From positions 1,116,001-1,180,000 of the forward strand of contig JACTVC010000004.1 of the NCBI GenBank assembly GCA_018417955.1: a stretch of DNA of 64,000 nt. The letters run 5' to 3'. The position numbers were made by a program, and so were the translations under genes. Below are positions 1 to 64,000 of the stretch, piece by piece (position 1 is the stretch's first letter; every line of letters starts with the position of its first letter). This DNA is from Laccaria trichodermophora. Its lineage: Eukaryota; Basidiomycota; Agaricomycetes; Agaricales; Hydnangiaceae. The notes beneath the pieces are model-generated. The model saw only the letters and a program-made list of their open reading frames with translations. It did not search any database and was not told where the DNA came from.

Positions 1-2658
1 TCTTACAATTGGGACTCTTTCCCTCTACTTCGGCTCTACCACAGACAGCATTCACCTTCAATGTCCTTGATGACTACCTTTTAGAGAATTTGGAATGCAA
101 GACATCCGCCACCCATTACTATTCCAAACTCCGGAGAATTACCTCCAAAGCATTTCTGAAACAAGTCAAGGTAATATTGAAAATTCGGGAAGGGCACTAC
201 TGATTTAAAATGGGCCTACAGGACAGATATCGAGAGCTTCTGTGGGCCAGTTGTCAATGGAGAAGTTTGAAAGAATACAAATGGTTTGGCTTTGGGCACC
301 ATCATCGTTCACCAGGATCCGGGGAGTTAGCCCTTTTCTGTGCAGCATGCCCCCAGCCGGGGGTCAACCTTCCGGACAACTGGAAGGAGGATCCGGAGCA
401 ATGGGCCTATACTCAGGGCTTTGTATTGGATGGAAACTTTACTTGTAATCATAAGTTACAACGGAGGCCAGAAACGGATGTGTGGTTAAAGAATGGGGAG
501 GGATACATGGTGGAAACGACAAGATATAAGGAGCATTTAAAGATTGCTAAGGAGGTCAAGGAGGTGAGTCGATTTCCATCTGATCCGGACCATTTTGACT
601 TGGATCCCCTAGGCACCAACCTGCAATGAGCATCATGCCGTCAATGATAGGGCCCGTATTCACAAAGGATGTGATTCCACGGGACTCGGAGCTGCTGCAT
701 GTTTGAGACATGGCTGCTACTGTCCCGGGGGTGTTGTGGACTTTCAGAAGGGTGAAAGGTATTATTTCCAATCTGTCTATTGGTATTGTACTGAGACCCT
801 ACTCCTGGTAGACAAATGAACATGGATTATGCCCTTTGTGAAGCACTCAAGAACACAAAAACGGGGGACATATTGAAATGCATTGTTGTTTACGATGTGA
901 ATTGCCAGTACCATAAAAACTTTCAGAAATGGGTGGAGAAGAGCCCGTATCTCGAAGTTCATCCGGGCCTGATAATCATTCCTGGAATTGGCCTTTTCCA
1001 TGTCCACAGACATCAGTTGATCTGTCTGGCCAGGTTCTCACCCACTTTCATCGAGGGAGCGGGCCAGTCGGATGGTGAAATTCTGGAGACCCTTTGGTCT
1101 ATGCTCAATCACGTTGGTCGAATCTCCTGAACAATGACTCTCGCACATCGGACCGAAGTCCTTGACTCGCATATGGGGGATAACAATTGGAAAAAACTCG
1201 TGAACATGGGTAAGCTTCGAATATCGGGGTGAAACAGTTCTTAATTGAATTTAGTGTCCTCGTTATGCCGGAGATGGAAGAAAGTTCAGTCCGGACTTGC
1301 AGATGCGGAGGAAGAGTTAGCAAAACTTTCGGACACTGCTGGTCCTGAACAAATCCAACTTTGGAATGGACTTGCTGCAGAGGCCCAGAGGAACCGCGTT
1401 ACTGACCCCGCGGCAATGGATATCTATGAGGCGGAAGCTCCAAAAGGTACGTTCTTCTTTGCCTAACCTGAACACCCCTCATTTGCATTCATTTAACCAG
1501 TTCCAACCCAAAAGGATATTCAAGTTGTACTGATGGGAGAGGAATCAACCAGAAACGAATCACTGGGGATCACTTTATGGGTTACCACCGGAATCAAATT
1601 ACAGGAGGCTCAGTACGTTGCTCCCATTTCATCCATAACTCTCAGCTCATAAGAGCAGATTGGCGTTGAGCCGTTTTATCCGGATGATGGGGCGTAAGCC
1701 TACGGCGGATGACAAGGTCGATCTGGCTAAACGCCAGCAGCTATTTCTCCAGCGAATCGATGCTTTCGACAGAGAAGCTTCGGAGTTGTTTCCGGGAGTG
1801 GACTTTGCGACTGAGCAGATGTGGACACCGCCCGTGGAAGACGGATATGAGCATGAGGATGATTTAGAAATGCTGCTGGCGAATCCTCCCTCATATGACA
1901 CCCTGCTACCTGAATGCATGGAGATCATCCTGCCATCGGCCTTTACCGACCTCCCGGACCAAATGGCGATTGCCCGTCAGAGGGAGATACATCTCTGGAT
2001 GGCACAAGCAAACGATACATTGGGGGCCATAAGATTGGAAATAGGACACAAATCATTCATCTATTGAAAAGAAATTAATGGTCAGGAAAGTAAGAAGGGA
2101 AAGACCCGTGGATATGACCAAGTCAATACCGCGGATAGAAATCTGGCACACCACCTCCGGGTCTATGCACAAGCTTGATGGGCCTTGTCCGAACTGGGTG
2201 CATCCGCGGAGATTCTGAACAAGTACAAACCCATTCAAAAAAAGGATACACATACACTTCCGAACATTTCTCAGCCAAATGGTCGGGGCCATAGAAATGA
2301 GAATATTCCCTGGTTCTGGGGAATGAATATTCATGGGGATTCTATCGAAAGCTTTCATATGGAAGAATGCAGGTGATTTAGTGAATCTCTTTTTTTACGA
2401 CTAACGGATGCTCTAGTGTACCATGTAAACTATCTCCAGGCAAAGGCAAGACAAGATAGGTGGCTCAAGGAATTCAAGCTTGTTCTGCGGGAGATGCATT
2501 GGACTATGTTGTATTTCCAGCATCGGGCCGAGATGTGGGATGGTCTGGGGAGGGAAACTACACCAGGAAAAGGGTGCTATGCTAGGAGACAGGTGGGAAT
2601 GTGGCAGGCCTTTCAGACACAGGCCCTGGCAGACTTTCAACAGTCCGGAGCAATTTAA
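1..2658 (+). pseudogene. KDZ transposase, decayed, 5' end outside the window
   Basis: This is the C-terminal two thirds or more of a Kyakuja-Dileera-Zisupton (KDZ) transposase, which would cut and move DNA in the nucleus. Spliced exons give the family landmarks in order: a TAFTFNVLDDYL stretch near base 45, a cysteine pair (CAACPQPGVNLPDNW), the first catalytic Asp in VLDGNF, a cysteine-rich CNEHHAVN segment near 625, the second Asp in VVYDVNCQY near 885, and the catalytic Glu in QSDGEILETLWS near 1075. About seven short introns with GT-AG ends are needed, for example 169-220. Three in-frame TGA codons interrupt it, at 1128, 2065 and 2176. At each, related proteins as I remember them have Arg or the frame clearly continues, and I see no frameshift. 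The C-terminal helical part ends normally at 2658. The gene faces the TET gene, with 80 bases between their stops. Confidence 0.85.
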
Positions 2659-2738
2659 CCTCGTCTGCCCCAAGAATGTCTATGTTACGGTGGTTACGGA
2701 TGATGATTTAGATCTCATTTACATAACACGCTACCTAT

Positions 2739-4132
2739 TCAAATTAACGGTTTCCATTCCCCTCCCTGTTCCAGATATATAAGTCTTTCCATCTTCTCAT
2801 GTTCCCCCATTTCCAGCCAAGTGAGAAACACCTCATCCGACATCCACGGATGTTCCTCATATCCGAGCTGATGAAGTATCCGTTCCCTCACGAAGAAGGA
2901 AAAGCAATATCGTTCTTCTGTAGACTTGGACACGCCATGCCTCACGGACTTGGACAATACTGAAAGTAGAGTCCCCGGATTGTAGTGGAATTGAATCCCG
3001 ATACCTGGAAGTTCCACCCGAAGATCTGGGTCAATTGTACGACCGATGGTGGCAAGGAGGTCAAACATTCCCATGGGACTCTGACCATCCCTGTGAAATG
3101 GTGTTTCTCTTTGGCTTATGATTGATAGGCCCGTAAAGCCGCTCGCCCAGTATTGAAGTATTCGGCGGAGCCCTTCCACGTCTTGAATGGGATGGACGGG
3201 TGAAGGAGGCCTTCCCTCCGGATTTACAGAGCCCGTATTGGCAGCCCAGATAAAGGCGGCCCGCATAATACAATACTGCGCCGGATGCAAGACACTCATT
3301 ACTCCACCCATAAGAGCTTGAAAGTCTATAATATCGCAGAGAAACCGTAGACCTCCCCCAAAACCGTCCTTCAAGGCAGATGATGCCTGCAATGGTGTCC
3401 CATCGTACTGGCCACCTGTCAGCACATGCACAAGGACAAAAGGTAAACCATACCTCATGCCCAGCCCCAGTCCACAGGGGCGTAAGATTTACATTTCCCG
3501 CAGGTATCTCTGATGGTTCGGGAGTTCGAAAGTAAGCAGGGTCGTTGTGCCATCCACCTCCGGCCTGAGGCAGACTACTCTTCAAGTATGGCCGAAGATG
3601 AGCCAAGGCGCATATGAGACGATTCTAATAAATTGAAGGTAAATTGGGACAGAGAATCACAGCATAGTCCGGCTCACCTGGATGGTTTCAGAGATCGCCT
3701 CGGGCAAATACCATGCTAGAGTTAAACCCCGGGAATCCAGAATTCTTAGGGGTCTTCCTTCCAGAACCTCCTGTTCGTGGGGATATGCAGGTGGAAACTT
3801 CTTCATCAATTCGTTCTCCAAAGCCTCATTCATGCCTGTGGGAGGGATGGGTATTCTGATGACTAATGATAACTTTGACAAATACCTGTGGGTCGTGATC
3901 CCAACTCCCGAACGAACTCCTCAATTTCCCACTCCACTTGAATAGGCTTTGACGTCCATGCTTCCGTTATCACGGAGATCGCCTGTTCACATGCCATCAC
4001 AAGATCCTCACCCAATTCCTTGGGTGGAAAGTCATTGGGACCTTCCTGCAGGATGTTGTACTGGAGTCGCCCGGACATATAGAGGGCAACGTCATCTGTA
4101 AGAGCCTGTAGGGCAGTCAAATCACTGGTCAT
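2739..4132 (-). CDS. TET/JBP-family 2-oxoglutarate/Fe(II) dioxygenase
   Basis: This is a probable fungal TET/JBP dioxygenase, an enzyme family that oxidises 5-methylcytosine in DNA using iron, oxygen and 2-oxoglutarate. Four exons join without a stop into about 414 residues. It starts at the ATG at 4130-4132, with introns near 3861-3884, 3615-3651 and 3426-3454 (the last uses the acceptor just before TACGATGGG). The core shows the iron-binding HxD in PFHRDGQSP (about residues 297-299), the distal His in VRHG (about 349) and the 2-oxoglutarate Arg in EERYCFSFF (about 358). A WYLP segment near residue 120 is also typical of fungal members as I recall them. It converges on the KDZ transposase. 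Linkage of TET/JBP genes to KDZ transposons is established for basidiomycetes, so it is probably cargo of that element. Unlike the transposase it looks intact, and it ends in TGA. Confidence 0.85.
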
Positions 4133-4267
4133 GATGTCCCAAAATTATTATTATTTCCAGATCCTTATATACCAATTGGCCTCATGTCATCCTCATGTTT
4201 AATTAGACCACTTTAAACTTGACCTTCTATGACGCATAAAAGATGTAATGGAACATGCCTTGCAACA

Positions 4268-4349
4268 TCGCTGTGACTGAATGGTTAAATGCAAATGCTA
4301 CTAGCGTTAGTGTTATGGTCAGGTTCAGGGTTCGAATCCCACATGGTGA
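4268..4349 (+). ncRNA. tRNA-Ser-like sequence, probable SINE head or tRNA pseudogene
   Basis: This 82 nt stretch reads like a class II tRNA. The 5' TCGCTGT pairs over all seven positions (several G-U) with ATGGTGA at the 3' end. An A-box-like TGACTGAATGG and a B-box-like GGTTCGAATCC lie at the usual spacing. An anticodon loop CTACTAG can be drawn, with T33 and anticodon ACT. The T stem is poor and the anticodon stem has only four pairs, so a working tRNA is unlikely. A T-run at about 4370-4376 could terminate RNA polymerase III. The bases between the TET gene and this feature (4133-4267) hold only its presumed promoter. Confidence 0.5.
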
Positions 4350-4406
4350 CTTCCAATATTCATATTTGTTGTTTTTTGCCCTGACGTGAGTCACTAAGCC
4401 ATGAGG

Positions 4407-6055
4407 TGATCCATGAGCATGGGCAGCCCGCAGGTGTAATGGAACAAGTGCTGGTCCACGGATGTAAATACAGATTTGCTGGTCCATGGGTGTAACAGAC
4501 CAACAGCTGGTCTGTGAATGTAAAGGCACAATGGTTGGTCCATTTTGCAGGCCAGCTGCAAACGCGGCCCACGGGTGGGGGTCTGATGGAAGAGGGCCTA
4601 TTGTTCAAGGACCAGCAGGTGGTTCTTGGGTGTCCGCAGATGTAACGGAGCAGTAGGTAATCCGTCAGTCCGCGGATAAATGAATTGCTGGTCCGCGGGG
4701 GTAACAGAACAAGAGCAGGTCCGCAGATGAGAGCGCAGCCTGCGGGTGTAATGGAACAAGAGCTCGTCCGTGGATGTAACGGCACAATTGCTGGTCCACG
4801 GGTGTAACGGAATAACGGTCTGTGAATGTAAAGGCACAATTGTTGGTCCATTTTGCAGGCCAGCTGCAAATGTGGCCCACGGGTGGGGGGCTGATGGAAG
4901 AGGGCCTATTGTTCAAAGACCAGCAGGTGGTCCGTGAATGTCCGCAGATGTAACGGAGTGGTAGGTAATCTGTTGGTCCGCGGATAAATGAATTGCTGGT
5001 CCGCGGGGGTAACAGAACAAGAGCAGGTCCGCAGATGAGAGCGCAGCCTGCGGGTGTAATGGAACAAGAGCTCGTCCGTGGATGTAACGGCACAATTGCT
5101 GGTCCACGGGTGTAACGGAATAACGGTCTGTGAATGTAAAGGCACAATTGTTGGTCCATTTTGCAGGCCAGCTGCAAATGTGGCCCACGGGTGGGGGGCT
5201 GATGGAAGAGGGCCTATTGTTCAAAGACCAGCAGGTGGTCCGTGAATGTCCGCAGATGTAACGGAGTGGTAGGTAATCTGTTGGTCCGCGGATAAAAGAA
5301 TTGTTGGTCCGCGGGGGTAACAGAACAAGAGCAGGTCCGCGGATGAGAGCGCAGCCCGCGGGTGTAATGGAACAAGAACTGGTCCACAGATGTAAATACA
5401 GAATTGCTGGTCCACAGGTGTAACGGAATAACGGTCTGTGAATGTAAAGGCACAATTGTTCGTCCATTTCGCAAGCCAGCTGCAAACGTGGCCCACAGGC
5501 GGGGGGCTGATGGAAGAGGGCCAATTGGTCAAGGAGCAGCAGGTGGTCCGTGGGTGGCCACAGGTGTAATGGAGCAGCAGGTAATCCGTGGGTGTAATCG
5601 GAGACCCGCGGGGGAGCCACAAATGGTCCGTGGCTGTCATTGGAAACCCGCGGGCCAAACGGAAGAAGGTTCCGCGGGTCTAAGAGAACAAGAGCTGGAC
5701 ATCGTGGGTGTAACGGAATAAGATCCCGCGGGTGTCATGGACCTATTGTCGACCCGTGGGGTAATGGAACACAATCTGGCCCGTGTAGCGACCCACGGGG
5801 CTAACAGAACAAGTGCTGCCCCGTGGGGGTAATGAGCAACAGCCAGCCCGAGGGTGTAATGGATCAATTGTCGATCCGCGGGGGTAACGGAACATGATCT
5901 GGCCTGCGTGGCGACCCGCGGGGGTAACAGAACAAGAGCTACCCCGTGGGGGTAACTGCAGAACAGCCAACCTGCGGGTCTAATTGCACAATTGTGCGGC
6001 CATGGGTCCAACAGAACAGGAGCGGACCTGCGGGTTTACCAGACCAAAGCCCACA
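4407..6055. repeat. Higher-order satellite of GTCCGCGGGTGTAA-type units
   Basis: The region is built from 25-33 nt units resembling GGTCCGCGGGTGTAACGG followed by AACAAGAGCT. In 4550-5470 these are organised into a longer period of about 308 bp. The marker TTGCAGGCCAGCTGCAAA recurs near 4547, 4855 and 5161, and a variant occurs near 5467. Outside that block the short units continue as a looser array to about 6055. Minus-strand reading frames across it are long only because the unit lacks stops. I see no gene. Confidence 0.85.
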
Positions 6056-6099
6056 CCCGCAAAATTGAAATAATCATTTGGCTAACCTATGAACTATAG

Positions 6100-6480
6100 C
6101 TTATATCATGGCATGGGCCCGACTTACAAGCCATAGCATTGAAATTTTACCATTGGGCCCAACCTGTTCCCTTAACAAATACCTTACATTAGGCCCAACC
6201 ATCAACCATAGCTTAATAATTGGGCCATTGGGCCCAACCATCTCCCTTAACGATTTCCCTTCATTGGGCCCAACTATCAATGGTACCTTAATACCGTCAT
6301 ATATCAATGGCCAAAATTACCCCCATTTAAGCCATGTGGCCAATCTATAAACCCTTAGCTTGGACTGTGGCACCGTCGTTGGGCCCAACAATCAAATATA
6401 CATATTGTCATGTTGTTGGGCCAATGTATAGTATCATAATGTCTTTTGTAATTGGGCCCATTGGGGTAGCCCTATGACTT
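6100..6480. repeat. Array of the palindrome TTGGGCCCAA
   Basis: The ten-base palindrome TTGGGCCCAA and near variants recur about every 37 bp between 6113 and 6275. Further copies lie near 6380, 6415 and 6455. The spacers are AT-rich and share ACCATCAACC- and CCTTAAC-like segments, so this is a degenerate tandem repeat. No coding sequence is convincing. Confidence 0.65.
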
Positions 6481-7720
6481 ATTGGGACAATTGTCAATTT
6501 CTATTGTTATGGTTCCATAGCGTATCTACTGAATGCCCTGTTGTTCAATACCTTTTCTGTTAGACTAGCACCTCTTATATTTCTTGATACCTTTCTTGTG
6601 CCGTCTTTACCATCCAACCGCACATAGTCTGTGCTCATGTATTTTTGTAGATATCACTCTGTATTTACCCTTCGATCTGATATGACCTGTTCCGCTGCTT
6701 CCTGCAAACTTGAACAATTTTCATGGAGTGCTTTTGAACAGTTTTCATTGAGTGCTTTGATGTTCACGAAGTGCTTTTCTATCCACTTCCAAGGACCAAT
6801 ATTATGTAAAGTGTTACCCGCACTTCCAGTATTATGTAAACATCCAGTGTGAGATTTTTCCATCCTGGCGCTTGTCCGCCCCCACCTCCCAAGTGGTATT
6901 CCTGTCCCTCCCATGGTAGTTCCTCCAGTTGTGTCCCTCCCTCAGATGCTATACCCTTTCCCCCTTCTGAAACCCTGCTACAACAGGAATGAGTGTCTGT
7001 GGAATCGAACACAGGTGATTATTTGAGACAATGGTTGTCAGTAGCCGATGTTTGACTAACATCCGCTGTCTTCTCTAGATCATACGAAAATAGCGACGGC
7101 GCATCCAACCTCAATGCGTACATGTTCCCAATCACTCATACTAGCCCTGCCTCATACTTGCCCTGCCCCGACCAAATCTTCTCGTGGATCGTCTTCCATT
7201 CACTTGCAGTGAGGGCATTGTGGTTGCAGGCGATTCAAGTGCTGCAGTGCTGGGACAACCAGAACCACCTGTCAACGCCACTTCTTTTTTACTTTTTACT
7301 GCGAGAATCTATGATTTGTTTGACACTTAAACTACCCGATCACTGGACAGGCAGCAACCCTCTTTCTAGCTCAACCGCCCTCTTTTCGTCTTAACCACCA
7401 CTTTTCAGTCAACAAAACGACCCCCATTCTTCCTCACTCAATCCCCCATCCGCCTCTTCCAAGTTTTCTCACAACGCGACAGCATCTGATCCCAACGCGA
7501 CATTCTCCCTCATCTTGTTCATTATCATCTTGTACACATTTTTCATGTTTTTTTCTTTTTATTCGCTGACTTGTTGGCTTAGGACATGGCTCTGGACCCC
7601 TTGAGCTAGACTATTCAAAGTGGTCAAGTTGGGGCAGGTTCCGGATACAGCCTCAGACAGGCAATCAACACAACTCCCTGCGCACATCGCTCTGTCATCG
7701 ATTCAGCGTCACGCCGGGCC
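6481..7720. other. No recognisable gene
   Basis: I find no supportable gene, RNA or repeat array here. A short direct repeat (CCAGTATTATGTAAA and CCAATATTATGTAAA) lies near 6795-6840. The last 250 bases are presumably the promoter of the gene starting at 7721. Confidence 0.5.
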
Positions 7721-9729
7721 ATGCATTCGCCTTCTCCCTCTGCTTGTTCGGGTCTTCCCTCCAATCCCAATGAGTTGCAGTATCATCCACCTTATCCTCA
7801 ATTCAGCACTCCACAACGTCCATCTGACGAGGATGAAATTGTTTATGCTCCTACTGGAGACTCGGATCAACAGGCGATCGGTGGGTCCTTTCTGACTGGC
7901 CCCTGTAGTTATGCTCTTGAAGATTTTTTTGGACCAGGCGTTAATGAATCAGAAATGCAATCATTTTGCGCCGATGCTGAGGTGGTCATAACGCCTTCTC
8001 CACCACCTGCCGACCAACCCATCTTGAAAGCCAATTCAGCCAATCCCTTTCCTGCAGCCATCCCCAACCACTTCCCTGCAACCGCTCCCCTCAGAGTGCA
8101 AGAGCAGGCACAATCAGATCAAAAGCGCCAGGCGTTCCTGCTTGCCAACGGTTTCACAACATTGGCAACAAATCTGTTGAAAGCATCGACATCTGGTGCC
8201 CCCTCCAATACTGGCCGCGTTCCTTCGGTGCATCCAGTCAGTGATGAGCAAAAGGCACATGCGGATCGAAAGCTCAAGGAATTTCTTGACACTCAGGGTT
8301 TTACAACCCAACCAGAGCAACCGCCTTTGACTTCTGGGACTTCCACTGATGCGGATTACGCAGATTACAACTTCCCCGCTGAGGATGAAAACGACTCGCA
8401 ATGCCCCTCAGGGCTGGATGATAGCAACGGACCTAATGAAGAAGACCATGAAATCGTTTCCGGTACCGGAAAGGCATGGCAATGTGCTGGTTGCATCCCC
8501 AACACTACCTGGAAGAAGCTCAAGAGTGCGTTCCTCAAGTTGAACACAGACCTCGATCAGCTTGCCAGTGACACTGGCCGCACTCGTGAAAATATTATCT
8601 CTTTGTGGCAGAACACCCGCTCGCTCAAGCGAGCCTATCTCTCAGCATGGAACATCTATGAGATGTACTTTCGAGAACATCGCCCTCAGGAGCGCAAGAG
8701 GGTCGGCAACCCGAAGGCTACATGTGAGTTTGCTGTCCCCTTCTGGTCGCATCAGTATTGATGCCCCCAATAGGTGTGGAATGTTTCAAGAAGTTTAAAG
8801 AGACTCAGCCTAACTGGCTTGAGCTCTTGCATACGTACAACGATCTCAACAAGTCGGAGAAGACACTCACCACCATCCAGACGCGCAACCGCCGATTCCA
8901 AGCGCACATCGCCTCACTCAAGTCACTCGCTCTGACCGCTTCCAATTCTTCTGGTTTTGAAACCTTGTTCGTCACCGTCGGGAATTGTTTACACGAGGAT
9001 GCAGGCCTTTGTAACGTATATGTTAGTCCAGGCGCTGAGGGTGTAAGTGTTATTACAGGTACATATGACGTCCATTAAACTGATTTTTTTGGTTTCTAGT
9101 TTCTCGACCACTTCCATATTGACGACGACGAGTACTCCGGGCTTTTCTGTAACCACTTCTGGTACGAACCCATAGATGATCTCAGTAACATTTTCACTGA
9201 CCCCTTGACAGTAACCTCATTGCGCTGCAACTTGAGGACACTGTTGTCAACGCCCTCGAGGAGTCGCCCAATGTTTCACTCTTGCCGAAAAAAGTCAACC
9301 CAAGCCAGAAACCCAAGTGCAAGTATAAGGAAGACGATGGTGCCATGCCTATCATCACGGAGCCTCACGATTCCGACTATGAATTTGTTGACGAAGAAGA
9401 AAAAGGCAGCAGAGGCAGCAGAGCGGGGAGTGCCATCTGCTCCATGGCTTTAACCACATTGAAAACCATCATCAAAAACGGGCTCAATCGTCTTCTCAGT
9501 GCGTCTTTTTTTGCATACATATCTTTCTACGGCCGTCGCTAACATGACTACAGATAAAGTACATGCAGAGAATCTGCCCATGGGAAACCTCATCTGGAAA
9601 ACACTCCCAGAGTATCTTATGGAACAAGGCGTCCAGATCACCGGCTGGCCAGAAAACGTGCTTTTCCCCACCCAGAAGCTCAAACCGGACACTGCTCGGA
9701 ACTCATCGCAGGGACAGCCCAGGCTGTAA
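7721..9729 (+). CDS. Multi-exon protein of unknown function, 3' end probably truncated
   Basis: Five exons join into one frame of roughly 600 residues. Introns are near 8725-8772, 9049-9099, 9163-9210 and 9500-9553, all GT-AG. The first 230 residues are Ser/Pro/Gln-rich and probably disordered. A Cys pair (WQCAGC) precedes a helical, charged segment containing WNIYEMYFREHRPQERKR, then a CVECFKKFKE stretch. A highly acidic tract (SDYEFVDEEE) and an ILE/LEU-rich C-terminus (GNLIWKTLPEYL) follow. I know this only as a type of uncharacterised, multicopy mushroom protein and assign no function. It ends in QPRL exactly where a sequence shared with 61.31 kb begins (TGTAAGAATTGACC), so the native C-terminus may have been cut off by an inserted element. 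Confidence 0.6.
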
Positions 9730-10806
9730 GAATTGACCAAACTCCTGTGGATTAATCCCACTTTGCCTGTGACTCAGAGACTGGTCTTACCCAGTATTTC
9801 CAAAAGTCTGGGTTCCATTCCATGGGGGAACCAAAAAAAAAAATGGGCAATTCTGCCCAGAAATTGTTTAATCCATACAATAAAAGCAATCAAATGTAAT
9901 TCCGCGTGGTTCCGCCTCCTATATATATTTCCGCGTGGTTCTTCCCATCAAATATGTTTCTCGTGTAGTTATTATTAGCCAGACAGGCCGCTTCTATCAA
10001 ATCTGGTGTCATCTCCGCCAGCGCACCTTCCGTTGCTTTGATACACCATCAATTACAGTTCCAGGTATGTCTTCCACATGTCACAACTCATTTAATATGT
10101 TTTCCGCATTCTTATGTTACTATTTCATTTTACTTTTGGTCTCCCTTTCACATCTACCATTGTTTCCGCATCAATAAATCGATTTCGGCGTCCCAAAACC
10201 ATCACACTCGTCTTTTGTTCGATCAATATGATTCCACATTGTTGTTTGTTTGTTTTGTTTTTTTTTTCTTTGAAAAAAAAAAAAAGAAATTCCGGCCCTC
10301 CCCCCCCAATTCCTCCCAGCATAATTCACACACACCACCACACGGCCATCCCGTATTCCTCCTGCACTCATGTTAGAGCGGAAGATCACCCAAACCGGCC
10401 GTTGCGCGTAAGTTGAAGTTCACGGCAACGTCACGTGATGGTTCAACTTGTACACTCGATCGAGTATTATACGCCGCCCTCGTTACACCAAGAACTTATT
10501 ATACAAATACTATGTACATTACAAAGATATCTTGTATGTATTAAGAGTGTTCAAGAAAAGGGGACAAATGTATTAGAACAAGAAATGGGATTTAAGATGG
10601 CAAAAAGTGCAGTGACAGAAATTTCGGGATTGAGAAAAGCCAAGATACCAAAAAATGACTCGTATACACGCCTCACGGCACACTACTTGCCTGACACAAA
10701 TTGAAGCGGCGGGACCCTGACCAGGTTGTTCGATGCGAGTTGCGATGGTTCGTGAACACGATGTGCGAATGGCGGACTACTTTGAGGGCACGGATTGGCT
10801 GGCGGA
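9725..10806. other. Shared element boundary and non-coding flank
   Basis: About 30 bases from 9725 (TGTAAGAATTGACCAAA onward) match 61313-61345. Both copies lead, after 1.1-1.3 kb of AT-rich DNA, into the 3' end of a minus-strand gene of the same family. The rest is non-coding. It has homopolymer runs near 10255-10285 (a T-run then an A-run, able to form a hairpin) and two 30 bp tandem copies of GGCGGACTACTTTGAGGG-type sequence near 10771-10830. Confidence 0.5.
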
Positions 10807-13325
10807 CTACTTTGAGGGTGCGGATTGGCTGCCTTGTCCGTCAGCTCCTGCTGTATACAGTCCACGACGACAGACCAACCTTGTATTAATTTGATCCAAC
10901 ACCCATGCGACTTCTTCGACAGCCGCTAGCCAACCTGGATCTTGAGCACAATCTTTCAAGCCATCCGCCCACCACACAAGCGTCGCCATCACGGTGAGGA
11001 ATGCATTCCTCCCGTGTTTATTCACAGCCGTCCAACCGCCATCTCCCTCTGAGCACAATCGATGCGAGGCGTTTAACGCGCCCTCAACACCCGCAACGTC
11101 GCGCCAAATTGGCTGCAATCCGTTCCACCACTTCCACCACCGTTGCTCAAATACGCGCGTATCCTCGATCATTGGTTGCGCCTTTCGTCCTCGAGCGACC
11201 CACCACGCTACTTCTGTCGGCCTGTTGGTGGGTTTAAACCCCTCAGAACGTGAACCCGCTTGGAACGAAGTGTGGCTTTCGAGTTGGACGTATGCGTTAA
11301 CGGCTGTAGTAAATCGCATACCGAGATCCTTGGCAGTGAGAAAATTATAACCGTCGCGGAACCATTCCGGCCAAGATGGGTCGGGGTCAATTTTAGCGAC
11401 AGAGCCGGTAGTAAGCTGAGATATGAGAGGAGAGCGAGGAGCGTGAGCAGAGTCACCCTGAGGAGGGGGATATGCATCCCCGGTGTCGAGCGAACATGGG
11501 GCCTCAGCCTTCGACGTGCTTGCAGGCGGAGAAGCGTTGATGTTCGTGAAGCTGTCGACAGTTGATGTGTTGATGCGGATGGTAACATCGTTACCATTGA
11601 TGGCAGAAGCAGATGGTTGAGTCTTCTTCCAGCGACTCGGGTCCATGGAAGTCTTGCCACTACTCCTCCCTGACCTCGTCCTGAGAGCTGGAACGTCCCC
11701 CTCAATGTCACCACTCTCATCATTCCCATCGTCAATGTCGTTGCTGCCGTTGCTGTCGTCCTCATCGTCTGTGGGAGACTCCTCAGCGTCCGAACTAGAC
11801 GTATTCGACTTCCCATCGGATGTAATCGCCGAGCCATTCTTCTTTGATATCCGAGCCCTCTTTGCCTTCTTTGTGGGATTCTTTCTACCTTTCCCAGCCT
11901 TTCGCTTGCGTCGTGTTCTCAAGTCCGTGGAGTTGGAAGGCGGGGCAGAGGGTAGAGTAGTCAAGGGTGTGGGTGACGGCTGGGTAGATGGAGGCAGAGT
12001 GCCCGAAGGGAATGATGATGATGGTCCTGCAGTGGGTTGTTCAGTGGATTGCACAGTGGATGGGATGATCGCGCGTGCGCGTTGCTGTTCTGTAGCTGGT
12101 AAATCTTTAGTAGTGACAAAAGAACAAATAATAACGGGGACTTACTGTAACACGTTGAAAGGAATCTCAAAAACGCTTCCTTAGCGATGTTCCATTGCTC
12201 CTTTTCAGCAAAGGGCCAAGTCTTCGGTGATGGGGCGAGGTTAGTGCCGTGGTGAATGCTAGTCAAGGCCCATTAGCCCCCGGAAATATTCATGACGAAG
12301 CAGAGCATACCCAAACATGTTGAGCTGGCCCTTTTTCTTTGGCTCAGGACCCCCAACCAGCACCGACAAGTGCATACCGGTCGCCTCTCCGATGGCCTGA
12401 ATGAGCGGCCCCAAAAGATTAGGAAGGCGATCAAGGACTCTGAAAGGTATTGGTCAGCGCAAGCCAATCATCGTCAAATCGAATTACATACTCTTGCGCC
12501 GCCTCAGGATCCATCAAGCCCTCCTCACCCTCAAGATCTTCGAGACGCTTCTTGTGGTCAAGGTGTTCCTGCTCTGCTATCTTCTCCCAGCGCTGACGTT
12601 CGGCTTCGTCGAGTCGTTTGAATGCCGCCATTTTGAACTCGTTACGAGCAGACGCGAGTAAGTTCTTCGATTTTCCGCTCTGCTTGAACTGTGCATTGAA
12701 GGTCGCTTTCATTTCGGGAAAGTGAACCTTGGCCCAAGCCTCCCAAGGTGCGTTTCGCTTCGGGGGAGTAGCATCTTGGCCCAAGAGTCTCGAAATGAGG
12801 ATGGACATTGGGTCCTTGCCTCCTTTTACACTGCGCGGGAGCTTGACAATTTTCTTAGAGCGGTACTCGAACCAGCCATAGAGTGACTAAATTTATTGTC
12901 AGTACTCGATTGTTATGGTGTTTCCGGAATACGTACAGTTCGCGCGCGCTCAACAACCTCAGCCTTCAGCTTCCGATGTTCTTTGGTTAAAATTTCATGT
13001 CCGTCGGGACCGACAGGCAGGGTCGTCGCAGGAAGATCAGTTTCCGCAGAGAGGGGGATCGTCCAGTGAAAACGAGCGAACCACGCGTTGACGATACCGT
13101 CAAGGACAGCGGGGGCCTTTTTCGTCAAAAGCCCGTTTTTGTAGTCGTCGATATAGCTTTCCAAAAAAGTGAGGCGAGCGCCCTTTGCCCAGTTACGCTT
13201 CAAAACACGCAAAAGGGGCTCTCTGTCGACCCTGAATGTTTGATATCAGATCACAACATCACATCAGTCGATTTTAGATTTTAAACTCACACTTCACCTT
13301 CAACATCGCCAACGTTATTGTCCAT
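10807..13325 (-). CDS. Conserved mushroom protein linked to KDZ elements, function unknown
   Basis: The ATG at 13323-13325 opens a short first exon (MDNNVGDVEGEV) that splices at 13236-13292 into LLRVLKRNWAKG. Further exons give a Trp-rich N-terminal part, SLYGWFEYRSKK, then EAWAKVHFPEMKATFN, a GMHLSVLVGGPEPKKKGQL segment, and an HHGTNLAPSPKTWPF segment ending in FLRFLSTCY. A linker TEQQRARAI leads into a 415-residue exon. That exon is basic (KRKAGKGRKNPTKKAKR), then strongly acidic, then folded (WPEWFRDGYNFL, RWWKWWNGLQPIWR, KHGRNAFLTVMATLVWW). A paralogue sits at 62597-64000. I recall such proteins as abundant next to KDZ transposases in Agaricomycetes; their role is unknown. The basic and acidic tracts suggest a nuclear, DNA- or chromatin-associated protein, which is inference. 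The last exon end is uncertain. Confidence 0.65.
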
Positions 13326-13523
13326 CTTGGTTTCTGGGGCGGAGAGCGTTTGGGCAACAATGGGTACGTATTTACGCTCCTCTGGGTCTACGCAAGCTCC
13401 TTACCTACTATTACGTCTTATTACATCTGTGGGAAGGCTTCTCGTCCTAGATAAAGGCGCACTCAACAGCAAATTTGTCCCCCCATCCGCTTTTCCCTCA
13501 CCTTTCACGCCGGAACATTTTCA
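13326..13523. promoter_or_regulatory. Divergent intergenic region, likely bidirectional promoter
   Basis: Only 198 bases separate the start codons of the minus-strand gene at 13325 and the plus-strand gene at 13524. Both presumably use this space as promoter. I see no clear TATA box in either direction. Confidence 0.5.
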
Positions 13524-14440
13524 ATGGCTAATTTACCCAATGCTGGAGCACCCGCTGGTTCCCCATCATCGGCGGACAGTAAGTATCAAACGTCCCTCTT
13601 CCGAATTACTTCCCACTGACGGTGATGGGCTCTCAGACCTTGAAAATCTTCTCGCTCGTCTTTCTATCACCCCAGAGGGTGCACGAGAAATCGTTCGTGC
13701 CCTGGTGGCTTACGCCAACCTCGACTCGACCCAGTCCCTCACAACCACCACAACCATCGCTTCTGACACCATCATCGCCGCTTCTCCCACTGTTGCCACT
13801 GGCGCAGAAACATCCGACCCCACTGATGACAACGCGGACGACGATCAGCTCTCGGACACCAGTACCACCTCCCTGATCTCACTCTCTGATCTCGATAGCA
13901 TCGGCCACCTCACTGCCGCCAGTTCCGCCACTTTGGTTGCCGCTTCCCCGCACAATGTCGCTCCCCTCGCAACCGATGGGTTCAATACTGCAGCTCCCGT
14001 TGCCAATGCTGCAGGAGCCCAAACGGCTGTCACCGCTGGAGCCACGTCTGTGGCAGCCGCTCCTGTCGCCGCTCCCACAGCTGTCAACGTGGCCCTTCCA
14101 CTCTATGGCGTCCTCCCGGTGAATGCCCCAGCCAATGCCGTTTTGCCTCCCGCACACCACCTTGCCTTGCCGTACGGATATCATGTCCCAGCTGCAAATG
14201 CCGAGGGCCCATTCTACGTCGTCACTCGAGGCCGCAACATTGGTGTATTCAATGGTTGGTACGTTATTTCTTCTGTTCCAACTTTACTATATTAACCACC
14301 ATCTACGATACAGGGAAAATACATCTCCTCTCGTCACCGGTGTTTCTCATGCCGTCTTCAGTCGGGTTGCCAGTATGACCGAAGGCCACGCTAGGATGAA
14401 CATGGCGATTACCTCTACTTTTGCGTTGTACCTCACCTAG
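13524..14440 (+). CDS. RNase H1 N-terminal (viroplasmin-like) domain protein
   Basis: Three exons (introns 13579-13636 and 14259-14313) encode about 268 residues from MANLPNAGAPAG. The N-terminal part has a short Leu-rich helix (NLENLLARLSITPEG). The middle is Ala/Thr/Ser/Pro-rich and probably disordered. The C-terminal 45 residues, PFYVVTRGRNIGVFNGW running on to GVSHAVFSRVASMTEG, match the pattern of the RNase H1 N-terminal or caulimovirus viroplasmin domain (aromatic-V-x-x-G-R-x-x-G-V-F-x-x-W, then V-x-G-V-S-x-A-x-F). This small fold binds RNA-DNA hybrids or double-stranded RNA. No catalytic RNase H domain is present. It is divergently paired with the gene at 10807-13325 and lies 2.4 kb before the KDZ transposase. 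A role in the element's life cycle is possible but unproven. Confidence 0.65.
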
Positions 14441-15191
14441 TAGCACAGTCGATATCATGTATATGTTTTCGCCGTATAAAAATAAAAAGCATTGGCAATA
14501 ACTCTAGGAGAACAACCGAAAGACTCGAATGCGAATGCACACACAAGTTCAGATATTTAATAATGGCAACCACCCCAATCCACATATGGATGATCTCCAA
14601 ACTTCGAAACGTTTGTCAAACATTAAACAGTGAGACACCAATACCCGTCTTACCCTTAGATATTTCAGTCGGACCCTCGCACAGCTACGATATACTCAAT
14701 AATAAAAAGGGTTGCAGGCTTAATCGATATAGTAATCAATCGCGGGAATTCGGTGTAGGTCAATCTCCAAGCATCGAAACATATCTTAAACATAGCGCTG
14801 AGGCTTCAATATCCCTCTCTACCTTTAGATATTTTGAATATACACTCGCGCTACTACGACACACTTTATAATATAAAATTTTTATTTGTACAATTGGTTC
14901 GAGTAAAAGTCAGATGAAACTCGAGCCTTTGTCCAAGATTCCTCTTAGAGTTCGGCGTCAACTCCGCGATTTTGGCTCCTGCCACGGGCTCACTCAACCA
15001 TATTTGAATTTTTTTACATAGTTAGAACGGTGCTTTATTCTACTTTCCAACCATGTATTTACTTTAGTGCACACCATTCAACCGTTGGAGGCAGAAACAA
15101 AAAGTCGTAAGAAATTGAACAGACCACGTGTGCCTAATAGGGTAAGGCCAGTTATTCAATCTTGCGCTACGGCCAACACGAGCTGAATACC
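14441..15191. other. No recognisable gene
   Basis: AT-rich intergenic DNA between two plus-strand genes. I see no supportable coding, RNA or repeat feature. Confidence 0.5.
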
Positions 15192-15846
15192 ATGCCTCGT
15201 CCTACTCTCTACCACACGTCTGAAGAGAAGGCTGCCGCGCGCCGTGCTACTTCCAAAAAATACTATGAAAAGTGAGTACCTCTGATGTTTTTTATTTTTT
15301 GTTCTTACATCTGAGATTCCAGGCATCGAGTTCAAATCAATCGCCGATCGCGTCGCAAATACAAAAAGAAATTACAGAACATCAGGAAAGATAACATCTC
15401 GGAAAGGTAAGATCCCTCGGTTTCTCTCAGTACCTAGGTTCTGACATTGAATGGTGAGATGCGACCCACTATGGCTTATGGAGAAGGCGAAAGAACAATT
15501 CAACAAACTCACGCATGGTGCTCTGTATACGTACCTTGACGAGATTGCTCAATATTGCATCGCCAACCCTGAGGAGGCCAAGGAATACTGTGCGTCGATG
15601 GAGGAACAATGGAACACGTTCATGATGGAGGTACAAGGCGTGCTTGGGGATATTTTGCAGGCATATGGATGCGGAGACATCTGGAAAAAAGCAGATATGG
15701 TAGGCCGCGACATCCGGCACGTCGTAAGCCTTGTTGAGGAGATCCACATGCAGGCGATGAGTTCTGTAGATGACATCGCTGATTGGCGTTCCAGCGGTAT
15801 CTTTGCTTATCAGATCTGTGCCGAGGGTGCCAAGGTCGCTATCTAG
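15192..15846 (+). CDS. Small basic-helical protein, KDZ-neighbour type
   Basis: Three exons (15192-15271, 15323-15406, 15459-15846) encode about 184 residues. The start MPRPTLYHTSEEKAAARRA, followed by SKKYYEKHRVQINRRSRRKYKKK, is a highly basic predicted helix resembling a DNA-binding basic region. The remaining 130 residues are helical and more acidic, with Trp and Leu spaced as in a helical bundle (DPLWLMEKAKEQFNKL, GDIWKKADMVGRDIRHVV). Proteins with this opening are very common in mushroom genomes near KDZ transposons as I remember them, but have no known function. The third exon uses the acceptor GGTGAG before ATGCGACCC; other acceptors hit stops. Confidence 0.6.
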
Positions 15847-16034
15847 TCAAATTTAGTTCCCTGTATCTAAACGACCCTACCTACATATCTCAAAACCATT
15901 TGCACTACCCGGCGTGGATTAATCCACTGATTTTGGTCCGATGTCACCTGTATAATTATCAAGCCACAAAAATAAGGTTCAAGTCAGCGCACAGTTGAGG
16001 CTCGCCTTGTAAAAAACCCCATCGTCCGTCCGAA

Positions 16035-16695
16035 ATGCCTAAGGTGTCACTCAAGCCCAAAACTTATAAGCCCATCATTGTCGACAACGGCAACAATCTT
16101 GGCAAAAGGTGCCGTGAGGTACGATCTCATGTAATTTCAAATGGTGGGGGGACCCTGACAAGAGATCGATCGTTCAGATTGCTGCCCAAGCCAAGTTAGA
16201 TGACATTGCTGCCGCAAAACGGCTCCGCAAGCGGGAGCAAAACGCGGTGTTGAAGCAACTCTTGCCCAGCTTCGTTTCTGCGTCCAAGGAGGGCCAGGTG
16301 ACCGCTTATATGTCTCGCGCATCTCTGGTGTGGTTCCTCCGCTTTCCCGACCCGACAGAGGAGGAGGTGTTTGTCCATGAAAACTTCAAGGATGACCCAG
16401 CCTACGAAGAATATATCCGAGACGCACGCCGAAAGGTAAGTACACTTATGTATTATAGATTGCGCACACTGACTGAAACACTTCAAAGTGGATGCGCAAG
16501 AAGCTCTCTTGGATGTGTGGGAGCTTCGCAACTACCGAGGATGGACCAAAGCCCGAGAAACCCATTTGGGTGTTAGAGTTGAACTTGGCAGCGCAGGAAA
16601 TTTTGAGCAAGTTGGAAACGCCTTGGAAATGGGACCCTGAGGCGTTGGCGGCGTTGGAGGCCATAGAGAAGTGCTTGGCTCCACGCGAGAGGTAG
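16035..16695 (+). CDS. Small charged protein of unknown function
   Basis: The start MPKVSLKPKTYKPIIVDNG leads through introns 16119-16177 and 16436-16488 to about 182 residues. A Lys/Arg- and Ala-rich helix (AKLDDIAAAKRLRKREQ) is followed by a segment with LPSFVSASKEGQVTAYMSRAS and an acidic FPDPTEEEVFVHENF patch. After the second intron the in-phase frame reads WMRKKLSWMCGSF and ends in LAALEAIEKCLAPRER. A second frame over the same bases (ALLDVWELRNYRGWTKARE, stop at 16638) looks just as protein-like, so a frameshift or different splice site is possible. It lies in a plus-strand series leading to the KDZ transposase. Confidence 0.5.
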
Positions 16696-16857
16696 AGAAG
16701 GGTAACCTTAACATCTATAGCGTTACAAACTGTTTGTAATGTACATTAGAAACCGTTTGTAACGAAACTCATTCTTATAACCTGATCTAGATTTCGATTG
16801 ATCTAGATGTGACCAATTCTATTGTCCCTTGTTGATGTCACTTTTTCCGATCGTCCA

Positions 16858-19800
16858 ATGAAGAGAAAAGGGAAGGCCAAGGAGAAACGTTATGTCGTCG
16901 TGCGTGGCTCTGACGACGACGACGAGCGCCAGGACGTTTCTATCCCACAATCTCGGACCATCCGCTTTTCCAACAAAGGACTTCGCATCCTTCAAACCCC
17001 TCTTTCCCCGCAAAAAGCTGCATCTGCCTCTCGTCGCAGTCCGTCGCCTCAGTATGAGTGGAATCCAAGTACCGAGTACGACAACATAGAAGAGCCACCC
17101 CACGAATTGGAAGGGGAACTACTGGACCAAATTTCAACTGTAGCTGAGAAGGTTGCAGCTAAACGCTATCCAACCTCGGTAAGTTTGGACCATTGCAGGT
17201 CTGTCACATATCTCATGCCGTTTAGGACGCCCCTTTGCGTGAATGGGCAGGAGCTACACTTCAAGAGCCTGGCTGCCGAGAAGAATATCTCATGGAAATG
17301 TTGAGGTTAGAGGGACGGGGAGACAGGTCGACGACTCATGACCAGTGCATGTCTTGCCTCACTGGGGGTGGCATCTACCGTTGCGAAGATTGTATGGGCC
17401 GCTTGATGGAGTGCCTTGGTTGCTGCTTGAAGCGCCATGAGCAGCTCCCTTTGCATATCATCCAGGTTGGTTTCTATCACTCCTCCTTTACTCGTTCTGA
17501 TTAGTTGTCAATAGAAGTGGAACGACGTCTTTTTTGAAAAGATTTCTCTCAGATCGATGGGGCTGCGAGTCCAGCTTGGCCACGTCAATTCACCTTGCTT
17601 ACTACCTCAGCCTGGCCACAAGGACTTCACGGTCCTGCATACCAACGGCCTTCATTACGTGGCCGTGGATTTTTGTGGCTGCGATCAACGAGTCATCTCA
17701 AATCGGCAGCAGCTCCTCCGCGCAGAGTGGTTTCCTGCGACAGTCCATCAACCACAAACCTGCGCGACTTTTCGGCTACTGGAACTCTTCCACATCATCA
17801 CCCTGACAGGAAAACTGTCCGCTCACGAATTTTACAAGGCCCTCGAGTACCTCACAGATAATACTGAGCTCGAGATTCCCAAGGTAGGTTTGCTGTGTGG
17901 TCTACAATTTCTGTCACTTACAAGTCTGTTTTTAGACGCGATATAAGTCGCTCATGCGCATGATTCGCGAGTTTCGCCACTTGAAACTCATGAAGCGCCA
18001 TGCGCGGGGGAACATTGAGCACGGCATCACGAGTACGGCACGCGGGGATCTTGCTACCCTTTGTCCAGCATGCCCGATACCAGGAGTCAACCTTCCCGAG
18101 AAGTGGGAAGACGTCGGAATGGAATGGAAGTAAGTGTCGAGTTAGTCTAGTGGAGCCGAGCTGATTGGTCAATGTTTCTTTAAGGTTTCTCTATACCCTC
18201 ATAGTCGCCATGGACGCGAATTTTCGCTTGAAGAACCTGATGCGCTCGAGCCTCAAGAAGGACCCAGGATTACATACAGGGCTTGCATACTTCCCTGAAG
18301 ATGCACCGTACCAAAAGCACATATTGAAGTATGCTACCCAAAAAGATGTACGTAGCGCTCTCTCGTCCATCCTGTCTCTCGACTCAAGTCATTCAAGATT
18401 AGCACCTGCAGTGGGTTTAAAACACTGGTGAATGCGGAGACACAGTTTTCGGCCGGTTTACGCTCAACCGGCGTAGGGATGTGTTTGTGTGCCAGACATG
18501 AAATTATTCGTCCTGGGGGGGTGGGAGACCTTCAAAAGGGAGAACGGTATGTACCTCCCGATGTGGTTTATCGCGCCGAAACTTATTTCTAGTGACTTAG
18601 GTACTGTAATATGGATTTCATCTTACTGTCCGCCCTTGCTCCGCTCCTCATCGCTTCGGTCTTTATCTCTTACGACATCGCTTGCCAATTCAAGCTTGGC
18701 TTCGAAACGCGAATGCCCAAGTTACCAAAAGATCTACACATTCACTCGGACGTTGAGCTGGGCTGGGGTATCCCCAAGTGTCATTGCCCCATGCATAAGG
18801 TGCCTTGCCAGGCTCCCCATTCGCTAAATTTCAAGCCCGGCGTGGGCCGCACCGATGGCGAGGGAATTGAACGGAGTTGGGCCGAGATGAACCGCGTTGC
18901 GAGTAGTACGAAGGAAATGGGTCCGGGGTCGCGGCATGACACGCTCGATGACCACTTCGAGCACCACAACTTTAGGAAATATGTTTCACTTGGTGAGGCA
19001 TTCACGCATTTTTGATCGTTGATTGTAAACTCACTATTTTTTCAGGACGAACATTGCATTGCCGGCTGACCCTCGCAATACCTGAACAAAAGCGTCAACA
19101 AGTCATCTTCGACGACTTTTCATCATCGCTCAAGGAGAACGGCCTGGAGGACCAATGGCTGAAGATGGTCTTGGAGTGGGAGAAAAACCCAAAGAAACCA
19201 AATCCGTATATTTCTGTGGTGACGCGTTCGTTTTTTCGCTACTTCTTATCGAGTGGATGATTAACTGATTGTTTTCAGATGCCTCCCAAGACGAAGTGAA
19301 GAAACAACTACTCGAGGAAGAAAAGCGCGCAGTGACTACTGGTGTCCCTCAGCTGCACGATACTGGGCCTACCGGCTTTATCTCAATGGGTCTGGTGGTC
19401 GAAGAATCCCAGTGAGTTATCTATTCTGTTTCTGGTCAAAGGTATTCGCTAATACACATGTCTAGACGCCGGATTATCTGGGATTCCAGGCACTCAGCCG
19501 AGCTCACAACCAACAAGGATAACGAGCTGCAACGCCGTCGTCTCCTTCTTCTACGCCACATCAAGCAGTTCCGCAACCTACAGGCCATCTACATGCCAGC
19601 TGCCACCATCATGCTGAACAAGGACGAGGCATCCCAGCAGGCCCTACCTGAAGCCAGCCGCAGGTCCTCAGAAGCCGAATTCCAACTTCTCTGGCTTCCG
19701 TCATCACTTCCCGCCGACCATCGTAAACACAATTGCAACGCGAACTTGGTTGAAATCGAAATCAAATTACGTGAGGCGCAGTGTCACGACGCGCTCGACA

Positions 19801-20608
19801 AAGTACGCAGTTTGCAGCGTGGTCGGTTATCTTTCATCGGGTTCCGCAACCGCAACATTCGTGGACAAAATCCTAACACCAGGGCAAAGGACACCCTCGA
19901 CCGACTCGAAGACAAGACGAAAGCTGTCGCGGTGAAATATATGGCGGCGAGGGACGCACTTTTGGCATTACGGGGTCCGGGAAGTTGGGAGAAAGAGTTG
20001 CGGCCACTGATGCACGGGGATCTGACAACGCCGGATGGACACGAGATTAGTATCGAGATTCTAGGCGACACGGTGGGCCCTGATGGGCGGACATTATCGA
20101 AGAAGAAGCGAAAGGCGGAACGGTTGGATCTGGGGCAAGGAAGGAAAACAGTTTCGTGGATCTGGACCACAACGGCAGCGGTTGGTGATGGCGACGATGC
20201 TGTGCTTCATGAAGGTAAGGAGCCATTAATTTAGTATGATCAACCATTCATTAATTTCTAGCGGTACGAATCGAATGGGCCAAAGCCCGCGCGCGGTGTT
20301 TGCGCTGGACAGAAGAAGTCCACTTACTTAAAGAAGAGATGCGGAGGGTTCGGAAAACCCTAGAGTGGAAGGCGGCATGGTGGGATGATCGGCGGACGGG
20401 ATGGAATGCTTTGGATGAGCCAACTCGGGAAGGGGTGCAGGCGTACACGAGCCGGCAAGCGAGCATTCAGAGAGCCCTGCATGCGCGGTTTACACGCCTG
20501 TGGGACAGGCCATGGACACCTATAGCGAGCGCGGATGAAGCTAATGAAGGCCCCGGATATAGTATTGATCCTATCATTGAATCCCTGGCAGAGTGCGACG
20601 AGGAGTAG
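16858..20608 (+). CDS. KDZ transposase with CxC2-type cysteine cluster, apparently intact
   Basis: About eleven exons join in one open frame of roughly 1000 residues from MKRKGKAKEKRYVVV to ESLAECDEE. The order is a basic/acidic N-terminus, a CxC2-type metal-binding cluster (CMSCLTGGGIYRCEDC then CLGCCLKRHEQ), and the KDZ catalytic core. The core has Asp in VAMDANFRLKN (near 18210), Asp in FISYDIACQFKLGF (near 18680), a Cys/His segment KCHCPMHKVPCQ, and Glu in TDGEGIERSWAEMN (near 18855). A helical C-terminal half contains the characteristic WEKELRPL and TTPDGHE stretches. Checked junctions are in phase; the one near 19222-19277 requires a GTTCGT donor. No TGA interruption is seen, unlike the copy at 1-2658. 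It would be the transposase for the 9.7-20.6 kb block. Confidence 0.85.
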
Positions 20609-20648
20609 TGCTTTTTTTGGCCAAAGTTGAATATACTTCTTTATTTGC

Positions 20649-21060
20649 AGGTGTTTATTTCTAAAGCTATGACATCCAAGACATGTTTCTCTAATCCATC
20701 CATTTCTCCCCCCCCGACGGAGGCGGAAAGTGTTGAAGTACAAGTGTTGCTAGACAAACATATATGTGATGTATTTTATACAATCTATATAGCAGAGGAA
20801 TGAGCAGGAGAGACGAAAGACTATCAGAGCGAGATTGTTTGATGGTGTTTATCTCTAAGGCTACGACATCCAACATGTGTCTCTCCGATCCATCGATTTC
20901 CCCCCCCCGACGGAGGCGGAAAGTGGTGGAGAACATGTGTCAATATGCCAACATATATCTGGTATATTCTATTCAACTTTTATCGCGGAGGAATGAGTGA
21001 CAGAGAGGAAAAACCATCAAAGCTCCAAAATGGGAGATTGTTTGATGGTATTTACACTGA
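20649..21060. repeat. Two-copy tandem repeat of about 196 bp downstream of the transposase
   Basis: The segment beginning GTGTTTATTTCTAAAGCTA at about 20651 recurs at about 20847 with around 85 percent identity by eye. Each copy includes a C-run followed by GACGGAGGCGGAAAGTG, and a TATTTTATACAATCTATAT- or TATATTCTATTCAAC-like AT block. A third, partial copy begins near 21031 (GATTGTTTGATGGTATTTAC). This could be subterminal DNA of the KDZ element. Confidence 0.7.
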
Positions 21061-21177
21061 TGCCCAAATAGAAAAACAACAGAGAGAGACGAAATATCAT
21101 TTGCATTCCAGAAAGGGAGATACCTTTTAACAATTTATATACAGGACAACGGAAATACAGTAAAATGAGACACCAGA

Positions 21178-22965
21178 ATGACCTGCATAGAACCAGGTGG
21201 GTATAGGCACTCCCTGGGTCACAGGGAAAACTGCATTAGTCCAGGAAATAAGGCCTATGCCTACAGCCATGGGTGGCAGGGAATCAAAGACATCGGAATC
21301 AATGGCACTCGCCTCCTTGCTGAAAGGCTCAACAATCCTCGGAGTTCCATAGCAGCCGTGAAAGTCAATATAGATGGTATGTGCCCACACTAATCTACAA
21401 TGTCTTATATAAACTTACACCAACTTACAGCCTTAGAACAAGGACAGATCCCAATACTTGTCGAAGAGCCCACCACGTCTGGCGCCAGGCGATTTTTCAA
21501 TGGCGGCCGTTGCGACACTGCTGGTCCCAAACTGTCGAAGTCTGAGGCCAACAGCACCACTGGTAGCAACTTTTCCGACGCTCCATCAGACAGCGATGAT
21601 AGGCCGCTTAAGTTGCAGAAGAGTACTGCACAGACATCGAGCAAGGAGAATGAGGCCAGTAGCATTATCGATGACGAGGACGAGGACGATGATGATGAAC
21701 CAATCAAGAGGAAGGGTAAAGGGACAAAGAAGGCAACCAAGAGAAAGACCAGCAGCGATGACAATGAGCCAGTCAAGAAGAAGGGCAAGGGGACGAAGAA
21801 GGCAACCAAGGGAAAGACCGTCAAGAAAGGCAGGGCTAAGCGGGAGGAAACGCATGTAGTGCAGGAGCCAGTGGAAGCAAGCAAGAAGGATGTAAAGCCG
21901 GAACCCGTCGCCAGTCAAAAGCCCGCACCTCGTCCCTTCAAGAAGCCTTTAGCTGATCCGGTCGCTGCTGAAGACAATATCCTGGCTGCTGGAGGACGTG
22001 GACTCTCGAAAGCTGTATCCCCTGGCCCAATTGACACCGTCACTCGCAATACCAGTGCGCCCACTCTCGACACCACCACTTGCAAGGCAGCTACCACTGT
22101 GCCCACTCTCACCACAGTCCCTGACGGGAGTACTTCAGTGGCAAATGTCGTCGCACCTCGCAGAAACGCACAACGGGGGTTAACACCTCTCCCAGTGCCT
22201 TCGCGTGAAATGCCTGCAGATCTTCCAGTACCTTCACATGGAATGCCTGCAGATCTTCCAGTGCCTTCATGTGGCACGCCCACAGATCTTCCAGTGCCTT
22301 CGCGTACGCGTGGCCCACTGCCTCCAGACACTACTGGTCGTCTTTACGCTGAAACACCCGCAGATCTTCCAGTGCCTTTGCGTGGCCCAATGCCGCTGCC
22401 AGAGACAAGGCGCTCAGACACTCAACTACCCTCAAATGCCTCCGCCTCTCATCGCACTCAGACACCCACCATAGACCAGCCTCACTCTCCACCAAAGTGC
22501 TCAGCTGAAGAAGAGGTGGACAGTGCGCACAAGCGTTTACGCAACAATACAGGTGCTGCAACTGTCTGTCCTACTCGAGAAAACACACCACTCCATCCAC
22601 CTGAGGAACTCGATGGACCCGGTCACTATCCGCCCTCTGCGTGGGATGGGCCATATGGGTACAATTATGGACCACCTTGGCGCTTCGGTGGCTCGTACTA
22701 CCATCCAAGCTATGCCCCACCTCCTAACTGGGGTCGGCCTCCTGGATACCCCAATTACCCAGAGCATATGTCGTACGCTGAACACCCACCCCCCCGTCAA
22801 GATGCTGATGATGGGTACAGCCCATACCCCATGAATGCCTACCATCAGGGCAGACCACCGCACTTCTTCCCACCTCAGCACTACCCTACCGATCCTCGTC
22901 AAGGCCGCACGCCATCTGAACACTCCTTGAAGCATGGCCATCACAAAGACAACCAAGATGCCTGA
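21178..22965 (+). CDS. Disordered Lys- and Pro-rich protein with ADLPVPS repeats
   Basis: Exon 1 (21178-21376) and exon 2 (21431-22965) join in phase 1 at VKVNID-ALEQGQIP, giving about 577 residues. The first 100 residues look globular (GTRLLAERLNNPRSSIAAV, then ARRFFNGGRCD). The rest is low complexity. It has an acidic run (DDEDEDDDDE), two copies of a Lys-rich KGKGTKKATK motif near residues 160 and 185, four to five copies of a PADLPVPS unit near 22195-22380, and a Tyr/Pro/Gly-rich C-terminus with many YxYP-like motifs. It has no domain I recognise. The basic repeats suggest nucleic-acid binding, by inference only. The codon usage is GC-rich like its KDZ neighbours and the frame is intact, ending in TGA. 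Confidence 0.6.
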
Positions 22966-23664
22966 GAACCGACCACAGTGCGCCGTTTTTTCACCAGAAT
23001 ACATCTCTTGTCTCGCGCCGTTTTGTTCCCCAAAATACATTTCTTGTCTTGTGCCGTCGACTGTCTGAGTCTCTCCATTCCTACTGTCTATACTTCACAA
23101 CACCGTCTCCTTCTTTTCTTGTCCTCCTCGAACTTTCCACCTACAAAATCCCGTTCCCCGTCATATATACAATTCTACCCATTAGAACTCATGTGTAACA
23201 TGCTGGTTATGGAGCTATCGAAGTAACCGTTTAAAAAATATATATGCAACCTTCGTTGCAATCTAGGTGATTTCTACAAAAACACTGGAAAATGTCTGAC
23301 ATACAAAAACACCAGAAAACGTCTGACACTCAGTCACTGAGAAAATAGTGTCAAGTACTCGGCGTTAAAATCAAACACTCAGTCACTGACATGATGACAC
23401 GAAATAGAATCAAACGGTCAGCGTAAAAATCAGGCACTTCTCGAAAACACTAAGAACTCCCTAGTGCCAGGCAAGTGTCTTGACACTAAGTAGTGCTGCA
23501 CACTGAAAAGTGTCAGGACACTACGATCTGCTTCCCGATCGCTTTCTCAATTGGGATTTAGCAGGGAGCGCCTTGAGTGATTATGACCTTGAAGGTCTAT
23601 TACGCCTTGCCAAATAATTGGCCTTCAAGGCTTCACATGACATGAAAGTGTCGTGCCAAGGGTG

Positions 23665-23843
23665 GTGTTTTGCATGTGAGATTGCACTCCAAATCCCACG
23701 AAAACTTGTTTGCATTTGTATTTTGTGACCTGAAGTAACCATTTTGGGTTGATTTTGGGTGTAGAATGCATGTCATCAGCCACAAACTACAAGTACAAAC
23801 AGTTTTTCGTAAGATTTTGAGTGCAATCTCACATGCAAAGCAC
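23665..23843. repeat. Fold-back element of about 180 bp (MITE-like)
   Basis: The left arm (23665 to about 23728, GTGTTTTGCATGTGAGATTG onward) is the inverse of the right arm (about 23781-23843) with roughly 85 percent match. The unpaired centre is about 50 bases. No target-site duplication is clear. The surrounding 22966-24933 holds no gene that I can support; 23280-23530 has many short repeats around TGTCTGACACT and AGTGTC. Confidence 0.65.
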
Positions 23844-24626
23844 TGTAACGTCTGGTGCAATTTGATAGGAAAGGGTAGGCTTGGTGACAGCATGACACAT
23901 TTGTTGCTGTTTTCGCCCATCAGAACACGACACGCCCAAGAGGCGCCCATCCCTTTTCGCATGTATACTTATCGGCACTGTGAAATCCTATGTAATGTGG
24001 CCTAAAAGCAAAGGCAGGAACCATAGATAGTATCTGTATGGGGGGGACAAAGAAGCAACTGACCATGCCAGGATCATTGTGAATACTCTATTTTTCTTGT
24101 TCAGGACTGTATCCCACAAAGTTGGTGCAGCTGCTTTAACCTCTTTGGTCAGAGATTGAAAGTTGAGGCTTGTAAGGGTTTTTTTAGACAGGTCTGCAGG
24201 GGGGCGAGAGGAATAACAGCACAGATGATTTCATTTCCTTGTCTACACAGTCGACAACAGTGTCGTGCGCGGAACGGCGCAACTAATTTTCCATGCAAAA
24301 TGACTTCCCTAGTTATACAAGTGACATCTTTTCCCTCTAACCCTTGCTCTAAGGCTTGTGTGTTCATGAAGGGAACTGGAGGTTGTGCCGGCTCTTCCTC
24401 GTCATTAGGCTGTCTGCAGCATCATCAGCCTCATCATCAGATGAGCCTTGCTTGGGATGGTGATTGCCATCGTGAAAGGATTCATCTCGAGAGGCATTGC
24501 CACTGAAAATTTCATCCATACGTTGCGATTGTGAATCGATGTGACGCAACTTGAGCGCAACTCGCCATCTATCTGTTACAATTGTGACTACTGTGACACG
24601 AGCCTACCCCTACCCATCAAATTGCA

Positions 24627-24732
24627 CCAGATGTTCTAGAGAGGTTCTGTGCTTGTGTTTTGTTCACCTTTTTTGCCTCCTACTTTAAACTCCATGGGCC
24701 GCCGGTCCGCTTGAACCTCTCTGAACATCTGG
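24627..24732. repeat. Short inverted repeat, 106 bp overall
   Basis: CCAGATGTTCTAGAGAGGTT at 24627 is repeated inverted at 24713-24732 (GAACCTCTCTGAACATCTGG), differing by one inserted base. The roughly 66 bases between are unrelated. It lies about 200 bp upstream of the NACHT gene and may be a small non-autonomous element or part of its promoter region. Confidence 0.55.
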
Positions 24733-24933
24733 AGCCGAGATTAGTGAGGAGACAGATTTTGCGTGAGTGCTGACTTTCGTCACCTGATTAGGATTCCGAC
24801 AACGAATTCTCACAACTCATCTCCAATTGATCTCACCTCTTCTTCATCAACCACGACAATAACGCCCAACCTATTGACGTCTTCAGCCCTTCAAACTTTC
24901 TTAGTCTCTGTATTATGACATGTCATTTCACTC

Positions 24934-26745
24934 ATGGAACCTTCTTCATCAACCGCCCTCCTGCAAAATGCTATCAGAACCACCATATCTGGAAGTGCAC
25001 ATGTCATTAACGCCGGCCACGACGTCGTTCTTCATGGCTCTCTGGCCCCTCCTGCCGCAGGTATGTTGGGTTTTATATGAATTTTCCAATATTATCAAAT
25101 GGTTCATGGCATCTAGGTCTTCCGGGCTTGCTTAGGCCCATCAGTAACGCTACCCATACTCGCATGGGTCGTGTTGCTCGATGTGATCCCAGAACCCGAC
25201 TAGAGATCATCGCTCAGATCAAGGAGTGGCTTAACAGCTCTGACGAGCGCACTCCTATCTGCTGGCTGAGCGGACCAGCTGGCTATGGCAAGTCAGTGGT
25301 GGCTCAAACTATCGCTGAGTGCTATGCATCAAAGGGTCGTCTTCTAGGGTGCTTCTTCTTTCTTCGGGGGGCTGGTGAACAGAGTCACATATCTCGTTTG
25401 ATTCCTACTCTTGCACATCAGATGTCCCTTTCTGTTCCTGCTGTTAAGCCTTTGCTTGAGAAGGCTCTTCGAGATGAGCCAGCCATTCTTGGGTTGTCTG
25501 TCTCTTTGGCTTACCAATTTCAGAAGCTAATCATAGAACCAATCCATTCCACCACTTCCAAAGTCCTCTCTAGTTTCAAAGTCTTCTCTCATTTTGCAAA
25601 GCAAAAGATCTTTGTTATTGATGCTCTTGATGAATGCAATGATAAGGCTGAAATGGCAGCCTTTATTGATCTTTTGCTCAATGCACTTCCAGGAGGGAAC
25701 TATCTTCCTTTCTGAATACTCCTTACCAGCAGGGTGGAGGAGCACATTCGGAAAAAATTTGATCATTCTGGGGCTCAACTTTTGTACCATCTGGACTTGG
25801 CCAATTATAATGCTTGTTTGGATATCCAAGTTTATTTTGAAAAACAGTTTAACTGCATCTATGACCAGAATTTGCAAGTGATGCAGAGTATACCAAAGCC
25901 CTGGCCATCTGCCAAAGATCTTGCTGTACTCCTGAACAAGGCTGGCAGTTCATTTGCATTTGCCACTACATTGATTCAATTTGTTGGAGGATATCCCATG
26001 CCTCACAAAGCCTTGCCAAAACTGCTGGAATCTGGAGTCAATGGTCTGGATCCACTTTATGAACAAGTTCTCTCTGCTGCATCTGGGACAGCAGAGTTTC
26101 ATAAAATTCTTGGAACAATTATCATTCTAGATGACAACAAATCTATCACTTTCCTTGGCTCTCTCCTCCATCTTCAGAATGAAGATATTGTTTGTGAGCT
26201 TTTAGGAGTACAGTCCATTATCAAGATTCCTGGAAATGATGATGAGCCTATTATGCTGTGTCACACCTCTCTCCAGGATTTTCTCACCATCAAATCACAA
26301 TCAGAGCAATATTACATTGATCCTCCTCTGCAACATCTTCATCTGGCCATACACTGCCTAAAACATTTGGGAGAATACCCCTTGAAAGGCTTTTTTGATG
26401 GTGATGTGGCCAAGTATGCTTTCTATAATTGGCCACAGCATATTCTGTTAGGATCTCAGAAGCAGCAATCAAATGTGGATGAAACAAACATGACTTCCTT
26501 GGTAACTCTCATAAAAAATTTACTGACTTTTCAGGGTAAGACATGGTGTAATACCATGCTGACTTTTGGAGTTCATGAGAGAACAAGGATGTTACAGTGC
26601 ATGAATGATACAAAGGATTTGTTCAAAGTTAGTAATTACAATTTCAAGATGGTCATCACATTCTAACATGCATAAAACATCACAGGGGTCAATTGTTACA
26701 AGAAATTTGACAGAGCTACTTCAGCAAGTTATCAATTTTTATAAA
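24934..26745 (+). pseudogene. NACHT-domain (NLR-like) protein with one in-frame TGA
   Basis: This is a fungal NLR-type signalling protein. It starts MEPSSSTALLQNAIRTTISG; intron 25061-25116 and then a long exon to 26627 follow. After intron 26628-26685 (CTAAC branch site) a 60 nt exon ends in QQVINFYK at 26745. The NACHT core shows a Walker A motif GPAGYGKS (about residue 94) and a Walker B motif FVIDALDEC (about residue 206). A helical region follows (LLTSRVEEHIRKKF, LLNKAGSSFAFATTLIQFVGG, CHTSLQDFLTI). The frame is broken once, by TGA at 25713-25715, exactly where LPxRILLTSR is expected. That gives a likely CGA to TGA change. It is followed at once by the micro-exon array, and no WD40, TPR or ankyrin repeats are seen. 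It may be a pseudogene, or a gene whose tail is encoded by the array. Confidence 0.75.
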
Positions 26746-28717
26746 GTAAGAGTTTATAATTGTGATATATTCACTGATTCATCAAGATCTTCCAACAGAC
26801 AGTAAGTAGCAGGAGGATTATACTGCTCAAATATTAATCTGGAAGGTGAATAGGAGGTATGTGGTGATAAATAGTAACTAAAAGGTATCAAAATAAAATA
26901 TTGACCTGTTTTACAGGATGTAAGCCAAGACATAGTAACATTTTATTGCTGTTGATAAAGCACAGAAAGTAAGAACAAAACAATTACCCAGCAAAGCAGA
27001 GTTTTATTTTTGTTGTTGTTTTTTCTTGCAGAATGTATGTCTTCAAGTTGTTCAAGTTTTAATATATTCTAATAGTTCTCATTAGTTTGTGGGCAATTAT
27101 TTTGTATGATACATCACATCTTATCATCAGCTGTCTATTTCTTTCAGGAAGTAAGTGATAACTGTTGATCATGCTACTTATATAGCTAATGCTTGTTTAT
27201 AAATCCAGGCAGTGAGATGACATCTATTCACAATGCCTATGTATGCCTACAACATATTTTTTTAGTGGGTAAGTAATTATGATTTCTTTTGTTCTGACTT
27301 AATTCTGTGCTGAATCTACCATTTTTAGGTGGTAAGATGTTTCCCTATTGATTATTCCCTCTTCTAGTGACTCATTCTCTTGCATTCCTTTTCTCATGTA
27401 CTGTTCTGGTGATCATGATGTGCTTTGACATATTTCAAAAAGAATGCTCTCTTGCATTTTGTTTTGCACACTTCTCAAACACATAATTTGACCATGTTTT
27501 TATTAGGTGGTGAGTTAGCATCTCTTTCACAATGCATCTTCTGGTGACACAGATTGTGGCCTGTCTTGTTTCAGGAGGTGAGTTGGCCTGGTTTTAATAT
27601 CCACACTTCTGGTGACACTGTGGCCTGTCTTCCAGAATGTGAGTTGGCCTGGTTTTCAATGTGCACTCTTCTGGTGACACTGTGGCCTGTCTTGTTTCAG
27701 GAGGTGAGTTGGTCTGGTTTTTAATGTCCACTCTTCTGGTGACACTGTGGCCCGTCTTTCTTCCAGAATGTGAGTTGGCCTAGTTTTCAATGTGCACTCT
27801 TCTGGTGACACTATGGCCTGTCTTGTTTCAGGAGGTGAGTTGGCCTGGTTTTTAATGTCCACTCTTCTGGTGACAATGTGGCCCACTTTGTTTCAGGATG
27901 TGAGTTAGCATGGGCTTTAATGTGCACTTTTATAGTGACAAAGATTGTGGCCTGTTTTGCTCCAGTTTGTGAGTTGGCCTAGTTTTCCATGTGCACTCTT
28001 CTGGTAACAGAGACTGTGGCCTGTCTTTCTTTAAGTTTGTGAGTTGGCCTGGTTTTTAATGTGCACTCTTGTAATAACACATATTTTGGTGCTTCTTTCT
28101 CAGGGGTAAGCTGCTTTGCTTTTCATCATGAATCACTTTTGTCACACATATCCGTCTTCATGTTTTTAGTATGTAAGTTATTTGTCCTTTCCTGTATATT
28201 TTTTGAGCAACCCATCTTTGACATTTCCTTTTTAGCATGTGAGTTGCTTATATTCTTATCCTAATCTATTCTATCACTTGCTTCTTGCACTCATTCTTTT
28301 CATTCATAGAAAGTATCTCTGCTCTTCTCCATATCTTGTGAGTGTTATTTGGTAGCTTTTATTTTTCAATCTATATGTTTTCAAACATTCATTTTTATCA
28401 GATGATTGATCTCCCATCAATATCTTCCAGAATGTTAGTTGAATTTCAGCACTCTGTGGAACAATTTTATAACATCTTTGTATTCCCTTTCTTCAGCAAG
28501 TAGGTTATTCATTTATTCTCATTTCCATCACTCTGATCTGTGCTTTTTTTAAAACTCAGATTGTATGTTTTTATTTCCTGTTACACAACAATGCTGATGT
28601 TTTGTAGCTTGTATGTGTTTGATCCATTGCCAGATTCCAGCACTTTCCCCTTCCAACCATTCTTTTTTTAGGAAGTACACATTTCTTAACATTATTAAAC
28701 TGGGTCACTTATTTCAG
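26746..28717 (+). other. Array of intron-like units separated by 3-nt candidate micro-exons
   Basis: Immediately after the NACHT exon the pattern pyrimidine tract-AG, three bases, GT[A/G]AG[T] recurs about every 60 bases. The three-base sites begin at 26799, 26917, 26966, 27032, 27148, 27209, 27266, 27329, 27507, 27575, 27636, 27701, 27767, 27832, 27897, 27966, 28036, 28170, 28236, 28310, 28431, 28497, 28560, 28608 and 28672. One site (28104) has two bases. The intervening units are 43-175 nt, mostly 54-67, the usual size of introns in these fungi, and many contain CTGAT-, CTAAT- or TGAC-type branch sites. The triplets read aca gat aaa aat gaa gca tgg gtg gtg gag aat gag aat gag gat ttt ttt tat cat aaa aat caa att ctt gaa, without a stop. 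Whether they are spliced cannot be told from DNA. Confidence 0.6.
27510..28045. repeat. Tandem repeat of about 62-66 bp inside the array
   Basis: Eight or nine copies of a unit resembling GTGAGTTGGCCTGGTTTTTA with CACTCTTCTGGTGACACTG are arranged head to tail. Alternate units end in TTTCAGGAG and CCAGAAT, so the copies are partly organised as dimers of about 125 bp. Each unit begins with a 5' splice-site consensus and ends with a 3' splice-site consensus. Confidence 0.8.
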
Positions 28718-28736
28718 ATATATAGTGGGCAAGTCA

Positions 28737-29240
28737 TGTTACGGGTGTTAAGCGTAATGGGCAGTTATTAAGCTTCGAGTTTGTTCGTCGGTTCGTTCGT
28801 TTGTGCTACGTTCCCTTAATTCTACGAGATGACGTAGTCTTTCACTATCACTTTGTTATGCCCTTAATAACAACAGTATAGGGTTCTACAATGCTCTATG
28901 CCTGAAGGACTGTTGTATAGAGATTCGGTGTCTGTTCTAAGTTGTTCACTGATGACATTCTAGTTCTTAAGTCTTTGATGTTGAAGACTTATCAGTTCAA
29001 GGTTTCAATAGAGGCTCTAAGTCAAAGACTATAGAGTTTGAGGGTGATCTAAGTTCTGAGGGTCTGACTGAGGGTTGAACTAAGCTTGTATTGCCTAGGT
29101 TCAAGCTACTGAATACAACTGAAAGTACTCTACTTATATAATAAGGGTATGAGTCAAGTGTGAGTCAGAAGTATGAGTTCGTATGACTTGTGTAGAGTCA
29201 TATGAATCATACTATGTCTATGTAAATCTTATATGAATCA
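28737..29240 (-). repeat. 3' LTR of gypsy copy 1
   Basis: This 504 bp LTR matches the one at 37195-37688 in its outer parts. A 175 bp internal segment (29037-29211) is inverted relative to that LTR. In this copy the TATA-like TATATAAGTAG box lies on the minus strand, the sense strand of the element. Confidence 0.85.
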
Positions 29241-30055
29241 TATGACTCTGAAAGAGTCATATGAAGGTCGTCAAGGTCAGCAAGAGGGGAAGGAGGGGGT
29301 GTAGAAGGTGGGGAAGGAGTAGTGGAATCTACTTCGCCTTCTTCTCTTATGGTTCCCCACTCTGTAAAGGGAATGATCAGCACTCCTTGCCAATTGTAAA
29401 CTCGTTCCTTCCACTTAAGCTCCCCTGTCTTTTTGTCGTATCCTGCAGGGTCCATTGCTCCATTCCTCGCCTTTTCTTCTTCCCACACCTTATCGGCTGC
29501 CTTCTTGGTTTCGCAATTGGGGGTGGTATGTCCTGGTCCCCACCAAAAGCATCCTTGACACTGATACTCCTTACAATCTTTGTGAATGTGTCCCACTTTG
29601 TTGCACTTAGAGCAGTGGCGACGACAAGGGTCAGAGACTCGTTCGTAAGGGCGGATGTTATGAATGGGGATGCCGTATTCCTGAAAGGTGGCATCGAATT
29701 CTTGGACAAAGTTAACAATCCCTTGTCCTGCGAAATACTGATCTATGGAGGTGGGTAGTGTAGGAAGGTCTTTTGATGCTTCAAAAACGCTAAGTATGCC
29801 ATGTCGAATGGCGGTGGCAATGGTGAGGGCGACAATGTGATAAGATCTAAAGGTGGCTTTCGTGTAGCCCACCTTCTTGGTCATATGGTTCTCATTGGCA
29901 ACGGCTTCAATGATGAGGTAAACATCGAGAGTGAGAGTGGGATCATGGTGACAGTCTCTGATAAGGGTTGTAATATGTTTGTTGTCTTCGAAAGCCTTTT
30001 GAACGAAGAGAATGGTTTGAGAGAAGGCCTGAGATTTGAAGAGGGTGAAAGACAT
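29207..30055 (-). CDS. Third ORF of gypsy copy 1: double zinc-knuckle protein
   Basis: This ORF of about 283 residues begins at the ATG at 30053-30055 (MSFTLFKSQAFSQTILF). It has a helical N-terminal half and two metal-binding knuckles: CSKCNKVGHIHKDC (classical C-x2-C-x4-H-x4-C) and CQGCFWWGPGHTTPNC (with x6 between the second Cys and His). A charged KAADKVWEEEKARNG segment and an acidic, Pro/Ser-rich tail follow. Such knuckles bind single-stranded nucleic acid in Gag proteins. The frame is the same as pol, separated only by one TAA at 30134-30136, and continues open from there; readthrough would fuse the two. The stop lies inside the 3' LTR at the edge of the inverted segment. I know this only as an uncharacterised CCHC family in mushroom genomes. 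It has no internal stop, unlike gag and pol. Confidence 0.7.
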   Translation of the reverse strand: MSFTLFKSQAFSQTILFVQKAFEDNKHITTLIRDCHHDPTLTLDVYLIIEAVANENHMTKKVGYTKATFRSYHIVALTIATAIRHGILSVFEASKDLPTLPTSIDQYFAGQGIVNFVQEFDATFQEYGIPIHNIRPYERVSDPCRRHCSKCNKVGHIHKDCKEYQCQGCFWWGPGHTTPNCETKKAADKVWEEEKARNGAMDPAGYDKKTGELKWKERVYNWQGVLIIPFTEWGTIREEGEVDSTTPSPPSTPPPSPLADLDDLHMTLSESYDSYKIYIDIV

Positions 30056-30133
30056 TTCGAAAAGATGAGGAGAGTGATTGAGAAGAAAGCTAGTTGGCTT
30101 GGTTGTGAGTTTAGACAATTTGTCTGAGGAATT

Positions 30134-33100
30134 TTACTGCAATTTCTTCCTCTTCTTATACTCGAGAAGAATCTCAGGAGCATTCTTCAAATTGCTTTCT
30201 GGTTCCCACATCTCGTCAGAGTATCCTTTCCACTCTACTAGATACTGGTATCCTTTGCTTCATTTCCTGTGATCTCTGATCAATTCTATTTCAAACTCTT
30301 CTTCTCCATCGACAAGGTCAGGAGGTGGTTCAGGAAAGTTCTTTCTGTGAACATCGGTTTCTCAATATGGGGTAAGAAGTTTTCCATGGAAAACATCATG
30401 TATCTTCCATTGAGATGGGAGTTGAAGTTTGTACATTACTGGGCCCATGATTTCTAGAATTTTAAAGGGTCCTTCGCGTAATGCGTCACTCTTGGGGTAC
30501 TTGTGACCCTTATTGAGGTTCTTTCCATCTAACCATGCTAAGTCTCCTTTGCTGAATGGAGGAGAGTTCTTCTTAGATCGGTTAATCTGAGCTTGTCAAG
30601 CTAGTTCATGTGTGGCTCGAGCGTCGTCTCTTATTTTTAAGAGATCAGCTAGTCTCTTTTTGATGGTAGGAACGTTTGTCTTTAAGAAAGCTAATGGGAT
30701 GCTCATGGGTTCACATCCGAACATGAGGTAGAATGGGGTCTGTTTCATAACAGAATGAGGTCGTCCATTGTATGAGAATTCGGCGATAGAGAGATTTCTA
30801 TCCCAATCTTCTGGAATTCTCTTGCAGAATATCCTGAGGTACGTTTCGAGTTCTCTATTGACTCGTTCTGTTTCTCCATCTGTCTGTGGATGATATGCAG
30901 TACTGATTTGCTGTTTGATTCTGCAGAGTTTCATAAGACTTTGATAGGTCTTTGAAACGAAAAGTGGATCTCGATCAGATATGATATCGTCTGGTACTCC
31001 AAATCGTTTGAATGTGTGATCGAAATGAAGTTCTGCAGCTTGTAAGGCTGAGATTTCTTTATTGGTTGGGATGAAAATTACCCCCTTCGTAAGGCCATGG
31101 TCTACCATGACCATTATGTGGTCATGACCTCGTTTTGTCTTTGGTAATCCTGATATAAAATCTTGGGATATCATTTGGAAGGGTCGTGTTGCTGTGGATT
31201 TAATTGGCTGTGTCAGCGGTTGTGTTGGCTGCGTGTTTACTTTATTTTGTTGACAGGTGGCACAACCTGCAACATATTCATATATGAAGTGGCGTAACCT
31301 TGGCCACCAGTAATGTCTTTGCACCATTTCTAGGGTTGTGTCTCTTCCAGGGTGTCCGGTCATTATTGAATCATGAAATTCTTGAACGATCAATTTTTGT
31401 ATTCTGTTACTATCAGGAATATAGCATCGGTCCTGATAGAAAAGTTTTCCATCTTCTATTTTCCAATCAGAAAGACTGGATTTGATCAGTGGAATTCCTT
31501 TCATAGAAAGGAAATTTGATACGTTCTTTACTAGTGCATCTGACGTTGATGCTGATTCAATCATTTTTGCTAGTTCTGTGTTTATGAGATTGATGAATAA
31601 CTTGTCTGGTAATAAGACAAGATCTTCATTGTTGTTATCATTTTCTGGAATGTGGTCTGGATGTCTGGAAAGAGCGTCTGATTGGACCATTCTGGATCCA
31701 GGGACGTGAATAAGTTGAAGGTTAAACCTCGAAAGGTATAGACTCCATCTGGCTTGTCGATGGTTTAACTTCTGCGTCTTTCGGAAATATGTCAGATTCT
31801 TGTGATCTGAGAATATTGTGACGGGGTGTGGGCTTTCTTCTAGAAAGTGTCTCCACATTTCTAAGGCTCAGATGATGCCTAGAAGTTCTCTGTCATATAT
31901 GTCGTAATTCCTTTCTGTAGCAGTGAAGCTATGAGAGATATAGCCGCATGGCTTTAGATCTCCGTTATTGTCTCTTTGTTGGAGGACAGCTCCTGTAGCC
32001 CATTTGGATGCATCTGATTTGACATAGAATGGTTTTGTCAGATTGGGTATGATTAAAACAGGTTCCTCTAGGAATTTCTTCTTTAAATTTTCGAAGGCCG
32101 TTTGACATTCTTGTGACCATTCGAAAACTTTCATCTTCTTCGTAAGTTCATTCAGGGGTTTGGCAATCTCCACATAATTTCCAATGAATCTTCGGTAGAA
32201 GTTGCCGAATCCTAAGAATGACCTAACCTCTTTTACACTCTTTGGTGGAGGCCAATCTCGAATTCCTGCTAACTTTGTTGGGTTCATAGCGATTTCATTT
32301 GGGCGAATGATGAAACCTAGGTATTCCACTTCTGTTGTGTTAAAAACGCATTTCTCTGCTTTAAGGAACAAATCCTTTTCTTCTAATCGTTCTAGAACTT
32401 TCTCGGTTCGTCCATGATGATCTTTGGGATCTTTGGAGAATATGAGAATATTGTCAATATATATTAGGGACCACCCTTTGGCAATCATATTGGCAAAATA
32501 GTCATTCATCATGGCTTGGAATGTTGCAGGTGAGTTCGTCATTCCAAAGAACATTACTGTCAGTTCAAATAGTCCTCTTTTAGTGATGAAGGCACCTTTC
32601 CATTCATCACCTTCTTTGATTCAGACGTTATTATATCCCCATCGGATATCTAGTTTCGTAAAGATCTTAGCTCCTGAGAGCTTATTCAAGAGATCGTTGA
32701 TGGATGGAAGGGGATATGCGTTCTTGATCGTATAATCGTTCAGGTAGCGATAATCTTGGCAAGGCCTTAGTGCCTTACTATCTTTCTTTGCTATGAAAAA
32801 GAAGGGTGAAGCTTGAGGTGAATTTGATGGTCGAATGAAACCTTTCTTTAGGTTTTCATTAATGAACTTGTTCATTTCTTCTTCTTCTTTCTGTCCTAAT
32901 GGATATAGTTTTGATCTTTTTGGTACAAAGTCCAGTTTAAGATCAATTCGATGATCCCATGGTCTGGATTTAGGAAAGCATTCTGACACTTCTTTCTCAA
33001 ATACAGATCTAAACCTGTGGTATTCTTTCGGGACTAGTTCTTCAAACGTTTTCTCTGTCTTAGGTTCTTCTTTATGCGCAAGGCTTTGTGATATGAATGT

Positions 33101-33889
33101 CTTAGCCCTAATGGATATCTCCAGTTCGCCTCTTTGGAGATATGAGGTGATAAGATCGTCTTCTGGTTCTTCTTCATCTTCTTCCATATCAGGTACCAAT
33201 GCTGGCATATCTTCATATTCATCGGGAAGTTCATTAACTGTGATGAGGACAGCTTCTTCACTGTCTGACAACCTTTCAAACTTTGGGGTTGTTTCTTCGT
33301 CGGATATCTCTTCAATAGAGATCTGGGGTTTCTTCTTTAAGGTTTTTCATATCTGATCTGCAAAAACCTTTTGTGATTCCATCTTTTCTCGTTCTATCTC
33401 TATTGCTCGAAGTTGGAATTCTCCGAGTATGGCTTGTCGAATACTGGGTAATCTTATCTGATCAGAAATAATTCTGATGGACTTCTTCACCCAATCTATT
33501 TCTGGATTAATTCGATCTAGCCACGGTAATCCTAGGATTATATCTTCTTTTCCCAGGTTGGAGATTAAAAATTGGGTGGAAACGACTTTTCCATCAATTT
33601 TTGTTGGGAGTCGAGTGTAGAATTTAATTGGTCCATTCTTATTTGGACTTTCATCAATGTTTGAAACTTGGATTTCCGTATCCAGTTTCAAGAGCGGGAG
33701 TCGGTTCTCTTTCACAAATCTTTCATCCATAAAAGTTCCTTGAGTGTCACTGTCTATAAGTGCTTTTGTTTTGACAATTTTCTTTCCATTAAACAGCTTG
33801 GTGTCAACACATATTGACCTTGGGTCATCATTTGGTACACTTCTAATCTGAAGCGTTTTAATGGAAAGTTCTTTAGAAGATCTAGACAT
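30134..33889 (-). pseudogene. pol: pol of gypsy copy 1, with six in-frame TGA codons
   Basis: This is a single frame from MSRSSKELSIKTLQ to the stop TAA at 30134, starting 5 bases after the gag stop. The protease has ALIDSDTQGTFMD, where DSG is expected. The reverse transcriptase has [22 protein letters not shown] and a catalytic box YIDN instead of YIDD. RNase H has [18 protein letters not shown]. Integrase shows the HHCC finger (TGHPGRDT, CATCQQNK) and the Asp-Asp-Glu triad (SQDFISG, ISDRDPLF, GETERVN). The C-terminus carries a chromodomain (QYLVEWKGYSDEMWEPESNL), making it a chromovirus. The frame is interrupted at 33347, 32621, 31868, 30596, 30362 and 30260, always by TGA and never by a frameshift. 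The two altered catalytic boxes suggest an inactive copy. Confidence 0.9.
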
Positions 33890-33894
33890 TGTGA

Positions 33895-36740
33895 CTAGTC
33901 TTCAGACTGAAAATCCTCTGATTTACTGGACTTTTCTTCGTCAATTGCTTCTAAGAAAGCGACTTTCACTCCTTCTAATTCTTCTCCTTCTAAGTCAACC
34001 ATAATAGCGCAAACTCTCTGTGCGAGGTCTTAGTGATGCCCTACATATTCCTGCCGGATTCCAGTCATTCCGGCAGATTCCGGTGCCATTCCAGTGGAAT
34101 TTACCAGCCAAAATTCCACTCCAGCCACGGAATATTGATATTCCAGGATTTTCACCGGAACAGTCCCTGGAATGCACCGGAACGGAATGGCACTGGAATC
34201 CAGTGACCGGAATGAGCACTAAAAATTGCCAAATATGGCAAGTTCTATATTTTCAGATAAAAATTAACAATAAAATCAGAAAAAAAATAGGGATGGTGGT
34301 AATGATGTTGGGGTACTGTTTACATGGTCTGTGCGCATTTCCTAATATGGTAATTAATGCAAATATAACCAGAAAATCAGGGAAAAAAGACTGAAAAAAT
34401 ATAGGGATGGTGCTCACTATTGGTGATGTTGTTGGGGTATTGCTTACATGGTCTGTGCGCATTTCCAAATATGGTAATTTATGCAACTATAGCCAGAAAA
34501 TCAGGAAAAAGAATAAATATGATGTAGACTCTTGTTGACAATGTTGGAGTAGTGTTTACATGGTCTGTGCACATTTCCAAATATGGTAATTAATGCAAAT
34601 ATAGCCAGAAAATCAGGAAAAAAAGAGATGAATGAATAAACATGATGTAGACTGTTTTTGACAATGGTGAAGTAGTGTTCACATGGTCTGTGCATATTTC
34701 CAAATATGGTAATTAATGCAAATATAGCTAGAAGATCAGAAAAGAAGGGGAAAAGGTATACACATGGTGTTAACTGTTATTGACAATGTTGGAGTAATGT
34801 TTACATGGTCTGTGCACATTTCCAAATATGGTAATTAGTGCAAATATAACCAGAAAAACAGAAAAACAGCAGAGACATGATGTTAACCATTGTTGACGAT
34901 GTTGGGGTACTGTTTACATGGTCTGTGCACATTTCCAAATAGCTGTTGTCAGGTTCAGGGTAAATAAGGATATTTAAGTATTTCTAATAAAAGAATAGCA
35001 GAAAATTCAGAAAAAAAAGAGAGTTGGTATATGCAGTGTATACAATATGAGGCACTGCCTTCAGGGTCCATGTCAGGGTCATTTATATATATCCACAAAA
35101 GGAAATATGATCTTGTATGATGAAAAGTCAAGAAATTCAAGATTATGAGGATTCTGCTTGTCAGGGTTCATTCAATGGGATGTCAGGATGATGGTCACAT
35201 GACCAATTACCAAAAATGGTCCAAAAAACAAAAGTTGTAGCCCTGCACTGTAGCTTCCCAAATCTGGTTGAATTGTGTTCTGAAGTGCTCCCATTGTGGA
35301 GATATGAGGTAAAAGATTTTCAAAAGTGTCGCATTTTTTTTTTGTTTTTTGTATTTTTCTCCATGAAAACAACACCAAATAATATGATTTCAACACATTT
35401 ACAAAGCAAAGAGAAAGGGCTACAACTATTGTATCATGGGAAATTTGACCCAAAAAGGAAGGTGCATACCCTAAAAGGGATAATGACACTGATAGACTAC
35501 AAAAGTCAGTTTATATACACACAGAATCTGGTGGAATCCAGGCCCATTCCTGCAGGAATATGTAGGGCATCAAAAAGTACAGTCTCTGTGCTGCACTTTT
35601 TCCTTTGACTGGCGTCGTGGTTTTTCTGGAATTGGAAGCATTTCCTTTTCCAGAATTGAGGGTGGGATTTGTTGCGTGGTTGTGAGACACGTGTCCTGTT
35701 TTTCCACATTTGAAACATTTCCCTTCCTTCATGTACTGGTTTCGTTCTTCTAACGTTAATCTATCAATATCCATAGCATCTGGATCTTGGGCTTTCGGGG
35801 TGAATGAAGTTCATTGAACTGGACGGCTGGGTTGCCAGTTCATGATTCTTGATTTTGTCGTCTTCCTATAATAGGATTTCTCGAATTTTCTAGCGTCTTC
35901 CATAATACCCTTGAGGGTTTCTGAAGGTTCTTTCTGATCTTCGATTTTGTCTCGTAATCTGGGAGGGAGTCTGTCTAAGAACATCTCAGGAAGACAGGGA
36001 TTGTCTACTTCTGCTGTGATGTATCCTCCTCGACTAGCAAGTGATTCAAAGTCAATGATGTACTGTTCGAGTGCTCCTGGTTTCATTTTGAGCACTGCTA
36101 GATCTGTTCTAGCTTTGTCTTTGGTTCGTCTTAGATCAAAGTTCTGATCTAATATTTTAACGAATTGTGCCCAAGTTTTATCAGGTGCGAATTTCTTGAC
36201 GTTCTCTACTATCTTCATGTTCTCATCTCTGAAGTGTTCTGCCCATCGTGCAGCTCTTCCTGATGACATATAACCAAGTGTGAACTTGATTTTCTCTGTG
36301 TTGTTCTCAAATAAACTATTATAAGCATCGAGGTAATCTTTGAGAAGATTAAGCCACATCTTATATTTTTCTTCGGTTCCATCAAAATCTTTAGGGGTTC
36401 GGGCTTTCTCGCCTTTTGAAGTCTGTACTGTAGACATCTGTGATAGTGTCGGATTCTCGGGTTCTACTGGTTGTTCTGGTTCTATCAGCAAGTTGCTTTG
36501 TCTAGGAGCCTCAGATATGGTTGGTGACTCTGGATACAGGTTCAATGCCTGTGTGTTGAACTGTTCTGTTATCTGGGTTGTTTCATCGGTAGGTGTGATA
36601 CCTAGTCTGGTTAAGTCTATTGGTGAAAACGCTGGTTCTGTGATGACTGGTGCAAGTAATGGCTGCACACTACTGCTAGATGTTCTGGTGATCGAAGGTG
36701 ATCCTCTGGGTGTATTCCTTCTACTGTAAGGAGATAACAC
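33895..36740 (-). pseudogene. gag: gag of gypsy copy 1, split by a DNA element
   Basis: The first part (36740-35592) begins MLSPYSRRNTPRGSPS. It has a Pro/Ser-rich region, the helical capsid-like domain (EEKYKMWLNLLKDYLDAYNS, GRAARWAEHF, WAQFVKILDQNF, QYIIDFESLASRGG) and a C-terminal knuckle CFKCGKTGHVSHN whose last Cys appears lost. A TGA at 35811-35813 interrupts the frame. The element at 34024-35583 interrupts AAQR. After removing it and one 8-base duplication the frame continues exactly into MVDLEGEELEGVKV and stops at 33895-33897. Confidence 0.85.
34024..35583. mobile_element. hAT-like non-autonomous element with 8-bp target duplication, in gag
   Basis: The element of 1560 bp is flanked by CTCTGTGC (34016-34023 and 35584-35591), an 8 bp target-site duplication typical of hAT elements. 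The left end starts GAGGTCTTAGTGATGCCC. The right end, read inverted, starts ACTGTACTTTTTGATGCCC, and both continue CTACATATTCCTGC. Inside are about five degenerate copies of a 120 bp repeat around TTACATGGTCTGTGC and ATTTCCAAATATGGTAAT. A 300 bp stretch (35190-35480) is shared with the palindrome at 48-52.8 kb. No transposase is encoded. Confidence 0.8.
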
Positions 36741-37194
36741 TGGTCTTAATCCTGTGATTCGTCTATATCTTCCTGTAACTGATACAGGTGTCGATGTTCC
36801 TGATACTGGTGTCTGTGATGCAGGGGGACTGTTACCCTCTTCTGCACTTTTGTAGTGTTCTTCACCTGATGTGAAGGTGTCGGTTCTGGGTTCAGGTTCT
36901 GAGTCTGAGTTCTCTGGTACTCTGTATCTCCAACGACTTGACTCTCCTTGTGAAGCTGTGGTTTCTTCTTAGTTAGAAGGCGTGTCTGATTCACCTTCTT
37001 TGTTCAATAGTTCGATGATCTCTTTGATCCTTTCGTTAAACTCTCTAATGAGACGGATAACATCTTCAATTCGTTTATTATACTCTTCAGTAAGACATAT
37101 AATTCTCAGCGTGTTGTCCAGTTTGACTAATTTGGGTAGAGGGTGGGTGATGCGCCTTCTGATCTGGGATAAGCTTGAACCTTTTGTTACGGGT

Positions 37195-37688
37195 GTTAAG
37201 CATAATGGGCAGTTATTAAGCTTCGAGTTTGTTTGTCGGTTCGTTCGTTCATGCTACGTTCCCTTAATTCTATGAGACGACGTAGTCTTTCACTATCACT
37301 TTGTTATGCCCTTAATAACAACAGTATAGGGTTCTGCAATGCTCTATGCCTGAAGGACTGTTGTATAGAGATTCGGTGTCTGTTCTAAGTTGTTCGCTGA
37401 TGACGTTCTAGTTCTTAAGTCTTTGATGTTGAAGACTTATCAGTTCAAGGTTTCAATAGAGGCTCTAAGTCAAAGACTACAGAGTATGATTCATATGACT
37501 CTACACAAGTCATACAAACTCATACTTCTGACTTGCACTTGACTCATACCCTTAGTATATAAGTAGGGTACTTTCAGTTGTATTCGGTAGCTTGAACCTA
37601 GGCAATACAAGCTTAGTTCAACCCTCAGTCAGACCCTCAGAACTTAGATTGCCCTCGAACTATGTCTATGTAAATCTTATACGAATCA
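37195..37688 (-). repeat. 5' LTR of gypsy copy 1, with inverted core segment
   Basis: This LTR is about 494 bp. Its segment 37485-37659 is the reverse complement of 29037-29211 in the other LTR, with scattered substitutions. Its TATA-like sequence (AGTATATAAGTAGGG, near 37552) therefore points away from gag, toward the flanking DNA. Confidence 0.85.
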
Positions 37689-39534
37689 TAGTAAAGGAAT
37701 CTGACTGGGATGTGTATCTAGAACTGTCCGGTATAGTCTAGGTACATCTTAGGAATATGTAATTGTCTGTGCATGTTTGTACATATTGAAAAGAAAAGAG
37801 TTTGTAACAAGTCAACTCCATTTTATATCATCTTAGAATCTGTGGTGTCATAAAATTCTCCAATTTTTAGAGGGTACGCTTTGTTTCTTGCTGTCAATGC
37901 TCACTGAATATTCATCTTCAAAAGGTATAGAAAGATACAGAGCTATCCAAATTTTAATGATCCTCTTTCTTTGCAAAATGTCAAATTATGTATGTGTCAT
38001 TATCTGCTCTATTCCTTCTTGTTCATCTACATTCCCCTCAGTAGTTGTTACATCCTCTATATCCATCATTCCTCATGGTCTCTCTGATTGAGTTATGTAT
38101 ACACCAAGAAGAAACAAAATCTTTAATCATGCAGTTCAGTTTCTACCTCTTGAGGTGTAGATGAGTACTGATTGCTGAGAATAACACTTGACAGCATTGT
38201 GGACTCAAATTTCTTTTTCTTATTTGAATATTTCAGCTCTTGGATTTCACAACACTATTGTAATCCTGGGATTACATCAGGTTGTTGTTTGGTTGTTTGG
38301 CATCACCATCTACTCTATTTGAACTTCCCTACTCATGCAATGTTCTCCAGAAAGTTTTCTGGAGTTCAAACCTGAACCTGAATTAAACTGAACTTTGCAT
38401 TCAGTTGAGAGGTTCAGGTTCAAGCTAAAGTTCTGGACTTCAGCAACACTAGCTATGTGTTAGAGTTTGTCGACTCTGATGTTTGTGTATTTCTATGAGC
38501 ACAGATTGTTAGTTAGTTCAAATGAAATGAAGACTGATTAAGAATTGGATGTTGTTTGAGATATGTAAGTTGAATGAGTCATAGAGTTGAGTAAGTTCAG
38601 GATATTCCTAGATCACATGAGTTCCTCAAATACTAATAGCAATGAAGAACATAAATGTTAGCACTAAGTCTTTAACATATTTGTTCTTACAGGAAATCTC
38701 ATCCACAAGGATATGTATTCACGAATTGTGAATGTGAACATGAACAGGTGAACATTTGCTTAATTTGGATGCCACTTTCCCACACCCCGCTTGTTCAGTC
38801 AACATGACTGCTGCGTGCCCTGTTGATCTACCAGAATATCACAGTGATAAGACTACCTACACTCCACTGGCCAACATGACGACTCTACCCATGTTTACAA
38901 CATGTTTATAATCAGCTCACCATGTACTTAAAACAGAGGAATTTCATGGTTTTCTGCAATGGATGCACCTCATGAAGATCCATCAAGAGGTGGAAATTTT
39001 GATTATATAAAGGGAATAATCTACTACTAACTGTTGAATAGAATAATAAGGCCCTACCATGTAACAATAAGTTTTATTGAAGGGTGTCCATGCCATTGGT
39101 GATGAGGACATGACAAAGAAGTGCCTGGGAAGGATGGACACATGACCATGGGGTGTTCGCTGGTTCAGTGAACTGTTCGGCATTGGTTTGATGAATGTGT
39201 TCATGAACCTTGCTCCCAGTCAATGAGTTGTCCTCTGTTCTTAAGGTATTGATAGCATGAAGCTTTATGAAATATCTTATTGGTGAGTCCCACTTATGTC
39301 AAATGTTTTACTCACCTTTGGGCTGAAATATGAGAGGGGCAGGGACAGATTTCCCCAGATTTCTGAAACAAGACATACCATCAGACCCTGATGCTATTTT
39401 GAGCTTTGTTTGCCATCGCCCTCCAGGGTGGCGTCGGCCATTGGCCTTTTTCAGTTCCTTGTGACAATAAGAGATCAATCTGTCTATGTACTATAGATTG
39501 ATTGTCTACTTTAGATTAAGGAAGGACTCGTACT
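37689..39534. other. No recognisable gene
   Basis: AT-rich DNA between the gypsy element and the H2B remnant. One further AG-NNN-GT site (TTTAGAGGGTACGC near 37866-37880) occurs, but the series seen before the retrotransposon does not resume. No coding sequence is convincing. Confidence 0.5.
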
Positions 39535-39660
39535 TTGAACCTCACAAACCTGCTTGAGCTTCCACTCCTGGCAAAGCCCAAGCCTCCACTGCTTCCAATC
39601 CCCTGCCAACCAATCCCCTGCCAAATTGACAGAGGGTGCAAAGGCAGCCAAGAAGCCGCA

Positions 39661-39765
39661 ATGCCTGCTGATGGCAAGAAGGTCCCTTCAGTCCTCAAAC
39701 AGGTCCACCCTGACACTGGTACCTCCTTCGTGAACGATATCTTCAAACATATCGCTTCGTCACTG
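39661..39765 (+). pseudogene. Histone H2B fragment
   Basis: The sequence reads VLKQVHPDTG directly joined to TSFVNDIFKHIAS. These are two pieces of the conserved H2B core, between which about ten residues (from ISNKAM on) are missing. The upstream part is Pro/Lys-rich (KPPLLPIP) and may derive from the tail. The frame ends shortly after. It is too short for a nucleosomal histone and is most likely a captured or decayed gene fragment. Confidence 0.6.
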
Positions 39766-40273
39766 GTTGGTTTTTCCTTTGATCATATACTTTATTTCTG
39801 CTTACCCCTCTAACTATCTAGCTGGTCACTGGCCTTGGTATGTGAGCGGCCCCAGTTTGAAGCTATGCAGAATCAGTATTCCATTGATCTTTCCCAATTT
39901 TCAGCATCATAGGCCCTAATGAATCGAACAACCCCAATTTTCTGTAATATACATCACTCACTTTGAATGCGATGCTGGCGCTGTGTAGCAGGGCAGCGTT
40001 TGATATGCATTATGGATGAAGTCTGTAAAGAATACATCGCATTAAAAATGTCCATAAATTTAAACTAGTATCCATACATTTAACTAGGATGCCTGTAGAT
40101 TCAGTAATATAGCTATGGGCATGGTGGGGTGGATTATGGTGTCTGGGAAAGGGAATGTGTCCATCGATCTAATGAGTTGGCACAATAGAGAGAAAAAATC
40201 AGGTATTGAATTCAGAAAGCATGCCTTCTTGTTCCTGAGAGACGTCTCGCTCTTCGGGTGTGCCATTTTTGCT

Positions 40274-41541
40274 TCAGCACTGCTCATTGTGCTGAACTCG
40301 AATGGCCTTCAGAAGTGCCTTAACAGATCCATCAACTGCTGGGTAAGTTGTCCGAAAAAGATCTTCATCATGACCCAAACTGATAATAAGAGAAATCAGC
40401 AGCCTTCCGATTACCACAAAGGCTCCAAGTCACGAGTATGTACCATTCATACTCCTCTGCAATCTTCTTGCGCTGAGAGTACAAGGAGCCAGTATAATAT
40501 TCCCCTGGTACCATTCTTTTGGCCAGTCCTTCAATGCTACCATGCCTGCATCACCAACCTCCCACTGCTGAATCATGCCACGCCAATTCTTCACATCATG
40601 AATGACGATGCCAGGGATGGGTGGGTTAGACCCCATAGATCACATGGTTGCTGAACCATCAGTATTGTCGCCACTACTAGATGCACCAAGGCTTTGGGCA
40701 CGGCTGGATGACCTCGGAGGGTATGGCATTGAAGTCAGGAGTTGGCTATCCTGACCATGGCAGATGGTTCGCTCTTGAAGTGCAACATCATTAGATGTTG
40801 TGGCCATGTCTGGCTCAGGGCTGGGGGATTGAGAGAGCTGAGTGTCTGCAATGGCAGTTGTCACCTGTTCTACAATCTCAGAAATGGCATTATTGAGACT
40901 GCGGTCCATAGACAGCTTCCACTGGTGAATTTCCTTGGTTGACGGTGGTGCCTGATTGACATGCTCCCCCATGAAGCTCTTATCAGCTTCATTCAGAATC
41001 AGACAAAGTGCATTCTCATGGCCAGTCTCATAGCTTTGGAGTGAGTCTACAAGGTACTTGACCATTGTATCAACCTTTTTGAGGCAATTCAGCAATAACA
41101 CAACAGATTCATAGTCAAACTCACTTGTTCACCCTTGGCCCACCCTCCCCACCACCTGATGATGCTCAAAGACCAACGGTGACCAATAGGTGCGTACATG
41201 AAACAATACTGGGCACTGCTGCATTGGAAGCAATGGGTTGTGTATACCTTGGTCAGGCTGGCACCAGCAGCAAACTTGCTAAGAAGCTTTTGGAATGTAT
41301 CATATGACATTGTGTGTTTGGGGTTGATGGTGCCATTTTGTGAGATGTAGGGAAAGACGAAGTCATCAGGCTGGAGGCTGTGACCAATGTGACTTTCGAG
41401 ATGCTTTAACCAGCATGGAAGGTGTGTATACATGTCCATTTCAGCAATGTCTTGTTTGTAGATTTGATAAATTCCACCATCGAAACAGGCCTTCAGATTG
41501 GCTGAATTGTTGTGGAGATGAGATACATACTGGTATGTGGG
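40274..41541 (-). pseudogene. Tyrosine recombinase (Crypton-like), decayed and 5'-truncated
   Basis: The minus-strand frame reads HLPCWLKHLESHIGHSLQPDD, FVFPYISQNG and TTHCFQCSSAQYCFMYAPIG, then RWSLSIIRWWGGWAKGEQ. Intron 41070-41124 leads to VDTMVKYLVDSLQSYETGHE. The layout matches the basidiomycete Crypton-type tyrosine recombinases as I recall them, where the box is normally HSFRRGGAQYRF. Here the Arg residues of the H-x-x-R box have become Gln and Cys and a Gly has become Ser, all explicable by C-to-T transitions. A TGA at 40640-40642 interrupts the frame. Beyond it come NWRGMIQQWEVGD, LKDWPKEWYQGN and TYPAVDGSVKALLKAIR, which are typical C-terminal motifs. The stop is at 40274. The 5' end is cut off by the hAT-like element at 41542. 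Upstream of 40274 (39840-40273) I see nothing coding. Confidence 0.7.
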
Positions 41542-42085
41542 GAGGTCTTTATCATGCCCCACTGATTCCTGCTGGATTCCGGTCATTCCTGTGGAATCCA
41601 GCAGAATCCAGAGGAATCAAATTTGGCAGAGACACCAGCCAAAATGACATTCCGGGGGACAAATATTCCTCAGGAATGATGTCATTCCTGATTAGTAGCC
41701 AGAATGGTCCCTGGAATGGACAAAAAGGAATGCAACCGGAATGCAATGTCCAGAATATACATTACTAATCAATAATATTAATAAACATTAATATACCCAT
41801 GCCCAAATCGAGTCTCAGCAAATGCCGAGGCTCAATTTCACATCATCAAACAATGCACAATGTTTGTTTCAAACCACCACCATCGTCGTTGACAACAACT
41901 GGGCACACCACACCACCACCCTTGCCAATGGCCACCACCAGCTACAACCGTCACCATCACTGCCCACTGAGGACGACAATGGACGACAATGGATGATGAG
42001 GACAACGACATGTCAGCAGACGATATGTCAGCAGACAACAAGGACAGCCACACCTCAATGGACGACGACCACGTCAACGGAGGTG
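41542..42085. mobile_element. hAT-like non-autonomous element, second insertion
   Basis: It begins GAGGTCTTTATCATGCCCC, then CACTGATTCCTGC and GGATTCC-rich subterminal DNA, as in the copies at 34.0 and 44-47 kb. It contains CCCAAATCGAGTCTCAGC, related to the GGCAAATGCCGACGTTTGA palindrome of the other copies, and ends in ACGACGACCACGTCAACGG repeats. The right border near 42085 is uncertain and no exact duplication is found; TATGTGGG on the left versus GTAATGGG on the right is weak. Confidence 0.55.
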
Positions 42086-42624
42086 TAATGGGTAGGATTA
42101 CTGGATGACTCCTCCATCGCTCTATTACTATTATATTTCTGATTCTACATTGATCTTTAGAATGCTGTTTTTCTTGTCACATAGTCACAGTAGTCACACT
42201 TACATACAATTCCCTTAGTCACACAATTAGCAATCTATCTTTTCTACCATCATTCCTTCAACAGCTTGCAGCCTTCGAGCATCATACTCACAACTCGACT
42301 ACTTGCATGACTGGGATATAGTAATAAAGGTCAGTAGCATAGTGACTTACTGTGGAGAGCTCGTGACTCTCCTAAAGCTGAATACTTCTTGTTTCCTTTC
42401 GATCTTCATTAGAAGATCTCTCTGCACCTTTCTGTGGCATTCTGGGAAAGGAGAGTACGTCTACGCTTGTGGCATTCCAGAACATCAGTAGCTACTTGCA
42501 TATTGAGATTGACTCTTAGATGCAGATTAGATCCTCTTCAGAGGTCTTCACACCATTGTATCAACCTTATCACAACAAGCTCGCCAGATACTCCTTGTCG
42601 TTGTTACTTGAGCTACATAACTAG
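42086..42624. other. Leader or LTR region of gypsy copy 2, undefined
   Basis: This is non-coding DNA directly before the gag start of the second gypsy element. It probably includes its 5' LTR and leader, but I cannot find a matching repeat after the element's last ORF, so no LTR is called. Confidence 0.4.
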
Positions 42625-44634
42625 ATGTTGCACCTTGAACAGGTTCCCACAAAGGTGGACACTGTAGGAACCAACGACAGCCTGGCCGGCTTTGTCACTA
42701 CGACGGAAGAGGAATTTAGAGCAAAAGCGAGTGGGGGACGATCTGAAGGATCGAAGCATCATAAGCCTCTCAGAGGGGCTCCTCCCTCTTTGTTAAGTCT
42801 ACCCATTCCTTCCGATCATTTGTGATCTTCCTCTCCATCCAAATCTACCAGAACACTCTTCAGTACTCCAACAAAAAACCCTTCATCTTCGAAATCAGGA
42901 AGTTCATCAGTTCTTGCTTCACCTCGACAATCACTTAGTAACAGGGAGCTTGCAACGAATAACCAGTCACTCAACAACCTACAAAACGACGTGTCTTCGT
43001 TCAGAGAGAGATCTACATTAATTGGTCAAGGTCGACCTGTCAGATTTAAGCATCATCCATTCCTTCGACAATCTGTAGCCAACACTTCTTCCACTTCCTT
43101 GAGCTTTCAGCCCCAGTTCCCCTTTCCCGAATCTCATTATACTCCTGACTCTTACCGAGCCTCTGAATTCAAAACTTTCACTTCCACCTTGCTGACGACG
43201 GATATCAGCACTAAAGGAGAAATCTTGCCCTCATCATTTATAACCCAACAACACAGTACTCCTATAGAGTCACCTATCACAGAGAACGATTCTATGAGTA
43301 TGAGTTCCACCATAGAATCCACTTCCACCCAAACCTTTCGCCTTGAAATGGAGAGAGGGTATGAAGGTTGTCCCATGGCAAGACTCACATTACAATACAA
43401 AGCTTCTAGTGACAATGACACCTCCACCTATCAGCGAGTCGTCAAGCTTTCTTCAAAGAAGTCTTTACTTGACAGTGAAATTGTAGAGCTAAAGGGTTCT
43501 CAGAAGAGTTACGCACTACACTCGTCATTAATGGGGGCTGTCGCTCAAGTAGTGAGTGAGTTACAAATTTTCTTGGAGAGAATGTCTGCTCTAATTCCAG
43601 AGCGAAGTTCTTACTTCAAGGTAGACCCTAAGGATACCTTTTTAACCATTCTGAGAGAATCTTCAGACGTCAATCAAATACATGCTGCTTGGATGGGATT
43701 GTCAAGACGTCTGACCCTAGCTCAAGAGAACCTTGTGAAGTATGAGATGCAATATTGCAGTCCTCTACAAGGAGAGAACATCGCCATGCCCACCCTGCCT
43801 ACTTTGACAGATGTAGGCATCTACGCAGCCAAGGAAGACATGGACAATCTATATGACAATCTACCACATCATCAAGATCAGATAAAATCATCTCATAAAT
43901 TAAGTGACGGAACACCCTGGAACGATATTCTATCCCTTCCAGATAAACCATCAAGAAGTCCTAGAAGCTGCCAGAGAAAGCTACCAACGATATTGGAAAA
44001 CTCACGTGAGGAACATGAGTTGAGGGAAGATTCACAGAGAAGAAAAGGGCAAGGTTGGATAACAGATGAGTTAGCCATTCCCCCCAATACTTTCCATTCC
44101 TCCACTGATTCCTACCAGATTCCACAGATTCCGGCCGGAATCCAGGAATTCCGCAGGATTCCAGCCAGAATTCCGGAATTCTGGAGGATTCCAGGAATTC
44201 TCAATACTTTCCATTCCTCCACTGATTCCTACCGGATTCCGCGGATTCCGGCCGGAATCCAGGAATTCCGGCGGATTCCAGGAATTCCGGCGGAATCCAA
44301 CTGGAATCCGCAGGAATCCGCCTGGAATAGACAGAAAATCTCATTATTTAGGTTATATTTCACTCTTCTATTTCAGACGTATGTTTTGGAACACAGGAAT
44401 TGATGAAAATACACTTTAAATGTGACTTAATGTGCACTTATCAAGACCTCCTGAATTACTTATGCAATGTAGTCAACCAATCTATTATTCTATTCTATGT
44501 TGATAAGTTAATCCTAAGAATTTCTTATCACACCTAGATTTGAACAGAGAAAATTGTTGTATATTATATTCATTAGAACTACATAAATCTATTCTACAAC
44601 ATTGAGTGTTAAAGAACTACATACTCTACTACAT

Positions 44635-44900
44635 GAGGGGGGGGAGTGGTGGGGGAGAGGAGAGATGGAGGGGGGATGGAGGGGAGGGAGTGATGAAGGG
44701 GGGAGGGAGCAATAGAGGGGGATGGAGGGGAGGGGGAGTAGTGGAGAGAGGGGAGAGGGATGGAGAGAGGGGGGGGGATGGAGAGAGGGAACAGGGGGGA
44801 GGGAAAATGAAGGGGAGAAGGGAAAGGAAGAGGGAGGGTTAGGGAAGAGGGAGGGTTAGGGAAGAGGGAGGGATAGGGAAGAGGGTGGGATAGGGAAGAG
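44635..44900. repeat. G/A-rich tract (unit 1 of the dimeric element)
   Basis: Almost pure purine on the plus strand, with many GGGG and GGGGA runs, ending in repeated AGGGTTAGGGAAGAGGG-type units. It is capable of G-quadruplex formation. The counterpart in unit 2 is at 46200-46430. Confidence 0.75.
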
Positions 44901-45300
44901 GGTGGGCCGTCGTCGTCCGTTGACGTGCTCGTCGTCCGCTAACGTGCTCGTCGTCTGTTGACGTCGTCGTCGTCCGTTGACGTGGGCGTCCGTTGACGCG
45001 GTCGTCGTCCGTTGACGTGGTGGTGGTGTCGTCATGGGCATGCTCGTCGTCCTCCGTTGACATGGGTGTCACCCGCTGACGTGCTCGTCGTCGTCCGTTG
45101 ACGTGGGCGTCGTCGTCCGCTGATGTGGTCGTCGTCGTCCGTTGATGTGGGTGTTGTCTGCTGTCGTCGTCGTCTTCCGCTGATGTGCTTGTCATCCGTT
45201 GACGTGGGCGTCGTCGTCCGCTGATGTCGTCGTCGTCGTCCATTGATGTGGTGGCAGTCCGTTGACGTGGTGGGGCGTGTCATCCATGGGCATGGTCATG
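44900..45300. repeat. CGTCGTCCGTTGACGTGG-type minisatellite
   Basis: About twenty irregular copies of an 18-24 bp unit built on GTCGTCGTCCGTTGACGTGG. The minus-strand frames over it translate as Asp/Thr/Arg-rich low-complexity protein and are not accepted as genes. The related block in unit 2 (46440-46760) uses GTTGTC- and CATGTCGCGTTG-type units. Confidence 0.75.
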
Positions 45301-47949
45301 GTCGTCGTGTGTTGGCGTGCTGATGCGCTGGCGTGCTGTGCGTCCCTCGTCGTGGGCATGGTGTTAGCGAGCTGGGTTGGGACGAGTTTGGGGGGGGGTG
45401 CTCACCTAGGACGACGAACGACAAAATCGTCGTTCATCGTCTCGTTGCCACGTCGCTGATAGCGACGTGGCAACGTGTTGCCGCGCTCGTTTACTGGGGT
45501 TGTGGACGTGGTGTCGAGGCGTCGTCTCCCGCATCGTGGCCGTCGTCGTTGTCGCATCGTGGCTGGTGTGCGTGGTGGTGGACGTTGGCGACGTGGTGTG
45601 TAGGCGTCGGTGATGGTGGTGGTGGTTGAAAGAGATGGCGTTGTTTGTTGATGATGTCGAAATCAAACGTCGGCATTTGCCGACGTTTGATTTGGGCATT
45701 AGGAATTCCGTTCCGGTCACATTCCATGAGCATTCCTTCCGGGTGATCACCGGAATCATTCCGGCGGAATTTGAATTCCATTCAAAATTCCGCGGAATTG
45801 TTTGATCAATTTGGCAGGGCCCTCTGCCAAATTTGATTCCTCCGGAATTCCAGGAATTCCCCGGATTCCGCCGGATTCCGGCAGGAATCAGTGGAGGACA
45901 ATAAAGACCTCGGAATTCTGAAGGAATCTGACTGGAATATGCAAGAATCCAAGTGGAATAGGCAGAAAATCTCATTATTTACGTTATAAATCAGAATAGA
46001 TCAGCACTGAGCTAGAGACTTAATCTGCACTAATTCAATTCCTCAACAGACAAAATTTCTTATACAGTTCACACCTAGTCAAGTCATAGACCTCAGTAGA
46101 CAAATTTCAATGTATTTTACTACAAATTCACACCTATTCAAAGCCATAAGATCTCAATAGAACAAATTTTAATGTATTTTATTGATACATGAAATCTATT
46201 TTATTACAGTAGGCATAGGGAAGGGGGGAGGAGGGATGGAAGGGAGGGGGAATGGAAGGGAGGGGTGAAAGATGAGTGCAGGCAGGTACACAAAAGGAAG
46301 GGATAGAGAAGGGGGAGGGAAAGGAAGGGGGAGGGAAAGGAAGGGGGGAGGGAAAGGAAGGGGGGAGGGACAAGGAAGGGGAAGAGAAAGGGGGGACAGG
46401 GAAGGGGGGAAAAGGGAGGGAAGGAGGGCTTGACGACATGGGTGCTCGATGATGTGGGCGCCCAACAACATGGGCGCACGTTGTTGTTGTGTCACATCAC
46501 TGTCGTCATGTTGCGTTATCGTTGTCGTGTCACATCGCCATCATGTCGCGTTGTTGTGTTTTTGTTGTCTGATGACATGGACGTGCGTCGTGTTGTTGTT
46601 GCATTGTTGTGTCATGTTGTCGTTGTCACGTTGCGTCACCGTCATGTCGCATTGCCGGTCGTGTCGTGTTCTTGTTGTTGTGTTGCGTGGTCGCGTTCTT
46701 GTTGTGTCGCATTGTTGTTGGGTTGTGTTTCGGTGATTGTTAGCGGGGTGGGTTGGGATGGAGGAGGGGGGGGACTCACCTTTGAATGACGATGAACAAT
46801 GACGTCATTGTTGTTCGTTGTTTGGTTGCCACATCGCTGATAGCGACATGGCATTGGTGACGTCGCGTTCCTGTGTTTGGTGGTCATGGTTGCCGGTTGA
46901 TGAGCATTGTGGGTGGTGGTGACCACAGGTGATGGTGGTGACGTGGCGATGGGTTGGTGTCATCGACGATGGTGGTGGTTGAGATGAGAGAGTGGGTTGT
47001 TTGTTTCTGATGCCCAAATCAAGTGTCGGTGTTTGCCAACGCTTGATTTGGGCATCAGAAATTCCGTTCCATCTTGTTCCGTGGCTATTCCTTCCAGGTG
47101 ATCACTGGAATTCATTCTGGCGGAATTTGAATTCCATTCAAAATTCCACGGAATTGTTTGATCAATTTGGCAGGGCCCTCTGCCAAATTTGATTCCTCTG
47201 GAATTCCAGGAATTCCCCAGATTCTGCCAGATTCCAGCAGGAATCAGTGGAGGACAATAAAGACCTCATTCCCCCTACCTCTCTTCGTGCTGTGAACATA
47301 GGATATGGCACCCCCTTCAAGTCAAGCTCGCAGTTTTTCACAAGACCTGAAGGAATTACTTTGCTGCCGCCAAAAATGATAGCTCAGCAAAACGTGCTTG
47401 TAGGCTTACTAGGGTTGCCGCCTACCCCAGTGTTCGAAAGCATCTCAAATGCAAAAGAATCCCGTCAACCGCAAAAAGCTAGCACACAACTACAGCCTCG
47501 ACCATCCAACCCTTTTGAAGGTCGACAATTGCCCCCACATATGAGTCAGGCTCTACAAGACGACGTTGGTTGTGTCTCAGTTCCGTCCAATTACTGACTA
47601 GCCAACACTCCACTGGCAGGCGACAGAGGTGACCATCAGCCAACTTCGGCAGAGGATGCCTCGGATGGAGAATCTTCTCGACATCGTCAATCTCCTAACA
47701 ATGATTGGTGTGGAAATGGTGGTCAAGGACGAGGTAGCCAACTGGGAGGTAGCCAACTGGGAGGAGACACTGACAGGGACGGTAAGGTACCAACTTCAGG
47801 ACGAGAGAGAGTTGCCAGAGAATGCATCGCCTTGAATGCATCAGCTGGCAGGATCCCCTTGACAGCTGTCTTTATACAAGCAGCAGAGGAACACACCTTC
47901 CTTCCTTCCAAATTAGCTGTTCAATTAACAGCTTGGATATCAGCCAGTG

Positions 47950-50900
47950 CTGTTACCTGAAGCATTCAGAATGGGAAGTTGTCCAAAAAGCATCTTATAT
48001 CAGAATGGGTAGTTGCCTGCTGGACAGTTTACCAAGAGTCATGATGTGTTGTCAACGTAGGCTATAGAGGACGTGAGTGAGCTCAGTGGTTGTGCTCACT
48101 GTTAGTGACAACGTTGGGCACTGTTTTAAGGGTCCAGGGTGCATTTCCAAATAAGGAAATATCCGCATTTCCAAATGAAAAATAGCAATAAAATAGGGAA
48201 AAAATCAGAAAAAAATGGGGGATGGTGCTCACTGTTAGTGACGACGTCGGGGGCTGTTTTCAGGGTCCAGGGCAGATTGCCAAATATGGTAATATAGCCA
48301 AGAATAGCCAGAAAATAGCCAAAAAATCAGAAAAAAATGGGGGATGGTGCTCACTGTTAGTGATGATGTCAGGCACTGTTTTCAGGGTCCATGGCACATT
48401 GCCAAATATGGGAATATATCCAAAAATAGCCAGAAAATAGCCAAAAAAACAGAAAAAAATCGCAGGTGGTGCTCACTGTTAGTGATGACATTGGGGTTGT
48501 TTTCAGGGTCCAGGGTGCATTGCCAAATATGGTAATATATTAAAAAATAGCCAAAAAATCAGGAAAAAATGGCAGGGTGGTGCTCACTGTTGGTGATGAC
48601 ATTGGGGTTGTTTTCAGGGTCCAGGGTGCATTTCCAAATATGGTAATATATCCAAAAATAGCTAGAAAATAGCAGAAAAATTGGAAAAACATATGAATGG
48701 TGTACAGAACATCAGGCACTGCCTTCAGGGTCCACTTCAGGGTCTATCCCAAAATGGAAATATGACCTGGTGTGACTAAAAGTGAAGAAAAGCAAGATGA
48801 GAATGATTTTACCTATCAGGGTCCATGTAATGGGATGTTGGGATGTTAGTCACATGACCAATTACCAAAAATGGTCAAAAAACGAAAGTTGTAGCCCTAC
48901 ACTGTAGCTTTCTGAATCTGTTTGAATTATGTTCTGAAGTGCTCCTGTTGTAGAGATATGAGGTAAAGGAATTTCAAAAGCATCGTGTTTTTTTTTTGTT
49001 TTTTGTGTTTTTCTCCATGAAAACAAAACCAAATAACATGATTTCAGTATATTTAGAAAGCTAAAAGAAAGGGCTACAATTATTGTATCGCGGGAAAAAT
49101 GACCAAAAAAGGAAGGTGCATGCCCTACAGATATAGACTACCAAGTTTACTGATAGACTACAAAAAAGTTGGACTTAGACTACATAGTTTACTGATACAC
49201 TATAAAAGACTACAAAGTTTACTGACACATACAAAAGACTACAAAAGTTTATAGACTACCAAATTTACTGATTGACTAAAAAAGTGAGACCCAGACTACA
49301 AAAGCTTGGACTTAGACTACAAAGTTTGTAGTGTCTGCTTTTTTATTAGAAAGTCTGTATTGTCTGCTTTTTGAGACTACAAAAGTTTGTAGTGTGCGCT
49401 TTGTCATTAGAAAAGTTTGTCGTGTGTGCTTTTTCATTAGAAAAGTTTGTAGTATCCACTTTTTGAGACTACAAAAGTTTGTAGTGTGTGCTTTTTCATC
49501 AGAAAAGTTTGTAGTATCCACTGTTTGAGACTACAAAAGTTTGTAGTGTGCGCTTTTTCATTAGAAAAGTTTGTAGTATCTGCTTTTTGTCATTACAAAA
49601 ATTTGTAGTGTGTGCTATTTCATTCAGTGTTGAACTTAAGGCTTAGGGGTTAATAAGGTTTAAGGCTTAAATTCATTCTAAGGCTAAGGGTTAGCATCAG
49701 TCAGAGTTTTCAATAGGTCTTAGTTAAGCCTTAGAAATGTGTGCCAAGAAAATATGACTATTATGTCACAGTGGAATGAATCAGATGGACAAATTGCAAA
49801 TTTACTCCACTTCCAAGTTCCAACCCTTCTTGCCCTGTACAAAGTTGGAAACACTTTATCCCCAGCACCAAGCAAATTGGGTCCCCTATCCATGCATACT
49901 TTTCTTTTCATGGCCAAAAAAAATCTGATATTGATGAACAGGCTGCAGGTGAGGCCATACCATTTTATCACTGGTACCCAGGAGAACCAGGTCTGTCATG
50001 GACTTATGGCTGAAAATAAACTGATAAGTATTGATGGACTGTCCACAGATGATACAAATTAGAGGTGGCAGTCATACATGGAGGTGGAGGAAGCCCAATT
50101 GATGAGTTTTTGGCAGATGAGAGAATATGTGCCAAATGATAGGAAAAATAGAGGGCTTAGGTGATGACTTCAAAGGACTGACAGGATAATCTATATTTAG
50201 GCAGAGCCTTAATAACCCCTTAGAATCAAGTCTTAATTAAGGCCTGTAACTAAGGCCTAAGCCTTAGCCAAAATTCTGGGGGTTAATAACCCCTTAGAAT
50301 CCAACACTGATTTCATTAGAAAAGTTTGTATTGTCTGCTAATTGAAACAACAAAAGGTTGTAGTGTCCGCTTTTTGAGACTACAAAAGTTTGTAGTGTCC
50401 GCTTTTTCATTTAAAAAAGTAGGTAATTGACATGTAGTTTATGGTGTCCTTGGACCTATCTATGTTATGGGGATGAGGTTGAAGGATTGCCATCATATTG
50501 CCAGTGCTGCAGCATTAGTTTTTGACATCATGCACAAGTTGTCTTGCACATCAGGAAAGGCCATCCTAAGCCTTTCATATTGATACTGCTGTCCTATCTG
50601 AAAAGATAATTGGAAGCTCATGTGGGGATATGCTGAAGGATTGACATGACTTTAAATATTGCTATTGCCACATCAGCAGTTTCTCACATCATGCCCAAGT
50701 TGGCTTTCAGCTAGAGGTGGCTATTCATGTTGATATCTACTCAATACATGGTCAACTTACAACATGACCTGACTTGAAGACACCTCCAAGGATGGATCAG
50801 CCCATCATCAAAAGCCAAGTTGGTCATGATGTCAAAAACTGGTGATGTTATGTCAATCCTTCAGTGATACCCCCACATGAATGTATCAAAGTTGACTATG

Positions 50901-52875
50901 TTTCATACAGGCCAGTACCTATAAATGTGAAAGCAGACAGGATGAAAGGTAACGTGGTCATGATGTCAAAAAACTGCTGATATCATATCAAATTTTTAGC
51001 CATATCCCCACATGAACTGATAATTATGTTTTATGATAGGACAGTAAGTATCAATATGAAAGGCTTAGGATGGCCTTTCCTGATGTGCAAGACAACTTGT
51101 GCATGATGTCAAAAACTAATGCTGCAGCACTGGCAATATGATGGCAATCCTTCAACCTCATCCCCATAACATAGATAGGTCCAAGGACACTGTAAACTAC
51201 ATGTCAATTACCTACTTTTTTAAATGAAAAAGCAGACAACTTTTCTAATGAAAAAGCAGACACTACAAACTTTTGTAGTCTCAAAAAGCAGACACTACAA
51301 CCTTTTGTTGTTTCAATTAGCAGACAATACAAACTTTTCTAATGAAAAAGCAGACACTACAAACTTTTGTAGTCTCAAAAAGCAGACACTACAACCTTTT
51401 GTTGTTTCAATTAGCAGACAATACAAACTTTTCTAATGAAATAGCACACACTACAAATTTTTGTAATGACAAAAAGCAGATACTACAAACTTTTCTAATG
51501 AAAAAGCGCACACTACAAACTTTTGTAGTCTCAAAAAGCGGATACTACAAACTTTTCTAATGAAAAAGCGCACACTACAAACTTTTGTAGTCTCAAAAAG
51601 CGGACACTACAAACTTTGTAGTCTAAGTCCAAGCTTTTGTAGTCTGGGTCTCACTTTTTTAGTCTATCAGTAAATTTGGTAGTCTATAAACTTTTGTAGT
51701 CTTTGTATGTGTCAGTAAACTATGTAGTCTAAGTCCGACTTTTTTGTAGTCTATCAGTAAACTTGGTAGTCTATATCTGTAGGGCATGCACCTTCCTTTT
51801 TTGGTCATTTTTCCCGCGATACAATAATTGTAGCCCTTTCTTTTAGCTTTCTAAATATACTGAAATCATGTTATTTGGTTTTGTTTTCATGGAGAAAAAC
51901 ACAAAAAACAAAAAAAAAACATGATGCTTTTGAAATTCCTTTACCTCATATCTCCACAACAGGAGCACTTCAGAACATAATTCAAACAGATTCAGAAAGC
52001 TACAGTGTAGGGCTACAACTTTCGTTTTTTGACCATTTTTGGTAATTGGTCATGTGACTAACATCCCAACATCCCATTACATGGACCCTGATAGGTAAAA
52101 TCATTCTCATCTTGCTTTTCTTCACTTTTAGTCACACCAGGTCATATTTCCCTTTTGGGATAGACCCTGAAGTGGACCCTGAAGGCAGTGCCTGATGTTC
52201 TGTACACCATTCATATGTTTTTCCAATTTTTCTGCTATTTTCTAGCTATTTTTGGATATATTACCATATTTGGAAATGCACCCTGGACCCTGAAAACAAC
52301 CCCAATGTCATCACCAACAGTGAGCACCACCCTGCCATTTTTTCCTGATTTTTTGGCTATTTTTTAATACATTACCATATTTGGCAATGCACCCTGGACC
52401 CTGAAAACAACCCCAATGTCATCACTAACAGTGAGCACCACCTGCGATTTTTTTCTGATTTTTGGCTATTTTCTGGCTATTTTTGGATATATTCCCATAT
52501 TTGGCAATGTGCCATGGACCCTGAAAACAGTGCCTGACATCATCACTAACAGTGAGCACCATCCCCCATTTTTTTCTGATTTTTTGGCTATTTTATTGCT
52601 ATTTTTCATTTGGAAATGCGCATATTTCCTTATTTGGAAATGCGCCCTGGACCCTGCAAACAGTGCCCGACGTCGTCACCAACAGTGAGCACAACCCCAA
52701 GCTCATCAGCACACCCTATGTACAGCCTACACCAATGGCACATCATGACTCTTGGTAAACTACCTTTTGGTAAACTGTCCCCTTGGCAAACTGTCCAGCA
52801 GGCAACTACCCATTCTGATATAAGATGCTTTTTGGGAAAGTATCCATTATTCATATATGAAAGTAACAGCTACTG
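47950..52875. mobile_element. Giant palindromic (fold-back) element, 4.9 kb
   Basis: The two ends are inverted copies: CCAGTGCTGTTAC at 47945 and GTAACAGCTACTGG at 52863-52876. Each is followed inward by AAAAAGCATCTTATATCAGA. Both arms then carry, in mirror order, four to five copies of a 120 bp repeat (CTCACTGTTAGTGA, GGTCCAGGG, CCAAATATGGTAATAT), a 300 bp block around GTAGCCCTACACTGTAGCTT, and an array of CTACAAAAGTTTGTAG with CATTAGAAAAG. Unique DNA continues to a centre near 50770. The left arm is lengthened by a hAT MITE at 49625-50309. The element separates gag and pol of gypsy copy 2. No clean target duplication was found and no protein is encoded. Confidence 0.85.
49625..50309. mobile_element. 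hAT MITE, 685 bp, nested in the palindrome
   Basis: It is flanked by exact 8 bp duplications ATTTCATT (49617-49624 and 50310-50317). The ends are CAGTGTTGAACTTAAGGC and, inverted, CAGTGTTGGATTCTAAGG, with CAGTGTTG shared, the classical hAT terminal form. The subterminal DNA is rich in AAGGCTTA and GGGGTTAATAA motifs. The interior encodes no transposase. It is absent from the mirror position in the right arm, so it inserted after the palindrome formed. Confidence 0.9.
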
Positions 52876-52877
52876 GT

Positions 52878-55800
52878 GACTGGGAGAAGACTATCATTTG
52901 AACTATGAATTGAACATGGCTCACCACGTCGAATTCTGTTCCACAGTCAATTTTGCGGGAACTCCTTATACAGTTCCAGCAAGAGGTGTCAGTCGTACCA
53001 GGGACTTCGATAGAATGAGACAGAGTGCATGCACGATAGGGAGTTTTATCAAGTCAAAGTTACACAAACAGAACAAAGCAAAGAAGGCTAGGCAACGTAA
53101 GAGGTTTGGTTTGGAGAAAAGAACCATTAGAGCTGCACAGGATTATCGACTTCGTCCAGAGGAATGTCGCACTATTAAAGTGGAGGGACATTTCAAAGAA
53201 GACCGCACTTGGTTAGTAGAAAAGAACATCTTAGCGTCTGTCAATGATTCGACTTTCCTTGTACCAAATGTGCTGATTTCCTCATTGGATCCTTGGGTCC
53301 CAATCACAAATCCTTCGACTCACCCCTGTACCATAAGGAAGGGGGATATAATTGGTTATTTGGTGGATCCTCAAGAATTCTTCGATTCACCCGAGTCGAA
53401 GGAACAGCTTGAACAACTGGAGAAATCAGCCCAAGCTATAGCAGCCATGATAACTATAGCGGCTGACAGAAAGGAGGCCCCCTCAGAGGAAAGCCATACT
53501 CCCACAAATCCGTCAGGAGAGAATGAAACTTCGCAGGAAGAACCTGAGCTTTTTGGACCTAAGACTGCTGAGCTCCCGGATACCACGACGTACCCTTCTC
53601 ATAAGATGGAGGAGTTCCTGGATGTAGGATCGCTACCTGAGAATCTAAAAGAGAAGGCATGGAATATGTTGAAGAAACGTCAGAAGGCCTTCGAATTTGA
53701 TGGTAGACTTGGACATCACCCTGCTAAAGTGCACATAAGGATGGAAGAGGGACAAGTACCCATAGCTGTACCAATGTATGGGTCGTCCCCAGCAAAACGA
53801 GTGGTCATAGACGAGCAGTTGGATAAATGGTTTGAGCAAGGAGTAATCGAAGCCTCCAGGAGTCCATGGAGTGCTCCAGTTGTGATAGCTTACCATCATG
53901 GAAAACCCCGTTTCTGCGTCGATTACCGAAAGCTAAACGCAGCCACGATCCCCAATGAATTTCCAATCCCCAGGCAAACAGAAATTCTCTCTTCTTTGTC
54001 AGGAGCTCAAGTCCTCTCCTCGCTAGATGCCTTATCCGGTTTCACGCAACTGGAGATGAGCGAAGAGGATGTTGAGAAGATGGCCTTCCGGACACATAGG
54101 GGACTGTTCCAGTTTAAACGGATGCCCTTCGGCTTGAGGAATGGTCCATCGATTTTCCAGAGAGTAATGCAGGGCATTCTCGCTCCCTACCTTTGGATTT
54201 TTTGTTTAGTTTATATAGATGATATTGTCATCTATTCAAAAACTTATGAAGAACACATTGAACATTTGGACAAAGTCTTAGAAGCCATCGAGAACGCCGG
54301 AATAATGTTATCCCCTGTTAAATGTCATCTTTTCTATTCCTCGATACTATTGTTAGGCCACAAAGTCTCTCGTTTGGGGCTATCAACTCACCTGGAGAAA
54401 GTCCAAGCTATCCAGAAATTAGAAAGACCCATGAAATTATCCCAACTACAGACATTCCTAGGAATGGCGGTTTACTTTTCAGCGTTCATCCTGTACTACT
54501 CTGATCGTTGTTACCCACTCTTTCAACTTCTAAGGAAGGGAGCTAAGTGGAATTGGTCAGCCGAATGCGAGACAGTGTTCCTGTCATTGAAGGAAGCCTT
54601 ACAGCAAGCTCCCGTATTAGGACATCCTATCGAAGGACTCCCGTATCATCTATACACCGACACTTCAGACGAAGCTCTAGGATGCGCCCTGCAACAAGTC
54701 CAACCAATAAAAATCAGCGACTTGAAAGGGACAAGGACTTACGATCAACTAAGGAAAGCATACGACACTGGGAAACCTCCCCCCAAGTTGATGGTTCAGC
54801 TATCTCCTGATTTAAAGGATAATCAGGTTGCTGAGGAATGGAATCGGGATTTCGATAACACCACGGTATACATCGAACAGGTCATAGCGTACTGGTCTCG
54901 TACTTTTAAATCAGCTGAAGTGCATTACTCCACGACCGAGCGCGAAGCTTTGGCGGCGAAAGAAGGGTTGGTGAAGTTCCAGCCTTTTATCGAAGGGGAA
55001 ACAATAGCTCTAGTCACCGACCATGCCGCTCTGCAATGGGCAAAGACTTACAAGAATGCAAATCGCAGGCTGGCAGCTTGGGGAACTGTATTCTCAGCAT
55101 ACGCTCCGCATTTGATGATAATTCACCATCCAGGGAGGAAACATTCTAATGTAGACCCGTTATCTAGACTGTACAGAGCTCCTCCCCCACATAACTCACC
55201 TGGAAGGGATGACTCAGTCCTGTTAGAAATCAACCCCATGCATATTGATGCTTCCCTGAACCCTTCCTTGGGAAAGGTCGCCTTCTCAGCTTCCCGGATA
55301 ATCGAGTGTCTGGAGGAAATGAATGAGGTTTGGCTGAAAACCCGTAGTTCCTCTAGAAAGGACGAAATGGAGACTAAGCCAGATAGTGAGGATGAGAAGC
55401 AGACCAACTCAGACTTACAATGTAAATCTCTCACCAATACCATCGAAGACCAAGCAGACGAATACTGGGGGGCTATGAACCCTCCCCTGAACACTCATGT
55501 CCATCTTCACGAATCCATCATAAAGGAATGGGTACAGGGATACAAGATGGACGCTCACTTGTCAAAAGCCTGGAATGATCCAAAATCTGAAGTGGAACAA
55601 TGGACGCTGGGGCATCGATTCTTCAAAGACGATCAGGGTTTGATGTTCTTCAGAGATGCTGATTACCAGCCTAGGCTTTGTGTTCCTACGTTGCAACGCT
55701 TGAAGTTGTTAGAGGAGGCTCACGAACTCGCTTATGAAGGCACTCACCAAGGGCGACCCAAGATGGACATCTGACTTTTGGAACAGCGTGGCAAAGTTTC

Positions 55801-56638
55801 TGAGGACGAAAATGTCCCTTTCATCGTCCCACCACCCCCAACACGATGGCCAAACAGAAATCGTTAATCGATTCCTAGAAATCATGTTGAGAGCGTTCGT
55901 ATCGGACAATAAAGAAAGTTGGGCTCACTGGTTACCTATGCTGGAATGGGCTTACAATGCAAGCGTGCATAGCTCTACAGGCTGTTCGCCTAACTTCTTG
56001 ATGTTTGGATTCGAACCGCGTACCCCGATAGATTTCTTGTTGCCTAAAGAGCAAGGTCACGACGTCAGTAGAACGGATTTGGAAAAGTGGCTGGCTCTTT
56101 TACAGATGCACAGGGAGAGCGCGAGACGAGCAATAGCTCACGCTCAACACCACCAAGCACAATCATTTAATAAGGGCCGCAAACCTCTATCCGAGCTGAA
56201 AGAAGGGGACAAAGTTTTAGTCAACCCACACTCATTGGAATGGCAAGAATCAAAGGGGAGGGAGCAAAGCTTACTACTCGATGGATAGGACCCTTCGAAA
56301 TTATTCAAAAAATCAATCCTAACGTATACCGCCTCAGAATGGGGGACAACTATCCTGGTTCCCCAGTAATCAATATACAACACCTGAAGAGGTACGAAGC
56401 GGATAACACATACCTCAACAGGACAACATTACCTGAGTCCTTTATCAGAAAAACAGAATCACAGGAATATGAAGTAGAGAAGATTGTAGGTCACAAGAGA
56501 GTCGGCAAGAAGGCCCTTCTGCGATATCTTATCAGGTGGTCTGGCTATGGACCTCAGTTCGACATGTGGGCCACTGCCCGCGACCTGAAAAATTCAGCAG
56601 AACTGCTATTGGAATACCAGAAGAAACATAACCTCTGA
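52878..56638 (+). pseudogene. pol: pol of gypsy copy 2, integrase deletion and one frameshift
   Basis: The open frame continues from LGEDYHLNYELNMAHH. A protease-to-RT linker (RTWLVEKNILASVNDSTF, PWVPITNPSTHP) is followed by the reverse transcriptase (PRFCVDYRKLNAATIPNEFP, MPFGLRNGPSIFQ, catalytic LVYIDDIVIYSK near 54215). RNase H follows (HLYTDTSDEALGCALQQ, STTEREALAAKEGL, VTDHAALQW), then an integrase start HELAYEGTHQG. There the frame jumps at 55750-55775 to GDPRWTSDFWNS in another frame, losing the CC half of the zinc finger and the first two catalytic Asp. The Glu segment (HDGQTEIVNRFLE) remains. A one-base loss in a G run near 56258 shifts the frame again into TTRWIGPFEIIQ and a chromodomain-like C-terminus (YLIRWSGYGPQFDMWATARDL). 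The clean RT box contrasts with copy 1. Confidence 0.88.
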
Positions 56639-56766
56639 ATGACCAAACGATTATCATTTCATCCTATGCAAACCTTTCATCTTTTCGTGTAATACTAGCG
56701 GCCCGGACTCTTCCACAACTTCATCAAAATTTATAACTCCGATTCTACTTATACTAATATCAAAAC

Positions 56767-59700
56767 GTGCACGTCACTCACCTCAACCACCCCACTCCTT
56801 ATTCCAACCCCTGGTTTGAGTTCTTTGGGACTGTCCACGAACTCGAATTAGAGAGAGGCACTTTCTTGCAGTGGACTTTCCTGCTAGATACGTGCTTCAT
56901 GGACAACTCCATCCATCATCTCAATCCTCCAGTGACTGCTTCGGTTAGGCTTGATCCAGACGCGATCTGGGTGGGATTGAACTCAGATACGTCCCTTATC
57001 AGAGATTCAACTATAATCTTCAAAGATCTTCCAGATCCGGGATGGAGCATTGAGGACTTCTCAGACGACTGGTGGCTACCACTTTTATGATTAATCTATG
57101 ACAGTTGTCCTTGAGGCAATTTGTTATTTGCCATGTGTTTTTATGAAAGAGATTTCATTAGAATAGCCCATCCATTTCATTCATTTTGTCATTGGAGTTT
57201 TTCATTACCAGACCCTTTCATTGCTGATTTCATTGCAATTTTTCATTTACTGGTGTGTTTTCATTACCATTTCTTAGGATTTTCATTAGGATATTTCATT
57301 GGGTCCTCTGGCGCTTTCATTACCATTTCATTGAGTTTTCATTAGGATATTTCATTCTGCCCTCTGATACTTTCATTGCCATTTCATTGAATTTTCATTA
57401 GGATATTTCATTGGGTTCTCTGGCGCTTTCATTGCCATTTTATTGAATTTTCATTAGAATATTTCATTCTGCCCTCTGCCACTTTCATGTCCATTTCATT
57501 GAATTTTCATTAGGATATTTCATTGGGTTGTCTGGCACTTTCATTGCCATTTCATTGAGTTTTCATTAGGATATTTCATTCTGCCCTCTGGCACTTTCAT
57601 TGCCATTTCATTGAATTTTCATTAGGATATTTCATTGGGTTCTCTGGCGCTTTCATTGCCATTTCATTGAATTTTCATTAGAAGATTTCATTAGGTTCTC
57701 TGGCGCTTTCATTGCCATTTCATTGAATTTTCATTAGAAGATTTCATTCTTCCCTCTGGCCCTTTCATTGCCATTTCATTGAATTTTCATTAGGATATTT
57801 CATTGGGTTGTCTGGCACTTTCATTGCCATTTCATTGAATTTTCATTAGGATATTTCATTCTGCCCTCTGGTGCTTTCATTGCCATTTCATTGAATTTTC
57901 ATTAGAATATTTCATTGGGTCCTCTGGCGCTTTCATTACCATTTCATTGAGTTTTCATTAGGATATTTCATTCTGCCCTCTGATACTTTCATTGCCATTT
58001 CATTGAATTTTCATTAGGATATTTCATTGGGTTCTCTGGCGCTTTCATTGCCATTTCATTGAATTTTCATTAGGATATTTCATTGGGTTCTCTGGTGCTT
58101 TCATTGCCATTTCATTGAATTTTCATTAGAATATTTCATTCTTCCCTCTGGCCCTTTCATTGCCATTTCATTGAATTTTCATTAGGATATTTCATTCTGC
58201 CCTCTGGCGCTTTCATTTCCATTTCATTGAATTTTCATTAGAATATTTCATTCTTCCCTCTGGCCCTTTCATTGCCATTTCATTGAATTTTCATTAGGAT
58301 ATTTCATTGGGTTGTCTGGCACTTTCATTGCCATTTCATTGAATTTTCATTAGAATATTTCATTAGGTTCTCTGGCACTTTCATTGCATTTTCATTACAA
58401 TATTTCATTCAGCTCTCTGGCTCTTTCAATACCTTTTCTTAGAATTTTCATTTGGATATTTCATTGGGTCCTCTGGCACTTTCATTAACATTTCATTACA
58501 ATTTCTTAAATTTCCCATTAGGATATTTCATTGAGCATCTTGACCATTTCATTACTTCTCATTAGGTTGTTGCATTGGTGCTTTCATTACTATTTCTTAG
58601 ATTTCTCATTAGGATATTTCATTGGGCCCTTTGACGCTTTCATTACTGGAAACCATGATCATATCACATGGGTTGTTTGGGAAATTGGTCATGTGATCAC
58701 CCTCCCAACAACCCAAACAACCCATGTGATATGATCATGGTTTCCAGTAATGAAAGCGTCAAAGGGCCCAATGAAATATCCTAATGAGAAATCTAAGAAA
58801 TAGTAATGAAAGCACCAATGCAACAACCTAATGAGAAGTAATGAAATGGTCAAGATGCTCAATGAAATATCCTAATGGGAAATTTAAGAAATTGTAATGA
58901 AATGTTAATGAAAGTGCCAGAGGACCCAATGAAATATCCAAATGAAAATTCTAAGAAAAGGTATTGAAAGAGCCAGAGAGCTGAATGAAATATTGTAATG
59001 AAAATGCAATGAAAGTGCCAGAGAACCTAATGAAATATTCTAATGAAAATTCAATGAAATGGCAATGAAAGTGCCAGACAACCCAATGAAATATCCTAAT
59101 GAAAATTCAATGAAATGGCAATGAAAGGGCCAGAGGGAAGAATGAAATATTCTAATGAAAATTCAATGAAATGGAAATGAAAGCGCCAGAGGGCAGAATG
59201 AAATATCCTAATGAAAATTCAATGAAATGGCAATGAAAGGGCCAGAGGGAAGAATGAAATATTCTAATGAAAATTCAATGAAATGGCAATGAAAGCACCA
59301 GACAACCCAATGAAATATCCTAATGAAAATTCAATGAAATGGCAATGAAAGCGCCAGATAGTCTAATGAAATATCCTAATGAAAATTCAAAGAAACGAAA
59401 ATGAAAGCGCCAGAGGGCCTAGTGGGAGTCCTAATGAAAATGGTAATGAAAGCACAGCTCTAAATGAAAAATCGCAATGAAATTAGGAATGAAAGGGTTT
59501 AGAATGTGGACTGGATATTTCATTTCGCTTGCCCATACTTTATGAAAGACAAAATGAATGAAATAGATGGGCCATCCTAATGAAATCTCTCTCATAAAAA
59601 CACATGGCAAATAACAAAAAGGCTGTAGGACAGTTGTCATTGATTAATCATAAATAGTGGTAGCCACTAGTGCTCAGACGTTGGACAAATCATCCCAATC

Positions 59701-60450
59701 GACTTCGCCCGCGACCCTGATTGGTTTAGAGAAGACGAACAGTGGGCCCCGTGGATCCCCACCTCTTTCCTCCTCACAGAGAGGCTGTGGTTCGACAAAA
59801 TGGAAACAGCCATCCCAGTTGAGGAACACATCAGCGGTTGGTGCATGGCCCTGCACTTCAGGGAGGCCTGCAACAATGACCTAGTTCAAGTTCAAACCAG
59901 CATTCACGGAATTGTCGAAATGGACCCCCGTTTTCCCATCAGAGCGAAAGTCCCAAAGTTCTACCCTACCCAACGACTTCAGAAGCTCCATCTCTCAGCG
60001 AAACACGCCCAGATCGATGCAGCGCAAGCAAAACGATCCGTCCTACAGGCCATCGCCTTCATGTCTTGGTGGACGGCAGTGGTTTCGGATTGGGAGACTG
60101 ATCTATTCGAGAGCATGGTCAATCTTATTAGCAGCTTCGTCACTACAATCAAAGGGAGGAGAGGGGTTATCTGCTATCTGGAGAAAGATTGGAGCGTCAT
60201 CAACGTCCCTCTTTACATACAGAACAAAATTCCTTTTTTCTACCTCTGGGACTTCGAAGCGAGGTCCGACAATCACTTTAGTCGCTTGAACCCCACTTTG
60301 AACATGACTTATTGGTCTGTAAGGAAAGGCACACACCTACGGATTCCAACCGGCCTTGAAGAAGATGATTTGAATAAGATCGCGCATCACACAATCAAGC
60401 TCGATGAATTTTTTCAAGAGGTCTTTTCATACTCGCAACCTGTGATATAG
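56767..60450 (+). pseudogene. Third ORF of gypsy copy 2, interrupted by a fold-back element
   Basis: The first part (56767-57067) reads from HVTHLNHPTPYSNPWFEFFG to GWSIEDFSD. A near-cognate GTG is the first start seen in frame; no ATG lies close by. The 2.6 kb fold-back element and one 8 bp duplication intervene. The frame resumes at 59681 as VGQIIPIDFARDPDWFRED and continues through WCMALHFREACNNDLVQVQT and FMSWWTAVVSDWETDLFESM to the stop at 60450, with no stop or shift. The total is about 360 residues, rich in Trp and in aromatic/acidic pairs. I recognise it only as an uncharacterised product encoded downstream of pol in some mushroom gypsy elements. It differs completely from the zinc-knuckle ORF of copy 1. 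Confidence 0.6.
57068..59672. mobile_element. Fold-back element with TTTCATT arrays and 8-bp duplication
   Basis: CTCAGACG occurs directly before (57060-57067) and after (59673-59680). The inverted ends share GTGGCTACCACT followed by TATGATTAATC. The left arm holds some twenty copies of a roughly 56 bp unit (TTTCATTGCCATTTCATTG, TTTTCATTAGGATATTTC, CTCTGGCGC). The right arm holds seven or eight copies in inverse order, so the arms differ in length. The centre (58655-58745) is a near-perfect hairpin around CCATGATCATATCACATGGG. Nothing is encoded. Removal restores the host ORF exactly. Confidence 0.9.
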
Positions 60451-60733
60451 GATTGGAAGGGAATGCCCAGAGGCCATAGTCAAACAGTGGTATATAGCTA
60501 GATTTGGATATCTTACATAATATATTGATCTTTTGTCTTGAACCACCACCTTGTCAGCAGTCTTGCCATCCTCTTGCACTACATGTAGTGCTTTGTATAA
60601 CTGTACTTCCTACAGTATGCATAATCATGTTGGGCCAGCTGAGTATCTTGTAACTGCTCATTGCTCACTCATGGGTGTTGATCCCAGATCCACCCATTCT
60701 TGCCTCCTCCTTCCCTCTTGGCTTCAGCTATGT
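60451..60733. other. No recognisable gene
   Basis: Non-coding DNA between the end of the gypsy ORF and the next fragment. A purine-rich GGATTGGAAGGGAATG just after the ORF could be a polypurine tract, but no LTR is found behind it. Confidence 0.4.
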
Positions 60734-61311
60734 GAGAAGTTCAGAGTGAACGCTTCACACAACCTTTTGACCCTCCCCTCTTTCAGTCTTACTCCATCTT
60801 CATCATTGATTTCGAAGGGTGGAAACGCAGACCCATCAAATACTCTGACGACGTGTTAACTTCTTTCACCAAACTCTACTACTACACTACACTAGATGAA
60901 GGAGAAGGTCGATTCAAGACTCTCCTCTTTTGGAGGTGGCGTAAGCGCAAACCAACAGACGAATACCTTCGCCGTCAATATAAGCCGTCACTACCAGGTG
61001 AAGACAACACGACAACCATTCGAGAACTATGGAGGTTCAGCTACGGGCCAAAGTCAGGAATTCTCTACGACGTCGAGACGGGCCTAGCTGTCAAGCAAGC
61101 AAATTCCGAAGCAAAACCGCCTTCACTACTCCAACAGATCAGCAGTACGACGACCAAAGCGAAATTGCTAGACCGTTTATCGGACGGATCTGTCGGACTA
61201 GCACCCGATGATATGACAGTCGACGACGATAGCGCAGACACCGAGTCGACTAACGAAGAGTTCCTCTGCGTCCAGTTCGAAGAGCTTTCAGATGAATTGT
61301 ACCAGCCCTAG
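60734..61311 (+). pseudogene. Protein fragment of unknown family, ends at a shared boundary
   Basis: This open frame of about 190 residues reads ERFTQPFDPPLFQSYSIF, EGWKRRPIKYSDDVLTSF, then a basic RFKTLLFWRWRKRKPTDEYL stretch. The tail is acidic (DDMTVDDDSADTESTNEEF). It has no start codon of its own in frame after the TGA near 60730, so it is a 3' exon or a fragment. It stops three bases before TGTAAGAATTGACC, the sequence that also ends the gene at 7721-9729. This suggests that both were interrupted by the same kind of element. No domain is recognised. Confidence 0.45.
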
Positions 61312-62596
61312 CTGTAAGAATTGACCAAATTCTCGTGGACTTGGGCACAAAATGCTATTGCATAGGGCCTGCATCCATCCACTTGTCAAAAGACAAAAAT
61401 TTCCACCCTCTGTTTTTTCAAAATAAATGTCCAGGATTTTTGGAATAAATGTTCTGTTTTGATTCCGTGTGGATATAATAACCCTAGGTTGGGTTTCATG
61501 CAGGTTCCATGTGGGAAAAATGTTTTCCGTATGGTTCAACCATCAATACATCATTTGTTGTGGCTATTTTTGGTTTTGTATCATTCTATGTAGCTATTTT
61601 TGGTTTTCTCGGCTTCTTTGAATAAAATGATTCCTTGGAAACCATCCGAAAGCGCCAGCTGCCACGAAAATTTGTTTTTTCCATCATCCGAAAGCGTGCA
61701 GATATGTTGTCCGCTTTGATTTGCCATCAATATACCTTTTGCGACGTTTTCCCGCTTCTATTTTTGGCTTGCACTTCATCATCCCATCAATTGCTCCCCC
61801 CACGCATCAAAAATCACAGATGCATCTGTCAGAATGCCTCCAATATGTCTTCCCCATCTATCCCTTCCGTGTTTCTGTGTTTTTCTGTATGTTGCTATTT
61901 TTTTTTTTTTTGTTATCATTACTTCTCGTGCACTCCTTTACCATCCCGAATGTCTTTCTTTCTTTTTTTTTTTTTTTTCAACTCCGTGCCTTTGTCCCCC
62001 ATCTCGGGCCGACGCTCAGACATCTCGGGCATACGCTCAGATGAGTGTTCAGTGCGCAATCTGATTCAGCGCCAAATCTCCCCACCATCGATTTCATATT
62101 TACGCAAACGCATCAATCACGTGCACAAGCAGCGACGCCAAACGTTAGAGTTCATTTAGAAGGTGGCGAGAGTTTTACGCTAAGAAACGTGCCTCTCTAA
62201 GAGAAAAAAATTCCTACCCACTTGGACACATAACTTGATATGATTTGAACCCGGGACAGCCATGCGCAGTTTACCGCTGAGTAAAGTTCAACCGACTTTT
62301 GTATTAAACGTAGGCCGAACAATTACAAGAAAAGGCAATAGCCCGAGAGCCCAAGAAGTAAGTACGTGAGACTACAAGTAAGTAAATCCCGCGAAACGTC
62401 AACCCAAAAAAATATGTGAGAGCCCAAGATCTAACAGACTACAAATAAGTCAGTCTCACGAAACGTCAAACGAGTGCGTGAGGGTTCAAATACGCGAGAG
62501 TCAAGGCCAACGAAGCCGAGCAGACGAAGTTTTAGAAAATATGATGTGCCGTAGGGAAGTTGTTGAGAGAGCGAAAGAGGGGGGGCTAGCATTTGC
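61312..62596. other. Non-coding flank of the second KDZ-type unit
   Basis: It begins with the boundary sequence shared with 9725. The rest is AT-rich with T-runs near 61895-61910 and 61960-61980, and no gene is supported. On the minus strand, 62229-62290 has A- and B-box-like motifs (CTCAGCGGTAAAC and GGGTTCAAATC), paired ends AACTT/AAGTT, and a T-run after them. This is a weak tRNA-like candidate, too short for a tRNA. Confidence 0.45.
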
Positions 62597-64000
62597 CTAG
62601 CGTCGACGTAGCCTTGATGGCTTGGAAGATGGAGCTGGCGGCGTGCTACACAAAAGATGACATGAGCGAGAGATGGTAATGGTTGAGGTAGTACTTACTT
62701 GACACCCAATAGACCGTCAAACACCCACCTCACATCTTCAACGGCGGCCATCCACCCCGGGTCCTCGGTTGGTGGCTCCGAACATGCCGCACCCCACCAA
62801 AAGAGAGTCGCCATAACGGTGAAGAACGCGTTGCGGCCGTGTTTGTTGACTGCCGACCAATCTTGGCCACCCGCTGAGACTCGGCGATGTGATCGGTCGA
62901 GGGGGCCTTCCACCTCAGACACTGCGCGCCATGTTGGTTGCAGCCCCTTCCACCACTTCCACCAATTTTCTTGAAAGACCGCGACGTCTGAGACCTTTGG
63001 CTGTGTCGAGCGTCCTCGAGAAATCCAGTAATGGACCTCTGGCGGTCTGTTGTCCGACCTGAATCCTGCTGAGCGTGGGCCTGGTGCGAAGTCGGTGCGT
63101 TTCTCATGATCCGTGAAGTGATTGATGAGCGACGTAAACTCCCGGCCTAAATTCTGGCCAGAAAGTAATTTGTGGGCATCTCTGAACCAAGAAGGCCAAG
63201 CAGGATCTGCCTGTCCACCGGTAAGAGACGAGGCGCTCTCGTTAGATGATGGTGATGGGATAGTTTCCAATAGGGAGGTGCTGCACACGGAAGAAGCGCA
63301 AGGCGGGATAACGAGGGCATCCACTGGGGGGGATGGCAAGAGATGAGCGGCTGGCGGAGATGGCAACGCAGAAGCGTTCGATGGAGACGGCAAAGCAGTG
63401 CTGACGTTGATCTTGATGGTATCGACGTCAGCGTTGACAGGCGCCTTGGGATCCTTCCAACGCCTCGGATCCATACTGGTCTTCCTGGTGCTTTTTCCAG
63501 CCATTATCTGTGGCACCACTTCGTCGTCGTTGTCGTTGTCTTCGTCTTCGTCTTCCTCGTCCTCGTCCTCGTCCTCGTCCTCTCCCAAGTGCTCGTCTTG
63601 AGAATCCGAATCCGAATCCGAATCGTTTGCCGACGCCTCAGCATCGGACTGGACAGTTGCTTTGCGACGTTTATTTGGCTTCTTCTTTACTTCTTTACCC
63701 TTCTTGGTTTTGCGCTGACTTTTCTTCACCTTCTTTTCAGTGCTTCTCTTCCGCTTACGCCCGCCGTCTGCTAAACCCGAGGGATTAGAGGATTTGGTAG
63801 AGTTGGTGAAGGGGCCTGGTGGAGCAGTCGAGGAAGAAGGGCCAGCATGCGTATTGGTAGGGTTTTCCGTGGAGGGGCCGTGTGGAGGGGTCGAAGAGGA
63901 AGGACTGGAATGCATAGGGGCAGCGTCGGAGGGTAACGCGCGCGCGCGCTGCTCGTCAACAGCTAATGAAAAGAAACAATCCATGTACAATTAGTGATGG
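62597..64000 (-). CDS. Paralogue of the conserved KDZ-linked protein (partial)
   Basis: This is the C-terminal part of a second copy of the protein at 10807-13325, running out of the window. Spliced to the exon that starts at EQRARALPSD, it has a Ser/Pro-rich linker, a basic block (GRKRKRSTEKKVKKSQRK), a long Asp/Glu run encoded by CTCGTC repeats, and the shared KTSMDPRRWKDP motif. The folded end follows (WPSWFRDAHKLLSG, ENWWKWWKGLQPTWRAVSE, KHGRNAFFTVMATLFWW). A last intron (62637-62696) joins GLLGV to a short basic tail ending RLRRR at 62597. The order of motifs matches the first copy throughout; the disordered parts have diverged strongly. There is no stop or frameshift, so this copy also looks functional. 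Confidence 0.7.

Follow-up and report, generated by a model that had tools for sequence, protein, structure and literature searches.

Is the tail of a NACHT protein encoded here one codon at a time? In the window (the whole 64-kb stretch of contig C34 analysed here, from a genome searched as 59 Mb in 77 contigs), introns are chained from position 26746 onward, with three bases between successive introns. The original prediction had described 25 three-base units and one two-base unit (28104) in this region, and had proposed either one codon per exon or zero-yield ratchet points. The plus-strand array and the two-base unit stand, and the count is now higher; a relaxed chain model recovers 28 AG-NNN-GT/GC units between 26799 and 28728, the last with a GC donor, plus the one 2-nt unit. 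This series is interrupted by the 2-nt unit at 28104 and by a decayed unit near 27439. We conclude, with a probability of roughly 0.9, that the gene belongs to a NACHT (STAND / NLR-like) family in which the C-terminal tail is encoded one codon per exon, separated by phase 0 introns. Four observations carry the case for one-codon exons: a spacing of 3 nt, the retention of this spacing in paralogues, stops that are missing from phase 0 only, and a database protein, P0121, that matches most of the spliced form predicted for one paralogue. The features of the locus are as follows.

24934–25060, plus strand: NACHT gene, probable first coding exon, with its ATG at 24934 and ending in phase 1; placed by eye.
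25117–26627, plus strand: main NACHT exon (NPHP3_N / NACHT), phase 0 at its end, with an in-frame TGA at 25713–25715.
26686–26745, plus strand: exon 2 (20 codons), in phase 0 on either side and followed by the donor GTAAGAG at 26746; boundaries set by eye.
26799–27331, plus strand: 5′ block of 10 single-codon exons (chain model and coordinates): ACA 26799, GAG 26854, GAT 26917, AAA 26966, AAT 27032, TTT 27086, GAA 27148, GCA 27209, TGG 27266, GTG 27329.
27437–27443, plus strand: decayed unit, AG-AAA-GT in paralogues (by-eye comparison with loci L021 and L026).
27507–28038, plus strand: variable middle array of 9 single-codon exons (chain model): GTG 27507, GAG 27575, AAT 27636, GAG 27701, AAT 27767, GAG 27832, GAT 27897, TTT 27966, TTT 28036.
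27533–28070: tandem repeat of the middle array.
28104–28105, plus strand: 2-nt unit GG, a 3-nt unit in paralogues; splicing it in would break the frame.
28170–28728, plus strand: 3′ block of 9 single-codon exons (chain model and coordinates): TAT 28170, CAT 28236, AAA 28310, AAT 28431, CAA 28497, ATT 28560, CTT 28608, GAA 28672, TGG 28726 (GC donor).
28737–37809, minus strand: LTR retrotransposon with TG...CA ends and a 5-bp target duplication (AGTCA), in the intron behind the TGG exon.
37871–37873, plus strand: last single-codon exon, AGG, beyond the retrotransposon.
37931–37957, plus strand: phase-0 candidate for the terminal exon, encoding K D T E L S K F and then a stop.

The product of the first coding exon has an N-terminus similar to those of the Laccaria amethystina proteins P0039 and P0055. 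The open reading frame of the main NACHT exon stops at 25715, and a Pfam scan limited to the part before this TGA (25077–25712) returns PF24883 (E 8e-23) and PF05729 (E 3e-8). A paralogue with 91% identity to this exon, L002, has no stop in the matched part. The unit near 27439 has lost both splice sites in the window, while they are intact in paralogues. The ends of the retrotransposon share 305 bases at 96%, and its pol pieces (RVT_1, RNase H and integrase) lie on the minus strand in separate reading frames. Past the retrotransposon the gene continues at 37810; the 3′ end of the paralogue L026 matches the window at 37808–38205 by blastn, and an alignment read by eye shows a short phase-0 peptide like the candidate terminal exon in several paralogues. 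Because of the in-frame stop, the 2-nt unit, the decayed unit and the retrotransposon in an intron, the window copy is probably a non-functional pseudogene. That this copy is damaged, and that paralogues free of the damage exist, had not been recognised in the original prediction.

Elsewhere, the window holds several other structures. Arrays of ~111–123-bp units that appear related by eye lie at 34305–34941, 48092–48689 and 52227–52692; those at 48 and 52 kb are inverted relative to each other, and between them an inverted pair (49312–49624 and 51251–51624) resembles the terminal repeats of one element. Two arrays of a ~56-bp unit rich in TTTCATT (57259–58645 and 58839–59415) face each other in opposite orientation, forming a large potential hairpin. 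A 521-codon open frame rich in proline and basic repeats spans 21400–22965 and has no Pfam match at E 0.001.

The spacing of the splice-site motifs in the array fits an exon length of 3 and no other. The motif AG-NNN-GTRAG occurs at 18 sites between 26797 and 28243, the number originally given. Across both strands of the window there are 36 such sites, compared with 12.7 in shuffled sequence, and none of 100–200 shuffles reached 36. Between 26.7 and 28.75 kb, YAG is followed by GTRWG 21 times at a lag of 3, and each of the other lags from 0 to 20 yields one such pair or none; on the reverse strand there are none at lag 3. The rest of the window has no lag-3 peak (on the plus strand, 4 at lag 3 compared with 4 to 14 at other lags up to 12). 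The chain model applied to the window yields 17 units at an exon length of 3 and one unit at every other length from 0 to 12 except 7, where it yields 9; we take the length-7 chain for an echo of the second GT inside GTGAGT. In 19 arrays together (47.6 kb), YAG-to-GTRNG pairs number 628 at lag 3 and 12 at lag 0; apart from lag 3, no lag from 0 to 30 exceeds 30 pairs, and the reverse strand has 5 at lag 3.

Could a repeat unit that happens to contain AG-NNN-GT have simply multiplied the motif as a by-product of tandem amplification? The middle array is indeed a homogenised repeat, and the genome contains 318 matches to one 71-base piece of this array. The recent tandem repeat is confined to this middle part, as had been proposed. 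However, the array at L072, which has no tandem repeat, and that at L038, where the one short repeat lies outside the array, have the same exon length; together they give 36 pairs at lag 3, whereas no other lag from 0 to 20 gives more than 2. Their chains contain 24 units (L038) and 19 units (L072) at exon length 3, compared with at most 6 at other lengths (0–12 for L038). Moreover, in the constant blocks the introns at a given unit position differ in length by as much as 17 nt between arrays, setting aside the 175-nt value at the site of the decayed unit in the window, while the exon stays at 3 nt. The lag tests, the chain tests and the arrays without tandem repeats rule out chance or a repeat artefact, and leave the by-product explanation scarcely credible.

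The NACHT domain of the window has at least 127 matches in the genome. We fetched 20 paralogous stretches, comprising the 19 best besides the window and one short match, and a full array follows the NACHT domain in 17 of them. Loss of the AG-NNN-GT spacing at homologous loci had been named in advance as a refuting observation; in these 17 of 20 the spacing is kept. Of the others, L030 has three units left, and L032 and L040 have none; the open frames of the latter two are short (248 and 149 codons), and both copies are perhaps broken. The test was extended to two more divergent NACHT genes, of which L072 (35% identity) carries an array and L073 (38% identity) has none within the 2.5 kb fetched. 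The array at L023 has at least 87 units and reaches the end of the stretch fetched. A stretch of 18 nt at L072, seen by eye, is a candidate longer exon, its length again divisible by three. Contig C76 holds nine of the 17 paralogues with arrays (L026, L027, L029, L031 and L033–L037). At L026, the reading frame of the flanking exons stays open through intron 1. Exon 2, with the sequence around it, recurs at this locus as an inverted copy (80%) at ~5292–5489 of the sense sequence (stored as the minus strand), ~350 bases behind the last unit of the array, where it could pair with the sense transcript.

Alignment of the arrays reveals constant blocks at both ends. All 15 arrays compared over the 5′ block, including that of the window, have GAG as unit 2 and TGG as unit 9 (15 of the 19 arrays were counted; L027, L036, L038 and L072 were excluded). 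Overall, conservation of the 5′-block codons does not exceed that of the intron cores (difference 0.234 versus 0.207), and invariance is limited to certain positions. In the 3′ block, ATT, CTT and TGG are invariant in 13 of 13 paralogous arrays (13 of the 19; the window, L021, L023, L036, L038 and L072 were excluded). The TGG of this block has a GC donor (GCAAG) in all 13 arrays aligned and also in L038; this non-canonical donor is conserved. By blastn (E 0.01), neither the L038 nor the L072 array has similarity to the 17 family arrays. The residues encoded by L038 nonetheless match the first ten and the last six of 12 family arrays, with none of 20,000 shuffles as good. For L072, the first eight codons match the main family weakly (1024 of 20,000 shuffles as good) and match L038 better (7 of 20,000).

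Are the triplets translated? Among 714 phase-0 triplets from the 19 arrays there are no stops, whereas 51.7 are expected from independent column frequencies; the joined triplets contain 25 and 106 stops of 695 in phases +1 and +2. Avoidance of stops through rival splice sites is disfavoured, because comparable sense codons occur: CAG is found 11 times and TAG never, TAT 12 times and TAA never, TGG 61 times and TGA never. The variable array taken alone (unit 12 onward, donor GTGAG, 17 loci) likewise has no stops in 313 triplets, compared with 22.2 expected. C occupies the third position in a single triplet of the 714, so that the exons do not consist of any three bases, as had been supposed; this scarcity fits a demand of the donor site on the last exon base. 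In 15 NACHT exons the corresponding figure is 21%, and on account of this difference we reject a recent insertion of introns into an old continuous exon. Cysteine codons are absent from the 714 triplets.

Side-by-side acceptor and donor consensus is also what recursive splicing would display, with ratchet points that aid the removal of one long intron and triplets that never enter the mRNA. In insect and vertebrate ratchet points, the donor is regenerated close behind the acceptor and no exon is left; nothing stands between AG and GT. The arrays share the proximity of donor and acceptor, but here one codon is left each time. The chain model with an exon length of 0 gives no chain in any of the seven stretches tested, and untranslated triplets should hold stops, of which none was found. 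Together with the retention of triplets in P0121, described below, this makes zero-yield splicing very improbable, and the ratchet points of the original prediction are rejected. One codon per exon, the other option that it had offered, draws support from the stop-free phase 0, from the codon-by-codon similarity of L038 and from P0121.

To obtain P0121, we predicted the L038 tail from its chain of 30 units and searched it against 5.8 billion proteins. A single scoring match was returned among 25 candidates (E 8.8e-30). This protein has 584 residues, comes from a contig of 2256 bases, carries the source label 'lgn', which we take to be an SRA-wide assembly, and has three members. It is 96% identical to L038 over 542 residues. 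Its C-terminus reads ...VLEITK-KEMQNWNNWIGPITPSWHNGIP-WASHCYT, which is exon 2 followed by single-codon residues; of the 30 residues predicted for L038, the first 22 are present there without interruption. If the contig is a transcript, ratchet points are refuted for the L038 type. The last eight predicted units are absent in their predicted form and only W recurs; after GIP, the protein passes to W-A-S and about six predicted residues are left out. W-A-S is what TGG and an unspliced GCAAGT donor would encode, and the TGG with the GC donor is where the splicing of P0121 seems to end. This end perhaps reflects skipping with a retained intron, or a different gene copy. A contiguous copy of the P0121 tail was searched for in this genome and none was found, the sole match being exon 2 at L038. 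We interpret P0121 as a near relative's transcript or a copy of such a transcript; known from one source, it could be a retrocopy in a relative.

PF24883 and PF05729 score above cut-off in the window exon, in L022 and in P0121. At E 0.001, Pfam detects no WD, ANK or TPR repeats in P0121 or the L022 exon, and both therefore appear free of ankyrin domains and WD40 repeats by this search. No solved structure matches P0121 at E 0.001. A spliced tail of the L026 type, searched against the protein database, gave 4 candidates, none at E 1 or better. The best named match of L022 is the L. amethystina protein P0007 (82% identity), in which exon 2 runs into T in phase 0 as if joined to ACA, and then continues as if into the intron; on the strength of this match, the genome is probably that of a Laccaria.

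The same DNA could in principle be read straight through, with the 69-bp units translated as 23-residue repeats and the variable bases falling in two codons, as in the repeat domains of other fungal NLRs. At L026, one frame is open for 444 codons across the array, and 69 and 63 are both divisible by three. One open frame in three is, however, not unexpected in a homogenised repeat, and the unit lengths of other arrays are not multiples of three (61–70 in the window, 58–70 at L029). The 5′ block of L026 itself has no open frame beyond ~60 codons, and changes of intron length in this block are not in steps of three. Since P0121 has, in addition, the spliced form of the L038 tail, we consider straight translation exceedingly improbable.

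The middle array, with a unit of mostly 63 to 69 bp, behaves differently at its codons and at its introns. We compared variability per 3-mer in the 11 of 19 arrays that have at least four units regularly spaced on both sides; the other 8 have too few. In all 11, no 3-mer of the unit varies more than NNN (there is one tie, in L036); the mean pairwise difference at NNN is 0.50–0.78, compared with 0.02–0.16 elsewhere in the unit. The separation is steep at L026 (0.678 versus 0.021) and L033 (0.669 versus 0.018). Among pairs of units with identical 66-nt flanks, the codon is the same in 4 of 45 at L026 and 15 of 67 at L033, and differs at all three bases in 21 of 45 and 28 of 67, respectively. Seven paralogues on C76 have 5′ blocks that are 92–98% identical and arrays that are unlike in length and codons. 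The middle array thus turns over fast, with change focused on the codon.

Units that share a codon have more similar flanks in L022 (p 0.0225), L023 (p 0.0005), and L024 and L034 (0 of 2000 permutations for each). At L026 (p 0.27) and L033 (p 0.58) the same permutation test finds no such association, and whole-unit shuffling is rejected as the sole source of codon variety; it is at most part of the story. Codon-focused change could arise through strong diversifying selection, and a local mutational process may lie behind it. It is also conceivable, though unlikely, that the exons are real and the codon differences in the middle array are neutral or driven by mutation, with no function in recognition. 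Differences at all three bases between units with identical flanks are large for a change that proceeds step by step, and perhaps reflect mutation by a local process. The absence of stops from the 313 variable units, on the other hand, argues for selection against nonsense, and in one known case of fungal NLR repeats the hypervariable codons are described as under diversifying selection (PMC4986451). The combination of intron differences of 2–16% with codon differences of 50–78% suggests a fast-diversifying recognition tail.

For a tail encoded one codon per exon, the following route can be proposed from the genomic sequence. In live genes, the spliceosome would remove the introns (mostly 45–75 nt) one after another, each AG-NNN-GT serving as an acceptor and then as the next donor and adding one residue. 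The predicted plan comprises a constant 5′ block of ~10 exons, a variable part of ~5 to >70 and a constant 3′ block of ~6–9, so that the tail would begin with a constant part (TENENFxKW...), pass through the variable one and finish with another constant part (...ILKWR). With one codon per exon, units could be gained, lost, swapped or skipped with no shift of frame. The middle array would be homogenised by exchange between units while the codons diversify. The tail probably serves as a fast-evolving recognition surface, by analogy with HNWD proteins and their hypervariable WD repeats. A more speculative extension, which we put forward tentatively and hold to be less probable than not, treats the near-identical introns as a recombining scaffold and the codon as its payload. 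The genome, with its 318 matches to one unit, would then keep a library for shuffling single residues; splicing, possibly with variable skipping, would yield the tails; a local process would change codons faster than ordinary mutation; and the system would have either a separate origin from the truffle genes discussed below or a deep history shared with them.

Several known systems bear comparison. The micro-exon genes of Schistosoma mansoni contain runs of short exons in multiples of three that can be skipped with no frame shift; their exon lengths are varied, their proteins are secreted and a NACHT domain is absent. They share short, frame-neutral exons with the arrays described here, but differ in their varied lengths and in lacking NACHT. 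A closer parallel is found in NACHT-ankyrin genes of Tuber melanosporum, for which passages in three papers report alternative splicing of dozens of 3-bp or codon-sized exons (PMC9815663, PMC4986451, PMC3689799); a passage in a fourth places the same exons in the domains of sensor NLRs (PMC10197012). All four cite Iotti et al. 2012 (Fungal Biol 116:261). According to these passages, then, the original view that no gene with such a series had been described does not hold. As far as the citing passages go, the truffle nank genes are likewise a large NACHT family, belong to an ectomycorrhizal fungus and carry their 3-bp exons, dozens in number, where the C-terminal recognition region is encoded. 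They differ in belonging to an Ascomycete and in having ankyrin repeats, whereas the present genes are from a basidiomycete and P0121 has no ankyrin or other repeat domain by Pfam. Set against the truffle genes as known from those passages, the middle array here combines homogenised introns with hypervariable codons.

Among the matches listed from the open-licence literature, no such exons are reported in Laccaria or another mushroom, and the literature passages and listings consulted describe no hypervariable single-codon exons between near-identical introns. The kind of gene is therefore known from truffle; here it occurs in another phylum, with no ankyrin in P0121 and with homogenised introns that alternate with hypervariable codons. 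A second parallel is offered by the HNWD / NWD family of Podospora anserina (het-d, het-e and het-r), NACHT STAND proteins in which arrays are described as having high internal identity, length change, unit exchange and a few hypervariable codons, and these codons in internally conserved WD repeats set recognition (PMC4986451, PMC2873952). The same pattern of high internal identity with variation concentrated on particular codons is present in our arrays. In HNWD proteins, however, the repeat is a translated WD40 unit, whereas here the constant part is an intron and only the variable codon is translated.

These arrays extend codon-sized exons from one truffle family to a mushroom, in another phylum. 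They open the question of how a spliceosome handles at least 87 successive 3-nt exons, as at L023, and of what selection or targeted change acts on one codon in an otherwise uniform 69-bp unit. Where such arrays exist, the annotated tails of fungal NLRs may be wrong, as P0007 exemplifies.
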